Shown here piece after piece: positions 1-64,000 of a DNA stretch of 64,000 bases. Positions within the stretch are counted from its first letter, which is position 1; each line of letters begins with the position of its first letter. The notes below the pieces were generated by a model, which was not told the origin of the DNA, ran no database searches, and saw only the letters and a program-made list of their open reading frames with translations. This stretch comes from Sphaerolaimus hirsutus (Eukaryota; Nematoda; Chromadorea; Monhysterida; Sphaerolaimidae): contig OZ038455.1 of assembly GCA_964036195.1 (NCBI GenBank), positions 11,425,855-11,489,854 on the forward strand, in the 5' to 3' direction. The translations under genes and the position numbers were made by a program.

Positions 1-225
1 CATGGCGGATTTGTCGCTTGGCACTACTTTGCTGTGGCGCCATTGGCGCTTGGCGCCGCACATATGAGAAGCACCGTGGCGGTTTTGGCGCTTGGCACTA
101 TTTTTGCGTGGTGCAAGGAACAAAATGCCTGGCGCTAGCGCTCGGCTCTGGGGTCTAGAAAAGCACCATGGCGTTTGGCCACTACCACCCTTGGCACCAA
201 TGTCCTGGCACTATTTCCATCACTA
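1..225. repeat. Right part of a hAT-like MITE rich in GGCGCC
   Basis: The stretch is packed with TGGCGCCA-type half-palindromes and ends at 217-225 in CCATCACTA, the same terminus as the complete element at 241-1023. Its left end lies outside the window. It is a member of the TAGTGATGG-ended family. Confidence 0.6.
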
Positions 226-240
226 GTTATGGGTCAACAT

Positions 241-1023
241 TAGTGATGGGAAAGCGCCAGAAAAAAAGGGCGCCAGGCGCCAATGACGCCATGGCGCCAT
301 TCGGAAACTGCGCACCAAGCGCCAAGGGCGCCACAGAAAAATGGCGCCATGGAAAGGGGGCGCCAAGCGCCAAGGGCGGCATGGCGCCATTTGAAAATTA
401 GTTCGCCAGGCGCCAAGGCGCCAGAATAAATAAGTGTGTATAAAACCCTGTGTGTGCTAAAAATGGTTCTCCAACACTGTATTGCACTCACTGAATTCAC
501 TTCTTTATCAATGTTCTCTAGGATGTAATCAACAAAAACGAAACTAGCAACAAAATTTTTGCATAGAATCATACTCACACGTTAATTTCAATTCAAACGC
601 AATGAAAATTGTCATTTGACAAAACAATGCATTCACCTCAAATAGATTTTTCCACTGGATGTTTTTGAAGTGGACGAAAACGGAATTAAAACGATTTGAA
701 TCCGTTGATTTACAATTTGGTATGTTAGAATAATTCTCAGCTTCTGATCCAGCAGAAGTGTCTGGAAAACCATTTGACGAAATATTTCAATCCACTGGCC
801 ACATGTGTATTTTTCCAGTGAATTTTGATTATCCACGGACGCGCTTTTTTATTTTTTATCATTTTCGCAGCGCTCACCTTGAAACCCAGCTGGCGCCATT
901 TTGGCCCCCTTCTAAAGCAGGGCGCAAGGCGCTAAGGGCGCCACGGAAAAAGGGCGCCAAGCGCCAATGGCGCCATGGCGCGATTCCCTTTTGACGCCCT
1001 TAAATGGCGCCATTCCATCACTA
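241..1023. repeat. hAT-like MITE, TAGTGATGG ends, GGCGCC arrays inside
   Basis: The element starts TAGTGATGG at 241 and ends CCATCACTA at 1023, inverted copies of each other. The flanking octamers GTCAACAT (233-240) and GTCTCCAT (1024-1031) agree at 6 of 8 positions, compatible with an aged 8 bp target duplication as made by hAT transposases. GGCGCCA/ATGGCGCCAT modules fill both flanks (about 250-425 and 890-1015) around an AT-rich core. No transposase is encoded. The short ORFs here are by-products of the modules. Confidence 0.65.
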
Positions 1024-1199
1024 GTCTCCATATACAGTTAAATAAATATGTCAGACAAGTGGCAATATGTAGAAGTACCTACGTGGGGGCGCATTGGCAG
1101 GATATTATGTACCACACTTTTATTACACAATAGCATGAACAAATGGAAGCTTTTAGAGTAGACATGCCTCAAAACATCAAAACCACGTGGCACCCTCAG

Positions 1200-1320
1200 G
1201 CCCGCTGTCGCAAGAGCAGCTGTACCGGCTGGCGTCGCGGGAGTGCGTCGCGTCGCTGAACCGGCCCCTGTCCCGCATGGACATCTTCTACGCCGGCAGC
1301 ACCGCCGCCCTCGCGCAGAG
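1200..1320 (+). CDS. SLC16/MCT-like transporter, central-loop exon
   Basis: This is the first recognisable exon of a monocarboxylate-transporter-like (SLC16, major facilitator superfamily) plasma-membrane protein. The reading includes 'NRPLSRMDIFYAGS', which matches the conserved R-P-x-x-R-x-D-[IV]-F-Y-x-G-S stretch of the cytosolic loop between TM6 and TM7 in animal MCT-like proteins. The start follows a plausible acceptor (CCCTCAG, 1193-1199). It is GC-rich against an AT-rich surround. The donor AG|GTCGAC at 1320/1321 does not join in phase with the next exon I can place at 2593, so a small exon may lie between or the boundary is wrong. TM1-TM6 would lie upstream of the window. Confidence 0.6.
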
Positions 1321-1969
1321 GTCGACGATTGTTTTCGGAATTATATATGTAGGGTTACAGAAAAAACCCGGTGTCACTTTAGTTTTTTTTGTGAAAAAAC
1401 TTAAAAAAAACTGGTTTTAAATTCAATTTTGAAATACTTGCAAACGCAGAAAGTGAAGAAGCGACAAAAAATGAAACTGTGAAATATGAAAGGCAACGGT
1501 TTGCTTTGAGAGAAGTTAAACAATAATACCATGGTAGAAAACGCTCACATACAGTTTTACGTGCTTTTATATTTTGACGAAATAAAAATTTCGCCCCTTG
1601 AATAATTCCCCCTCGAATAATCCCCCCACAAAAAAGCCTGATAAAAAAGTATTTACATAATAAGGGTGCATTCTCCCCCAGCATAAGGTTTTGCAAGTCC
1701 GAAAAATCTCGCGAAAACGTACGGCACACAAAGAAAATGTGCGCATCCGCTTTTAGACATTACCATGTGAAAAACTCGATAAAGAATTGTCAAACACAGG
1801 TACAAGCCGATGGCGAGCGTGTGGGAAATCGACGAATCCAATGCAAAAAGAGGAAGCAAAAGAATGAGCTTGGCGCTGAGTAGGATTAGCAGTTTCGGCT
1901 TGCCGCAAGGTCGGTTGCCAGGGAGGTCATTGCATTGCACACACTTGGGAGAAAAGGTCTTAGTGGTTG

Positions 1970-2398
1970 GCCATTAGTTAGGGTTCAGCAGCTTGGGACA
2001 TCGAACACCCCTGGACATCCACGATCATAGCACATCTACATGCGCGCAGTGGGCCTAAAACACCGCTGTTGACAGACACCACATACTGTTCAATCTATTT
2101 AGAATGCATTGAAAGCTTCAAAATAAGTTGAAAATATTTAAATAGAAGTTTACAGGCAATAAACTAGTGTGCGCAACGCCGTTAGGTGTCGCAATATGAC
2201 AATATGACAAGGGGCGCGCTATGTGGCTGCGATAAAGTGTGCGACACGTCAGGCAGTGACAACAAATGCTAGCCTGCGCGGTGGTAAACCATGGACAGTA
2301 GCGTGCAGTGGTGTTTGCTACCCTCTGCGCGCAGGTAGATGTGCTATGAGCACAGATGTCCAGGGTAGTTTGATGTGCAGGGGTTATTCGCCATTAGT
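1970..2398. repeat. hAT-like palindromic MITE in transporter intron
   Basis: The octamer CCATTAGT occurs at 1970-1977 and again at 2391-2398, consistent with an 8 bp target duplication. Inside, about 60 bases of the left arm (around 2000-2060, containing CCTGGACATC and ATAGCACATCTAC) recur inverted on the right (around 2320-2380). No coding capacity is seen. Confidence 0.5.
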
Positions 2399-2592
2399 CA
2401 GGCAAAAAATGAGCCCATAATGTTGGGTGAAGCGCCATAACCTGTCTTCAAGCTGATGCTTCTTGGCATTTTGACATTTTTCATGACTTTTCACACTTTG
2501 CATGACATTTACATCTTACAGGAAATTTGTCCGGCTCTGAGAGTGGTGACCAATCTGGTGATCAATCAATTTAGTTGTTTTATTTTTTCCAG

Positions 2593-2875
2593 GTGACGAC
2601 GCATCAGAGGTGGAGTCTGAGTGGGGCGGCGCGGTGGCCGTGGGCTGGCGCGAGAACATCAGCTGGGCGCTGAGCCAAATGCTCGACGTGTCCCTTCTAA
2701 AAAGCCCCACTTTTCTCATTATCGCATTCAGTGGCTTCCTGACCATGTGCGGCTTTTTCGTGCCATTCATTTTCCTCAAAAGAGTGGCCGTTTCTGCCGG
2801 CGTGCCCGATGATCAGGCTGCCTTTTTGATATCCATTTTGGGAGTTGTCAACATTTTTTCTAGGATTTTTTGCGG
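2593..2875 (+). CDS. SLC16/MCT-like transporter, TM7-TM8 exon
   Basis: The exon follows a pyrimidine-rich acceptor (TTTTTTCCAG, ends 2592) and ends at a GTACGT donor (2876). After an acidic linker with 'DDASEVESEW' it reads 'LLKSPTFLIIAFSGFLTMC' (TM7), then 'FVPFIFLKRVA' and 'FLISILGVVNIFSRIFCG' (TM8). This is the typical start of the second half of an MFS monocarboxylate carrier. The last codon is split (GG|G) and completes as glycine with the exon at 4381, giving the family's G-W-[LI]-[SA]-D motif. The transporter would carry lactate, pyruvate or a related solute with protons; the substrate cannot be told from this fragment. Confidence 0.85.
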
Positions 2876-3173
2876 GTACGTTGTGGGTTGAATTTCTTAT
2901 GATGTGCTAATTTCTCACGGTCGGTTGTTTAACGCATCTTTTGACCGTTGACTGCTTGTAAAATCCTTTTGTGCTGATCATGCCCTGTGCGCATGACCAG
3001 ATGCCAGTACTCATTTAAACCTGCCCGCTACTCATCTAGATTGTCACGCTTCTCATCTAAACCCCCTTAATTTGGAGGACTAAGGCCTATCTATAACTTA
3101 TATAAACCCATGACACATGTGGACCTGTTACCCATGTATTTCGACCCAAAACTCGTGTAACCCATTACTCATC

Positions 3174-3633
3174 TACCGTATTTCCTCGAAATACCCCCCC
3201 ACCCCTCGAAATACCCCCCCCTCGTTTGACCCCCCCCCTCTCGGGACCACTATGAAACAATCACCCCCCCCCCCTCGAAATACCCCCCCCAAATTGAGTG
3301 TAAAGGGAACGTACATGACAATAACTGTAGTTTGTGTTCTGTGTACTGCAGAACACACGTTAAAACAATGTCGGTGTCACGTTAGAACAGTGTACATACC
3401 ATCTACATACTCATATTAGTCTACAGAACCTTATAAATGGCGGTTTTTGTTGCATTTTTCGACGTCTGCGTACGTTTCAGACGACAATTTCGTACCTGGT
3501 TTTCAAAAATTTTCTTGTGAAATAATAACCCCCCCCTCGAAATACCCCCCCCTCGTTTAACCCCCCCCCCACCCCCTCTCGGGACCACTATGAAACAATC
3601 ACCCCCCGGGGGGTATTTCGAGGAAATACGGTA
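3174..3633. repeat. CCGTATTTC-end MITE with poly-C/CTCGAAATA modules
   Basis: The ends TACCGTATTTCCTCGAAAT (3174) and its inverse finishing CGGTA (3633) frame blocks of CTCGAAATACCCCCC. The middle (about 3295-3530) is nearly identical to the middle of the element at 33515-33959, so the two are recent relatives. TA at both edges suggests a TA target duplication. Confidence 0.7.
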
Positions 3634-4049
3634 TACCGTATATCCTTGAATAAGACCCCCCCCCCCCTTGAATAATACCCCCCCTTGAATAACACCCCCC
3701 TGTTGGCCAGGTGAGGTAAAAATAACGCCCCCCCTTGAATAACTCCCCCCTCTTGAATAAGTCCCCCCTCTGGGTAAAACGACAATGTGTATTTGAATGA
3801 TTCAGACGCCGATGAACACGAATTTTAGGATGGATACGTTGTTTTTGTTCTTGTTGAACTGGTCATTTTCTGCATTAGATGTGTTGACGGAATGCATACA
3901 AACAATGAATAACATGAAAGTTTTCCTGAAAGTTCTGAGGAAAAAATAACTCCCCCCCTTGAATAGTACCCCCCCTTGGATCACTCCCCCCTCCAAAACC
4001 TCTGACGAAATAATAACGCCCCTGGGGTCTTATTCAAGGATATACGGTA
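3634..4049. repeat. CCGTATATCC-end MITE with CTTGAATAA modules
   Basis: It abuts the previous element. It starts TACCGTATATCCTTGAATAA at 3634 and ends with the inverse at 4049. Internal modules are CTTGAATAAxACCCCCC, a variant of the CTCGAAATACCCCCC module next door. This is the same superfamily with a different repeated inner motif. Confidence 0.7.
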
Positions 4050-4380
4050 CCCCCTTCCCCTGTTTGTCACGTTTTGAATGGGGGATTAGTGGAGTGATGG
4101 ATTAACGCAGATTATTGCAGCGGATGGCAAAGAAATGCATTGTCAAGTTAATAGGCAAGTGTGCAGCCATACATGAATACCAGTGAGGTATAGATGAGTA
4201 GTGGTCAGGTGGCAACATGTTAAGATGAAGTGATTGGTGGAACTAGAAAACATGAGTATTGGGTAGAACTAGATGAGTGGCGTTGCTAGATAGGCAGCAC
4301 TTTTAGATGAGTAACGAGCCGTACCTGTGCGAATGAGTAGCTGTGTTTGCAAGTGACTTTACATGAGTGGTTATATGCAG

Positions 4381-4526
4381 GTGGCTGTCTGACCACCCGA
4401 AGCTGGACGCGCTGGTGATCCACAACTCGGCGGTGACGATCGCCGGCGCGGCCACCATGCTCGTGCCCTGGCTCTCCTCATACTGGATGTTCGTGCTCTA
4501 CTGCGTCGTGTTCGGCTTCGGGGTCG
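4381..4526 (+). CDS. SLC16/MCT-like transporter, TM9 exon
   Basis: The acceptor is TATATGCAG (ends 4380) and the donor is the consensus GTAAGT at 4527. The exon reads 'WLSDHPKLDALVIHNSAVTI' and continues through a hydrophobic helix to 'YWMFVLYCVVFGFGV'. Joined to the previous exon it gives C-G-W-L-S-D, the MCT signature between TM8 and TM9. The phase (one base left over) matches the next exon at 4776. Confidence 0.85.
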
Positions 4527-4775
4527 GTAAGTGGTCATGCACGCTTGCGTCCGTTTCTTCCCATCCCAGCACCTGTGGGCACCGGCATGCGCCATGCATA
4601 CACATGTGTCGCAGTTGTCTAGGGCTGCTGGCTGGCTGCCCACAGCGCGCACTCGCCCACTGAGCGCAGTTGCCAAAGGGGTGGCCATGGCGTGGCACTT
4701 TTTCTATCACATCACGATCACATCATGATCGTATCACCAATAAATCACAGCAGTAAAAACCATCCACACTCGCAG

Positions 4776-4967
4776 CATGCTTCGCATCACTGCGCTCGAT
4801 TATCTGCGTCGAAGTGCTCGGCTTGGAACGACTCAGCAGTTCCTTCGGTCTGGCTCTGTTGTTCATGGGCGTTGCCGCGTTGCTGGGCGCTCCCGCAGCC
4901 GGCACACTCGCGGATGCCACTGGCAATTATGATCTTGCGTTTTTGATCACAGGGGGACTAATTGCAG
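4776..4967 (+). CDS. SLC16/MCT-like transporter, TM10-TM11 exon
   Basis: The acceptor is CACTCGCAG (ends 4775) and the donor is GTCATT (4968). The exon encodes 'CFASLRSIICVEVLGLERLS' followed by 'FGLALLFMGVAALLGAPAAG' and 'TLADATGNYDLAFLITGGLI'. The order L-G-L-E-x-L, G-x-A-x-L-L-G-x-P-x-A-G and D-A-T-G-x-Y is that of TM10-TM11 in SLC16 proteins. Both junction phases agree with the neighbouring exons. Confidence 0.85.
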
Positions 4968-5083
4968 GTCATTTTAGTGGCATTTTGCAGTTCTGGAAGT
5001 TTTTCTCGGATTTTTTCGTATTGAATTACTTTCTTTTGTACATAAAATTATTTTAGTTTGGGAGAATCAGTATGCCATTGCAG

Positions 5084-5268
5084 TTTCTGGGCTGATCGGG
5101 TTCCCCCTGCGCGCGGTCGCCCGCTGCGAGGGGAACCTGGCGCCGAGTGCGGCCGACGACCAGCTCGATGCCGAGGACGCCGCCGCGGCGCACAATGGCG
5201 GCGTGCAGACCGGTGGCGCTGCGCAGAAGCTACAGCCCGGAAACAGTCAACTTCAGGTGGACAGGGAG
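5084..5268 (+). CDS. SLC16/MCT-like transporter, TM12 end and acidic/Gln-rich tail
   Basis: The acceptor is CCATTGCAG (ends 5083) and the donor is GTATGT (5269). It begins 'SGLIGFPLRAVARCEGN', the end of the last helix and the basic cytosolic turn, then an Ala/Asp/Gln-rich cytosolic tail ending 'NSQLQVDRE'. The frame is still open at the donor, so at least one more 3' exon exists. I could not recognise it before 7470. Confidence 0.75.
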
Positions 5269-5582
5269 GTATGTATTCTATGCGAGTTCTGAATACACAA
5301 CATCAGTACAGTACCATGCGGCAGTGCTCTGTTCACAGCAAGAAATTAGTGCGTGATGCTCACCTCACTGGTGTCATCATCAAGTGTCTTCTGCTCAGCC
5401 AGCATGAAGACACTACACTGTGCATCTAGACGCTTCATTCAGGAAACTCCATGAACCATGCAAATTATGCTGTAATGGTTCGTGAAGTGCACTTAGAGAA
5501 TTTAACCCATAGTGATCATAGGTGAAGTGTGGGAAGGCACTTCACCCTAAATCCCTTGAATCACCTAGGAGCATTGTAATCC

Positions 5583-5937
5583 CAGACCCTGTAAAAGAAG
5601 ATCCAGTGTAAAATACCCTGTAAACTGTCAAATGCCAGCTTAAGGATCCTGTAAAGTGTCATATTTTATTTATATGTCCACATCTTATGTTTTTGTATCT
5701 AAATATTATGTCAAAAAGTAAGATTTGGAAGAAAAAATTTGGATATGATAAAATAAGATTTGGATACACATGACACTTTACAGGGCCTTTTACACGACAT
5801 TTGACAATTTACAGGGTCTTTTACATCACACATGACATTTTTCAGGGTTTTTTGCATGACACCTGACATTTTACAGGGTCTTTTACACGACACATGACAT
5901 TTCACAGGGTCTTTTACAGGCCTGGTAGTGGCACCTG
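5583..5937. repeat. GTGCCA-end MITE with AGACCCTGTAAA modules
   Basis: The interior is built from inverted copies of GACCCTGTAAAxTGTCAxATG and related words around a TTTGGATAC core (about 5640-5760). The right end reads CCTGGTAGTGGCACCTGG. Other copies lie at 9205-9400, 37732-37947 and 39534-39938. Confidence 0.6.
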
Positions 5938-6212
5938 GAAGTGTGTTGATGGGGTCCTATTTGATTTTTTTTGTAAATAAGTAGCGCAATGTCTCAATTT
6001 TTCCTATAAATATTCGATGAATTTGAGCTCCCCTTTTTCAGATTGCTCGTGTGTCGGAAGCGGCCGCAAAGGACGACAAAATGCTCGACAATTTCTACGT
6101 GGTTTGACGATTGATTCATCGACAAAGATATAAAAATTAATTGACGCGGATTGTAATTTTTGCAAGACAGCAGATGTTCTCAATTTTCCCACCGATTCTT
6201 ATTAGGTATTCA

Positions 6213-6660
6213 AAATAGATATTCAAAATTCAAATTTATTAAAAAAATTAATACGTGAGAGGTTTTTACTTATACTCGGCGTACTTCATACTCTGCCCTC
6301 GCACTGATTTATGTCTCGTGTTGGAAGCGTGCCAATGATCATTTAATCATGCGATTTCCGTAAAAAGATGAAAAAAATTCATCGATGTGTATATGTTAAA
6401 GAATAACACTATAACAACAATCAATTTTGCATCTTTTTATGCAACTCGCACGCGTTCACCATCGTTGGCACACTTCCAGCAGGAACCACGCGTGCAAGGT
6501 GTAAAGTAAGCGGAGTATACCTGTGCAATTTGGACGAAAAACGAATGATCAAAAATGATCCGACTTAAAATATATTTCACGTAACGTTTTGAATGCAATC
6601 ATCTGCCCTCACGTATTTCTTTTTTTATAAATTTGAGTTTTACAAATGGATTTTGAATAA
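6213..6660. repeat. Palindromic element; resembles the empty site of the MITE at 35092
   Basis: The arms TTATTAAAAAAATTAATACG (about 6236) and ACGTATTTCTTTTTTTATAA (about 6611) are inverted copies. GTGTTGGAAGCGTGCCAATG (6319-6338) recurs at 35073-35090, where the same repeat is interrupted by a hAT-like MITE. Confidence 0.5.
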
Positions 6661-6871
6661 TGAACGTTAAGACACGGAAATGATAATTTTTTCGGTGAAT
6701 TTTTGTCTTCGCTTCAGCTTTAATTCGTCGTTATGCGATGCCGTAAATGCCTCTTCATTCTGACTACCTATTTTACTCTGCCAAATTAACACCGTGAACA
6801 CCATTTATTATTTACATGAAAACTTTACATTTACATACTTTACATTTACATACTTGCAAATCAGATTACAT

Positions 6872-7120
6872 CAATGGCGGCACAATCTAGTTTTCATGGT
6901 TCCAATTTGAAAACTCGCCCGAAATCTTGTCCTTAAACAGTAGTTCATACACTAACCATTCCTGTAAACTAATAATTGCATCTTAATACTAGTGCGCTGA
7001 GTCTACCTAAGTGATCAGTTACGGGATGGTGGAAGTGTCAATGAGCGTTCGCATCAGCATTCAGTTTTTGAACGAGTTTTCAAATTGGAACCGTGAAAAC
7101 TAGTTTGTGTGGCCACAATA
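6872..7120. repeat. Inverted repeat around CCAATTTGAAAACTCG
   Basis: TGGTTCCAATTTGAAAACTC at about 6897 recurs inverted as GAGTTTTCAAATTGGAACC at about 7075. The spacer is about 150 bases with no ORF. It is probably a small foldback or MITE. Confidence 0.45.
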
Positions 7121-7138
7121 CCTAGGTAGCATAAATAA

Positions 7139-7447
7139 ACCAGGGGTCAGTTCCGCAAGGGGAGAAGTGAAAAGCGAAGTGAAATGGGAAGTGAAAAGCG
7201 AAGTAAAAAACGTAAAGGAAAAATTCTGACTTAGAAAGCATTGTTTCTTATGATGGTGATAATGATTTAGTGGGAAAGGTGCGGATTTTGCGCATGCATC
7301 GGATGTTTGGAATTGAAAATGTAACCCTTTAAAAAAACTATTTTACTTCGCTTTTCACTTTTCATTTCTCTTCTCATTTCACTTCCCCTTCACTTGCCAC
7401 TTCCCATTTCACTTCTCACTTCTCCTCTTGCGGAACTGGCACCAGTG
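7139..7447. repeat. GTGCCAGTTCC-end MITE with GAAGTGAAAAGCG modules
   Basis: The left end CAGGGGTCAGTTCCGCAAGG and right end CTTGCGGAACTGGCACCAGT are inverted relatives. The interior flanks are arrays of GAAGTGAAA(AGC)G and its inverse. The terminal word CTGGTGCCAGT is shared with the AGACCCTGTAAA-type elements. Confidence 0.6.
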
Positions 7448-7469
7448 AACATCCACATTTCAGTCACTA

Positions 7470-7589
7470 TCACTTCTGGCAGATCACCACGCAGCCGTAA
7501 ATGAGTCCGGGGAAGTAGCCGCATATTGTGAGCACGACGCACAGCCAGAACTGCCAAGCGCAGCCAACTTCGGCCATCACGCCGCACGG
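7470..7589 (-). CDS. PMP3/UPF0057-like small membrane proteolipid, last exon
   Basis: Read on the minus strand after an acceptor (CATCCAACAG), 39 codons end at TGA (7472-7470). They contain 'GCAWQFWLCVVLTICGYFPG' then 'LIYGCVVICQK'. The family hallmark is a second membrane helix with [LI]-L-T-x-x-G-[YW]-[FI]-P-G-x-I-[HY], preceded by G-C. PMP3-family proteins are two-helix plasma-membrane proteolipids linked to cation homeostasis and membrane potential. The first exon, with the N-terminal helix and its F-x-P-P motif, should lie upstream at higher coordinates; I did not find it. The exon is GC-rich in an AT-rich region. It is short, so chance resemblance is not excluded. Confidence 0.55.
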   Translation of the reverse strand, partial: PCGVMAEVGCAWQFWLCVVLTICGYFPGLIYGCVVICQK

Positions 7590-7599
7590 CTGTTGGATG

Positions 7600-9200
7600 G
7601 TAGTGTCATGAATCCGTGTATTCAGCTGTTCTTTGTCTATACAAATCCAGAGATGTTTTTACAGCACTGCCTTTCCCTATCACTCCACTTTACCACTTGC
7701 TTGTCTCTGGTGTGCACTGCACTGGGCCCGGAGGTCCAGTAAATGATGCCGTTTGTAAATTTTAAGGGAATATGTCCGGAGACAGGTTTTTTGCAGAACG
7801 TGCTATGAACCACTCGGGGTTCACGCTGTCCTGTTTCCCGCGGCACGCACAGCACTTACACTTAGCACAAGCAGCGCAGTAATTAAAGCGATTGTTAATT
7901 GGCAAACTAAGGGAAGACAGTTAGTATCAATACGAAAGGGGGGTCCAAGTTGAGTTTTAGAAGAGAGTTTATTTTTTAGGGTGATGGAAAAACACTAAAG
8001 CAATTTCAATTTTCAAAGTCGAATAAGTGTCGAAAAACAACAATTCAGCTACTTATAAGGCGAAGTTAAGTACCATAATTGAAATGAATAAAAAAGTCTA
8101 AAAAAAGCATAATATCAGGAAAGGCACGTAATCACATTTGAATCAATTAAAGCACTTAATAAAATTGTAAGGTACAAAGGGTGGTAAAAATGTATATAAT
8201 AAGATCGTCTAAATGTGTGGTAACAGCTAAATACAAATAATTGAAATCAAACATCAGCTTTATGCGACATGGGGCTTAATCTAAATGAATGTACAGAGAA
8301 CAATTAAAACACTTCCATAATTACCTACAACTTCCTACTTAACAAAATACAACCTAAAACACTTAACAGCGCAGTGCAATGCATATTTACAAAAGTGGGA
8401 GCAAATGAAATAAAACCAAGGTAGACATGAAGGCATGAATTATCATAGGAAATCAAATTGACAGGTAATTAGACAATTAATGCGAGCTTACAATGAATAC
8501 TAATTAATCAACCTACTAAATACAACTGATTAAGCTCATGGGAATGAAAGACATTGGCGTGAAACAATATTTACAGCATTTTCTACATGTCACATGGAAA
8601 CTTTTTATGGGGGGTTTGTATTCATGAGTTACGGTAGCTAGCGGAATGCTCGCGGGCGCAGGTGCTTATCACCCTCAACGCCGTGACACATTATTGTGAC
8701 TATCTGGTTAACTCGTGCCCATGAGAAAGGTTTCAGCCCAATGGCCTCGCCCTTCCGAGCGTGTTGGAATATTTATACTGGGATGGCAGAAAATGTATTT
8801 TTTTGGACTGCGACTTGTCACTTGGGGCGTGATCAGGAGCTGTTTCTACCACCCACCGATACTAGATGACACTGCCGACAATCTAGTCAACGTGGGGAGA
8901 AACTCGGAACAGTATTTATTTTGATACGCTTCAGTGAAATTCACTGTTCCGGGCTTCTGGTCGCCACCTACCTATCAGTGGCAGTCTCCGCCTCTGCCCA
9001 AAGATAAGTTAAAGTGGAATGTGCATTTGGCCGCCCAGAAAGTCACAACACTGTGCCGACAACTTCAAAGGCATCCGCACGCTGAGCCGCGGCATTTTAG
9101 AGTGAAAATGTGAAATTCCCCTCTCACCTTGCGCCACATGGAATGTAGTTTATATTTGGGTTGAAAATGACTTAAATAATCTTAAATTAAATTAGAACAC
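7600..9200. other. No gene recognised
   Basis: This is AT-rich DNA with scattered short ORFs lacking any family resemblance. The GC-rich patches at 8640-8720 and 8935-9125 could hold small exons, for example of the PMP3-like gene, but no splice-consistent reading was found. Confidence 0.4.
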
Positions 9201-9204
9201 TTTT

Positions 9205-9400
9205 ATGAAGACCCTGTAAAGTGTCTAATGTCAGGTAAAATGTCATGCAAAGTGTCACTTTTCATGACAAATGTAACGTAAAGTGTCAATTGTCATGCAA
9301 AAGTCAGTAATACAATTTTTGCTTTTTGTTTGATTAACATTTTCTGTGACATTTGACACTTTACTTTACATTTCACAGGGTCTGGAACTGCCCCCAGATG
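9205..9400. repeat. Small AGACCCTGTAAA-type MITE
   Basis: GACCCTGTAAAGTGTC at 9213 and the inverse words TTTCACAGGGTCTGGAACTG at about 9366 flank runs of TGTCATG. It is the same family as 37732-37947 and 39534-39938. Confidence 0.55.
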
Positions 9401-9729
9401 ACCTTTTTGCACCGAGAAATGTGTACGGAAACATTCAGTGAAGCATTTTCTGCCACATCTCTAGCATAATCGTTTATTTGCCGTGTCTTATTTAACTTCT
9501 TTTACGGGCCTTATTGTCGATCAATTTGGTCCATAATTTTTGCATTGTCTTTTTCCAGCAACAAAAAAAAACTGTATAACGTTTTCGGACAGCGTTCAGT
9601 CTGATCAGTCTACGTATTTTTACGCAAATCGCTGTAAACAAACTGGACAAATTATGGCGCAGAGGAACTTCGGGCAGTCCGAGCAAGTCAACGGCATTTT
9701 TTCACTCAATAATACTGAACGAGGGTTAG

Positions 9730-11310
9730 CTTTAGTAAAAAAATTTACTAAAATTTTGGTAAAATTGTATAAAAATTGTAATTTTTATTATTTTAAGTTT
9801 ATTCTTACATTCTCCATTTTATTTTTATTTTATTCTTCAATTTTCCATTTTATTTTAGTTTGTTTCAGTTTGTTACCAGGATTGGTTTTAGTAAAATTCT
9901 ATGGCTATTTACAGAGGCCCCGGCCAGGAACCAGTCCCAGCAAAAAAAAAATGTCAAAAGTCAATAATTGATGTCTATGGGTTGTTTGCATGTTAATTAG
10001 GTTAATTAACACCAAAATTGCATGCACACAATTTCTGCAAGATGGTTACACATGCTGATGCATATTTTTTGGAGTGTATATTGTATAGTGTATTAATTTA
10101 TTTTGATTTGTCTCAAATTTGGCATGCGCATACTCCTTCATTTAGTGAGTACACTGCCAAATTTTAGCACAGAGCAGTTAGTGAGTCTTATTTTATTTTG
10201 GTAAACAAACAATTTTGGTCCCCGACCAGGGATATTTGTCCCCCGATAGGGGACAAATTTTTAGTCCCCTGTAGGTGACAAATTTTTAGTTAGGGATTAA
10301 ATTTGTTTGTTTACTGAAAAAAAATTTCTATTGCTGCTGGGACCGGTCCCCGGTGGGATTTCAATCACTTTACAAAAATACAGCGATCGACGAGAATAAA
10401 AGTATAAATAAAATAAGACTCACTAACCACTCTGAGCTAAAAATTTGGCTTGCATACTCACTAAACACAAAAAATATACATCGGTGTGTGTAACCACCTT
10501 GAAGAAATTTTGTGCATGCAAATTTGGTGTTAATTAACAAAACTAACATGCAAACAACCCGTAGACACTAGGGTGTCAAATTTCCGTTTTCCGTTTCCAT
10601 TTTCCGCAGACAAATTTTTTCCATTTTTCGTTCTGTTTTCCGGCTGCCGTTTTCCGGCAACATTTTTTCCATTTCCGTTTTTCCGGCTCATTTTCCATTT
10701 TCCGGCTAAATTTTCAGTTTTTCCGCCTTTTTCCTGTTTTCCGCCTCAATTTCCAGTTTTTCTGCCTTTTTTTTCATTTTCCGCCTCAATTTTCCATTTT
10801 TCCGCCTCATTATACCTTTTTCTGGCTCAACTTTCTGTTTTCTGATCAGCCAAACTGGTAAAAATTCATGCAGATTGTCAATGATGTAAAAAATTTTCTG
10901 TTTCCAGCAAAATTACTGCAATTTTTTTCCACTTCCAGCAAAATTTCAGCAAGTTTTTCCATTTCCGTGCAAATTAGATTTTTCCGGCCTCTTTTTCCGT
11001 TTTCCGGCTGCTGAAATTTTTTATCCGTTTCAGTTTCCGTTTTCCGCCAAGTGCCAATTTTTTTCGTTTCCATTTCCGTTTTCCATTAAAAAAAATTTTT
11101 GACACCCTAATAGACACCAATTATTGACTTTTGAAACTAAAAATTTTTGCTGGGGACCAGTCCCCGGCCAGGGCCTCTGTAAAAAAAACAAATTCTATTT
11201 ACTAAAATTGTAGTAAAATTGTATAAAAATTGTATTTTTACTTTATTTTGTTCATGTTTCATTTTATTTTATTCTTCAATTTTCCATCTTATTTTTATTT
11301 CATTTTTTCT
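9730..11310. repeat. Palindromic element around a TTTATTTTATT repeat, with nested hAT MITE
   Basis: CAGAGGCCCCGGCCAGGAAC near 9913 recurs inverted near 11165, and TGCATGTTAATTAGGTTAAT near 9987 recurs inverted near 10540. The centre of symmetry is near 10240, where TTTGTCCCC/GGGGACAAA words sit. AAATTGTATAAAAATTGTA occurs at both outer flanks in direct orientation (about 9762 and 11217). The right arm is split by the MITE at 10569-11109. Confidence 0.55.
10569..11109. repeat. hAT-like MITE, TAGGGTGTCAAA ends, TTTTCCG arrays
   Basis: TAGGGTGTCAAA (10569) and its inverse ending at 11109 are flanked by GTAGACAC (10561-10568) and ATAGACAC (11110-11117), a 7/8 octamer duplication. The interior is a long degenerate array of TTTTCCG/CGGAAAA words. 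The ORFs across it are low-complexity Phe/Pro translations. Confidence 0.7.
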
Positions 11311-11633
11311 CTGAGATTTTGCCAACCCGGCACTGTACTCCACTGAACTCCAAATTAACTGGACTGGAATCAACTGGAATTAACTGGACTCAAAATTAAA
11401 TTTTTCCACTATTTTTTTTGTACTAATGCTGGGGTGATCACGATTTTATGGGGCGGGTAACAGATGTGGGCGGTTTTTGAGCTGAATGTAATCTTCTGAC
11501 ATTTACGCTTTTTACATTTTTTTTTACTTTCCTTGTTTATGTGGGCCCATGATGCGGGATATCAGTCGTGGTTGGTATTTGAAATGAATGAAAGGAGAAT
11601 GACAGATGACTGGATTCCGAGAATCGTGATGAC

Positions 11634-11939
11634 TACCGTATTTCCCTGTGCACAACGCCCGGGGCGTTACACAGCTTATAGTGCCCCCGGGGCGCTATGC
11701 TTGGATTCAAAAAATTCCGCGGCGTGCATTGAATTATCTGCACGCTGGGAAACAAAATATTAAATACACACATATTTACGTACCCTTTACGTCATTTTTA
11801 CAAGGATTTGCCTTGCAAAACGCCCCCTACCCAATGATTTAACGCCCAGGCGTTATATTTACAAGGTTGAAAAAAAGGTTGCCAAAAAGTGCGATGGTCT
11901 TGTATAACACCCGGGCGGTTTACACGGAGAAATACGGTA
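11634..11939. repeat. CCGTATTTC-end MITE with CGCCCGGGGCGTTA modules
   Basis: TACCGTATTTCCCTGTGCAC at 11634 pairs with GGAGAAATACGGTA ending 11939. Internal inverted modules are of the type ACGCCCGGGCGTTA. The termini are conserved with 3174-3633 but the inner motif is different. Confidence 0.65.
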
Positions 11940-11994
11940 CTGGTGATTTCAACAGAAATGCAATCTGTTTTATGCTAGCTCACTATGTTCCAAA

Positions 11995-12150
11995 GTTACC
12001 GTATTTTCCAGAGTTGTTAAAATACTGGTATGTTTGGAAAGCGTAAGCATAAATTCACTTTCCAAATTTTGAGTATTGATTAAAGTGTAAGGTATTTTTG
12101 AAATACCTAGGAAAGCGTAAAACGCGTAAGCATAATAATTTCAGAAAATG
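11995..12150. repeat. CAGAGTTG-type element fragment with AAAATAC/AAGCGTAA words
   Basis: CCAGAGTTGTTAAAATAC at about 12008 followed by AAGCGTAAGCATAA words matches the ends of the hAT-like element at 32767-34246. Only part of a copy is visible. Confidence 0.4.
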
Positions 12151-13042
12151 CTCTTGCTGTTGAGCAGTCTAGTCGGAGAATTGGGGGTTGCCTCCTCCAA
12201 AATGCCCAAACCTAGCTACCGTATTTCTTCTAATAGAAGGGCGCCCTTCTATTTTTTTCGTCAATTTTTTAACCCACCCTTCTATTGGAGACGCCTTTCT
12301 ATTGGAGACTGCCCATCTTTTTTTCGCCATTTTTTCGGTGAATTTTTTAAACACCTTCCCGGTCACGTCCGGCACCCATTTTTTATGTTACTTCTTACAT
12401 CCTATCCCCAGTTCTAGGGCGCCCCAAAGGCTGAAACTTGGGGGAGATATTGGCGCAGCCCCCCTCTACTTCGCATGAATTTGGGGGGTCGCGGCGACCC
12501 CTCTCAGGGTGGGTCGCCCTAAGTGTAAAATTTTTTCGTGGCTTTTTTGGTGTCCCACAGCAGGTCCGGCACCCGCTGATTTCTGAGCTGTGGGAGGGGT
12601 ATAAATCTGAAATTTTTGGGATGTGTTACCAAAACCACTCCCCTACTATACACTATTCAATAATGTAAAATAAATGTGAAAAAGTTCTAAAAAATTCTCT
12701 TATTCTCAAAAAAACACCACTCCCCAATAGATGGATGGCAAGAAAGTCACTTTTTGGAACTTTTTTATTAGACACTTGAAGAGCTGGTTTACGATACTTT
12801 AAAGGGAACGGTTTGATGTTTAAAGTTATGTAAAGAACCCTATCTCTAAAATGCCTGCATTACAAAATTTACTTAGGGCGAATTTTATGACATCAGAATG
12901 ACATCATTGTAGGAACAAAAATTTACAAAATTTACACTTTGAAATTCCCCCCAAGTAAATTTTGCAATGCATGCATTTTAGAGGTATGGTTCTTTACATA
13001 ACTTTAAACATCAAACCATTCCCTTTAAAGTATCGTAAACCA

Positions 13043-13472
13043 TGTGCTGACCGTGGCAAAATGGATGGATAAAGAAATACAGAGAATTGATAATTAGGCT
13101 CATATTTGCACATTTACTTATTTGCACTAATTTACAATTTATACACTATATTAATTTACCACGCAAATTGTATTTCCTGCACTATATTATTTACCCATGG
13201 AGAATACTCGATTAGGAAAGTGTTCTATAAGTTATTGATAGGTTTATGTGGAATGTTTAGGTTAAAAGGTCAAATATGTTATTATTAGGTGTATTAATAT
13301 AAAATTAGGCTCATTCAACTCGCCGTAATTTTCTGATCATGATTATACATACATTTGCATAGTTTACTTGCAGTTTACAAAAGTCAAATCTTGTAAATAT
13401 TTACGTGCTGCGTAATTATCTAGGCCAGCGTCCTAATGGAGAAATAGTGCCCTGTATGCAACTAGCATTTAC
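13043..13472 (+). repeat. 5' LTR of the BEL/Pao element (shared part)
   Basis: These 430 bases are repeated almost perfectly at 22938-23367. After CATTTACT the 5' copy diverges from the 3' copy. The following 95 bases (13473-13568) include a tandem duplicate of AGGGCTGTAGCTGACAG and may be the remainder of a shortened LTR. The 60-codon ORF inside both copies is not a gene I can support. Confidence 0.8.
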
Positions 13473-13570
13473 TAAGTGCAAAAGTAGGGGTATCAGTGTA
13501 CAAAGGGCTGTAGCTGACAGAGGGCTGTAGCTGACAGAGAGTGGATTTGAAAACCAAGTATTAGGATACT

Positions 13571-13588
13571 TGGTAGCGTGTAGGGGCT
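13571..13588 (+). other. Candidate primer-binding site
   Basis: TGGTAGCGTGTAGGGGC begins with the TGG expected to pair with a tRNA 3' CCA. The same first eight bases TGGTAGCG occur at 54200 ahead of the second env-bearing element. The priming tRNA is not identified. Confidence 0.35.
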
Positions 13589-13956
13589 TTGCGGAGCTCC
13601 CATCAAATATACACGCTGTGCCTGCTCGGTACCATCAGATCAGACAGCACAAAAGTGCCAGAAAACTGCATTGCACAGACGCAATTGCAGAGCAGTGTAA
13701 AGAAACACTGCCCAGAATCAGAAAGTGCACCAGAGTGCACAGAAACGTGTCACGGGCGACACGGCAAGCGCAGCACTGCGCACAGCGGCACAGGAGCCGC
13801 TCAGGAAAGCAAGTGGCCGGCGTGGTCACAAGGCACACAGGCGTGCCAGAAAGAGCGCCAGAGCGCTCAGAAAGAGTGTGTACGGACCCTCCTTGGGCGC
13901 ACACTGCTGGGCAAATAAATTGTTTATTGTCCAGGTGGATTTGACCGGTGTGTTGA

Positions 13957-14050
13957 AGTCAACGCGTGTAAACAATCACGTCAGGGGCTTTAGGAACACA
14001 CCTGGTGCCAGTGCAGTAAAGGTCAACGCGTGAGAACACGTCAGGGGCCT
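13957..14050 (+). repeat. Direct repeat in the BEL/Pao leader
   Basis: GTCAACGCGTG...AACA...CGTCAGGGGC occurs twice (13958-13988 and 14021-14048) in the untranslated leader just upstream of gag. Its position would suit an RNA packaging or dimerisation signal. That role is inference only. Confidence 0.4.
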
Positions 14051-14192
14051 GTAGGACTGCATTGGTATTGTGCGTGGCACAACAAATCCGTGGTGCACAG
14101 AGCACTGCACAGAAAGACGCAGAGAAGCGTCCCAAGCGTCACAGGCGACGCACTATAAAGAGAAACAGTGAAGAAAAAATTCGTCAGCAAAA

Positions 14193-15770
14193 ATGGTTTC
14201 GCCAACAGGTCACATCAGAAAGACCCTGGGGCCAGCAAAGCACAGGGTGGAAAGTAGATTGGCAAGAGAATTTGCCAAATATGACCTGGAACTATTTGCG
14301 GAAGCATCAAAGGAAGATAAGAGAACAGAGATGAGAAGAGTGATTGCAACTATCAAACAGGAGGGTGCAAAATTGGAAAGTGCAATGACTGCAGTGAGAA
14401 CTCAATTTGACGCATGGAGGGACATCGTCAAGGACATTGACGAACCCGACCAGTTGGAACAAGAACAGAAGATATACCAAGACTCATATGAGGAGTATGC
14501 AAATATGTCAGACTTGGTGACACAGAAAGTTGTAGCCATGAATGTGTATATCGAAGAGTTGCAAGACATGATCCAGCAACAGAGCGGAAACACCATGTAT
14601 GAAGTCAATACAGCATTCATACAGCAGATGGCTGCACAGATGGCTCTGACAGCTCAGGGAGCTGTTCAGGGAGCCAGTTCAACCAATGCAACCACAGCAA
14701 AAAGCGTCAAATTGCAAAAACTGGAAGTGGAACAGTTTACTGGGGAAATTGTCAAATTCCGATCATGGTGGCAAATGTTCGAATCCCACATTCACAATTG
14801 GACAGATTTGGAGGACATTTCCAAGTTTTCATACTTGAGGAGCTTGCTGAAAGGCTCAGCATTTGGCATGATCAGTGGATTGAGTGTGACCGCAGAGAAC
14901 TATGCACCCGCAATTGCAATGCTCAAGAAGAGATATGACCAGCCAGTTGTGGTCAGAAACACGCTGATGAGTAATATCATGAAGTTGCGACAGGCCAGGA
15001 ATACCTGTCAGGATATGAGAATTTTGTTTGATGCAATTGAAAGGCTGCTCCAGCAGTTGGAGTCACTGGGTGAATCAGTGGAACATCCAATGCTGTTGAG
15101 CCAGCTGCAACAGAAAGTGCCACCCGAGGTTCTCAGAGAAATCCAGAAGGAACAGGGAACTGAGGAAGCCTTGACGGTGGAAAAATTCAGAGAGCTGTTT
15201 GGCAAGCAGCTAGCGCTCAGTGAGGCTGTACAGCATTCACAGCAAACTGAGGCACCAGTTCAGCAATCGCGCCAAGGATTTGGGAATAATCCCCGCGCAC
15301 AGCAATTCAATAATCGGTTTCAAGGCAATGGGAACCGATTCAGAGGGCCAGAGAACCCAAGGACCAGCACAGGGAGCATGTCTGTGATCCAGAATGGACA
15401 GAGTGCACCACAGGCTGGATTCATGAATCCTGGGAGGCCGTGTGTGTTCTGCAATGACACACAGCAATTACACTTTAATGATAAGTGTCCAAAGTTCAAA
15501 ACTGCCAGAGAAAGGAGAGTGATTTTGTCAAAGGCAGAGCGATGCCTGAGATGCCTGCAGAAAGGGCATTACATGAATCAATGTCAATTTACGAGAAGTT
15601 GCTTCTATTGCAAGTCCAATAGGCACCACACTGCGGTGTGCCCAGAGAAATTTGGTGACAATGGCAATGGAAACGCTGGACGGCAAATTCCAGCGTTCAG
15701 AGCGAATGGTCAACAGAATGGCCAGCAATCAGCAAACAATGGCAGAAAGTCTGTGCCGACAGCCGGTTGA
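14193..15770 (+). CDS. BEL/Pao Gag polyprotein
   Basis: The ATG at 14193 opens 525 codons. The N-terminal part is helical and charged, followed by a capsid-like region with 'VEQFTGEIVKFRSWWQMFES' (about residues 185-205), the F-x-G-x-x-x-x-[FY]-x-x-[WF] motif typical of BEL/Pao and Ty3 Gag. Three zinc knuckles follow: one beginning 'CVFC' (about 416), 'CLRCLQKGHYMNQC' (about 451) and 'CFYCKSNRHHTAVC' (about 470). Three knuckles are characteristic of BEL/Pao. It ends at TGA 15768-15770; the next codons stay open in the same frame into pol. Gag would form the particle shell and bind the RNA. Confidence 0.92.
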   Translation: MVSPTGHIRKTLGPAKHRVESRLAREFAKYDLELFAEASKEDKRTEMRRVIATIKQEGAKLESAMTAVRTQFDAWRDIVKDIDEPDQLEQEQKIYQDSYEEYANMSDLVTQKVVAMNVYIEELQDMIQQQSGNTMYEVNTAFIQQMAAQMALTAQGAVQGASSTNATTAKSVKLQKLEVEQFTGEIVKFRSWWQMFESHIHNWTDLEDISKFSYLRSLLKGSAFGMISGLSVTAENYAPAIAMLKKRYDQPVVVRNTLMSNIMKLRQARNTCQDMRILFDAIERLLQQLESLGESVEHPMLLSQLQQKVPPEVLREIQKEQGTEEALTVEKFRELFGKQLALSEAVQHSQQTEAPVQQSRQGFGNNPRAQQFNNRFQGNGNRFRGPENPRTSTGSMSVIQNGQSAPQAGFMNPGRPCVFCNDTQQLHFNDKCPKFKTARERRVILSKAERCLRCLQKGHYMNQCQFTRSCFYCKSNRHHTAVCPEKFGDNGNGNAGRQIPAFRANGQQNGQQSANNGRKSVPTAG

Positions 15771-18700
15771 CCAGCACAGAGCCAACAGAGAAAGGCCACA
15801 GTGAATTGTGTCACTGTGGAAGAAGCTGGACCAGAAATGGTAGAGACAGAAACCATATCCAGCACAGTGGTTACAGAACCAAATACAAAGCAACAGAATA
15901 CGTCAGTGAACCTGTCAGTAAACAGGAACATGTCAATGTTGATGACAGCCAGAACTGTGATTGAGGCTTCAGAAATGGATACAGAGATGGAGCCTGAACA
16001 GCCACCACTACAGATTCAAGCGTTCCTGGACACAGGATCCCAGGGAACGTACATGTCAGAAAAAGTGGCCAAGAAACTCAATCTGAAGAGTACAGGTGAA
16101 CACCACATCCAGGTGTACACTTTCGGAAATGAAAAGCCGCACTATAAAGTGGTACAGCAAGTGGAATTCAGAATGCGGCTCAGAAATGGCCAGAAAGTGG
16201 AAATGGTGGCAGATGTGGTCCCGACGTTGACCACAGAACAAGTCAAAGTGCCTGTATCAGAACAGGACGAAAAGTACCTGCAGAAGTACTTCCCGGATGA
16301 GAGTTACTTTGCAGACAGAATTCCCAAAGAAAAAGGGACAGAGTGCAAGTTCAAGCCAGACATTATAGTAGGCTTGAATTATTTCTGGGACTTGATGTCC
16401 AGAAACACCAGCACCACCAGACTTCCGTCAGGATTGTATGTCATTCCATCAGAATTGGGATTGCTGATGGGAGGTGGGCAGCTGACGAGCAACAGAAATC
16501 AATGGACCACGGATGGTGCATACCCGGTGGTGGTCAACACAATTGTGCATCAAATTCAGAGAGAAAAGTGGTACGAGGAAGCACCGTTGTCAATTGCTCC
16601 TGTACCAAATGTTAAAGACATGGATAGACTGGATACCATTGGCATAATGGACCAGCCAGACCTCGTCGAGGATGATGAGGCCATAAAGCAGTTCAATGAG
16701 AGTGTACAGAGAAACCCAGATGGACGGTACTCTGTAAAGTTCATGTACAAACCAAATTTGCATGAACTCCCAGATAACAAAGCAATGGCGTTCAAAAGGT
16801 TCAGATACCTCACCAACAGGCTCAAGAGAGACCCAGAATTACTGGAGAAAATTCAGGCAATCATGAAAGCACAAGAGGAGCAAGGAGTGATTGAAAAAGT
16901 TCAAGAAGATATTATGGATGGCAGAAAGTTCCATATTTTGCCTCATCAACCAGTGATAACGCCAGAGAAAACTACCACAAAGGTCAGAGAGGTATACGAT
17001 GCCTCAGCGAAACCGCCAGGCATGCCAAGCTTGAATGAGTGCATGTACCGCGGTCCAGTGATACTACCACAGCTGGTAGGGATGCTGATGCGATTCCGGT
17101 TGCATGGAATCGCCCTGGTCGCAGACATAGAGAAAGCGTTTCTGCAGATTAGTCTGCAGGACAGTGACAGAGATGTGACAAGATTTCTGTGGTACAAGGA
17201 TCCCACGAAACCATCCATGGAGGACAACATTCAGATTTACAGATTTGCCAGAGTGCCATTTGGTATAATCTGCAGTCCAGCGCTGCTGGCGCTGACAGTC
17301 AGATACCACCTGAATCAAGCTGGCACAGAAAATGCAAAATTGATCGATGAAAATCTGTATGTGGATAATTTGATCCTCAGTGTGGACACAGAGCAGAAAG
17401 CAATCGAATTGTACCAGGAATCCAAAGTGTTGTTCACAGAAGCACAGATGAATCTGAGAGAATGGAACAGCAACAATAAGAGTTTTACTTGGCAATTGGC
17501 AGAGTCAGATGTAGCCAAGGAAATTGTCACAACAGTGCTAGGAATGAAATGGGACATAGAAAGCGACCAGATGTGGCTGAAAACGCCAAAGACAGTCCAG
17601 AAATCACAATTATCAGAAACTGACCGGAAAATCAAACTTCCCACGAAAAGGACAGTTGCAAAGGTGACTGCGGGATGTTTTGATCCAATGGGACTCGTCA
17701 GTCCTGTCCTACTGCCAGCAAAGAGATTTTTGCAAACGTTATGGCATTCAGGACCAAGTGCCAAAGAGTGGGATTCACCCCTGTCTGAGGAACAGACAGC
17801 AATTTGGCAGCAATTAGAGACGGAATTGCTCAAGGTTGGACAGATCAAGTTCAACAGAAATCTGAATTATCAGAGTGGTGCAGATGCACAACTGCACATC
17901 TTCGTCGATGCCTCAGCAATGGCATACAGCGCAGCGGCATACATATGCCAGAAAACAGAAAATGACAGCGGCACGTCAAGCCTGCTGTACTCCAGATTGA
18001 GACTCGCTCCAAAGAAACCAGAAGTGACAATTCCACGGCTGGAATTGTTAGCAATGTTGATCGGCAGCAGAATGTCAAAGTTTATTCACAAGGAGCTCAA
18101 GGACGTCAAATTCGGTCAAACAGTCGTATGGTCAGATTCAACTTGTTGTCTGAAGTGGCTGATAACTGCGAAGCCACTGGCATGTTTTGTCAAGAACAGA
18201 TTGGATGAAATTAGGAAAATTCAGAGTGAGACAGAGAACATGCACATCAGACACATCGCAGGACTGGAGAACCCAGCTGACATGGCCACAAGAGGCATGA
18301 ATATGTCAGAATTGGAAGGCAGTAACCTGTGGTGGAAGGGGCCAGAATGGCTAATGACTGGAGAATGGCCAGAGCCGAAAGTGGAGCCAGTCACGCCAGA
18401 AGTAATGGCAGAAATCAAGAAAGAAGAGCTCAAGTTCCCAAAAGCCAGTCCAATTTACCTGGGCGCCATACAGCAAGTGGTTAGTGACCCAGATGCCAGC
18501 AATGTGCAAGCTGATGAAAGCAAGCAAAGCAACCCATTGGGAATTGAGATTCAGAGATTCTCATCACTGACAAAGTTACTGGATTCAACAGTATACGTGA
18601 TGAGATTTGTGCGACAGATGCACAAAAAGCGCAGCAAAAATGACAGTCAGAATGGATTGTCAGAAATCATGAAAAGTATCTGTGGTACAATAAAACCACA

Positions 18701-21700
18701 GGGAATTATCAGTATTGAAGAGAGAGAGATTGCGTTGAAATATTGGATCAAAGTGACGCAACAGAATCATTACAAAGGAGTGGCAGAGATTCTGGCAACA
18801 GGCCACAGCAGAGGCAGCCAGAATAGCAAGAAAACAGCTGCAGACCAGCAGTTGATCAAATGGCTCAATGTGCAAATGCATCAGGATGAAATCCTGAAGT
18901 GCCATGGCAGAATGGAGCATACAGACCCACAGGAGGTCACAGTGCCACTTATACTGTTGCCAGCAATGGCTACAGTGACTCAGCTGATCGTCAGAGACCA
19001 GCATGAAAAGTTGATGCACGCAGGAGTGCAACACACATTGGCAGCAATCAGACAAAAGTACTGGATTACACAGGGCAGACGGGTGATCTACAATGTGACC
19101 AGAACCTGCCCAACCTGTAAGAAATTGGGAGCGAAGCCGTACCAGCTTCCACCAATGCCAGATTTACCAGAAACCAGAGTTCAGAGAGCCAGACCGTTCC
19201 AGTACACGGGCTTGGATTATTTAGGACCAGTTTGGTACAAAGTGGACAAAGATCACAGGAAAATGTGGATCTGTTTGTTCACATGCATGGTGACACGTGC
19301 AGTTCACCTGGAAAGTGTGCTGGACATGACAGCACAGGAATTCCTGAACGTAGTCAGAAGATTTATCGCCAGGCGCGGAAAGCCTGAGGCAGTGATTTCA
19401 GACAATGCGACGCAATTCAAATTGACAGAGAAAGTGCTCAGCACAAGCACTGACAAGGCCATTAATACTGGGAAAGAATGGTCAGAAATGATCAAAAGTG
19501 GAGCAGTACAGACTTACTGCTCACAGCAACAAATCCAGTGGAACATGACTACTCCTATGGCACCATGGCAGGGAGGAGTCTATGAGAGAATGGTGGGCAT
19601 CACCAAGAAACATTTCAAGGCAGCTGTGGGGCACAGAATGTTAACCCTGCAAGAATTGTTGACACTTCTGCCAGAAGTTGAGGCAGTGATCAACAGCAGG
19701 CCAATCTCTTACATCTATGGTGATGTAAAAAGTCTCAGAGTGCTGACGCCAAAAGACTTTCTGACAGGGGAAGGTCAGATTGGAGCACCACAGTTTGACG
19801 CAGACAAGGATGGAGAATTTGTGCCCAGAATGGATAACGCAGCGAAACTGCAGAAATATTGGGAGACAACCCAGCAAACTTTGGATAAGTTCTGGGACTT
19901 GTGGCATCAAGAGTATATCCCGAGCTTGAGGGAAAGAACTCAGGTGACGCACAAACATGGCAGATTGACAGCGACTCAAGAACCCAAAGTGAATGAAGTT
20001 GTGCTGATTTATGAAGAGAACATGCCCAGAGGTGCATGGAGGATGGGTCGCATCGAGCAGTTAGAGCCCAGCAAAGATGGACAGATTCGCTCAGCAAAAG
20101 TCAGAACTGCCAACAGAAATGTGATCAGCAGACCACTCAATCAATTGTATCCACTGGAAATCAATTCAAAGACAATGGATATCCCAGAGACAGCAGTGAC
20201 AGTCAAAGTGGATTTACTGGACCCAGCAATTGTCCAGAAACATGTCAGAAATCAGAGCTCGAACAGAGACTCTGTACCAAACCCTGCTCAGAGGAACTCA
20301 GCATCGGATAGAGTCCTGAGAAGTGCAACAGGGAAAGCCACAGCAACCACCAGCAGTCTGGTGATTGGAATGCTGTGCATAGTGTTGATGCTGGCAGGCA
20401 TGTCAGAGTCAGCAACGCTGAGAGAAGCCGGCAAGGCTTACAGTGAAGTATTTTCCAGAACACACGTTCTAGAAACCTCGACAGTAAGGCCACCATCATT
20501 GGCAGCGCATCATGGATTGCCGCCTTTGCCTTCAGAATGGCCACAAAAATCTGTCAGAGAAATGCAGACTTATGAGAGATTCAAGGATGCAATTAAGGAT
20601 CATCTTGTGGAACAAGTGATCAGTTCACAAAGCCAGAAGTATCAGATTTGCACCAGTGGAAGGCATGGACATGCGCTTACAGTTCCTGAAGAAGTGCAGT
20701 GCCATATCCCACCAAGGAATTTTGTCAAGGCAATGAAAGTTACACACTATGCACAGAGACAGATTCCACAGAAAGAGAAAGCATACAGATGCTACATCAG
20801 AATCAAAGAAATCATCACACACACCAGTTTCTGGGGAGCAAAAGGCATTACAGGCAATTTTGAGAAATACCAGCAAGTTGGCGTGGTAGCCTGTAACTAT
20901 GCAAGAATTCACAAGATGTTCAGAGGAACACCTTTGGTGGAAATGGAGCCCAGAGTGTGGACAACCAATCAAACCTTGAATGTGGAATATTCATGGTGTT
21001 GTCATGACAAAGAAAATGTCGTCAGTAACTTCTACATGGAAGAAGGAACCGTGGCTTCACTCGATGGAAAGACTGTAATCAGCGACTTGCAAGATTTCAG
21101 CCAGTGCAGAGCCATGATGGGACATTGCAGAGACCACAATTATGGAATCACAGTGTGGGATACAGAGAACTTCAAGCATCAATGTGCATATGAGAGAATT
21201 GGCAGATTCAAGTCAGAGATATCTGGCCAGACAATTATTGTGTCAAAATTGCAAGCAGCATACTCCCACAGCAACAAGACAAAGAGGCCAATTGGTTCAG
21301 AATGTGTTCCGGGAGACACATACTACACCGATCAAGGAGGTGTATTCATCCAGTTTGACAGAAGAGAAGATGTGCCTGTGGAATGGGCAATGCCAGGAAA
21401 GATAGTGGAGGCGAGAGAGTCAACAATCAGTGGAACATTGTATGCCAGATTGGACGACAGAAACTCCAAGTTTCAGTTCCTGCAACATGTGGTCAGAGAG
21501 ATGACTCAGGCACAATTTGCGATTGTATGGCATCAGTTATGTCAACTTCGCAAGAACCAGCTGGACATGTTGACTCAGCTTTTCCGCATCGATCCAACAC
21601 TGGGGATTCGAGCCATGCTGGGAAGACAGGATGTTCATGCAGAATGGGCTGGAGAAGCAATTATGTTTTGGGAATGCAAGGAAGTGCAGCCATACATAAT

Positions 21701-22895
21701 TTATCAGACAGGAAAAGTGGGAGAGACATGTTACAAGTACACACCAATGAGATTGGACAAAGACGGGCCCTTGTGGTTCAAGAGCCCAGGCAGCAGAGAC
21801 TTGGTGGAGAAATCACCAGAAGAGGACTGCAGCCACACCACACCGCACCTGTACAGAAATGAACATGGACAATGGAAGTCCGCACATGGAATGGTGCACG
21901 TCACAGAGACACCGATTGAAATGACATGGAAAGGACAATGGCAGGCCTTCACGTTTGATGCGCCTCACCTGTTCACCAACATTGTCAACAGAGCGACCAA
22001 TTTCATGGATGTCAGAGGCCAGATTCAGAGATTACAGAACTTAGAGCATGTGCAGAACCAGTTGATCGATTACACAGCAGATATGTCATTGGATCCCAGA
22101 GTGATCAGAAATTCAATAGAAGGCATTGGAGCTGGAATTGGACAGACAGCAGCAGGAATCGGCAAAGCATATGGTCATTATATATCTGGAATATCAAAAG
22201 GGTACACCAACTTTATGGGAGGAATGCTGAAAGGACCCTTTCAAGTGATCATCAACACAATCGCAATGCTGCTGGGGATCACAATCCTGATAGCCGGAAT
22301 TGTAGCTGCAGGATACCTGTGGTACAATTGGAGGATTGCCACAGGGAAACCAGTGATTCCACCGTGTGTATACACATGCATATGGAAATGCATAGTGTGT
22401 CCATTCAAATGCATATGGCTATGCTTCAGAGCCATCAGATACACTATCAAGAAATCAACTCAGAAAGAGACCAATTATCCACAAAGAAAAGTGCGCAAGA
22501 CAGAGTTGAGACCAGCAATCAAGAGGAGAGCCAGATCCAACTCAACACAGTCCGTCAGATTTGCCAGGAGAGCAGAAACAGAGGACAGAATGGCAAAGTC
22601 ACTATCAGCATACGTTCAACCAGATGAAAGTTCAGCTGATGAAGGACAAGTCAGAGCCAGGAACAGAGACAGTGTTCACATGCCCGATATCCGCAAATTC
22701 ACCTCACGCGAACGCGCAGGAAGCGACACGGGCAACTACCTGCTTCATCATCAGGCTAGGTCGGCGTTGGCATCACCAACAACTGGACCTGTGACTTCAC
22801 GCACACCCACGACTTCGCGCACGACCACGTTCACCACCGAGGCGACTGTGGAAACGCCACTCATCACGTTGGCGCCCACCACCACCAGCATGTGA
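15771..22895 (+). CDS. BEL/Pao Pol-Env polyprotein
   Basis: This is one open frame of about 2,370 codons in the same frame as gag, after its TGA. Counting from the GTG at 15801, the domains are: aspartic protease 'FLDTGSQGTYM' (about 75-85); RT with 'LVADIEKAFLQI' (about 440) and 'LYVDNLILS' (about 520), where the usual YVDD is YVDN; RNase H 'HIFVDASAMAYSAAAYI' (about 700) and 'VVWSDST'; integrase with an HHCC finger including 'CPTCKK' (about 1103) and D-D-E residues near 1138, 1201 and 1261; then a C-terminal BEL/Pao-type extension. A hydrophobic leader at about 1518 begins the Env-like part, described separately. No stop separates Pol from Env, so Env is released by proteolysis or signal peptidase, or comes from a spliced RNA. 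Confidence 0.93.
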   Translation, partial: PAQSQQRKATVNCVTVEEAGPEMVETETISSTVVTEPNTKQQNTSVNLSVNRNMSMLMTARTVIEASEMDTEMEPEQPPLQIQAFLDTGSQGTYMSEKVAKKLNLKSTGEHHIQVYTFGNEKPHYKVVQQVEFRMRLRNGQKVEMVADVVPTLTTEQVKVPVSEQDEKYLQKYFPDESYFADRIPKEKGTECKFKPDIIVGLNYFWDLMSRNTSTTRLPSGLYVIPSELGLLMGGGQLTSNRNQWTTDGAYPVVVNTIVHQIQREKWYEEAPLSIAPVPNVKDMDRLDTIGIMDQPDLVEDDEAIKQFNESVQRNPDGRYSVKFMYKPNLHELPDNKAMAFKRFRYLTNRLKRDPELLEKIQAIMKAQEEQGVIEKVQEDIMDGRKFHILPHQPVITPEKTTTKVREVYDASAKPPGMPSLNECMYRGPVILPQLVGMLMRFRLHGIALVADIEKAFLQISLQDSDRDVTRFLWYKDPTKPSMEDNIQIYRFARVPFGIICSPALLALTVRYHLNQAGTENAKLIDENLYVDNLILSVDTEQKAIELYQESKVLFTEAQMNLREWNSNNKSFTWQLAESDVAKEIVTTVLGMKWDIESDQMWLKTPKTVQKSQLSETDRKIKLPTKRTVAKVTAGCFDPMGLVSPVLLPAKRFLQTLWHSGPSAKEWDSPLSEEQTAIWQQLETELLKVGQIKFNRNLNYQSGADAQLHIFVDASAMAYSAAAYICQKTENDSGTSSLLYSRLRLAPKKPEVTIPRLELLAMLIGSRMSKFIHKELKDVKFGQTVVWSDSTCCLKWLITAKPLACFVKNRLDEIRKIQSETENMHIRHIAGLENPADMATRGMNMSELEGSNLWWKGPEWLMTGEWPEPKVEPVTPEVMAEIKKEELKFPKASPIYLGAIQQVVSDPDASNVQADESKQSNPLGIEIQRFSSLTKLLDSTVYVMRFVRQMHKKRSKNDSQNGLSEIMKSICGTIKPQGIISIEEREIALKYWIKVTQQNHYKGVAEILATGHSRGSQNSKKTAADQQLIKWLNVQMHQDEILKCHGRMEHTDPQEVTVPLILLPAMATVTQLIVRDQHEKLMHAGVQHTLAAIRQKYWITQGRRVIYNVTRTCPTCKKLGAKPYQLPPMPDLPETRVQRARPFQYTGLDYLGPVWYKVDKDHRKMWICLFTCMVTRAVHLESVLDMTAQEFLNVVRRFIARRGKPEAVISDNATQFKLTEKVLSTSTDKAINTGKEWSEMIKSGAVQTYCSQQQIQWNMTTPMAPWQGGVYERMVGITKKHFKAAVGHRMLTLQELLTLLPEVEAVINSRPISYIYGDVKSLRVLTPKDFLTGEGQIGAPQFDADKDGEFVPRMDNAAKLQKYWETTQQTLDKFWDLWHQEYIPSLRERTQVTHKHGRLTATQEPKVNEVVLIYEENMPRGAWRMGRIEQLEPSKDGQIRSAKVRTANRNVISRPLNQLYPLEINSKTMDIPETAVTVKVDLLDPAIVQKHVRNQSSNRDSVPNPAQRNSASDRVLRSATGKATATTSSLVIGMLCIVLMLAGMSESATLREAGKAYSEVFSRTHVLETSTVRPPSLAAHHGLPPLPSEWPQKSVREMQTYERFKDAIKDHLVEQVISSQSQKYQICTSGRHGHALTVPEEVQCHIPPRNFVKAMKVTHYAQRQIPQKEKAYRCYIRIKEIITHTSFWGAKGITGNFEKYQQVGVVACNYARIHKMFRGTPLVEMEPRVWTTNQTLNVEYSWCCHDKENVVSNFYMEEGTVASLDGKTVISDLQDFSQCRAMMGHCRDHNYGITVWDTENFKHQCAYERIGRFKSEISGQTIIVSKLQAAYSHSNKTKRPIGSECVPGDTYYTDQGGVFIQFDRREDVPVEWAMPGKIVEARESTISGTLYARLDDRNSKFQFLQHVVREMTQAQFAIVWHQLCQLRKNQLDMLTQLFRIDPTLGIRAMLGRQDVHAEWAGEAIMFWECKEVQPYIIYQTGKVGETCYKYTPMRLDKDGPLWFKSPGSRDLVEKSPEEDCSHTTPHLYRNEHGQWKSAHGMVHVTETPIEMTWKGQWQAFTFDAPHLFTNIVNRATNFMDVRGQIQRLQNLEHVQNQLIDYTADMSLDPRVIRNSIEGIGAGIGQTAAGIGKAYGHYISGISKGYTNFMGGMLKGPFQVIINTIAMLLGITILIAGIVAAGYLWYNWRIATGKPVIPPCVYTCIWKCIVCPFKCIWLCFRAIRYTIKKSTQKETNYPQRKVRKTELRPAIKRRARSNSTQSVRFARRAETEDRMAKSLSAYVQPDESSADEGQVRARNRDSVHMPDIRKFTSRERAGSDTGNYLLHHQARSALASPTTGPVTSRTPTTSRTTTFTTEATVETPLITLAPTTTSM
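20330..22895 (+). CDS. Envelope-like transmembrane glycoprotein region of the BEL/Pao polyprotein
   Basis: This is the C-terminal ~850 residues of the Pol-Env frame. A signal-peptide-like leader 'SSLVIGMLCIVLMLAGMSES' (about 20352-20411) is followed by a Cys-rich ectodomain with landmarks R-C (20787), F-W-G (20829), C-C (20998), G-H-C (21120), a further C-x(n)-C block (21674-21735) and G-Q-W (21868). Then comes a Gly-rich segment (22125-22240), a transmembrane helix (22245-22325), a Cys-rich juxtamembrane stretch and a long basic, Ser/Thr-rich tail. Such a layout is that of a viral class of fusion glycoprotein. Acquisition of glycoproteins by BEL/Pao elements is known, including from mononegavirus/chuvirus-like donors in arthropods. 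I can only say this cysteine pattern is reminiscent of those. It is homologous in layout to the protein at 57290-59060. Confidence 0.8.
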
Positions 22896-22937
22896 CGCTG
22901 CTGCAACAACGGGGTGCAGCAACTCTTCCGCCCGGAG

Positions 22938-24227
22938 TGTGCTGACCGTGGCAAAATGGATGGATAAAGAAATACAGAGAATTGATAATTAGGCTCATAT
23001 TTGCACATTTACTTATTTGCACTAATTTACAATTTATACACTATATTAATTTACCACGCAAATTGTATTTCCTGCACTATATTATTTACCCATGGAGAAT
23101 ACTCGATTAGGAAAGTGTTCTATAAGTTATTGATAGGTTTATGTGGAATGTTTAGGTTAAAAGGTCAAATATGTTATTATTAGGTGTATTAATATAAAAT
23201 TAGGCTCATTCAACTCGCCGTAATTTTCTGATCATGATTATACATACATTTGCATAGTTTACTTGCAGTTTACAAAAGTCAAATCTTGTAAATATTTACG
23301 TGCTGCGTAGTTATCTAGGCCAGCGTCCTAATGGAGAAATAGTGCCCTGTATGCAACTAGCATTTACTTTACAAAGCCCTTCGCATAGGTATAATTGTCA
23401 TAACCCTGTTCACAACTATTTATATTTACTTAATAATTATAATACCTTGCTCAATCGAATATATTATAAACTCTGCTCAATTACAATACCCATTTACCTC
23501 AAATAAGTCCCAATTTGCTAGATTATTCAACATACGTTTCCAGGAGATGATTATTATTATCATGTTGAATATACCTTATTCTATTTACGTCATTAGGAAC
23601 ATTTACACTACTATTTACAGTTTTCAAACCCTATTTTATTAGTTCCAATGTGCGTCAATGTTTCCTGACAAATTGAAGCAAATTAGTAAATCGGCCGAGT
23701 TTGCCGACTTCGCGCCTCTCAAGATTAATAGTTTTCTATTAGCCCAATTTGTACTTGGTATTTCTTTACCATAATTGTTTGAATGTATGCACGCGCGGTA
23801 TAAGGCAACTGTTTCGGCTAGATGTGTTTATTTGTTGCATTCATGTCTTATTTGTGCATTTGTATTAGGAAATTACTGTAGCTGTTTTTCTATACGTGAT
23901 TTCCGTGTCTTAGCTACTTTGAGAGTTTTTACTTCAGTCTGCGGACCCCAAACTTCTGAACAAAAATAAGCTAGCGATAGAAACTTCGACTAGGAAGCTC
24001 GCTAGGCTTTGCGCTTTTATATTTGGCTGTATCTGATCAAATAAAGTACCTGAAACAATTTCGAACCCCTTTCAACACGCAACCACGAAATAAACTCAAC
24101 TTGGCTGTCGACAAGTGGACGTACGGCTACAACGGGAAATCAACCACTCTAAAGGCCGTTTCTCACTACGGTCTTGAAGCAGCCGGATTCGGTGGTAGAA
24201 GACGCTGACTTCGGTGGCTTCATCACA
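22938..24227 (+). repeat. 3' LTR of the BEL/Pao element
   Basis: It starts TGTGCTGACC like the 5' copy and ends CATCACA at the AACCA target duplication, giving 1,290 bases. Only the first ~430 are present in the 5' LTR; 23368-24227 is unique here. Either the 5' LTR is shortened or this copy carries extra sequence. Confidence 0.75.
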
Positions 24228-24555
24228 AACCAGCTCTTCAGGTGTCTTATAAAAAAGTTCCAAAAAGTGACTTTTTTGCCATCCATCTATTGGGGAGTGG
24301 TGTTTTTTTAGAGAATAAGAGAATTTGTTAGAACTTTTTCACATCTAAACCTATATATTTTCGAGAGAACTGCGTGCAAAGGATGCCTAATGCAAAAGAT
24401 AGGGGCACAATCACAGCCTCATTTTTTGCCCGATTCGTGTGTGTTTTTGCACACAATGCAGTCACTATTTATTAGTACAAAATGCCCTTTACAAACACGT
24501 TACAATCTTGACAAACAGGGTTAGTAGATGGCAAAGTTGCTTCCCAAGAATGCAA

Positions 24556-24765
24556 TTGCACATGTATAGGGGGTGAACTTGAGTTTTTAGGGGCTGAGTT
24601 TTCAATTCAGGGTTGAGTTGATGGGTGTTTATAAATTAGGGTTGAGTTGACAGAAGTTTAAAAATAAGGGGCTGTTGACACAAGTTTACAAATTAGAGGC
24701 TGAGTTTATGGGAGTTGAGTTGATGGGTGTTTGCCAAATTAGGGGCTGAGTTTATGGGAGTTAAC
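24556..24765. repeat. Short tandem array, GGGGCTGAGTTGATGGG type
   Basis: Degenerate copies of (A/G)GGG(G)CTGAGTTxATGGGxGTTT, roughly 30-45 bases apart. The same word returns at 26165-26290, so the larger satellite is framed by it. Confidence 0.6.
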
Positions 24766-26165
24766 AATAACATTACCATAATCCTTCAGTGAGGCCCCCG
24801 GGGCTTAAAAATATAAATTGTGATATGATGCATTTGTGGGTTACTGATTACAATGATTTGAAATATGCACTCCATTCTGACAGTACATTACCATAACCCT
24901 GAAATTGAATCCCTGGGGCCAACTTTCAAATTGTGAAATGATGCATTGTGGGTTTCTAATTGCACTGATTTGATATATAATGCACTCCATTTTGACACTA
25001 CATAACCCTGAAAACTACATGACCATAACCCTGAAAATGAACCCATGGGGCCAAATACTTTCAATTTGAGAAATAATGCATTTTCGGGTTTCTGATAGCA
25101 CTAATTTAAAATATGCACTTCATTTTGACACCACATTACCATAACCCTAAAAATGAACCCCCTGGGCCAAAAACTTTCAAATCATAAAATGATGGATTTG
25201 TGGGTTTCTGAGTGTAACAATTTCAAATATGCCCAGGGCTTCAAAAATTAGAAATTGTGAAATGATTCAATGTGGGTTTCTGATTACACTGATTTGAAAT
25301 ATGCACTCCATTTTGACACTACATAACCCTGAAAACTACATAACCATAACCCTGAAAATGAACCTCTGGAGCCAAAAACTTTCAATTTGTGAAATCATTC
25401 ATTTTTGGGTTTCTGATTGCACTCATTTGAAATATGCATTTCATTTTGACACTACATTACCATAACCCTAAAAATGAACCCCCTGGGCTGAAAACTTTCA
25501 AATCATAAAATGATGCATTTGTGGGTTTCTGATTGTAGCAATTTCAAATATGCACTCCATTTTGACACTAAATTACTAAAACCCTGAAATTGAACCCCTA
25601 GACCCAAAAATTTCAAATTGTGAAATGATGCCTTTTGCAGGTTTCTAATTGCACTGATTCGAAATGACTCAATTTCAACTCTACATTACTGTAAGCCTTA
25701 AATTGAAAATTGAAAATAAATTAGAAATTGTGAAATGATGCATTTCTGGCTTTTTGATTGCCTTGATTTGAAATATGCACTTCATTTTGACACTACATTA
25801 CCATAACCCTGAAAATGAACCCCCAGGGCTAAAAATTTTCAAATCATAAAATGATGTGTTTGTGGGTTTCTGATTGTAGCGATTTCAAATATACACTCAA
25901 TTTTTACACCACATTACTAAAACCCTGATAATGAACCCCTGGGCCCAAAAACTTTCAATTTGTGAAATGATGCATTTGTGGGTTTTTTATTGCAGTGATT
26001 TGAGATGTGCACTCCATTTCTACTCTACATAACCATAACCTTTAAGTCTAACCCCTGGGGCTAAAAAATTGAAGATTGTGAATTGATGCATTTGTGGATT
26101 GATGCTAGCAATTTTTTCAAATATTCATTCTATTTTGACACTACATTACCATAAACCTGAAAATG
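24766..26165. repeat. Satellite array of about 115-130 bp units
   Basis: Roughly eleven units each contain ACATTACCATAACCCTGAAA, a TGAACCCCTGGGGCCAAAAA block, TGTGAAATGATGCATTTGTG and GATTTGAAATATGCACTCCA. The word CATAACCCT(G/A)AAA appears near 24893, 25026, 25141, 25347, 25462 and 25803. Units are diverged. There is no coding content. Confidence 0.8.
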
Positions 26166-26289
26166 AGTTTACAGGAGTTTCCAAATTAGGGACTGAGTTT
26201 ATGGGAGTTTCCAAATTAGGGGCTGAGTCTATGGGAGTTTCCAAATTAGGGGCTGAGTTTACAGGAGTTTCCAAACTAGGGGCTGTGTT

Positions 26290-26840
26290 TACAGGATTTA
26301 GAGGGGACCCCATGGGGTGCCATTTTTGGGGGGTCTCCAGGGGGTGCCATTTTTTGGAGGTACATATGGGGGTGCCATTTCAAGGGGGTCCCCATGGGAT
26401 GCCATTTTTTGGGTGGTCCCCAGCGGTGCCGTTTTTTGTTGGTCCTTAGGGGGGTGCTATATTTTTTTGTGGGGGGGGTCCATAGGGGGTGCCATTTTTT
26501 TTTTTTGGGGGGGGTCCCCAGGGGATGCCATTTTTGGAGAGTCCCCAGGGGGAGCCAACTTTGGGTGGGTCCCCAGGGGGTGCCATTTTTGTGGCGGTTC
26601 CTAGGGGGTGCCATGTTTGGGGGGTCCCCAGGGGGTGCCATTTTTGGGGGGTCCCTAGGGGGTGCTATTTTTGGGGGGTCCCTAAGGGGTGCCATTTTTT
26701 GGTGGTCCTCAGGGGGTGCCATATTTGTGGGGCCCTAGGGGGTCCCATTTTTGGGCGGTTCCCAGGGGGTGCCACTTTTGGGGGGTTCCCTGGGTGATGC
26801 CATTTGGAGGGGGGTCCCCACTGGGGTGTCAGTTTTTGCA
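26290..26840. repeat. G-rich minisatellite, ~27-30 bp unit
   Basis: About twenty degenerate copies of GGGGTGCCATTTTTGGGGGG followed by TCCCCAG. Long ORFs on both strands here are Gly/Pro-rich translations of the repeat and are not genes. Confidence 0.8.
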
Positions 26841-26859
26841 AGCCTCTGAGTAGTGGGTA

Positions 26860-27260
26860 CCTATAGCAGGATTCTCTCCAACCTTCAGTTGGGTTTTGTG
26901 GTTCTCTACAATTAATACCACAAGGCTTTACAAACACAAAAAGAACAGCAAAGCACAAATGTAACCAATTTAAGATAACAACAAAGTTTGACACCTTGCA
27001 AAAACCACACTATCATATCACAAAACCTATACCACACAAAATGTACACTGCCCAACCATTTTACAGAAGTTTACAAAAAATCCATTCCAAAACATTGCAT
27101 CTTTGGTATTGGTCTTGTTATTGTTGGTACATTACATACCGCATTTCAAAACACATGCCTAGCATGTGGGCAAACTTAACTAAACTATCATATTTCCTCC
27201 AATGGTATTAATTGTAGAGAACCACAAAACCCGACCGAAAGTCGGAGAGAATCCTGCTAG
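26860..27260. repeat. Inverted repeat forming the Helitron-like right end
   Basis: AGCAGGATTCTCTCCAACCT (26862) through ACAATTAATACCA (about 26925) recurs inverted at 27205-27259. The hairpin is conserved with paired changes: CCAAC...GTTGG in the left copy against CCGAC...GTCGG in the right copy. Confidence 0.65.
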
Positions 27261-28227
27261 TTTATCTCACATTATTGAATAGTGTATAGTAGGGGAGTGA
27301 TGTTGGTAACGCATCCCCAAAATTTTAGATTTATACCCCTCCCACAGCTCAGAAATCAGCGGGTGCCGGACCTGCTGTGGTACACCAAAAAAGCCAAAAA
27401 AAAAATTGCACTTAGGGCGACCCACCCAGAGAGGGGTCGCCGCGACCCCCCAAATTCATGCGAAGTAGAGGGGGGTTACACCAATACCTACCCCAAGTTT
27501 CAGCTTCTGGCGCGCCCTAGAACTGGAGATAGGGTGTCACAAGTAAGATCAAAAATAGGGTGCCGGACGTGATCGGGAAGGTGTTTACATGTTCTGCCAA
27601 GGTTTTTCAAAGTGTTATGCCAAAGACAGTTAATAGAATGATGATTTAAAGAGTCCATTCACCATTTGATGTTAAAATAGCACCATATCAATGGACAAAA
27701 GCCACTAAAGTACAGTGTCCGCTGATATTTTTATTTTTTTTCATGCATTTGGCACAATTCCAGCACTTTCTGTACCTTCTATTGGAGACCGCCCTTGTAT
27801 TTATTTCGTGGCCCAAATGAAGTCGAAAAAATGTACTTTCTATTGGAGATACTTTTCTATTGGAGACCCGCCCTTCTATTAGAAGAAATACGGTATCTTT
27901 CCAAGATGTTGCTCAGTCATCGATCCTCCTGAGGCTCAGCTATCTATTCACCCCCCCCCCCCCTCAGAGAATGCTTCACCTTCAACCTCAGACTAAGTGC
28001 TGTCGACGGTGACAAAATCGTCGTCGGAATCCTAAATTGGCCCCAAAATTCCTAATATAAAGCTACATTAGATGGCACAAATCTCACCAAACATTTGTTT
28101 CAAGACATTTTTTACATGTGCCACTATATGTATTTATGTTCGGTGCATTACTGCACGCACACAGTCATTTTTGGTACACCTATTTGTTCACTTCTCATTC
28201 ACTTTCTTTTTGTGGTATTATGCTTTT

Positions 28228-28410
28228 TCAAAAGCGTAAAACTGGACCGTGTGAAACGTCTTTTTACGCTTTTAGTACCCAGGTATTTCGACCAGAAAGG
28301 CGTATTAAAGAGTATGGGTATTTTATGAAAGTGTAAGCGTAAGCGTAAATATATATACCATTTACCCAGGTATTTTGGGTAAGCATAAATATGCTGTCGC
28401 AACTCTGGTA
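28228..28410. repeat. CAGAGTTG-type element with AAGCGTAA/ACCCAGGTATTT modules
   Basis: AAAAGCGTAAAACTGG on the left and CAACTCTGG ending near 28410 frame ACCCAGGTATTT inverted words. It is a relative of 32767-34246. Confidence 0.45.
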
Positions 28411-28417
28411 TTTACTA

Positions 28418-28575
28418 ATGATGAAAAAGGCACCGGGAAAAATGGCACCGCACCGCACTGGCACTGGTGTCATTCCTCAGAAAGGGCACCTGGCACCTCG
28501 GGCACCAGCCAAAAATGGCACCGCACCACACCAGTGCCATTCTAAAAAATAGCACTAGCACTGTGGGGCACTGGC
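28418..28575. repeat. TAxTGATG-type MITE with GGCACCG modules
   Basis: ACTAATGATGAAAAAGGCAC at 28414 is followed by GGCACCG/CGGTGCC-type words (GGCACCGCACCGCAC). It is the same inner motif as in 35092-35961. Confidence 0.45.
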
Positions 28576-29184
28576 CGGTTGCTGGTGCTAGCACCCAAGG
28601 ACGTATCCACTAGATGGTGGGTTAGATGGCTGGTTAGAGCTCATGAGACAGATGTGCTGTTGTCTGGTAATCAACGACTAAAAATCGACAACACCAACCA
28701 AACATTGTTGATCCAATGCTTAAAGGCATCAGAGATAAATATGGATATTGGAAATCTAAGAGTGGCTGATATCAAAAGGTATATATTGAGGAAAAGGAGA
28801 TTGAAAAATCAAGAAAAAGTTAAAAGCGAAACAGCAATAGAGTCCAGGGGGGGCGTCATAGATCAGGTGGAGCTAATGAATATTTACTACAATGAATTAA
28901 ACTGGCTGGCAGCAAGATATAATGCGATCAGAAATAGAAACGGTGCATTCAAGAAGATCTGTCGTGAGTGCTCATCAAACAATGTCAAAATTGTAGCAAA
29001 CCTACATCACATTATGCACATGTGTCGTGCGAACAGGTCCGAACGGGAACAACTTGGGAATATTAAATGTTCAATACCATGTGATTGGAGATCAAATCCC
29101 CTGGGTGCGAAACTCTGTCACGCTCACAGGGGTGGCTATGATAACTTGATACGTAGATGTATAATACATATAACGGATCGATGA
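28576..29184 (+). CDS. Unidentified 201-codon ORF
   Basis: An open frame ending TGA at 29182-29184, without an ATG near its beginning (first in-frame ATG about 28741). The protein is basic and helical in its first half ('VADIKRYILRKRRLKNQEKV') and holds a His/Cys cluster in the second half ('KKICREC', 'HHIMHMCR', 'CSIPCDW', 'AKLCHAH'), which could bind metal. I do not recognise the family. It has no simple-sequence bias, unlike neighbouring spurious ORFs. It is bordered by MITEs, so it may be a fragment of a transposon-encoded protein, or a single exon. Confidence 0.35.
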   Translation, partial: RLLVLAPKDVSTRWWVRWLVRAHETDVLLSGNQRLKIDNTNQTLLIQCLKASEINMDIGNLRVADIKRYILRKRRLKNQEKVKSETAIESRGGVIDQVELMNIYYNELNWLAARYNAIRNRNGAFKKICRECSSNNVKIVANLHHIMHMCRANRSEREQLGNIKCSIPCDWRSNPLGAKLCHAHRGGYDNLIRRCIIHITDR

Positions 29185-29590
29185 GTATCTGACGTGGAGC
29201 TCTTACAAGAGCTCATAGATATTTAATGTAATCCACTATCAGGAGAGTGGCCAGGAAGGGCTGACCAAACATCAGCTAAACTGGTCGTGTGTAAGTGAGA
29301 GGGGCGTAACTCAGTCATGGGTATGGCCCTGCATCTCTCTTTGGCTAATCTAATCTATCCAGGGGGGTGGGGGGGGCTGCAGCCCCCTCCTACCCTGGGT
29401 GAGAACAGAAAAGTCCCGTAAAATGAGATGTTGTGGTGGAATTTGGATGGTATTTTACCCATAAAATTTTTCCACGCAATCTTCCATTACACATAAGGTA
29501 TTTTCAGCGGATCGATCTCTGCATATGCATATCGCTGAAAATGCTATCAAGGTGTGCCTGCCACTGAGTATATGTGTATATTTACATACA
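29185..29590. other. Non-coding; G/C-run palindrome near 29360
   Basis: GGGGGCTGCAGCCCCC occurs within 29364-29385 next to CTATCCAGGGGGG. Similar words are inside the hAT-like MITE at 48820-49242, so this may be a truncated relative. Nothing else was recognised. Confidence 0.4.
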
Positions 29591-30185
29591 TACCGTATTA
29601 CCTCGAATTATTCCCCCCCTTGAATTAACCCCCCCCCCCTCTAACTAACCCCCGCTCCTCAAAATGGACTGGAGAAATAATATACCCCCCTCGAAATATC
29701 CCCCCCCCTTCGGAATGATGTATGTCATGTACATAATAAATACGTCATGTATGCAATGTACATTATGTATGTAAGTGTTCATTTGCATTGCAGCAACACA
29801 TAGACTAGTTTGTGTAGCTATCTACGTTTTCATGTCCAAATATATCCTGTTTGGACACATTTATTACCTTTGACATTTACCATTTCCTTTGACCTTACAC
29901 ATTTGGTCAAATTTTGGGTTGGTGGGCGGAGCTTAGCCGCCATTTGCATTTTTTGCTTGTACAAACATTTGCAAAAGTGTGTGTCAAATACAAAAATGTG
30001 ACACAGGTGAAAAATGATGCAGAATGTAATTTCTCGAGCTTTGAGTTTGATCCATGCAAAAGACCATATGAAATTACATAAGTTGTAGGATTATTTTCAT
30101 TTGACACAAATAAAATTTAACATGAGCGTTACAATTAATTGAGGGGATTATTCGAGTGGGGGGAATTATTCGAGTAAATACGGCA
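29591..30185. repeat. CCGTATTACCTCGAAT-end MITE
   Basis: TACCGTATTACCTCGAATTA at 29591 and TTCGAGTAAATACGGCA ending about 30185 are inverted ends. Flanking modules carry poly-C/CTCGAAATA. The interior around 29715-29820 recurs inverted at about 31400-31480. Confidence 0.55.
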
Positions 30186-30439
30186 TTTAGCATTGAATTT
30201 TGCAACTTCCTCAATCATCTATGCCTGACTCACCCACATGATTTGTGTTAATTGGCGTCTCCAAGTCGGATTTATGTTTATATTGAAAATTATGCAATCA
30301 TGCAGAATCAGTCATTAGGATACATCAGTCATAGGATACATAGACACTTTTGTGGGATAGTGAAGTGTGCAGTGATGGAAAGTGAAAGAATAAGGGCTGG
30401 AGTCTGGAGATGTCAGGATGAAAAGAAGTGATGAAACAA

Positions 30440-30839
30440 TAACGATGGCAAACCCTCCAGAAAAAAAGTATATAAATTTTTAAGTATTTTTTCTGAAATG
30501 ACTTTTCAAATTTTCGAATTTTTCCCCATAACAGTTTTCCAAATTTTCGAATGTAGTTCTCGAATTTTTTGGTAGTTTTCGAAAATTTTTGGGTAGTTTT
30601 TGAATTTTTTGAATAGTTTTCGAATTTTTATTTAAAACTTAATTGAACTCGGAACTCAACGTTTTACATCTTTATTGCAGCTCAGACACAACTCAAGTCA
30701 ATTGTCAATTGATTTAGAACGTTGAACTTAAGAATACATATCAATGCCTCGAATTACCTAAAAAAAATTCAAAAAAAAACAAAAAAATTTGAAAATTTGA
30801 AAACGTTTTCAAATTTTCGAATCTTTTTTGCCATCGTTA
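30440..30839. repeat. hAT-like MITE, TAACGATGGCAAA ends, TTTTCGAA arrays
   Basis: TAACGATGGCAAA (30440) and its inverse ending 30839 are flanked by TGAAACAA (30432-30439) and TGAACCAA (30840-30847), 7/8 identical. The interior is an array of AATTTTTCGAA/TTCGAAAATTT words. Confidence 0.65.
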
Positions 30840-30892
30840 TGAACCAATAAATGATTTTTATTCAAAATCAAGCGATATATTGACACTGAACC

Positions 30893-31700
30893 AGTGTTGC
30901 AAAAACGTATTTACGTTTCCCCTGAACTGAATACCCGGATATTTTGGTACCATATTACCTCAAAATACCCTCAAATGGGGGTTTATTATTTCGCCAGCAA
31001 AATTTGAGGGGGGGGGTAATTCGAGGGGGGTTATTCGAGGTTTTTTATTATTATTTCGTCAGAAATTTTCGTAAGGATCGTAGAAAATAGTAGGCATTTG
31101 AGGAGGCATTCGACAGGTACTAAATGGACCCAAACAGGATATACCGTATTTCCTCGAAATAGTCCCCCACCTCGAAGTACCCCCCTCAAAATGGGCACTA
31201 TGAATTTGTGGTCCAGGAAATGCATAACAGACATTCAAAACACTTACTGTGTTACGTTAGACCATCTACATCCTTATATAAGGCTGTAAAAACTTATAAA
31301 TGGTGGTTATTGTTGCATTTTTCACGTTTTTCTCTCAAAATTTTCACTCTGAAAAAATCAACCCCCTGGGGGTAATTCGAGGAAGTACGTTATTTGGATA
31401 TAAAAATGTAGATAGACAAAGTAGTCTATGTGTAGCTGCAATGCAAATTAGCAGTAATATACATCATGTACATGGCATACATGATGTATTTATTACGTAC
31501 AGCGGAGGGGGGTATTTCGAGGGGGGGTTAATTGTTTCCCCAGCCCATTTTGAGGGGGGGATTAATTCGAGGGGGGATAATTCGAGGTAATACGGTATTT
31601 ATACTTACGTTTACGTTTTCCGAAAATACCTTTACATTTTGTTAAATTTTCCTACCGAAAATACCCGGGTACAAGAAAACGTAAAAATTTGATAACTTTT
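30893..31700. repeat. Cluster of CCGTAT-end MITEs with AAAACGTATTTACG fragments
   Basis: The cluster contains a left end at 30949 (TACCATATTACCTC), a complete small element 31142-31391 (TACCGTATTTCCTCG ... GAAGTACGTTA), and a right end finishing CGGTA at 31596. They are joined by pieces of the AAAACGTATTTACGTTT type (30900-30945, 31600-31690). Order and orientation suggest repeated nested insertion. Boundaries other than 31142-31391 are approximate. Confidence 0.5.
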
Positions 31701-31739
31701 CCCATAAATATTTGACAATTGAGAAAAAGCGCTCAACGC

Positions 31740-31873
31740 CCGGCGCTGGCGAAATAATAAGCTCCACCTTCGAAATACCCCCTCGTTTAACCCGCCCCCT
31801 CAAAATTCTCACTCTGAAACAATCAACCCCCTCCCCCCCCCCCCCCCGGAGGGTATTTCGAGGAAATACGGTA
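31740..31873. repeat. CCGTAT-end MITE remnant with C-runs
   Basis: CTTCGAAATACCCCCTCG and AATCAACCCCCTCCCC words end with GTATTTCGAGGAAATACGGTA at 31873. The left terminus is missing. Confidence 0.5.
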
Positions 31874-32029
31874 TGTGTTCTTATCAGCATGTATTCTTTT
31901 GCAGTTGATGTTCACTAGCTTTGATTTCATTCCATTAAAGGTGGAATATGTATTCTGACTTACAGATTTACGCGACGTATTGTACCCCATTCATAAACGG
32001 TATTGATCATGCATTTTACATAATATTCT

Positions 32030-32123
32030 TACGAAAAAGTTGCACCATCCCTTGAATAATTTCCCAGTCAAAAAGATTTGATGAGAAATAACTCCCCTGG
32101 GTACTGATGTAGGATATACGGTA
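32030..32123. repeat. CCGTATATCC-type MITE remnant
   Basis: CCCTTGAATAATTTCCC and the right end GTAGGATATACGGTA (ends 32123) match the right half of the element at 3634-4049. Confidence 0.4.
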
Positions 32124-32323
32124 TATGCATTTGTGTTAATTGGCGTCTGCATGTCGACGTTTATGTTAAAAGTTTACGTTTATGTTACAGATTTTTTTAT
32201 GTTATTATTTTAATAAGCTAATTATGCAAACACGCAATATTAAAAGACCTTCACTTTGACAAAATTACAAATTCAAAACTAAATACTAGGTAATCCTAAA
32301 AGAATTCTAAATATAAGTCGTCT

Positions 32324-32479
32324 ATGGCATACCAAGCATTCGTTTTACCATTGCTGATCTTGGTAAACATTAGCAACAGCAGAACAATGCCACTGGTGGA
32401 GCGGCCCGAAGAGGTGACAATAGAGAAATGCAAGTTGAAGGATGGCATGTCTGCGGAGCATAAGCGACGCTGTCATACA
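32324..32479 (+). CDS. Wnt-like ligand, first coding exon
   Basis: The ATG at 32324 opens 52 codons ending exactly in phase at a consensus donor (CATACA|GTGAGT). Residues 1-20 form a signal peptide ('FVLPLLILVNISNS'). 'CKLKDGMSAEHKRRC' (residues 36-50) fits the opening disulfide segment of Wnt proteins, with two cysteines 14 apart, G-[LM]-S at +5 to +7 and a basic run before the second cysteine. Wnts are secreted lipid-modified signalling ligands acting through Frizzled. The following exons, with the R-W-N-C region, were not found in the window. Either the intron is very long and crosses other genes, or this exon is orphaned. The identification rests on a short motif. Confidence 0.4.
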
Positions 32480-32766
32480 GTGAGTGATATTCGGTGTGCG
32501 AATGTCAAATCCACACTTACCGTATTTCCAAGAATTGCCCCCTGGGGGTTTATTTTTTCAGAGTGAAAATTTGAGGGGGGCGGGAGTTAAACGAGGGAGG
32601 GGTTTCGAGGGGGTATTTAGAGGGGGGTTTATTATTTCGCCAGAAATTTTTTGAAATCCCAGTACTAAATTGTTGTTTGTAACATACACAGTCGTCAAGA
32701 AATGCAACAAAAACCGGAATGTTTTAACTTATCTGACTACGTAGACGGTATAAACCCTGTTCTAAC

Positions 32767-34246
32767 CAGAGTTGGAAAAACGTATTTACGTTTACCCGAA
32801 ATACCCGGTTATTCGGGTATTTATATTTACGTTTACGTTTATGTTTTCCAAAAATACCATTACGTTTTGTTACGTTTTCCTGACCGAAATACCCGGGTAC
32901 TTGGGAAAACGTAAAAATTCATACATTAAGTAGTTTCTTAGTGGCCTTGCCCTCGGACGGAACTGCATATTTCCATGAATTCTCTACTGATTATGATGCT
33001 TGAGCACTTTAAATGATCAGAATGATGTGGCGATCGCTTTAGTGCATCGATTAGAATGATTACAAACAATACCACAAATATTTAATACAACATAGCCACT
33101 GTTGTTTACTGACTGGAGTCAATGTCACACATAAAAATGTAACTGTATTTTGTCATAACTGACAACAAATTATGAACAAAATAGTGAAATAAATGTATTA
33201 TTTACGATGAAAAATTCAACACGATTTTAGGTTCCGTCTTCATATAAGTATGGCAGATGTAATAGTATTTATATTTTATGGGACATTTTTCCAAAATAGG
33301 CTAAACAAACAGTTTTAAAAGTTGCAATGCACTGAAACGGTGCTGTAGAGCGTCCATTTAGCCATGATGGGCTTTTGAAATTAGGTAAAAGGTTCCATTT
33401 GGGATATGGAAACATTTGAGCGAGTTATTTTTAGATTGAATGAAAAAAAGGTGTAACTTTTGCTCATTTTTGATGTTTATATCACCATTGTTTGTGTTAG
33501 ATAATGATTTGTTATACCGTATTTCCTCGAAATACCCCCCCTCGTTTGACCCCCCCCCCCCTCTCGAGACCACTATGAAACAATCACCCCCCCCCTCGAA
33601 ATACCCCCCCCCCCAAAATTGAATGTAAAGGGAACGTACATGACAATAACTGTAGTTTGTGTTCAGTGTACTGCAGAACACACGTTAAAACAATGTCGGT
33701 GTCACGTTAGAACAGTGTACATACCATCTACATACTAATATTAGTCTACAGAACCTTATAAATGGCGGTTTTTGTTGCATTTTTCGACGTCTGCTTATGT
33801 TTCAGACGACAATTTCGTACTTGGTTTTCAAAAATTTTCTTGTGAAATAATAACCCCCCCCCCCCTCGAAATACCCCCCCCCCTCGTTTGACCCCCCCCC
33901 CCTCTCGGGACCACTATGAAACAATCACCCCTCGGGGGGTATTTCGAGGAAATACAGTAGTTGTCTGACTCGATGTGGTTCATTATGGTGAGCATGTAGT
34001 GCTAAAAACATAAAAATATTGTATGGAAATCAGCAATTGTCCCAAATAAAGCTGAAAATAATGGTATTTTCCAAAGCAAAATGACAAGTACTACATGTAC
34101 AAAATTTTTACGTTTACGTTTTTTTTTTACGTATTCCTTGGTATTTTAAAAATACCTTACGTTTTAGTATTTATACTTTTGATTTTGAAAAGGTATTTAC
34201 GTTTACGTTTACGTTTTCCAAAAATACCAGTATTTGTACAACTCTG
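32767..34246. mobile_element. hAT-like non-autonomous element, CAGAGTTG ends
   Basis: CAGAGTTGGAAAAACGTA (32767) and TTTGTACAACTCTG (ends 34246) are inverted. GTTCTAAC is duplicated perfectly at 32759-32766 and 34247-34254. Subterminal arrays repeat AACGTATTTACGTTT and ACCCGGGTA-type words. No transposase is seen. A CCGTAT-end MITE (33515-33959) is nested inside. Confidence 0.75.
33515..33959. repeat. CCGTATTTC-end MITE nested in the hAT-like element
   Basis: TACCGTATTTCCTCGAAATA (33515) and GTATTTCGAGGAAATACAGTA (ends 33959) are the termini. The body is nearly the same as 3174-3633, including ATTAGTCTACAGAACCTTAT. Confidence 0.7.
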
Positions 34247-34705
34247 GTTCTAACATAACACGGTCATTTTTTTAACATTTGTTCTGCGTTTCCCGGGTCA
34301 TAAACCTAAGCTTTTCTCATGACTCTATACACTAAATTGGGGCTGGGGGTATTTCAAGGGGGTTTATAAATTCATTGTGTCCATTTTGAGGGGGATATTT
34401 CGATGGGGGTATTTCGAGGAAATACTATAGGTAACTTGATTTTCTTCTGCATTTCGCACTTTTGGGATGAAACTCTTCAAATGACTTATTTAATTAAAGA
34501 TAAGGATGGAAAAAACGTTGTTTTTATGTTTTGACCTATCATCGCTTATTTATACGTGCTAGCATGATGAAATTAACGATTTGAAACTAACAATACTACA
34601 AAAACCACTCTACATGTTTATCTTTACTCGAAATTACACGAAAATTCCCTGCCATAACTTTCCCCCACATCAAATAAGGCACCCTTTCACCCCCTCCCGC
34701 CACAG

Positions 34706-34912
34706 GCACTATTCTCTCTCATGGACGAATTGGTGAGCGAGAAGATCAGTCGATCGCTGGCACAGCGCCAATTGGTCATGCGGCAGGCGGCCGACCAGTT
34801 CCGCATGCAGTACGACCAGCGCAGCCCCGGCGTGCTCGCCTTCGACGCCAGGAACCTCATGCACAATTTGGCCGTGCTCAAGCAGATCAGCGCGCTGCAC
34901 AAGGCCTCGTGA
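34706..34912 (+). CDS. Terminal exon of an unidentified gene
   Basis: After a strong acceptor (CCTCCCGCCACAG, ends 34705), 68 codons end at TGA 34910-34912. The exon is markedly GC-rich against the AT-rich surround and reads 'LFSLMDELVSEKISRSLAQR', 'MRQAADQFRMQYDQRSPGVL' and 'ARNLMHNLAVLKQISALHKA', predicted helical. I do not recognise the family. No upstream exon was matched; the Wnt-like exon at 32324 is on the same strand but no domain logic joins them. Confidence 0.6.
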   Translation, partial: ALFSLMDELVSEKISRSLAQRQLVMRQAADQFRMQYDQRSPGVLAFDARNLMHNLAVLKQISALHKAS

Positions 34913-35091
34913 TTGGGGTGATTTGATATTGCATGCGGGCATTGCAGTGGGTTTGATGTTGCACCTTACGATTTTGTCGTTGTTTAGAAGAAGTTTTTAG
35001 GTAGTGGTTATTGTTATACTCCAGTAACCTGACCCTAGTGACACTGTGCCCGCGCGGTTATTGATGTCTCGTGTTGGAAGCGTGCCAATGA

Positions 35092-35961
35092 TAGTGATGT
35101 AAAGGCACCGGGGCACCAGCACCGGTGCTGGTGCGGTGCCCTTTCGATTTTCAGAGGTGCCCTGCCGGTGCTGGTGCCATTTTTTTCAGAATAGCACCGG
35201 TGCTGGTGCGGTGCGGTGCCAATTTTTGGCCGGTGCCCAAGGTGCTGGCACGCCGAAAAAACTGGGGCGCCGGGAAAGGCACCGGCAGGGTTTCAAGGGT
35301 TCAAAATATGTCACTTTTCAGAACATGCATGTGTACACTTAAAAAGTGACGCAATGTAATGCACGTCAAAACGTGCTTGCGATTCTCTAAAATGACATTG
35401 TTCAAACATTTACATCGTACCGACATATAAAAACTAATCCGACCTACAAAAATGAATCTACAGATTGCGCAGATCATTGTAAGTGTTCAATGATTTAAAT
35501 CGGTCAAGATATGGCCGAGTTATTGAACTTCAAATTCGATTGGCCAGATTGGCCATGTAAATCGATCACTTTCTTATAGACCCCGTTATCTTGGGACTGG
35601 GTATTATTCCACGGGGATAACACAAAGGTGTGGTGGACCCCCCTCCCCCAAAAAACACACCCCATCTATCCTATGCACAGCAAAAGCTCATTTATTGCAC
35701 TAAAGCCGTGTATATTGACCATTTTTATCGCCTAATTGTTTAAGAAAATTTGACCCGGTGCGGTGCCTTTCGGTGCTAGCACCGGCGACCGGCCGGTGCC
35801 CTTCGGTGCCGGTGCCATTTTTTTCAGAATGGCACCGGTGCCGGTGCGGTGCGGTGCCATTTTTTGGCCGGTGCCCCAGGGTGCCAGGTGCCATTTTCAC
35901 GCCATGGGAGAGGTGCCGGTGCGGTGCGGTGCCATTTTTGCCGGTGCCTTTAACATCACTA
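35092..35961. repeat. hAT-like MITE, TAGTGATGT ends, GGCACCG arrays
   Basis: TAGTGATGTAAAGGCACCG (35092) and its inverse ending CATCACTA (35961) are flanked by a perfect GCCAATGA duplication (35084-35091, 35962-35969). Both subterminal regions are dense arrays of GGTGCCGGTGCGGTGCC words. The related locus near 6310-6370 carries a single GCCAATGA, an empty site. The ORFs here are low-complexity. Confidence 0.8.
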
Positions 35962-35989
35962 GCCAATGATGATTAAAGATTTCTGTGAA

Positions 35990-37461
35990 AAGATGAACAA
36001 CTTTTTTGAAGTGAATATGTTAGTGTAAAACTTTACAACCACAATTTCAGTGAAAACGTTAAAACAGCAATGAATTGATGACGAAATTCCCTGTCTTAAG
36101 CTTTTCAAGCTGAAAATTCATTTGGAGTCATTGGAAATTTTTTCTTTTGCGACATTCATGGTCTTGAGTTTTTGCTCAGCTGTAAATGATCATTCAACAC
36201 TTCTGAATTGCTTGAATGAGTGTGTGTTTCAATACCAAATTTATTCGTTTATGACCAAGGTGTTAGGTAAACAGTTTCGCTGTAAATGATAAATGATAAG
36301 GTGTTAGGTAAACAGTTTCAGGTGTTACTTATATATCAAACTACACAAATGATATCAACAGATTATCAAATGAATCTCCATTCCTGCTCTCTTTTCCATT
36401 ACATGTTCCATTTAACATCAGTGGTACATGTTTCATATTCATAGAGCTTTTGGCACTGATCACTGTCCAATCATTGGGTACATCACACACAATCCTACTT
36501 CCGGTTACAATCTCTTGTGAATGTTTGAATTTTTCACTGTTAAGCCTTTCGATAGAGTTCACATGCATACCAGGGGATGCATATAAGCTCTTATTTTTTC
36601 CCATATGTAAAACAGGCACTGCTAATTTTCTCGTTGATACCGCATGCTGTAAATACATTGGTCAAATTAATTATGTTCAACTTATCATACACCTTAAGCA
36701 AAGTTTGAAATAACTAGGCAGTGTTTACAGCAAACAACCATGTGACAACTAAGGCCAGTTTTTCAACCAGTTTTTCTTTCAACCAGTTTTGAGATCAGAA
36801 TGAAATGTTTGATATGTGTGACTGCTTTTTCAATCATCATTTGATCAGCCTCATAACCTAGGAAAAATGCCAAATGTCATACATATCATAACCTAGGAAA
36901 GAGTCAAATCTTATAAATTATTTACATTTCATTTCGTTAATGATGAGACTCCATAGAACAAATTTCCGTGACAGTCTGTGATGACAGGAAAAAGGTATGA
37001 TCCAGTGTGGATGATTGTGAAAAGTGTTAGGTTTGATGTTCTTCCTAGGTGTAGGTTGTGGAATGATCAAATCGTGAGCCTGTCAGATTTTTCATACTCA
37101 TTCTCATCTCAAAAATTTTGGTCATCAAAGGGTCATTGGATGTAAACACCACCTTAGAAGCATAAAAACATACCCGTCTAGACAAATGCGTAACATCAGA
37201 TGTTACTCTCTGTCTGCAACCCACTGCAATACTGAGACTGGATGCTGTTTCTTTTGGCAGTGGCTTCAGTAAATTTACTGCCTGCCAATCCACAACATTG
37301 TTTATTGATACAGATAAACCGGCATAAAATGAAGCTGATTTTCTCTGTGCCATGACTACATTTTGAATCGAGCAAAGGCACAGAACTTGTTTGGTAGTAT
37401 TCCTGTGATGTAAATATGCAGGGGAACTGAATACATACAACACACTTCATGAATTGAAACC
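35990..37461. other. No firm gene; possible 3' tail of the 7TM receptor transcript
   Basis: AT-rich sequence. Two minus-strand ORFs (36341-36658 and 37045-37443) have no simple-sequence bias. The first reads 'SPGMHVNSIERLNSEKFKHS' and could be alternative C-terminal exons or 3' UTR of the receptor at 37462-41400. Neither shows a recognisable domain or a phase-proven splice junction. Confidence 0.25.
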
Positions 37462-37720
37462 TCAATCACTCAGGGAAACGCAGGTTTCCAACAAATTTTC
37501 AGCAACTAGTTGAATTTGTATACATATGGCAGCATGTGGCCGCGAGCTGAAATAAATATTTACAACTAATTCCGTGAGCTGGAGCCATATTGGATGGCAG
37601 CAAATTGTTGGTAATCTGTGTGTTAGTCCATGTGTCAAAAGCCAAGCCAACCTAAATGCAGCACTGGTTGCATAGTATACCCAGAAATCAGTGGCACTGT
37701 TCGCAGTCACCAGCAAATTA
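37462..37720 (-). CDS. 7TM peptide-receptor-like protein, TM7 and C-terminal tail exon
   Basis: The acceptor on the minus strand is ACATTTAG (next to 37721). The exon reads 'NLLVTANSATDFWVYYATSA' then 'AFRLAWLL', matching the N-S-x-x-N/D-F-x-x-Y TM7/helix-8 motif of invertebrate FMRFamide-type and related rhodopsin-family receptors (usual form NSAxNFxxY; here D replaces the second N). The tail ends 'LLETCVSLSD' at a stop at 37462-37464. One leftover base at the start pairs with the two-base overhang predicted for the TM6 exon. Confidence 0.7.
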
Positions 37721-37731
37721 CTAAATGTAAC

Positions 37732-37947
37732 CAGGGGACAGTCACAGACCCTGTGAAAGACCCTGTAAGATGTCCTGTATCATGTGAAATACCATGTAAA
37801 GTGTCATGTGTATCCAAATCTCTTATTCTTTTGCATCCATATCTTTTGTTATTGTATCCAAATCTTATGTCAAAACGTATACTGTGTTTTTTACACAACA
37901 TTTTGACATTTTATGGGGTCTTTTTCATGGTCTGGGACTGGCACCAG
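37732..37947. repeat. AGACCCTGTAAA-type MITE at the TM6 exon border
   Basis: The left end CCAGGGGACAGTCACAGACC (37732) and right end GGTCTGGGACTGGCACCAG (ends 37947) are inverted relatives. Inside are GTAAAGTGTCATG words and the TTTGxATCCAAATCTTA core shared with 5583-5937 and 39534-39938. It lies between the TM6 and TM7 codons of the receptor gene, touching the TM6 exon. Confidence 0.7.
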
Positions 37948-38055
37948 ATATATGGCCACTGGATTGTCAAGAAATGGTGCCCATCTCTGGGGATGCACAA
38001 TACCAACTGCTTCCCACAGATCTAGAGCGATTGTCAGGAGTCTAGACAGAAGGAA
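37895..38055 (-). CDS. 7TM peptide-receptor-like protein, TM6 exon
   Basis: The acceptor is GACCCGCAG (next to 38056). The exon opens 'FLLSRLLTIALDLWEAVGIV' (TM6 second half) then 'HPQRWAPFLDNPVAIYL' (third extracellular loop/TM7 approach). The clear host part ends at 37945. The only downstream donor giving the phase needed by the TM7 exon is GT|GTAAAA at 37895/37894, which lies inside the MITE and adds about 17 codons. I give that longer end. If the shorter end (CTG|GTGCCA at 37945) is used instead, the phase does not match. Confidence 0.55.
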
Positions 38056-38835
38056 CTGCGGGTCAACAAGTGTGATCTTTTCATGCTTTTTACATTTCAG
38101 TTTACTGACCTTACATTTTTACTAGTCAGTGAAATATAAATTTGACACTCAATCTGAATAAAGGATGAATTATGATGTAACATTTTTTCACTATCACTGA
38201 ATTTGGTGCATAATTTGTTACAGTCTTTATATATCACAAAAATTTGGTAATATCATCTGCAAAGCATCCGTTCCACCCAGAATATATAAATACCTATTTA
38301 CTACCTAAATAACTATAATATTGTATGACTATAAATAGCTTTATAAAGTCCCCTCCTCCGAGACATTTACCACCAAGTTTCTATTTACTATGCAAAATGT
38401 GAACCATATTTAAATACGATTGGCAGCCAGTTTAGCACTGTACTGCATTTGCCACAAGAAAGACATCCGTTTAGCAGTTATGTTCTGGCCTGTTCCCACA
38501 AGACAACATAAATATTTATGATGTGTACTTGTGTTGTGAATAGACTGATGTCCACAAAATCTCACATTCAAGGGAACCATTCAAGGAGGAGTATTATTTC
38601 ATCAAAATTTCCAAGCATGTTTCTCTCAACTCATTCAACAGAATATACTTTATTTACTAAATAACATGCATTGTTGTTCAAATTGAACATGGCAAATTTA
38701 TCCTATACCTAAACAGAGGAATTTTTCAAGGGGGATTATTCATACAAATATGGTACATACCTATTTACATTTACCTAGTTTTACTTTTAAGCATCAAACA
38801 AATGAATGGAATAAACAAACACAAAGCTAACCAAC

Positions 38836-39058
38836 TTTCACATTTATCAACAACAGAATGAGGTTGCTTGCATCAAGTGCCCTGGTCCTCGTCACTTTGG
38901 ACAATGGACACACTTCACTGACCATTTTGGAACTGCCCCTTCTGTCAATGTGTCTTGTAATGTAACATGTAAGCAACAATATTATGCAGTATGGAATTAA
39001 TGACTGGAAAAGTGAGCCTCCAATGACTCTATAAAGTAGCTGAAACCACCAGCGTTTC
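38836..39058 (-). CDS. 7TM peptide-receptor-like protein, TM5 and third intracellular loop exon
   Basis: The acceptor is GCTTCGCAG (next to 39059). The exon reads 'GGSLFQSLIPYCIILLLTCY' with the TM5 proline, then a basic loop ending 'TRTRALDASNLILLLINVK', the start of TM6. One leading base joins the two-base overhang of the TM4 exon (Arg). It ends in phase 0 at GTTGGT, a weak donor, matching the phase-0 start of the TM6 exon. Joined across the junction, the residues resemble the N-V-K-F-L-x-x-x-L of invertebrate peptide receptors. Confidence 0.75.
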
Positions 39059-39106
39059 CTGCGAAGCATTTTTTGAATGATGTCAATAAAAATATTCTAT
39101 ACATGG

Positions 39107-39320
39107 CGCCACAGCGAAATAGCGCCAAGTGCCAAAATCACCATGGCGCTGTGTGCTTTGGCGCTAGCACCTGGCACCTGCGTTTTGGCACTTTTACATC
39201 ACTAGCCTAGCGCTTCTGGTGCTTGGCGCCATTGGAGTTTGGCGCTGAGGTCCTGAAAACACCCATGATGCTTTTGGTAAATGGCGCCAGGTCCTGGTAC
39301 TTTTTCCATCACTACACCAT
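39107..39320. repeat. TAGTGATG-type MITE fragments with GGCGCCA words
   Basis: ATGGCGCCACAGCG ... TTTTACATCACTAG (ends about 39207) and TGGCGCCATTGGAGTTTGG ... TTTTTCCATCACTA (ends about 39314) are two right-end fragments of the family at 1-1023. They lie in the intron between the TM4 and TM5 exons. Confidence 0.55.
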
Positions 39321-39322
39321 AC

Positions 39323-39487
39323 CTTATCTCTGTTGGGACCAAATCATATTGCATGGCATTGTCCTGTCTATTCGCAACACAGGCAATGGCCTTGACTCCC
39401 CAAATTTGGGGCAGACCGTAGATTACAGCCATAATGGTAGTCATTAGCATTATGTAAGGCATTCTGCGAGGTGCCCGCGATACTGAT
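39323..39487 (-). CDS. 7TM peptide-receptor-like protein, TM4 exon
   Basis: The acceptor is TCACATTGCAG (next to 39488) and the donor is GTATGG (39322). It reads 'SRAPRRMPYIMLMTTIMAVI' then 'YGLPQIWGVKAIACV' (TM4 and start of the second extracellular loop with a cysteine), ending 'YDLVPTEIR'. Phases agree on both sides with the TM3 and TM5 exons. Confidence 0.78.
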
Positions 39488-39533
39488 CTGCAATGTGAAA
39501 ATGGTGAATGAAGAAGATGCAGTGCTGGTATCC

Positions 39534-39938
39534 AGGTGGCCGTCCCAGACCCTGTAAAGCATAAAATACCCTGTAAAATGTCATCTAAAATACCCTGTAA
39601 AATGCCAGGTTTCATGTAAAGACCCTGTAAAATGTCATATGTCATGTAAGAGACCCTGTAAACTGTCATATGTATCCAAATCTTATTGTATTGTATCCAA
39701 ATCTTATGTTTTTGTATCCAAATCCAATGTCCAAAAGTAAGAAATAGATACAAAAGCATAAAATTTGGATACGTTACAATAAGGTGTGGACACACATGAC
39801 ACTTTACAGGGTCTTTTACATGGCATTTGAGACTTTACAGGCTCTTTTACATGACGCATGACATTTTACAGGATCTTTTACATGACATATGACGTTTTAC
39901 AGGGTCTTTTACAGTGTCTTGCGACTGCCCGCTGGTCG
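39534..39938. repeat. AGACCCTGTAAA-type MITE in the TM3-TM4 intron
   Basis: CCAGGTGGCCGTCCCAGACC (39534) and GTCTTGCGACTGCCCGCTGG (ends 39938) are the ends. Between them are many ACCCTGTAAAATGTCATATG words in both directions around a TTTGGATAC core. Confidence 0.65.
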
Positions 39939-40090
39939 CATTTTTTTGAATGCATTTAACGGAAAATGTGAAATGCATTACCCTACGCACATGGTCCACA
40001 TGCACAGCATTTCACATATAGGCACATCCCACACATCCTACCCCAAAACTTATTTTTACCAATCCACTATCCAATACCCAAAAACCTCAC

Positions 40091-40247
40091 CTAAATGGAT
40101 CTTTCAAAGCCCTCGCCCTATCACAAGCCAACAAAACCAATGTCCAAATACTGCCAACCACAGTGCCGCTGCAGATGGCCAATAAAGTGGGGTAAAGCCT
40201 GGTGTAACTGCCCGACTGCACCTGCCCGCCCCAGAGCACTATTGGGG
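40091..40247 (-). CDS. 7TM peptide-receptor-like protein, TM3 exon
   Basis: The acceptor is CAACCCACAG (next to 40248) and the donor is GTGAGG (40090). It reads 'PIVLWGGQVQSGSYTRLYPT' and then TM3 'LLAICSGTVVGSIWTLVLLA' followed by 'CDRARALKDPF', a D-R-[YxA] type motif at the cytosolic end of TM3 with the usual Tyr replaced by Ala. The first loop lacks the common extracellular TM3 cysteine in its usual place. Phases agree with the flanking exons. It is too interrupted to appear as a long ORF. Confidence 0.7.
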
Positions 40248-40639
40248 CTGTGGGTTGAGTGTGGTCGGATGTTTTGTTTTATATTGTAGTTGGGTGGAGA
40301 TTGAGAGATGCTGATTGGTTCTTGGTAAGGATGGTCTTGAAAAGGTGTTTCAATTTTTGAGTACCTATCTTTAAATAACTTTTTTGAATTTAGAACTTTT
40401 TAGATTTTTAAAAATAGTTTTCAAGTTTAGTATGAATATTCAAAATTTGAAAAAGTTATTTATGTTTTCCAAAAATATCTGTATTTTAACAACTCTGGCT
40501 ATAGATGAAATCAAATACACAAGTGTGTCAGTCAAAAAATGCAGAGAAAACATAAACAAATGCTATTTTACTTCCCATAAGTAAACTACAATTAAATCTC
40601 TCTGGGAACAAACAGAGGGAAAATTGAAAAACATTTATC

Positions 40640-41190
40640 TCCCGATATTTTAGGCATGGGTCTCCTAGATTTTGACTCTCCGGGTCCGGGGGGTCGGATA
40701 GATAGCTGAGCGGCCTCCGGGATAAATAGATAGCTGGGGAAATTTTTTTGGTGGGTTGGGGGGTTTGCGGGGGTTCGATATATAGGCTTTTTCAGGGTGT
40801 AGAAGGAATAAAAGGGAGAAAAATCGGTAAAAGTAGGTGTAAAATACCGCTAGAAATGGGTATACAAGAGCATATAGTACTAAAATAGCTGAAAATAGGT
40901 AAATAGGAACAAGCACTGGTGATTTTGGAGGTGAAAATCTATAAAAAGGTATGAAAAATAGTGATTTTGAGCGAAATTGGTGTATAGTTTCTCAAAAATC
41001 GCTCCAGATTTGTAGATAGCTGAGCGATTTGGTGGGGGTGGTTTAGGGGGTAGTATTTAGACCAAAATTTTGCCTCCGGGATAGATAGATAGATAGCTGA
41101 GCGGCCTCCGGGAAAACCAGATAACTGAACGGTTTGGGGGGTGACCCCACCCACCCCCCCCCCATTGAAGCCCCCTGATTTTAGGAACCC
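40640..41190. repeat. Intronic repeat with GATAGATAGCTGAGCGGCCT
   Basis: The 20-mer GATAGATAGCTGAGCGGCCT with CCGGGA occurs near 40697 and 41084, and related words near 40726 and 41017-41110. It lies within the TM2-TM3 intron of the receptor. Class unknown. Confidence 0.45.
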
Positions 41191-41212
41191 AATCACAAGT
41201 TACCATATCTAC

Positions 41213-41400
41213 CTGAATAAGTGGCCCCACTAGCAACGAGCAGCATTATATCCCATATAGCGAGTGCATACAGATACTTGTAGATCGTGGGCCTCGGTCT
41301 TGGGTGGCAATGCAGAATAACCATGGCAAAGGCATTATCCAACAGACCAATGAAAACCATCAATGAATTCACTGTACCATAGGCTATGTGTGACATCCTT
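41213..41400 (-). CDS. 7TM peptide-receptor-like protein, TM1-TM2 exon
   Basis: The acceptor is TTCGGCAGCCAG (next to 41401) and the donor is GTAGAT (41212). It reads 'AYGTVNSLMVFIGLLDNAFA' (TM1; the usual G-N is D-N) then 'HPRPRPTIYKYLYALAIWDI' and 'MLLVASGATYS' (TM2, with D in the L-A-x-x-D motif). An in-frame ATG is at 41396, but the frame stays open to the acceptor, so an N-terminal exon upstream is likely. The whole gene resembles invertebrate FMRFamide-type or orphan peptide receptors, which couple to G proteins at the plasma membrane. Ligand unknown. Confidence 0.75.
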
Positions 41401-42335
41401 CTGGCTGCCGAATTTTCATTAATATTTGGCCTGTAAATGGCTTTTTGTAGTAAACTGCCAATTGAACCAGTTCTGCTAGCTAAAAGAAAAGGGGTGGGGA
41501 ACCACTGGAATTAAGTACCAGAGGGTTTTTCAGACATTTCAGGCAAAAATGACATTTTTGCAATTTCCAAAGTTTGTATTTACAAGGACTTGCAGAGAAT
41601 TAACAGTTTCTTAAATACAACATGAACATTAATAAATTTTCTTGAAACTTGGCATGCATGCATGCATGTGAGCTTGGTGCACTGATTGTGCATGGATATT
41701 TGTGATCATATTATTTCATGAAGCGATACTCACGATAAACATTGTTGCTGGGTGGAAAAATGAACTATACCTGCAATTTGGCAAAGTTAATCCAATAGTG
41801 TATGATGCCGCATAATCTGTGTCATTCATGTAAGCCATTTTTGTGGACCACCTTCAACTATTTTTTATTTGTGAATTCTGATGTAAATATGTTAATAGAA
41901 TTCTGTTAGAAGTGAGTGTTTAGAGCGATAGATAAAACCTGTGCGAAGGAAGTATAAGAACAAACAAATTTTTTTAGTAAAAAACATTATTTTGAAAAAT
42001 ATCAGAAAATTTAAAAAAATTCAAATTTATTTTTATTACTCGAAGTTTTTCAAGGAAGTTAAATTACACCCATATTTTTAAAAAATCGTCCATTTTTCCA
42101 ATCTTAACCGTTTTGAATGCCACACAAGTCACGGTTGGCAATGGCAGCTTAATATAAATACTGCCAGCTGCTAGTTAGTGCTGGCCGTTCAAACGATTTC
42201 GCACAGCTATGAATTGCAGTAATTTTCTCATGTGGAACTAGGAAAAACATTTATCAACCATTAAATGAAAAGGCTTTTACCATGCTCTGATTGGAAAACA
42301 TTGAACAAATAATATATGTAACCATTCGTAAAGTA
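41401..42335. other. No gene recognised
   Basis: AT-rich, with short spurious ORFs only. It should contain the N-terminal exon and promoter of the receptor, or these lie further upstream on the minus strand. Confidence 0.4.
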
Positions 42336-43470
42336 CAGGGTGGCCCACGTCAGGCGCACGGTTTCAATTTGCTCCCAACAGGTCAATTTTGAATGAAAAC
42401 TTCTCAAATTTGGCATGGGGGTAGATAAATGTACCCCATTTGTTGTGTTAAGTGCAGTGTTTCGTATCGCAAGATTTCGTGTCGGAATGTGAAGCGCAGT
42501 TTCATATTTACATGTTTGAACGTGTCCCATAGTAGGTGGTCCTGTGGAGTGACGTTGTTTTGCATATGATGTGATAACTGTGAAAATTTAGTTATATGAA
42601 TGTGTGCGCTTAACATACTGAATAGGGCACATTTATCTACTGCCGTGCCAAGTTTGGACCATTTTTGTGAAGAATTGGTGTTTTGGTAGATGATTCAAAC
42701 TGTGCGCCATGTTCAAATACGTATTAAACTGTGCTTCACGTTCCGACATGAAATCTTGTTATATGAAACCATGCACTTTACACAACAAATGGGGTACATT
42801 TATCTACCCCCATACCAAATTTGAGCAGTGTTCATTCGATATTGACGTGTTGGGAGCCAATTGAATGAGAGTATAGCGATTTTTAACCTTCCCGATTGGA
42901 AAGCTCTCGATTGGTAAGCCAAAGTATGTCGATGGGTAAGCCAAAGTGTATCGACAATAAAGCTACACTCAGCTTAAAAAAGTATCTCGGTTTTTAACCC
43001 ATGGTATGTCGATTTTTAAGCCATATTGCAAACATACCACATACACATGTATGGAGCAGAGATATTGTTTAATAGATGTGGCGGGAAGATAACAAACACT
43101 TTGGGAAATATGGCTATATACACCACATTTTTTACAGTAACATTCAATGAAAAGCATGCAATTCGCTAAAAAATTCACGTGTTAAATATTTACATTACCT
43201 TACATTTATCTTACACTTTACATTTACATATTTATAAACTTTTTGTATATTTGTAAATGCGAGATATCAAATTATTGTTATGTACATACCTTGGCAATTC
43301 GTTGATATTTATATTAATGGCTATGTACACACCTCGGTATTGTATTAGTATGTACGCACACGGCTTACCAATCGAGACGGTCGGGTTAAAAACCGATACA
43401 CTTTGGCTTACCAATCGAATCAAAAATAAAATTTCCGTGCGCCGATCCGTGCGCCTGACGTGGGCCACCC
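42336..43470. mobile_element. TA-flanked TIR element, CAGGGTGGCCCACGTCAGGC
   Basis: CAGGGTGGCCCACGTCAGGC (42336) and its inverse ending GGGCCACCCT (43471) are near-perfect inverted termini of about 25 bp, each next to TA. This fits Tc1/mariner-type elements. The interior contains two diverged copies of GGGGGTAGATAAATGTACCCC (about 42418 and, inverted, 42788) and no transposase ORF. Confidence 0.7.
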
Positions 43471-43471
43471 T

Positions 43472-44613
43472 ATAGATTGAAAGTAAATGTACAGTGTTTC
43501 TTTTTTACTCTGCCCCTGAATACAAAAAAAACAAAGTAAAGTTTTTTACTTTTACTCATGAGTAAATGTTAGTAACATATTTGCACTGTTGAAAATGTAA
43601 AAACAAGTATTTTTTCAAATTTTGCCACATCTCTCCTCAAAATCACAAATTTTCATCCTTTCCTTCAAATTCACTAAAGTCGGCGGACATTTCACCCTAC
43701 AAGATCGGAGAGTTAGAATTCGCTCGTGAATAGAGCGAACAACGAAACTTGTGTCCCACGCGGACGCTAGAAATTGAAAAAGAAAATCATATTAAAAGAA
43801 AAATGGACGTTTCGCTGCGTGCGTGCGTGCCACGCCCTAGTTATCTACATTTTCAACGTTGCTCGTAAAGAATTTGACCGTTCAAACTACCGTTTTACCG
43901 TTCAAACGACCGTTTTTGTTTTTATTTTATTTTTCATATGTTGGCTCCGTTCCAACAGAAGAGAACTTGGCAGCCGACCAAAATGTCGAAATCCGCAATT
44001 AATATGAATAAAATAGCTATATAACCATGAATATAAACAAAAATAGCGATTATGAAGGTGGAAATTGGCAAAGCGAAGCAAATTTTCACGATTTTTAGTT
44101 AACTTTCAGTTTTCACTCTCATTTGTATAATACGCAACTGGTAACTGGGATAAGGGCCAAGTTTTCATACGTGACCCGATCCATTCCAATCGTTAAAATA
44201 TTGCGTCACAATACCTAATGCCGTCATGCACTCTCCACTGGAGCGATTGACGCAAATGTTCGTAGGGCGATACGTCTGCCGACTTTACCTAATTCATGTG
44301 TGTTTCCTTATTACAGCCATTTTTGACAATATGTGCTGTTATACATATCCTGTTATCCTGTCTATGTTTTCCAATTTTTCACTTTTTCATTTTTCCCCTT
44401 CAATGCCTTGAAAAAGCTTATTTAAAAATCCAATGCCTATCTGTATTTCGTTTTCTGTACTTGAGTAGGTAGTTGAAGTCAAAAATACTACATAAAAACG
44501 AATACAAGTACTTTTTCAGAGGATACAAACATATTTACTGATGTATAAAGCTGCCAATTTAGATCGCGGACTAGTTCATGTAGATATATAATATACATAT
44601 TTACATGACCAAA
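43472..44613. other. No gene recognised
   Basis: AT-rich sequence with spurious ORFs. Words such as TACAAGTACTTTTTC and AAACAAGTATTTTTTC near its two ends (about 43600 and 44505) hint at another degraded foldback. This could not be substantiated. Confidence 0.3.
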
Positions 44614-45818
44614 TAAACACCTTCCCGGTCAAGTAACCCATTTTTTTATTTCATTTCGCAAGCTATATCTCGGGCTATGGTGGGGCTATAGAGCTGAAAC
44701 TTTGTGAATATATACTTGTAACATCCCTCTACTCTGCATCAATGGGGGGAGGCATGGCGACCAACTACAGGGTGGGTCGCCCTATATGCAACAATTTTTT
44801 GCCGGGTTTTCAGTGTCCCAAACAAGTACACCACCCACTTGATTAGCTACACTAAAGGGGCTGTATCTCCAGTTGTGGTGGTGGTAGAAAGCTAAAATTT
44901 TAAGGGTATCTTGGCAACACCCACCCTTACTATACGCCAGTGGGACAGCTCCCGACGACCCACTACAGTTTGTGCCGCTTTGTATAAAGTTGTTGTTTTT
45001 TAAAAAAACGACCCAAGTGTCCCAAGTAAGTTCACCACCTAAAGGAATTAAAAAATTTTTTAGAGAACATACCTTATATAAAAACTGAATCAGGTTTTCA
45101 TCCTAGTTCTGCTAATAAAATTTTTTGCCTTTGTTTAGCCACCCCCATCATAAATGGCAGACCAAAAATTTCACTTTAAACCAATTTTTTGTTCCACACT
45201 TTAAAAGTTGGTTTACAAGGTTCAGTAGAGGAGGGTATAAGGTTCAAAGTTACGTAAACAACATGACCTCCAAAATGGCAACATAAGTAAATTTATTTGG
45301 GTGGAATGAAAAAGTGAAAATTCTGTAAATTTTTGTTCCTGCAATGACATCATTATGACATCATAGAATTCACCCCAAATAAATTTCCTCATGTTGCCAT
45401 TTTTGAGGTCATGTTGTTTACGTAACTTTGAACCTTAGACCCTCCTCTACTGAACCTTGTAAACCAACTTTTAAAGTGTGGAACAAAAAATTGGTTTAAA
45501 GTGAAATTTTTGGTCTGCCATTTATGATGGGGGTGGCTAAACAAAGGAAAAAATTTTCATTAGCAGAACTGGGGTGAAAACCTGATTCAGTTTTTATATA
45601 AGGTATGTTCTCAAAAAAATTTTTTTAATTCCTTTAGGTGGTGAACTTACTTGGGACACTTGGGTCGCTTTTTAGAAAAACAACAACTTTATACAGTGTG
45701 GCACAAACTGTAGTGGGTCATCGGGAGCTGCCCCACTGGTGTATAGTAGGGGTGGGTGTTGCCAAGATACCCCTAAAATATTAGCTTTCTACCACCCCCA
45801 CAAGTGGAGATACAGCCC

Positions 45819-45948
45819 TGACGAGTTATCCCCATATCGCACAGAGTATCTTTTTCCATTATGGTGATTATTTAAGGATGTATACGACAGTAGATCGGGA
45901 TCGTCGGAATGCCAATAAACCTCGCATAACAAGTTCTTTGACATGTCA
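45819..45948 (+). repeat. 5' LTR, 130 bp
   Basis: TGACGAGTTATCCCCATATC through GACATGTCA; nearly the same as 50010-50139, with a handful of substitutions. Confidence 0.88.
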
Positions 45949-46057
45949 TTTTGGTGGACGTGCTGGGGAATAGCAACAATCTACTACGTTATTGCCCAGT
46001 GAATTCGCGTGAGTTTGTCTGCCCGCTATTTATTCTCTAAAAAGGCGGGGCAGGGCA

Positions 46058-47503
46058 GTGCCGGACATGTCGTTGTCCATGGCTGAGCTGTCGACGTCGA
46101 CGACCGAGCAGATTGTGTTGCCCGTGATGCGTCACACGCGTGCACACCCGGTAAATGCTTTGCCCGCCATGGGATTGCACCCGGAGGCAGCTAGGCGGGT
46201 ACAGGACAGATTATTGTATTCTGGCACGCATTGTTTTGCAGGGACGTGCCAAGCCGGTTTGGGTCGTGCTGCACGCCCAATTTCTAATGGCAGGGACGTG
46301 CTGTTGATTTGTCGGTGGCCTCAGCCACGTTGGGCATCGGTGCTGCTCCGAGAAGGACAGCTTGTGAAGGTCAGACGTTTGATGGGAGGTTTTATGATTT
46401 TATGAAGTCACGGTCTCCGGAAATGACTCACCGTGCTATTGTCAGCAATTTGGCGGTTTATTTGGCGCCGCCAGTGCCTGCTATGTAAATTTAATGCTGT
46501 TGACATTGATCGTTATCTTAGTGAAGTTGGGAGTTTGGGCTCATTGGAGCGCAGTAACTTAAGTAATTCTGATCGTTTTGCCGCAACTGGGGAGTGGCTG
46601 GCCCAGCAAACTGACCAAGCCACTCAAAGTGATGAAACTGAACAGTTGGTGCGGGATTTCAAATCGTTGGAAGCGCGTTTTAGGGCATTGCAGAGACAAC
46701 GGTCACCGGACAGTGTCCATGCGGCAGTGACCGCTGCGGTTATGCTGCCTGCGCAGGTAATTCTGGCGGTGCGACTTGTCACAACTGGAAACGAGCAGCG
46801 CGGAAAAGCTGAAGCTGGTGATGGAGCTGGAAACGAGCAGCTTCCCGTGGGCGGAAAAGCGACCGAGCAGCTTCCTGCAGGCGGAAAAGCGTCCATTGAC
46901 GTACTTGCAGATGGGAAAGCTGAGATTGGAAATAACACTAAAATGGCTGATTTTATGGCATTGCCGCCCCCCGAGAAGGATCCTTGGCTGTTAAAGGATT
47001 TTACTAAATAGCCTGGCGCCGCTGCACATGTTTCCCGCGTTGATCTGATGCAGTATTGGATGTTAGCAAAACCTAACATCCTGGATAAAATACCTACTTT
47101 TTCAGGGAAATCAGATGTGCTTACTTTTGCGGATTGGAAACACTCGACACAAATGGCCAGTCTGTCTGTGGCTGACCCAAGCTTGTTGTCACAATTTTGA
47201 ATCGAGGTGTTTACTACAAAGCTCAAAGGTGATGCCTATAAGGTGCTTACCACTATTTCCACACCCGAGAATTTGATTAATTATACGGCTGTGATGGTGG
47301 AACTAGAATCGATTTTCAATGACGTTAAATGCCTATACACCTTTGCGGAGTGGGAAGCTGCGGCGATGTTGCGCGGTGAAACATTCATCGACTTTTACCT
47401 GCGGCTGCTGTCGAAAATGCCTGCAGAGTTCCGCGAATCTGTCGGCTTTGACAGAAAGCTAATTAATAAAAAAGTCGCCGCAGGTGTACTAAATGTTCAG
47501 TAA
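46058..47503 (+). pseudogene. Ty3/Gypsy gag with in-frame stops
   Basis: A single frame runs through the region but is broken by stops at about 46403, 46415, 47009 and 47198. The first part is Ser/Thr- and Gln-rich, with a Gly/Lys-rich internal repeat (GGAAAAGC words, 46800-46920). The capsid-like part reads 'IPTFSGKSDVLTFADWKHST' and, after the last stop, 'FTTKLKGDAYKVLTTIS' and 'LYTFAEWEAAAMLRGETFID', resembling Gag of Ty3/Gypsy elements with the F-x-G...[FW] motif. The frame ends at 47503, where the inverted RT segment begins. Confidence 0.7.
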
Positions 47504-48596
47504 CATCATCGCTGCAGATCAAAATGTCATCAATGTACGCGCGTACCCATGCGCGCGACAAATTCTCATTTAAATTAACCTGCATGAGGTTAACAAGGCA
47601 CATGAAAGTCGCTCCAGCGTTGCATGTACCGAATGGCATGCGCGTGTAGCGGAACTGCCCTAGACTACACACGAACGAGGTTTTTTCGCATGAGTCCTCG
47701 TTAGCTAGCGGGACATTATAGTAACCGTGGCGGATGTCAATAGCCGTAAACACTTTGCGGCCCGCGAACTCAGCCAAAATCTCTTCAATTCTGGGCAACG
47801 GGTAACTATCAATTTTCGTAATTAAGTTAACCAGCTTAAAATCAACACAAAAGCGCCAATCATGTGCGCCTTTGGGTGCAATTGTGATCGGCGATGCCCA
47901 GGGTCCATCAGAGTGTTCGATGATGCCCTCTTGTAGCACGGATGAAATTGTTTTGTGAATGAATTCCCGCTTGTGCGCCGGTTCATATCTGGCGGCTTGT
48001 TTGATCGGCGGGTGGTTAGGGTCTGTCAAAATTGCATGTGACACAAGCGGCGTGCAGCCCACATCATATTCCGTGCATGGAAAAATGTCATGATATTCAG
48101 TCAACAAATCTTTGAATTTTTCCGCTTCCTCTGGGGACAAATCTATTCGATTGGCGGTAGGTAAATTTTCCAAAATGAATTTGACGCGTTCTGCTGTTGT
48201 CATTTCTGGTGCTGCTGTCTTTTCATTCTGATCAGGTGGCACCGGCATGTGTACCACCTTGGCACAAATAGCTGGCTCTTTTGTATCTGCGGTTGATTGA
48301 TCATCAGAAATCGTGGAACCCCCGAACAGCGAATGATACACTGGGTTCTCAAAAACTTTCGACAAATTGTGTCCGGCACTGAACAATTGAGCGTTAGACA
48401 ACAGGCACACTTCAGCAACTGCCGTTCCTTCTTTCAAGTCGACAGGTGTGTCTGAATCGTTGAAGAAGGTTAAGTGAACTGGTGACTGGACATTTGTTGG
48501 CACTGTAGTGTTATACATCTGTAAGTCATGATTTTCTTTCAATTCCGAGTTGTAGTAGAGCAGCGTGCATTGTTGCCACAATTTTTTATGTGGCAA
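47463..48596 (-). pseudogene. Ty3/Gypsy protease-linker and RT fragment, inverted within the element
   Basis: An intact 377-codon minus-strand frame inside a plus-strand element. It reads 'DLLTEYHDIFPCTEYDVGCT' (start of RT), 'GIIEHSDGPWASPITIAPKG', 'WRFCVDFKLVNLITKIDSYP', 'FTAIDIRHGYYNVPLANEDS', 'TRMPFGTCNAGATF' and 'AYIDDILICS' (catalytic YxDD). It stops about 20 residues after the catalytic motif, so thumb, RNase H and integrase are absent. It either inverted within this copy or belongs to another element. The palindromic word GCCACAATTTTTTATGTGGC lies at its 5' boundary (48574-48593). Confidence 0.75.
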
Positions 48597-48652
48597 CTAG
48601 TGTTGTTAGTGTTACTAGTGTTTACAATTTGTTCTAATGAAGTTTAAAATCG

Positions 48653-49916
48653 GTGTTTTGGCCGCAGAACATGTCGAGCATGTGCGACCGCTATCAGAAG
48701 CTCCACGACGACCTGATGCAGGCCCGGGATAGTGCCGCGGAACGCCATCGCACTGTCACGGGCTTTAAAGTTAGATATTTCGGTTTTTTGGCACTGTTTG
48801 TGACATATTCCCATCACGCCAGGGACGTATCCAGGATTTTTGAGCGGGGGGGGCTGCTTGTTTACGGAGGCCGGCGAGGGGGGGGGCTCAGCCCCCCCCC
48901 CTAAAATTTTAGCTACATAGTGGCGGAATGGCGCCATGGCGCTGGCGCCATTAGTACGCGCCACGCCATGGCGCCATTGGCGTTGGCGTCAGCGCCATGG
49001 AACGCTGTATATGTATGTAAATATACATACAAAACAGCAAAAATACAACAAAAATACAACGATTTGCGGCCACATGGAGCAAATCGGATGATAATACCTT
49101 ATGTCTGGTGAAGAATGCGCGCTTGCGCGCAAAAATTTTTACGCTGACGTTGAAAAAATCTAATTTTCCGGTCCTTTTCAGGTCTCGCCCCGGGAGGGGG
49201 GGGGCTGCAGCCCCCCCCGCCCCCCCCCTGGATACGGCCCTGCATCACGCAACGTGACAGTACAATCAGGTGGAAGTGGACCGTCTCCACGCCCAGCTGA
49301 ACGAATCCAATCGCCTGTGCAACCAGCAAGCGACAGCTCTCGCTGATGCTATACGTGAGCTGGATGAACTGCGCCTGAACCCGCACTGCGTGCCGCTACC
49401 CAGACGGAGACGACTATTTTTTCCACGGTTAGGATGTCTGCTAGTCCGGTTTGAGTATGCTTACTGCATTCTAATGCAGCGCCGAAATACCGTTTATTAT
49501 GCGGGTCACACTCAGCTTCTCAGCGCCATGCTCTCAATCCTGACGGCATGCGCGATTTCTACCGGCGTAACGACTTTGCTGTGACCACTGGACCACATTT
49601 GCTGCGGGCCGCAAATCCACCTGAAGTCCGGCACCACCGTTTTGGCCCACCGCCAGAATCGCCGGCTGATACAGATGATCTGTTGCCGTCGAGCTCGATG
49701 CCGCAACGCGCGCAAAATTTTCATAACGCCCAAGCTCAATGTACCCCTGAGCTCTTACGCCGCCACCGCCGTAATTCCCATCCTTCCCCGACAGCTATCT
49801 ATCGCAATACAGCGTCCCGTATTACCCGCCACCCTTATCAGCACCCTCGCCATGGTAGGAATGCTCGCCGCCGCACACGCACGCGCTCTCGCACGCCGCC
49901 CCCCGCACGCGTGTGA
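48653..49916 (+). pseudogene. 3' coiled-coil/basic ORF of the Ty3/Gypsy element, interrupted by a MITE
   Basis: The left piece (about 48668-48760) reads 'MSSMCDRYQKLHDDLMQARD'. After the insertion the right piece (from about 49262) reads 'VEVDRLHAQLNESNRLCNQQ' and 'ALADAIRELDELRLNP', a heptad-like coiled coil, followed by frame changes into an Arg/Pro/His-rich tail ('RNARRRTRTRSRTPPPARV') ending at 49916. I do not recognise a family. It may be an accessory or Gag-derived protein. Confidence 0.4.
48820..49242. repeat. hAT-like MITE, CAGGGACGTATCCAGG ends, G/C runs
   Basis: CAGGGACGTATCCAGG (48820) and CCTGGATACGGCCCTG (ends 49242) are inverted. CATCACGC is perfectly duplicated (48812-48819, 49243-49250). 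GGGGCTGCAGCCCC-type runs flank an interior that contains a GGCGCCATGGCGCC cluster (48927-49003) resembling the 1-1023 family. A wider inverted pair ACTGTCACG (48750) / CGTGACAGT (49253-49261) suggests another MITE around it. Confidence 0.75.
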
Positions 49917-50009
49917 TTTGTTTGATGGGGTGATTTAAATCAAAATTTAGGGGGAGTAAAAATGGTTTCGATTTGTGGGCCCTTTTGGCCAAAAATTGGG
50001 GAGTGATCA

Positions 50010-50139
50010 TGACGAGTTATACCCATATCGCACAGAGTATCTTTTTCCATTATGGTGATTATTTAAGGATGTATACGACAGTAGATCGGGATCGTTGGAA
50101 TGCCAATAAACCTCGCATAACAAGTTCTTTGACACGTCA
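50010..50139 (+). repeat. 3' LTR, 130 bp
   Basis: TGACGAGTTATACCCATATC through GACACGTCA, followed by the GCCC target duplication. Confidence 0.88.
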
Positions 50140-50707
50140 GCCCCTTTAGTGTAGCTAATCAAGTGGGTGGTGTACTTGTTTGGGACACTGAAAACCTGGC
50201 AAAAAATTGTTGCATATAGGGCGACCCACCCTGTAGTTGGTCGCCATGCCTCCCCCCATTGATGCAGAGTAGAGGGATGTTACAAGTATATATTCACAAA
50301 GTTTCAGCTCTATAACCCCACCATAGTTCGAGATATAGCTTCCGAAGTGAAAGAAAAAAATGGGTGGCTTACTTGACCGGGAAGGTGTTTATATCCTGTT
50401 TTGTAGCATTTTTTTACCAGTTTTGGGTTTGTAAAAGCATACCCTTTTTCATACAAGCGCATTTTTACGTTCTGACATAAATAGGTGAGGCGAGGGAAAG
50501 AAAGAAATGCTCATGTAGAACCTGCTGTGATTATAATTGCTGCGAAAATGCTTGATGTGTGCATATATGGGCTGCGATTAGCATTAAGTGCCAAGGAAAG
50601 CATTCGCTTTGAAACACATCATGCAAAGGCGATTCATTTTTAGTGTATAGTTACAGGCAGCTAAGGAAGTATAGGTGTTGGAAGAATCAGTATGGGAAGG
50701 TTAGACA

Positions 50708-51270
50708 TACCGTATTTACTCAAATAATTGCCCTGGATGATTGTTTTTGGCAGACATTTTGGGGGTGGGGGCAGGGGACTATCACGGTGAGATCATTCAA
50801 GTGGGGGATTATCATTGCACCATAATTTTCAACCGTGTTTCCATCACAGTTACATACACATGTATTTACCGTATTTCCTCGAACCCCCCCCCCCCTCTCG
50901 AAAAAACCCCACCCCCTCAAAATGGGCACTATGCATTTATTAACCCCCCCTCGAAATACCCCTCCCCCAAATTCAGTGTGTACAGAACGTAGACGATAAA
51001 AGCTGTGTTCTGTGATCCGGGAAACGCTGAACACACGTTAAAACAATGACTATGTTATGTTAGAACAGGGTTTATACTGTCTACGTACTTATATAAGTCT
51101 ATATAGTCTTATAAAAGGCGGTTTTTGTTGCATTTTTTGATGTCTGTGTACGTTACGAACAGCGATTTAGTACTGGGATTTCAAAAAATTTCTGGCGAAA
51201 TAATAACCCCCCCCCCTCGAGATACCCCCCTCAAAATTTCCACTCGGGGGTAATTCGAGGAAATACGGTA
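50708..51270. repeat. Two CCGTATTT-end MITEs in tandem
   Basis: A left end TACCGTATTTACTCAAATAA at 50708 is followed by the complete element 50867-51270 (TACCGTATTTCCTCGAAC ... TCGAGGAAATACGGTA). The latter's interior (about 50975-51190) is a relative of 3174-3633 and the empty-site counterpart of the one split by the hAT-like element at 32767. Confidence 0.6.
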
Positions 51271-52075
51271 TGTCCAGTTTCCATTGGTAGTGCATGAATT
51301 CCATTGCATAGCATCTTTGCACACCGGATGTGCTGCATTTGTGGTCAATGAATCAAGCCAGATACTGCTTTTTTGTTTGATCTGGCTTCGTTGATTGATA
51401 TTATATGTGCAGTATTTTCATGACATCAGTGAGGAACTCATCATTGCACCCTTGCATAATTCCACTCATCTAATGGGTGGAATAACACAAATGTTGAAAA
51501 CTCAATTTTTCACAAAAATTTATTTATGTTATTGAAAAATGTATGATGGAAAATTGGCGAGCATAAAATAAATTTTATGTTGACTATTCTCTGTTGATCC
51601 GCATTGCATGCAAAAACCAATATTTTATTGTAAGATGATTATTAAAACTCAAATATAATTAGAGGATAATGAAAATTGTGCTGAAATGAAAAATAGTACT
51701 TCAATGTAAAATTGATTATATTAATATGGATGAAGATATAGCTTTGAAGTTTCTCATGAAGTGCTAACAAAACAATCATTTTAATTGTTTGCATTTCATT
51801 TCATTTATAAAAAAAGGTAAATAACAAAGAATAGCTGTTAACATACTGAAACTGTAATGAAAGGCGAAGTTAGAAGGTGTCCAAAAACTGTCTGGAAAAT
51901 CACATAGTCCACTCCCAAGCACCTCCAGACAGAAACCCCTGTTTCGACCCTTTCGAACAGACAGGGGTGAATTTTGGGGCGGGTGCTGCCAGGGTCTCAT
52001 CAGTTTTCTATGTCTAAGCGCCAGGTTTTCTATGTCTAAGCGCAGACTGTACATGAAATGTGGAAGATATCTGAG
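51271..52075. other. No gene recognised
   Basis: AT-rich sequence. A short GC-richer patch (51890-52030) shows no splice-consistent coding reading. Confidence 0.4.
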
Positions 52076-52079
52076 CGCA

Positions 52080-52400
52080 GAGTTGCGAAAGCGTATTTAT
52101 GGTTATTTAAAATACCCAGGTATTTGGGTACTTATACTTCTGCTTACACTTGCGCTTTACAAAATACTCTTACGTTTTGTTACGCTTTCCCGTTCAAAAC
52201 ACGTAGGTATGTACTGTAAAAGCAAAAATATTGTATTGCCTTATAACTGTGTCATATTCAGGGTTGGTTTTATAAAAATTCATTTGAGTAAAATTGTATC
52301 AAAAATTTATTTTATTTTCATTTTATTCTTGTTTCATTTTATTTTATTTCATTTTATTCCCAAAAGTCATTAATAAAATAAAATGACACATTTTACAAAA
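52080..52400. repeat. GAGTTGCGAAAGCG/ACCCAGGTATTT element fragment and TTTTATTTCATT repeat
   Basis: GAGTTGCGAAAGCGTATTTA (52081) with AAATACCCAGGTATTTGGGTA is a CAGAGTTG-type half element. The following TTTTATTTCATTTTATT stretch (52305-52375) matches the flanks of 9730-11310. Confidence 0.45.
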
Positions 52401-52609
52401 TTTTTACAAAAAATCAGAATCATGCATGCAAGGCCAGAAAAATGTTATAATTAGACCTATACATGAAAAACCTGTGACAAATTTTTCCCTTACTTTTCAA
52501 AAGTTGCATGCAGTTGTAGGTGGAAATATGGCTAGCCAGCCATGCGTAAAAACATAATGACAATTTTGTGCAGACACTCCGACGACTCGAGGACGACCAT
52601 GTGTGACCG

Positions 52610-52760
52610 AATGACGGCCCACGGTGCACAGGGAAGTCACAGTGAACGTGCGGTTCGCTGTGCACTGCAAACCCGCCAACGAAGCCACAGCCCCAGGACG
52701 GTACGCCCGAATGGACATTACTGTGGCCATGATTTTGTTAAGTATTTTTCTTTCCGTTAA
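52610..52760 (+). other. Possible short exon, low support
   Basis: A GC-rich island in AT-rich DNA. After GTGCACAG| the plus strand reads 'EVTVNVRFAVHCKPANEATA' and 'PGRYARMDITVAMILLS' without simple-sequence bias. No donor or family was recognised. It could be host coding sequence or the edge of the retroelement LTR. Confidence 0.2.
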
Positions 52761-54199
52761 TTACGTAATTACTTCCCGTGTGATGTTTAATTTTCATTTC
52801 CTGTTTTATTAATTAAGCTAAGTCAGTTACCCGCATTTTAAGTTAATTAAGTGATTACTTTCGTTTTTCTAAATGCACTTTCCAATACATAATTTCGAGT
52901 GTTAATTCCTTTTTCGGTTTTCATCAAGTTTACATATTTGGTCAAAAGGGTGCAGTGTCTGGGAATGGGTTAGAAAAGCTTTAAAGTTTCCTGTTAAGCT
53001 AAAAGGTGTCGACTCTGTTAAACACCTTGGCGCCCCGATAGATAACATTCAGAAAATTCCCCGACCAAGTGCAATTTTTATTTAGGACTAGGTAATGGGT
53101 GGAAAAGTGGCTACACGGCAATTATTGTCGACATGCGACTGCAAGACACATGCAGAGCACAATTTACAGTGAAGAGCACAGCAGTGCCGATTAATTATTC
53201 CCATCACCCAGGGTGATTGGTGAACTTATAAGTGCTAGTGTCTTTGTAGCGTGTGTTCAGGCCCAAAGCTCCAACCCTTACCCGGCAATGCAATAACCTT
53301 GAACAAACCCCCGCAAATGAGCGTTCTTTCTGTGGCCTTGGTCGGGCGCGCTATAAAATATTTTTCACCTAAAGGGGCGCAGGTTGATAACACGTGTCAC
53401 ACCACTTGCTCTAAAAATGTACCGTAACCCTTGAATAGAAACCCAGTTTATGACACTCACCTCTGAGGTAATTTGTATTTTAATTGCGTCATTGTTAATT
53501 ACAGTTATTTCACGTTTGGTTTAATTCACGTTTGCGTCTTTTTTCTTATTTAATTATTTACTTTCCCACATTTAATTAATTTGCTCGTGCCTTGTACGCT
53601 ACGTTAATGGTTTTCCAGTGATCATTGGTTTCGCTTTATACTTCTTTCATTACGGTTAATTGTTGTGTCTCAGATTTAGTATTCATTTCTATTATGGTAG
53701 ATTTTTGGTGATTATAAAACGCGCTGATTTTACATTTTTTCACCCACTAGAGGCTATACGACTCACTTGAGCTATTGTGAAATTGACTCTGATTATATTG
53801 CTAAATAAAGTTTCCCGTGAATCCAACTTGGTCCCCCTGAAGCATACTAACTGCTTGAATTTTATTTTGAATTTTATTAATTACGGCTTTTATTTTATTT
53901 ACGGCTTATTAACAAGTAATCGAAGTAAACCGCCGGCTGCAGTTACGAAAAGGATTGGTAAGTTGCCATGTCCGTCCTCGGGAACTGTCAGGACCCCAAG
54001 GGGTACTGGCGCTGTTCCTGATTTGCGTGTTAAATCCCCGTACCATAAAAACCAACATTTATCTAATTACGCACGCAATTAAAAGCGCAAAGGGACCGGA
54101 ATTTACAATTCTCCACCGCGGCAAAATCGACGAGTGGCGTATTTTTGTGGTAAAAACGGAAACTAGTAAAATTAGTAAAAACGTAAAATATCTGACAAC
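52760..54199 (+). other. Probable 5' LTR/leader of the second env-bearing element
   Basis: Non-coding, AT-rich sequence directly upstream of a primer-binding-like TGGTAGCG at 54200. TTAATTA-rich style resembles the stretch after integrase (63269-63495). The matching 3' LTR would be beyond the window, so the LTR limits cannot be set from a repeat. Confidence 0.35.
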
Positions 54200-54217
54200 T
54201 GGTAGCGTAGCGAGTGG
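54200..54217 (+). other. Candidate primer-binding site
   Basis: TGGTAGCGTAGCGAGTGG lies 56 bases before the first gag-frame codons and begins with the same TGGTAGCG as the BEL/Pao site at 13571. CTGACA just before it would suit an LTR end in CA. Confidence 0.4.
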
Positions 54218-54255
54218 TTTCCTAAGCAAGCCATAAAGTTTTCTGTCCGGGGCGC

Positions 54256-55035
54256 TTGATCAACGCCTCTACAAAAAACGGCTTCACGGATAACGAATCA
54301 CCCCAAAGGGAATTGAGATCGAGGGGGCCAGCAAGCTTACAAGGGGACACCATAGAACAAGTTTGGCACGCTGCGTTGGAGAAGCAAAAACAAGCACGAA
54401 GGCGCGCGCGACAACAAAAGGCTGGGCAAGAAGTGGACGCACAACTTGCTGCAGCTGAGAGTCAAGCAGAAGACAGTGAGTCGAACGATTCGGTTAACCC
54501 TGAAACAGACGCACCGGAAGCGCTAGAGGAGAGTGAAAGTCAACGCTGGTCTGGACAGACAGCTAAGGATACACCGGTAATCAGGTTATCAACGGTTGAA
54601 GGCGCAGGGCCCGCGCCAGACAGTTTTAGTCAGTGGAAAATGCCAGCTGTACCGGCAGCGGCACGGCAGCTAACGTCCAGTGCAGAAGCTGAAGAAGCGC
54701 CTGGGACAAGTAGACAAGCTGCAGGAAAGGAAGCAGGAAAGACAGGTAAGTGGTCTAAGCTTCGAAGGACATTGGGTTGGAGCGCGGGCAGCTCATCCAT
54801 ATCGCCTGGAGTGCGATCGGGTTCTGAAGTCGGTTCAGATGGATACGTTGGTGACAGCGAGCCTCTAGGGCAGCCGTCGATCCAACGTGATTATCCCTTG
54901 ATTGCAGCTGAGCTTGGAGCTACTGCAGATCAATTTCCCGTGATTGAAAATGATAATAGACCTGGACCTGGTGCAAGTAACGCCGTCCTGTGCACAAAAA
55001 AGCATGTGAAGCTGCAAAGAAATGGGCAAACATGA
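54256..55035 (+). CDS. N-terminal Gag region of the Gypsy-like element
   Basis: An open frame of 259 codons that starts inside the leader (non-ATG first codon TTG at 54256). The protein is hydrophilic, with an Ala/Arg/Gln-rich helix ('EKQKQARRRARQQKAGQEVD'), then acidic and Ser/Pro-rich segments. It has no recognised domain, as expected of a matrix-like or N-terminal Gag extension. At 54996-55002 it meets A-AAA-AAG, and the other frame continues into the capsid part; this frame closes eleven codons later at 55033-55035. Confidence 0.6.
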   Translation: MINASTKNGFTDNESPQRELRSRGPASLQGDTIEQVWHAALEKQKQARRRARQQKAGQEVDAQLAAAESQAEDSESNDSVNPETDAPEALEESESQRWSGQTAKDTPVIRLSTVEGAGPAPDSFSQWKMPAVPAAARQLTSSAEAEEAPGTSRQAAGKEAGKTGKWSKLRRTLGWSAGSSSISPGVRSGSEVGSDGYVGDSEPLGQPSIQRDYPLIAAELGATADQFPVIENDNRPGPGASNAVLCTKKHVKLQRNGQT

Positions 55036-56279
55036 TGAGTCAGGCGAGACCGGTTGGCGCATTTTCACAGAATGGTGAAGCAGGGGACTTGCGCATGGTG
55101 GCACTAATTAAAACTGCTATGAATTTATGGGGAAGTGACCCAGTGGCCGAGGTACCTAGGGTGGAACATTATTTGAGGGAATTCGAAGCGCACCACAGCT
55201 TACATAGCGACGATGTAGCTGATCTGGCGACTGCGTACCAGCAGTATAATCAAGCCCTACAAAATCAGAATGCAACGCTGGGGGGAAATTCACTGGCCAG
55301 TGGTCAGCAGCCGATAGTGCTGACCAATGGTCAAGCAGCGCCCTTACAATCATCAACGGCACCAGCGGCGCCCCCGTCGGCAGCTGGAACAAATCAGGTG
55401 AGAACGGTTACGCAGCGACGCACTCGATCCCGCTCGCCGGCGTCCTCAAGAAGCTTGTCAGCTGCATCTGAAGTGGCAAGGCCCACGGACCCGGGACAAA
55501 ATTGGCAATTAGAACAAAGCAATGCGGCAGTCATTACAGCCCTAGCACAACAATGTGGATATTTTCGCAGCAAACCAAATGAGGGTTTCAGGGAGTGGAG
55601 AAGGAGCTGGGACACGGTATGTGATGCGCTGCGCATAAAATTACAGGAGCGGAAGCCGCTGGTAAAATTGTTTTTGAAAGGCAGTGCCAGAGCCATTTTC
55701 AACACTCGATACAGAGAATTGCGCGACCTGAACTACAAGGACATGATGCAAGCACTGGAGAAGTTCTATGAAAATCCAAATGATAAGCACCATGCACAGA
55801 GAGAGATTTTTGAGACGCAACAGGGCGCAGATGAGTCGGTACTGGAATGGGCGGTACGTTTGGAAAAATTGATAAAACGCGCCTATCCAGGCATGGGTCA
55901 TGAAAAACGAGGTGACACATGCATGATAAAATTCCATGGAGGACTGAGAAATGAGATTCGGCGCAATGTACCTGTCACGGCTTCTATCACCTGGAAGGAG
56001 ATGGTTGACAACGCACGTGCGCAGGAGAGCTTTCTGGAAGCAGAACAGAGCCAGAATAAGGGAGAAAAATCCAAACAGGATGTGGTTGCCAGCGCTACCG
56101 ACAAGGTGATGGACAGGTTGATGGCTCTAAACATGCCCGCCATGGCTGGACTGCCGTCCCAGGCCGACAAGACGTTAGAGACAATGGAACAGAAAATGAC
56201 TGAGAGTGTTGCCAAATTTGACTCTGTGCACCAAGAGATAGCGAAGAAATTAGCGCAACTGGGCGCGTTGGAAGGTTAA
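54990..56279 (+). CDS. Gag capsid region of the Gypsy-like element
   Basis: A frame of 429 codons overlapping the end of the N-terminal Gag frame, offset by one base. After a Gln/Ala/Ser-rich linker it contains 'GYFRSKPNEGFREWRRSWDT', 'LFLKGSARAIFNTRY', 'MMQALEKFYENPNDKHHAQR' and 'GADESVLEWAVRLEKLIKRA'. These resemble the retrotransposon Gag capsid (Gag_2/retrotrans_gag type) with its W...L.G.A...Y...L...F order. It ends at TAA 56277-56279, after which the same frame stays open into the zinc knuckle. Confidence 0.75.
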   Translation: MHKKACEAAKKWANMMSQARPVGAFSQNGEAGDLRMVALIKTAMNLWGSDPVAEVPRVEHYLREFEAHHSLHSDDVADLATAYQQYNQALQNQNATLGGNSLASGQQPIVLTNGQAAPLQSSTAPAAPPSAAGTNQVRTVTQRRTRSRSPASSRSLSAASEVARPTDPGQNWQLEQSNAAVITALAQQCGYFRSKPNEGFREWRRSWDTVCDALRIKLQERKPLVKLFLKGSARAIFNTRYRELRDLNYKDMMQALEKFYENPNDKHHAQREIFETQQGADESVLEWAVRLEKLIKRAYPGMGHEKRGDTCMIKFHGGLRNEIRRNVPVTASITWKEMVDNARAQESFLEAEQSQNKGEKSKQDVVASATDKVMDRLMALNMPAMAGLPSQADKTLETMEQKMTESVAKFDSVHQEIAKKLAQLGALEG

Positions 56280-57452
56280 CTTTTGGGATTGAATAGGGAC
56301 CCCCCTAAATTGCCCCCACGCAAATTTGACAAAGGATGTTGGGAATGTGGCTCTGAAGAACACATCAGATATGAATGTCCCAAACTCACCCCAGAACAAA
56401 GGGAACAGTACTTTAAAAGGAGCCGCGGCGGCGGAGCATCCAGAGGAAATGGACGCGGGCGCGGCGGAGGACAACGTGGTGGCTATCAGAGAAATGACCA
56501 AGCCCAAGCGATGCAGCCAGGTATGATGCCCATGCAATATGCATATCCACAGTGGCAACCAGCTCAGCCGATGCCTGTGCAGCCAGCGCAGACGGTACAG
56601 AGGGCTGGTGATATGAACATGCAACCGCAGATGATGGCATATCAAACGCCGCCGGCCAACTGGATGGCTATGGGACCAGATGGGCGCATGCAACAATATA
56701 ACATGCAACCAGTACAGGTAAGTAACCCCCACGTAGAGTCGTTGAACCCCACACGAGTGACCAGTACGACTGGAATGACCATGCAGGTGCGCGAAGATGA
56801 TCGCTGCATGATGACACGTCCCGTTAATAAATTTATCCCTGTGATGCAAGGTTTGGAATTAGAAGCAGAGGAACCTGACGAACTGGAACCCGAAGAACCG
56901 CAGCGCACTGCGGGAATGCATGTGCTCGCGCAAGAGCGTGAATTCTGGATCAAACCATGGGCATACATGCGAACCGAAAAAGGTTATTTGTTTCGAACTA
57001 CCTGGTTGGCCTTTTTGCGCAGGATCGGAATGCATGATTTGAGAGAAACGGACTGTACGCTGTGCCCTGCAGACGACCACTCGGACACGCTGACTGAGGT
57101 GCCCCTGGACGTACTCATGAACATCAGTCTGGACCCGTTTTTGTACGCCACGCCGGCCGCTCTGCCGCCGCGTACTGGATCCAGCAACCAAATAGACAGG
57201 TATATGGGTTTTCTGTCTACTGAGGAAGGGGTGCGCCCCGCGCCGCGCGCGTACTCAGAACCCCCCTACATGCCCCAGGTCGCACAGTCACTGTTTTTTG
57301 TATTGGCAGTTGGGTTAATTATAATGGGATTAGCCTTATTACCGGGCGCGGGCGCGACTACCATGCCCTCGTTTCCATTGCTATGCAGTGACTTGACGGA
57401 CCACTACGATTTATACACGTACCCCCCCTACCAAATTGCACGGCCATTGTAG
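56280..57452 (+). CDS. CCHC nucleocapsid, Met/Gln-rich linker and start of Env
   Basis: In the same frame as the capsid ORF after its TAA. A single zinc knuckle 'CWECGSEEHIRYEC' (56338-56379) and an Arg/Gly-rich stretch (56415-56490) form a nucleocapsid. A long Met/Gln/Pro-rich linker follows. From 57286 it reads 'VAQSLFFVLAVGLIIMGLAL', a signal-peptide-like helix comparable in position to the leader of the BEL/Pao Env. The frame closes at 57450-57452, just after a seven-C run (57422-57428); a different frame then carries on with the glycoprotein. Confidence 0.7.
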   Translation, partial: LLGLNRDPPKLPPRKFDKGCWECGSEEHIRYECPKLTPEQREQYFKRSRGGGASRGNGRGRGGGQRGGYQRNDQAQAMQPGMMPMQYAYPQWQPAQPMPVQPAQTVQRAGDMNMQPQMMAYQTPPANWMAMGPDGRMQQYNMQPVQVSNPHVESLNPTRVTSTTGMTMQVREDDRCMMTRPVNKFIPVMQGLELEAEEPDELEPEEPQRTAGMHVLAQEREFWIKPWAYMRTEKGYLFRTTWLAFLRRIGMHDLRETDCTLCPADDHSDTLTEVPLDVLMNISLDPFLYATPAALPPRTGSSNQIDRYMGFLSTEEGVRPAPRAYSEPPYMPQVAQSLFFVLAVGLIIMGLALLPGAGATTMPSFPLLCSDLTDHYDLYTYPPYQIARPL

Positions 57453-57829
57453 ACACTACGGCGTCATTAGAACGGCCACGAAAATTGACACTGACAATTT
57501 ACAAGCGAAATATGGTAGAATATCGTGCAGCAGCACACAGGTGTGTGGCCTCTACCAGAACTGCAAGGACGTATCAGAACTTCTGGGGCGACGTCACGCT
57601 GGAAAAGTTTGATTCTAACCCCCGATCTGTGGGCGCCGCCGAATGCGAAGGCATGATTAAATATCACAAATGCAATGATGGGCCCATGACTCCTGTGAAT
57701 GACCTGGACAACGCATGGGAAACGCAATACCCCACCAATGTTAGTTATTCAGGACATGGATTGTATTGTTGCAAATGGGTAATTGAAATGACGCCACACT
57801 GTGGGCTGTTTCGCGGGAAGTACGAATGA
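57429..57829 (+). CDS. Envelope-like glycoprotein, N-terminal segment
   Basis: Open in the frame that starts at the C-run. It carries R-C (57541), F-W-G-D (57581-57592), an A-x-C (57644), and C-C (57767-57772) followed by a cysteine near 57800. These match, in order and rough spacing, the R-C, F-W-G, A-C and C-C landmarks of the BEL/Pao Env (20787-21003). It ends at TGA 57827-57829, overlapping the ATG of the next segment (ATGA). Confidence 0.65.
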
Positions 57830-59418
57830 GATATGGAGCCAACACCATGCAAAGCACGCTGGGTGAGGTCAGCAAGTGCAATTATGAAATGGGTGCATGT
57901 ACGCTAGAAGACGGCAGCCAATTGACATGGAAACCAAACCCGAAGGCGGAATGTCCATATGAAAAATGGCGTGAAATGCATGGACGCATTAGACAGGATA
58001 TCTGGCTAGCCGATGATCATACGTTATCACTGTCTTTCAGAGCGCATGAAGAGGTTGAATCATGTGGCATCAAATTATGGAAATCAGATCAGGATATCGT
58101 AGTGGCACCATTTGAAAAAGCAGTGATTCGAAGCGTCAGACAAAAAAGAGCGCAAGGTCGACCCACGCTGGGGATAGTGAGCGCAGGACAATTAGCAGCC
58201 AGCATGCAGGCGGTGTACGAAACAGCAGAACAAACCATGCGTGCCCAGGCCGTAGCCACCTGCAAGAATGTGCAACACTTCCAAGAATTTGTGCGCCTGG
58301 CTATGAGTGAACATGCAACTACGACAGCCCGCTGGTACATGAATGATAATGAAATAATTGCTAAACCTGCGCCGGACGGATTTTTGGTTCACAAATGTTT
58401 CGCGGTAAAAACGTACAAGATAATGAAAGAGGAAAAGTCCCCAGAATGTTATGAAACAGTACCTGTGCAAGTTCGTGTGCATGGGCAGAATGTGACCTTA
58501 CACATGAACAGGTTTACAAACATTTTGCACTTTCAAGCGATCCCGGGATCATGCACCAATGCGCACAATCGTGTGGTAATGTTAAATGGACAATGGTACA
58601 ACTACCTGCCGGAGGTAGGCGGCCTGGAACACTTACCCATGTATAACACACACAGTTTCCCGCAGAAATGGCAACAGGAAAAGGTTAAGGATGTGCACCA
58701 TCAGATTTTTGCCGCCACGACCATGTACAATTTGTCAGAATTATTGCCGACAACCACCCTAAACGACGTATGGCACGCATATTCGATTGTGCGACAAATT
58801 ACGCAGGGGGCGGAGCCGAAGGTGGAATCTCACATGCAAAGGCATCGAACCTTGGCAAAATCGGTATTGGCACTGGGATGGTGGGATTTTGACACCTGGC
58901 GCACCTGGCTACAAGTATGGATTTACCTGATATGTGCACTAGTCACCATGCAATATTTACTAGCCGCGCTCATGGCTGCAGCGCTGGAAATGGCCGTGAC
59001 TTTGGTGAACCGGGCAAAGGAAAAAATAAAAAAACGACCAAAGACAGGAGAAAAGTCAAATATCATCGTCGAACTGGCTGAGGACCGCCCTAGCGAACAG
59101 GTAAAGGTAAGAACGGTAATTAACCCGTGCGTGGGAATGCCAAATGGCATGCCCGCACTCACGGGCGCGCGTCGTTTTCCCGCTATACAATACAGTATCA
59201 ACAGAAAATGCGATCTGGAAGAAGAATCGGTGTGCATGATCACTTTCTCGCCGGAAGAAAGAGACAACATACATCAAGTAGCCAATCGACGTGAAGAAAT
59301 TGTGCATGTGTACTACAGTCCGTCCATTACCATAACCATCGATGGGAAAGAATATCGAAGGTGTCTACTGGACACAGGCGCCATGCGTTCATTATGCAAC
59401 AGAGATGTGCTGATGTGA
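57826..59418 (+). CDS. Envelope-like glycoprotein, main segment, fused to the protease N-terminus
   Basis: 530 codons from ATG 57826. The ectodomain has C-x(5)-G-x-C ('CNYEMGAC', 57880), 'SQLTW' and C-P-Y-E (57949), a C-x(n)-C block (58399-58450), and C-T-N then 'LNGQWYNYL' (58552-58610), each with a counterpart in the BEL/Pao Env. A transmembrane stretch follows at about 58915-59005 ('WIYLICALVTMQYLLAALMA'), then a basic cytosolic segment. The same frame then reads 'YRRCLLDTGAMRSLCNRD' (59353-59406), the active site of a retroviral-type aspartic protease, and ends at TGA 59416-59418. Env would be a membrane glycoprotein on particles or on the host cell. Being upstream of and in frame with the protease is unusual. 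Confidence 0.75.
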   Translation: MRYGANTMQSTLGEVSKCNYEMGACTLEDGSQLTWKPNPKAECPYEKWREMHGRIRQDIWLADDHTLSLSFRAHEEVESCGIKLWKSDQDIVVAPFEKAVIRSVRQKRAQGRPTLGIVSAGQLAASMQAVYETAEQTMRAQAVATCKNVQHFQEFVRLAMSEHATTTARWYMNDNEIIAKPAPDGFLVHKCFAVKTYKIMKEEKSPECYETVPVQVRVHGQNVTLHMNRFTNILHFQAIPGSCTNAHNRVVMLNGQWYNYLPEVGGLEHLPMYNTHSFPQKWQQEKVKDVHHQIFAATTMYNLSELLPTTTLNDVWHAYSIVRQITQGAEPKVESHMQRHRTLAKSVLALGWWDFDTWRTWLQVWIYLICALVTMQYLLAALMAAALEMAVTLVNRAKEKIKKRPKTGEKSNIIVELAEDRPSEQVKVRTVINPCVGMPNGMPALTGARRFPAIQYSINRKCDLEEESVCMITFSPEERDNIHQVANRREEIVHVYYSPSITITIDGKEYRRCLLDTGAMRSLCNRDVLM

Positions 59419-60549
59419 CACAAGGAAAAGGCTACTAAGCATGATGAGGTTTCGCCTATTGGAGCCCTCAGGTGTGCAGCAGACTCGAAACTTTTGGTAT
59501 TGGGACAGATGGAAATACCGGTAACGATGGGAAACCACACTTTCGGGATTGTGTTTCAGGCGGTGAATGGATTAGCTGGTGAAATTCTAATTGGCGCCGA
59601 TGTCTTGCGGCACATGGTAGTGGATCTACCTGCAAGGGAACTACGGATCCCTACGGCTAACGCGATAATCCCATTTGACAACCCCGACCCGGAAGTGCAG
59701 CAGCGCAGAATTTACGCTATTGTGAACGAAAAGATAGAAATTCTGGCTAGACATGAAGCGCTAGTAACGGCGAAATTATCTGCCCCCATGGATGAAAAGT
59801 TATTTACTGTCATGGGATTGGATACGGTCAGCGAACGCTGTGGAGTTATGGCTGCTTCAGCGGCCTATGAAACCAATGCCCCTGTGTTTCAGGTGAGATG
59901 TGCAAATGTACGAAATCAGCCCGTAGTGCTACAGGTAGGACAGCGCATTGCAGTGGTCGAGCCAGTGGACTGCGTGCTGAAGGTGAAACCTGGAGACCCC
60001 CCCGCTGAATGGGTGAAGCAGTGTTATGACAGAGATGTGTGTCGGCAAGTTCAAGCAACTGAACCTCCCCCCAAAGTAGCCGAAGACAAATTAGGACCCC
60101 CACTGCAAGTTGCATGCCCAGACGGACACGTAATGGAATTTACAGTGCCAGAAACTTTGACGGACGAACGCAGAGAGGAACTGAAAAAGGTGATTTTGCA
60201 GTACAAAGAAGCTTTTGCTCGACACAAGTATGACATCGGCTACAGCGAATTAGTGGACTACCGGTTGCAACTAGTGGACAAAAAACCAATTGCCTGCAGA
60301 ATGTACCGATTGAGTCTGGATGATCAGCAATACTTAGAAAATCATTTGAGATGCCTCATTGAGCACGACATAGTGGAACCCAGTACGAGCCCGTATTGTG
60401 CCCCCACGCTGGTGGTATCCAAACCGGATGGAGCAAAGCGGATGGTAATTGATTACAGACGCCTGAACGCTGTTTTGCACGCTCCCCAATTCCCATTACC
60501 CCGCTTAGATGAAACAGTCGAATCTTTATGTAGCTGCAAGTATTTTTAG
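59419..60549 (+). CDS. Protease C-terminus, linker and RT N-terminus of the Gypsy-like element
   Basis: The same frame as the preceding segment continues after its TGA. 'GEILIGADVLRHMVVDLPAR' (59578-59637) is the second half of the protease fold (I-[LI]-G-x-[DN] motif). A linker follows, then the RT fingers: 'SELVDYRLQLVDKKPIACRM', 'HDIVEPSTSPYCAPTLVVSK' and 'GAKRMVIDYRRLNAVL'. The frame closes at 60547-60549 inside RT, within a T-run at 60542-60546; another frame carries the rest. Confidence 0.75.
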   Translation, partial: HKEKATKHDEVSPIGALRCAADSKLLVLGQMEIPVTMGNHTFGIVFQAVNGLAGEILIGADVLRHMVVDLPARELRIPTANAIIPFDNPDPEVQQRRIYAIVNEKIEILARHEALVTAKLSAPMDEKLFTVMGLDTVSERCGVMAASAAYETNAPVFQVRCANVRNQPVVLQVGQRIAVVEPVDCVLKVKPGDPPAEWVKQCYDRDVCRQVQATEPPPKVAEDKLGPPLQVACPDGHVMEFTVPETLTDERREELKKVILQYKEAFARHKYDIGYSELVDYRLQLVDKKPIACRMYRLSLDDQQYLENHLRCLIEHDIVEPSTSPYCAPTLVVSKPDGAKRMVIDYRRLNAVLHAPQFPLPRLDETVESLCSCKYF

Positions 60550-63268
60550 CAGTGCCGACATAAATCAAGCTTTCTATAACATTGCTTTGCATCCAGATGA
60601 TCGACACATTACGTCATTTAGGAATGTTTTTGGACAATTTCAACTGAAACGTTTACCAATGGGATTAAAATGCTCCCCTAGTTTAGCGCAACGTTGTTTT
60701 GAATTAGCTATGGCCGGCCTAATACATCGAAATGTGCTATTATACATCGACGATTTACTAATTTATAGTGCAACCTGGGAAACACATTTATACGACATAG
60801 GGCAGGTGTTGGAAAGGTTAATTAGAAATAATTTCAAAATTAGTCCAAAAAAGTGTTTTTTCACACGCGTTACAGCCGTACGTTTTTTGGGTTTTATGAT
60901 TGGCCGGGACGGCGTGTGTGTACCGGATGATAAACAGCACATAATTCAGGACTGGCCGGTACCCACCACCGTAAAAGAGGTTAAGGGTTTTCTAGGAGCT
61001 ATAGGTTTTTTTAGACGCATGATTCACCGATGCGCAGAATTAGCAGTACCTTTGTCAAATCTCACGCGTACGGGACCAAGAGAAAATTACAACAGTGACA
61101 CCCCCGTGGATCTGACATCGAAACCCAAGGCACTGGAAGCTTTTCATAAGCTCAAGGAAGCATTATTAGGAAGCCCATGTTTGCAATTTCCCGATCCCAA
61201 GCGCATGTTTATAATTATCACGGACGCCTCTAAAATCGCTGTTGCAGGCGTGCTAGCACAACGAGCAGAGGACAAAAAAATACTACATGCGTGTGCCTTT
61301 TTCAGCCGGAAGTTAGGTGCAACCCAGAGCAAATGGCCAGCAATTTCGCTGGAAGCATGTGCAATTTACGAAAGTATACGCAATTGGCATTGTTATCTGG
61401 CGGGACGGCCCTTTGAAGTCTGGACGGACGCCAAGAGTATTTCGTGGGTAAAGAATCCTAATTTAGAGACCACCCCGCACACCATGCTACACAAATTTGC
61501 TTTAGCAATTACGCCATATCAAATCACGTTCAAGCATTTGAGGGGAAAAAGCAATGAATTAGCAGACGCGTTATCTAGAAGGCAGGATGCGCCAGTGGTA
61601 TTCGATGAGAAAAAGGACCTGGATGAGGCCTTTGAGCAGTTTGCACAAGTTACGTGCTGTGAAATCGCTATCCCGCACGACAAGCAGGTTACGGTAGCTG
61701 TGGCGAGCAGGGCAGCGTACCAGCCAATCAGCGAGCGAAGCGGCGTAAACGAGGAGGCGGAGTTACTGCGACCAATCAGCGCCCGGACGTGCGGGCGAAA
61801 AGAGGAGGAGTCTCCTTTGCTGCGAGAGCGGCAGCGGAATGCGGAAGCGCCTGGAACTGGAACAATGGCTGGTGGTTCAGGCGCCAGAAATGAAGTTGTT
61901 CCGGGTTTAACGAGTGTAACCAAGCGCAGCACAATAATGGCGCTACCTCCCATGACCCCAGTTGATAAGTTGAAACAATTGCAAGCTGAAGAACCGTATA
62001 TAGCTGCAACTATAGAAGTGTGCCGCGCAGATAATTTTTACAGTGCCGCACCGTATTTTATTGATCAATACGGTCTACTACGTCGCCAGGCGGGAACGTC
62101 CCAGATACCAGGTATTCAGTTATACGACCCCGTGTGTATTCCGTCGGAATTAGTTCCATTCGTATTAGAATTAGCTCACAATCACCCCACGGCGGGCCAT
62201 TTGGGAATAATAAAAACATTTGAAAGGTTGCAGGAGTTCGCGTGGTTTCCAGGAATGCGGCCAGAAAGTGCGCGCTGGGTTGCTACTTGCCCTTCGTGCA
62301 ACGCCAAGAAAGGTCTCAGAGCGGCAATGCGAACTCAAATGGTGTGCCGCCAGGTAGCCAAAAGGCCAGGTGATGTGATAGCAGTAGACGCAATAGGACC
62401 TTTACTAACCACAAAACGCAGAAACCAACATGTGTTAGTATTTGTTTATCAGTGTACACGTTTTGGAATTGCTGTGCCTGTCCCCGACATAAAACAAGAC
62501 ACAGTATCATTTGCATTTTTGCTGCACATTTTGCCCATATTTAGTGTGCCGGCTATTATACTCAGTGATAACGCCCCTAGCTTTACTGAGGGCACTTTTG
62601 CCAAGCTTTTACAATATTTGAATGCGACCCAACACAGGTCTTTTGCATACACCCCCAAGAGTAACGGAATGGTGGAACGTAGGAATGGTGTTCTGATGGA
62701 AATAGTATCTCACTACGTAAATCGTACACATGACGATTGGGACATACATTTAGGCGCCGCTGTACATGCGTACAATACATCGAAACACCCGTCTTTGCAA
62801 ACCACCCCCTATGTGTTGCTATTTGGCAAGCCTGCTGCGTCTATGTGGGAGCGTATGATCAAGCCTCCCCCTGACACTGAGGCATTGCCCTCATTGCCGC
62901 ATAAGCGCGCTCTTATAAATGAGTTAGGCGCGCGTCTGACTACAGCACGCGAAGCTGCGCACACCGCTTTAGCAAAAGCGCAGCAAAAGGAACAATTTTA
63001 CGCCAAACGCCGTGCGCGTCGATTAAATGTGCAACGCGGGCAAGCGGTACGCGTGTACACGCCGCGTATTACACAGTTGACGGGCCCTAGTAAGAAATTC
63101 GCGCCTCGCTTTATTGGTCCGTATGAGTGCATTGATTATGCCCACCCATTAGTGACTTTGTTCAACAATATTAATAAGAAAATATATGTCGTTCATGCAG
63201 ATCGTTGCAAGGCAACCAGTGAATATTTAATCCCCCCTTCTTACAGTGAATTATACGGCGACGACTAA
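60509..63268 (+). CDS. RT palm, RNase H and integrase of the Gypsy-like element
   Basis: A long frame of 919 codons. 'ADINQAFYNIALHPDDRHIT' begins the RT palm; 'FQLKRLPMGLKCSPSLAQRC' and 'VLLYIDDLLIYSA' (YIDD, about residues 79-82) follow. RNase H includes 'FIIITDASKIAVAGVLAQ' (about 235), 'WPAISLEACAIYE' and 'VWTDAKSI'. Integrase has an HHCC finger 'HNHPTAGHLGI ... CPSCNAKK' (about 556-600) and catalytic residues in 'VIAVDAIGPL' (about 626), 'ILSDNAPSF' (about 687) and 'GMVERRNGV' (E about 722). The C-terminus contains a G-P-[YF]-E-C-I strand typical of Ty3/Gypsy integrases. It ends TAA 63266-63268. The linker between RNase H and IN is long and Glu/Arg-rich. Confidence 0.9.
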   Translation: MKQSNLYVAASIFSSADINQAFYNIALHPDDRHITSFRNVFGQFQLKRLPMGLKCSPSLAQRCFELAMAGLIHRNVLLYIDDLLIYSATWETHLYDIGQVLERLIRNNFKISPKKCFFTRVTAVRFLGFMIGRDGVCVPDDKQHIIQDWPVPTTVKEVKGFLGAIGFFRRMIHRCAELAVPLSNLTRTGPRENYNSDTPVDLTSKPKALEAFHKLKEALLGSPCLQFPDPKRMFIIITDASKIAVAGVLAQRAEDKKILHACAFFSRKLGATQSKWPAISLEACAIYESIRNWHCYLAGRPFEVWTDAKSISWVKNPNLETTPHTMLHKFALAITPYQITFKHLRGKSNELADALSRRQDAPVVFDEKKDLDEAFEQFAQVTCCEIAIPHDKQVTVAVASRAAYQPISERSGVNEEAELLRPISARTCGRKEEESPLLRERQRNAEAPGTGTMAGGSGARNEVVPGLTSVTKRSTIMALPPMTPVDKLKQLQAEEPYIAATIEVCRADNFYSAAPYFIDQYGLLRRQAGTSQIPGIQLYDPVCIPSELVPFVLELAHNHPTAGHLGIIKTFERLQEFAWFPGMRPESARWVATCPSCNAKKGLRAAMRTQMVCRQVAKRPGDVIAVDAIGPLLTTKRRNQHVLVFVYQCTRFGIAVPVPDIKQDTVSFAFLLHILPIFSVPAIILSDNAPSFTEGTFAKLLQYLNATQHRSFAYTPKSNGMVERRNGVLMEIVSHYVNRTHDDWDIHLGAAVHAYNTSKHPSLQTTPYVLLFGKPAASMWERMIKPPPDTEALPSLPHKRALINELGARLTTAREAAHTALAKAQQKEQFYAKRRARRLNVQRGQAVRVYTPRITQLTGPSKKFAPRFIGPYECIDYAHPLVTLFNNINKKIYVVHADRCKATSEYLIPPSYSELYGDD

Positions 63269-63495
63269 AATTGATTAATTACCCGCTTAATTAGCCGTTA
63301 CGACCACCGCCATCACGTCATGCGACACAGGACAAGGTATAACAGGTGTGATGCGTGTGTGAAAGTGTGTGTGTTTTTTAGGAAGCTCGTGCACCCCTTT
63401 TGCCCACGGGCAACTGGACCGCACGAGTTTTTATTGCCTTCCCCGTTCATTAAAACTTTCGCAATTAATAATTTTATCACATTGTTATATTTATA

Positions 63496-64000
63496 ATGGC
63501 TTCGGCCTCTCGCAAACGCCCATTTGAAGGTGCAGACGCCCCGCCCATCAAATCCAAGGAAACAAATACCCATGGTGCCTGCGGCGGTGGAACCATTCCC
63601 CCGCGACAACTTTACCGCGCGCAGCAGATGCAAAATGGACCGGAAATCTACCCCAGCAGAGGGAAATTTGAAGGTTGGGTAGACCGAGTGTATATTGACA
63701 CGGGTGCCGACGAGCATGTCGAGTATCAGTGCCATGTGAGAATTTCTGAGCAAACGATGGCGATACTCAGTGAAAACGAGCAGTGGGTGAATGCGGATGA
63801 GGCATATCCGTATTTTTACTACTCAAATAAGCGGGCCAAGGCGGCTAGAGACAAACGGACCACCCAGCTGGTGGATCTGTGCGCAAGAATTCAGAAACAA
63901 CACCCCTCGATGTTTCTGCCCCTGGTGCGCCACGGAATGCGTTTTTCGGCGACCGCGATTGCACAGAAAATAGAAAACCCGAGGTACTGGGAGTTCACCG
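63496..64000 (+). CDS. Unidentified 3' ORF of the Gypsy-like element (runs off the window)
   Basis: The ATG at 63496 opens at least 168 codons, still open at the window end. It sits 228 bases after the integrase stop, where env normally lies in retroviruses. The N-terminus is basic ('MASASRKRPFEGADAPPIKS', possibly a nuclear-localisation-like start). The middle reads 'GWVDRVYIDTGADEHVEY', whose D-T-G-A-D resembles a retroviral protease active site, although the element already has one at 59370. The rest is helical and charged ('NKRAKAARDKRTTQLVDLCA', 'ALFLPLVRHGMRFSA'-like end). I do not recognise a family. The absence of stops over 505 bases and a well-placed ATG argue for a real gene. Confidence 0.6.
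   Translation, partial: MASASRKRPFEGADAPPIKSKETNTHGACGGGTIPPRQLYRAQQMQNGPEIYPSRGKFEGWVDRVYIDTGADEHVEYQCHVRISEQTMAILSENEQWVNADEAYPYFYYSNKRAKAARDKRTTQLVDLCARIQKQHPSMFLPLVRHGMRFSATAIAQKIENPRYWEFT

What the first reader, a model, noticed from the sequence alone, without database searches (positions are those of the whole stretch)
56280..59670. Env-like glycoprotein encoded between nucleocapsid and protease in a Ty3/Gypsy-type element
In the sequence, the CCHC knuckle (56338), a signal-peptide-like helix (57286), a Cys-rich ectodomain (57540-58620), a TM helix (58915-59005) and the protease D-T-G-A (59370) follow each other, and the TM protein is in frame with the protease. Established knowledge: retroviruses, errantiviruses and BEL/Pao elements place env 3' of pol. 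An Env 5' of PR-RT-IN would need a different expression strategy, for example a Gag-Env-Pol precursor crossing a membrane. This would be a new genome organisation if it holds in other copies.
Basis: partly seen in the sequence, partly recalled or inferred. Interest (0 to 1): 0.88.

Follow-up and report, generated by a model that had tools for sequence, protein, structure and literature searches.

The report
Retrovirus-like element with envelope mid-polyprotein
An invertebrate genome carries well over a hundred copies of a virus-like jumping element that keeps its cell-entry protein in the middle of its main protein chain instead of at the end, and selection has kept that protein working; one similar layout was already known from flatworms.

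Summary
The window carries most of a ~17 kb Ty3/gypsy LTR element ordered Gag-NC-Env-PR-RT-RH-IN-ORF3; most of ORF3 and the 3' LTR lie beyond the window. The Env segment passes Pfam's cut-off for Monjiviricetes (chuvirus-type, gB-like) fusion glycoproteins. The host genome holds 170 NC, 189 Env and 191 PR sites of this family; 46 of the 49 NC-PR pairs that could be listed have the same spacing and none is short enough to lack Env. In 47 of 80 scored copies Gag, NC, Env, PR and the start of RT form one open frame of about 2,227 codons. Env is under strong purifying selection (dN/dS 0.02-0.05 in 7 of 8 copy pairs tested). A conserved TTT-TAG-C suggests +1 frameshifting inside RT, and ORF3 is a UPF1-like SF1 helicase. 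The window copy itself is broken.

The layout is not wholly new: Burro elements of planarians also have Env in frame between Gag and PR (Arkhipova & Yushenova 2019). This is a smaller type with a +1 site and a helicase; whether it shares ancestry with Burro was not testable. A giant family in the same genome also has Env before RT. I read it as a new variant of a known kind. How Env is expressed is unproven.

The parts
52421..54197 (+). 5' LTR; the repeat shared with the 3' LTR (window scale 67481-69257, outside the window) is 1777 bp and 100% identical; alignment to two other copies puts the LTR start near 52515, so the exact 5' edge is uncertain
54200..54217 (+). primer-binding site TGGTAGCGTAGCGAGTGG two bases after the LTR, the same in the 8 copies printed
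   Evidence: assignment as PBS by position
54226..56276 (+). Gag, in two frames in this copy (54226-55032 and 54981-56276); Retrotrans_gag PF03732 E 3.5e-7, PNMA 1.3e-6 in the second; no Pfam match in the first
56337..56378 (+). CX2CX4HX4C zinc knuckle (NC)
56717..56718 (+). candidate splice donor CAG|GTAAGT, phase 0 (GT kept in 8 of 8 copies)
   Evidence: inference
57286..57357 (+). internal signal peptide / first TM helix of Env
   Evidence: hydrophobicity by eye; no predictor run
57358..58914 (+). Env ectodomain; read in more than one frame in this copy (end of 56280-57449, then 57392-57826, then 57787-59415), one frame in intact copies; PF24664 over 57838-58617
58138..58149 (+). furin-like RQKR within Env
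58915..59005 (+). C-terminal transmembrane helix of Env
   Evidence: only well-predicted part of the model
59063..59200 (+). Env/PR boundary with almost no synonymous variation among 8 copies; candidate splice acceptor AACAG|GTAAAG at 59100/59101, phase 0
   Evidence: inference
59371..59379 (+). protease active-site D-T-G
59419..60546 (+). rest of PR and N-terminal RT (to ...CSCKYF), same frame as the Env TM protein; no convincing Pfam match of its own
60541..60550 (+). TAT TTT TAG C: proposed +1 frameshift site between ORF1 and the RT-RH-IN frame, present in 8 of 8 copies
60509..63265 (+). RT (from about motif A on), RNase H, integrase
63496..64000 (+). start of ORF3 (1,322 codons, open, continues beyond the window; L009:483-4448), UPF1-like SF1 helicase in its C-terminal half

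Best explanation
This is a defective copy of a recently active, env-bearing Ty3/gypsy element (an endogenous retrovirus in layout). Shown by computation: Gag, NC, a gB/chuvirus-like Env, PR and the first part of RT lie in one frame of about 2,227 codons in intact copies; the frame stops at TTT-TAG-C and the rest of RT-RH-IN follows in the +1 frame; a separate helicase ORF3 lies 3' of IN; Env evolves under protein-level constraint. Inferred mechanism: the chain is made at the ER. The Gag-NC part stays in the cytosol. An internal signal sequence threads Env into the lumen, where signal peptidase and then furin (RQKR) cut it. The C-terminal TM helix brings the chain back to the cytosol, so that PR, RT and IN emerge there and PR frees itself. 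This is the topology that flaviviruses use for C-prM-E (recalled). A fraction of ribosomes shifts +1 to add RT-RH-IN. A spliced RNA that skips Env may supply Env-free Gag-Pol. Particles bearing Env would let the element move between cells.
For: Env: PF24664 above cut-off; profile match to five other Env sequences of this genome, probability 95%, E 4e-8, 341 columns; 17 Cys, 4 sequons, RQKR. Family-wide order: NC 170, Env 189, PR 191 places, reversed-pattern control 0 each; 46 of 49 listed NC-PR pairs at 2803-2844 bp. One frame: 47 of 80 scored copies have 2217-2228 codons. Selection: Env dN/dS 0.02-0.05 in 7 of 8 pairs tested, 0.15 in the other. Recent activity: LTR identity 99.4-100% in 8 of 10 copies examined, 4-bp target duplications by eye in 6 of those 8. 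Frameshift site in 8 of 8 copies. ORF3 helicase AAA_12 E 5.8e-24, pN/pS 0.066 over 10 copies.
Against: No RNA or protein data. The AlphaFold model of the window's Env piece was useless (mean pLDDT 36.7), and the Env/PR piece matches no PDB sequence. No homologue of the Env region was found among the scored proteins of about 632-2012 aa. A 1:1:1 Gag:Env:Pol output would be odd for a retrovirus. Synonymous variation drops at both Env borders, which points to RNA signals such as splice sites rather than pure polyprotein expression. ORF1 has no ATG for its first 310-321 codons in 9 of 9 copies, though that stretch evolves like coding sequence, so the start of translation is unexplained.
Confidence: 0.6

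Rival explanations
1. Env is in effect an intron. Splicing from a donor in NC (56717/8) to an acceptor at 59100/1 makes Gag-Pol without Env, and a second spliced RNA from the leader to just 5' of the signal peptide makes Env alone. The continuous frame is then a by-product or a minor source of Env. This need not exclude the main model.
For: Donor and acceptor are both phase 0 and keep GT and AG in 8 of 8 copies. Synonymous diversity falls from mostly 0.1-0.25 to 0.009 at the acceptor and to 0.05-0.08 before the signal peptide; 4 of 500 codon shuffles reach the lowest value. No alternative reading frame explains the dip. An ATG stands just 5' of the signal peptide.
Against: No copy of this spliced junction was found in the genome at up to 3 mismatches. 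No listed NC-PR pair is near the roughly 450 bp expected for such a copy (0 of 49). L007, an intact copy, has a weaker donor. The acceptor lacks a clear pyrimidine tract, and the matching donor and acceptor bases are an 8-base direct repeat that chance could give. The donor region shows no clear dip of its own. Only 8 related copies were compared.
Confidence: 0.35
2. A one-off accident: a glycoprotein fragment inserted into one gypsy copy.
For: The window copy is broken at several points.
Against: 189 Env and 191 PR sites, fixed spacing in the listed pairs, and purifying selection.
Confidence: 0.01
3. The element is a small or stripped member of the Burro group, so the layout was inherited once and not evolved twice.
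For: Same Env position as described for Burro. A giant family in this genome, Burro-like in frame size, also has Env before RT in one frame, and its Env is distantly related to this one.
Against: RT only 28% identical to the giant family and not grouped with it in the tree, where both are long, unresolved branches. Frame of 2,227 instead of about 5,000 codons. No Burro sequence was available to compare.
Confidence: 0.2
4. The segment is a membrane glycoprotein kept for another role, such as superinfection exclusion or anchoring of Gag, and not a fusogen.
For: No fold or function test succeeded.
Against: Pfam fusion-glycoprotein match, furin-like site, signal-like and TM helices, homology to the Env of a BEL/Pao element in env position.
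Confidence: 0.1

Closest known systems
Burro (GYPSM1) giant gypsy-like elements of planarians (Arkhipova & Yushenova 2019, PMC6431247, section 7)
   Same: Env in frame between Gag and PR; Env reported to hit mononegavirus fusion glycoproteins; described as likely integrated proviruses
   Different: Burro has an ORF1 of about 4,900-5,100 aa with ankyrin, BIR, BCL2-like and other motifs and exceeds 30 kb; here the frame is 2,227 codons and the element about 17 kb, with a +1 site inside RT and a UPF1-like helicase as ORF3. Sequences not compared.
Anakin, Pao elements with a chuvirus glycoprotein in mosquitoes (Dezordi 2020, PMC7642597)
   Same: Chuvirus-type glycoprotein captured by an LTR element
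   Different: Anakin is BEL/Pao; env-like proteins of BEL-Pao elements lie downstream of pol. The follow-up survey (PMC10084718) found Gypsy fragments near such glycoproteins but no clear capture by Gypsy. The BEL/Pao element at 13-23 kb of this window has the Anakin-like layout; the focal one does not.
Errantiviruses (gypsy of Drosophila)
   Same: Ty3/gypsy pol with an env
   Different: env is a separate ORF 3' of pol (recalled) and likely derives from baculovirus (PMC12440569, introduction)
SF1 helicases fused to insect retrotransposons (Morozov 2017, PMC5563155)
   Same: An SF1 helicase carried by a retrotransposon
   Different: Those are of plus-RNA virus type and sit in LINEs or Ty1/copia fusions; this is a separate UPF1-like ORF in an env-bearing gypsy element

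Membership tests
Ty3/gypsy (Metaviridae) | pol order PR-RT-RH-IN and RT closest to Ty3 | tested here: met
   order PR motif, RT, RH, IN; best PDB match Ty3 Gag-Pol 2.2e-55; homologues carry gypsy-type Pol domains
Ty3/gypsy (Metaviridae) | LTRs TG...CA with 4-6 bp target duplication | tested here: met
   4-bp duplications read by eye in 6 of 8 LTR pairs; not seen for the window copy and one other
Burro | env in frame between gag and PR | tested here: met
Burro | about 5,000-aa ORF1 with BIR, ankyrin, BCL2-like or MATH motifs | tested here: not met
   frame 2,227 codons; none of these domains in the window's Gag, NC, Env, PR and Pol pieces by Pfam
Burro | phylogenetic grouping of RT/IN with Burro | not testable with these tools
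   no Burro sequence held; the giant family of this genome did not group with the focal RT (unresolved)
Monjiviricetes / chuvirus-type fusion glycoprotein | profile match above the curated cut-off | tested here: met
   31.7 bits vs 27; the shorter stretch 57841-58830 scores 31.5 bits; the separate piece 57392-57826 has no match
Class III fusogen fold | gB/VSV-G-like structure | tested here: inconclusive
   AlphaFold model pLDDT 36.7, no fold search run
Anakin (Pao + chuvirus glycoprotein) | BEL/Pao pol with glycoprotein 3' of pol | tested here: not met
   focal element has gypsy pol and Env 5' of PR
Errantivirus | env as a separate ORF 3' of pol | tested here: not met
   the 3' ORF is a helicase

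The most novel reading that the evidence does not exclude
A lineage of living or very recently living retrovirus-like elements, separate from Burro, that makes its class III fusion protein as an internal, ER-threaded domain of a Gag-Env-Pol chain, shifts +1 in the middle of RT, and uses the usual env slot for a UPF1-like helicase that might protect its long, early-stopping RNA from nonsense-mediated decay. In the same genome the same Env family sits before PR in two gypsy-type lineages and after IN in a BEL/Pao lineage.
Probability: 0.35. Interest if true: 0.82.

Novelty: new variant of a known kind. Interest (0 to 1): 0.62.

Why it matters
An Env in the middle of the polyprotein breaks the gag-pol-env rule taught for retroviruses. 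In the papers seen here Burro, a giant planarian element, was the one reported case. A compact second type, with over a hundred copies, near-identical LTRs, intact frames and measurable selection on Env, makes the expression problem testable: internal signal peptide or splicing around Env. It also shows a chuvirus-type glycoprotein in a gypsy element, which Dezordi 2023 had looked for and not clearly found, and links such an element to a UPF1-like helicase.

Tried and rejected
Protein search with a 1,150-aa NC-Env-PR piece, scored on Env: the 7,995 candidates sharing most words were scored, none at E 1e-3. Protein search with the helicase: 7,994 scored, none. Scans of viral contigs with the Env/PR piece and with RT-IN: no relative. 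PDB search with the Env/PR piece: none at E up to 10. Structure prediction of the window's Env piece aligned with the BEL Env: useless, so no fold search was run. RT tree to place the focal and giant families: unresolved, long branches. Search for a spliced NC-PR junction in the genome: none. Alternative reading frame as cause of the synonymous dip: rejected. One-off insertion: rejected. The host was not identified; its COX1 reads through in the invertebrate mitochondrial code and looks nematode-like to me, by eye only.

Papers. PMC6431247: passages and the whole of section 7. PMC12440569: abstract and passages. PMC7642597, PMC10084718, PMC6338049, PMC10309623, PMC5408684, PMC5563155: passages only. 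Answered searches of the paper library; the library holds only openly licensed papers, so absence there proves little.

Dropped rows. For the pairing of NC, Env and PR places I used the listed places on the large contigs only: NC on C1-C15 (83; for only the 44 without mismatch on C1-C9), Env on C1-C9 (91), PR as listed; NC places on C16 and small contigs and Env places on C13-C15 were left out, and the lists themselves are cut by the tool.
Full report
WHAT IS THERE. The window is part of a 348 Mb, 762-contig genome. From 52421 to the end it holds an LTR element. The 5' LTR is 52421-54197. Its partner lies at L009:4468-6244, which is 67481-69257 on the window scale; the shared stretch is 1777 bp and 100% identical. 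[quoted passage not shown] After IN comes ORF3, 1,322 codons from its ATG. The window copy spans 16.8 kb; seven other copies read at both ends span 17.5-17.6 kb.

THE ENV SEGMENT. The Env/PR piece 57787-59415 matches PF24664, Monjiviricetes_fusion, at E 5.5e-8 and 31.7 bits against a cut-off of 27; the separate upstream Env piece 57392-57826 matches nothing in Pfam. The Env/PR piece finds nothing in PDB sequences. The Env of an intact copy has 17 Cys, 4 sequons and an RQKR site. A profile of two copies matches a profile of five Env sequences from other elements of this genome with probability 95%, E 4e-8 over 341 columns. An AlphaFold model was too poor to use. The fusion-protein identity therefore rests on sequence profiles, not on a fold.

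THE WINDOW COPY IS BROKEN. Its gag changes frame once, a stop stands before the knuckle, Env changes frame twice, and a stop follows the protease motif; RT-RH-IN and ORF3 are open. Its LTRs are identical, so it entered recently, perhaps already broken and helped by proteins of other copies (inference). Its LTR edge is uncertain and no target duplication was seen.

OTHER COPIES. One search scored 80 of 563 first-look candidates at 97-98% identity (100% for the window itself); 79 of 80 have no stop in the matched stretch, and 47 of 80 have an open frame of 2217-2228 codons, one of these 47 being the copy with a TGA. In copies read on the 5' side this frame opens 29-63 bases after the LTR, and it ends at the RT stop. 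Of the eight fetched (L001-L008), two are open through NC-Env-PR-RT start, one has the same stop after PR as the window, and five including the window copy have frame breaks or stops. Pattern searches of the whole genome with up to 3 mismatches found NC at 170 places, Env TM at 189 and PR at 191, with 0 in the reversed control each time. Only the first places are listed. Of 44 listed NC places with no mismatch on contigs C1-C9, 31 have a listed Env match within 6 kb downstream on the same strand. Of 91 listed Env places on C1-C9, 56 have a listed PR match 480-502 bp downstream; of 83 listed NC places on C1-C15, 49 have a listed PR match, 46 at 2803-2844 bp, the others at 2384, 2525 and 5942. 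Places without a partner here may have one in the unlisted part or with more mismatches; Env-less copies among them are not excluded. None of the 49 lies near the roughly 450 bp expected without Env.

AGE. LTR pairs were found in 8 of 10 copies with separate boundaries: 99.4-100% identity. In one more the match ran on into a tandem neighbour, and one had none found, with 200 N in its 3' stretch. Six of the 8 show a 4-bp duplication by eye. The family is young, but copies differ by 1-6% in the Env region, so several sublineages have been moving.

SELECTION. In the 8 tested of the 28 possible pairs of the eight copies, Env from signal peptide to TM has dN/dS 0.02-0.05 in seven and 0.15 in one, with dS 0.05-0.30. 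PR-RT start has 0.02-0.07 in seven and 0.41 in one. The linker between TM and PR is looser: 0.14-0.28 in six pairs, 1.44 in one and undefined in one. Keeping a frame open would not by itself conserve the protein, so Env is probably needed for the element's spread (inference). ORF3 has pN/pS 0.066 over 10 copies.

THE +1 SITE. ORF1 ends within RT at TAT TTT TAG C, just before motif A (recognised by eye), and the next frame continues the RT in +1. The site is in 8 of 8 copies. It resembles known +1 sites where a slippery codon precedes a stop (recalled). No test of frameshifting was possible.

SYNONYMOUS DIPS. In 40-codon windows over 8 copies, synonymous diversity is mostly 0.1-0.25. It falls to 0.05-0.08 just before the signal peptide, to 0.009 at the Env/PR border around 59074, and to 0.044 before the frameshift site; shallower lows of 0.08-0.1 occur elsewhere, for instance after the knuckle. 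The lowest value is reached by 4 of 500 codon shuffles. The shuffle ignores relatedness and gene conversion. At the Env/PR border nonsynonymous changes remain, mostly in single copies, and no other reading frame accounts for them. This hints at RNA signals at the borders of Env. A phase-matched donor and acceptor are there, but no spliced copy was found, and their shared bases form an 8-base direct repeat that chance could give.

START OF ORF1. In 9 of 9 copies the frame lacks an ATG for its first 310-321 codons, yet this stretch has pooled pN/pS 0.17, against 1.5 and 2.0 in the shifted frames of the 7 copies of equal length. Translation must start without AUG or from a spliced or trans-spliced leader. 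This is unexplained.

OTHER ELEMENTS OF THE SAME GENOME. The window also holds a BEL/Pao element (LTRs 13043-13473 and 22938-23368, 99.8% identical) whose Env, PF24664 E 2.3e-16, sits 3' of integrase. A PF24664 search scored 68 of 1,557 first-look candidates in the genome, all above the cut-off, and rang in 0 of its 14 control genomes. By profile range, and for the fetched loci also by clustering, 28 of the 68 belong to a giant family with frames up to 6,806 codons. In one of them, L044, Env is followed in frame by a protease (PF13650 E 9.8e-9); the stretches of the other four giant-type loci given to Pfam showed no protease match, being cut short of it or broken. For all 28, one search lists an RT match 2.8-4.3 kb downstream on the same strand, and in 19 of the 28 the open frame has the same length for Env and RT, so they very likely share one frame. 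The focal RT is 28% identical to that RT; a tree did not resolve their relation.

COMPARISON. Env in frame between Gag and PR is known from Burro (PMC6431247, section 7), so the arrangement is not categorically new. The focal element lacks the giant frame and extra domains of Burro and adds the +1 site and the helicase; whether it shares ancestry with Burro could not be tested. Anakin has a chuvirus glycoprotein but in BEL/Pao (PMC7642597), and a survey of arthropod genomes found no clear capture by Gypsy although Gypsy fragments often flanked the glycoproteins (PMC10084718). SF1 helicases in insect retrotransposons are known (PMC5563155) but of another kind and place. A search for the phrase gag-env-pol with retrotransposon and envelope found no paper in the library.

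VERDICT. The claim of a wholly new organisation is not upheld. The element is a compact, recently active, selected example of a rare layout, with an open question of how Env and Pol are made.

Noticed in passing
window 13043-23368: BEL/Pao element with LTRs 99.8% identical; pol and Env in one 2,374-codon frame, Env (PF24664) 3' of IN; gag and pol separated by a TGA in this copy while a number of related copies have frames of about 2,900 codons.
   Followed up: partly
L044-L047, L052, L059 (G000 C1, C6, C7, C9): Giant gypsy-like family with single frames of up to 6,806 codons, Env before RT (and before PR where read); Burro-like in layout and size.
   Followed up: partly
G000, many places: A further RT family, about 31% identical to the giant family's RT, with frames of about 3,730-3,790 codons in dozens of copies; not examined for Env.
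   Followed up: no
L009:483-4448 (window scale 63496-67461): ORF3 is a UPF1-like SF1 helicase under purifying selection; with ORF1 stopping early in the RNA, a role against nonsense-mediated decay is conceivable.
   Followed up: partly
5' stretches of nine copies (L010-L026): ORF1 frame opens shortly after the LTR but has no ATG for 310-321 codons, although that stretch evolves like coding sequence.
   Followed up: partly
G000:C6:7572294 and 7588171: Two copies of the focal family in tandem about 16 kb apart, apparently sharing an LTR.
   Followed up: no
window 47466-48596, minus strand: A third, distantly related gypsy-type RT fragment.
   Followed up: no
window 24928-26838: Long tandem repeat arrays (units of 116, 30 and 27 bp).
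   Followed up: no
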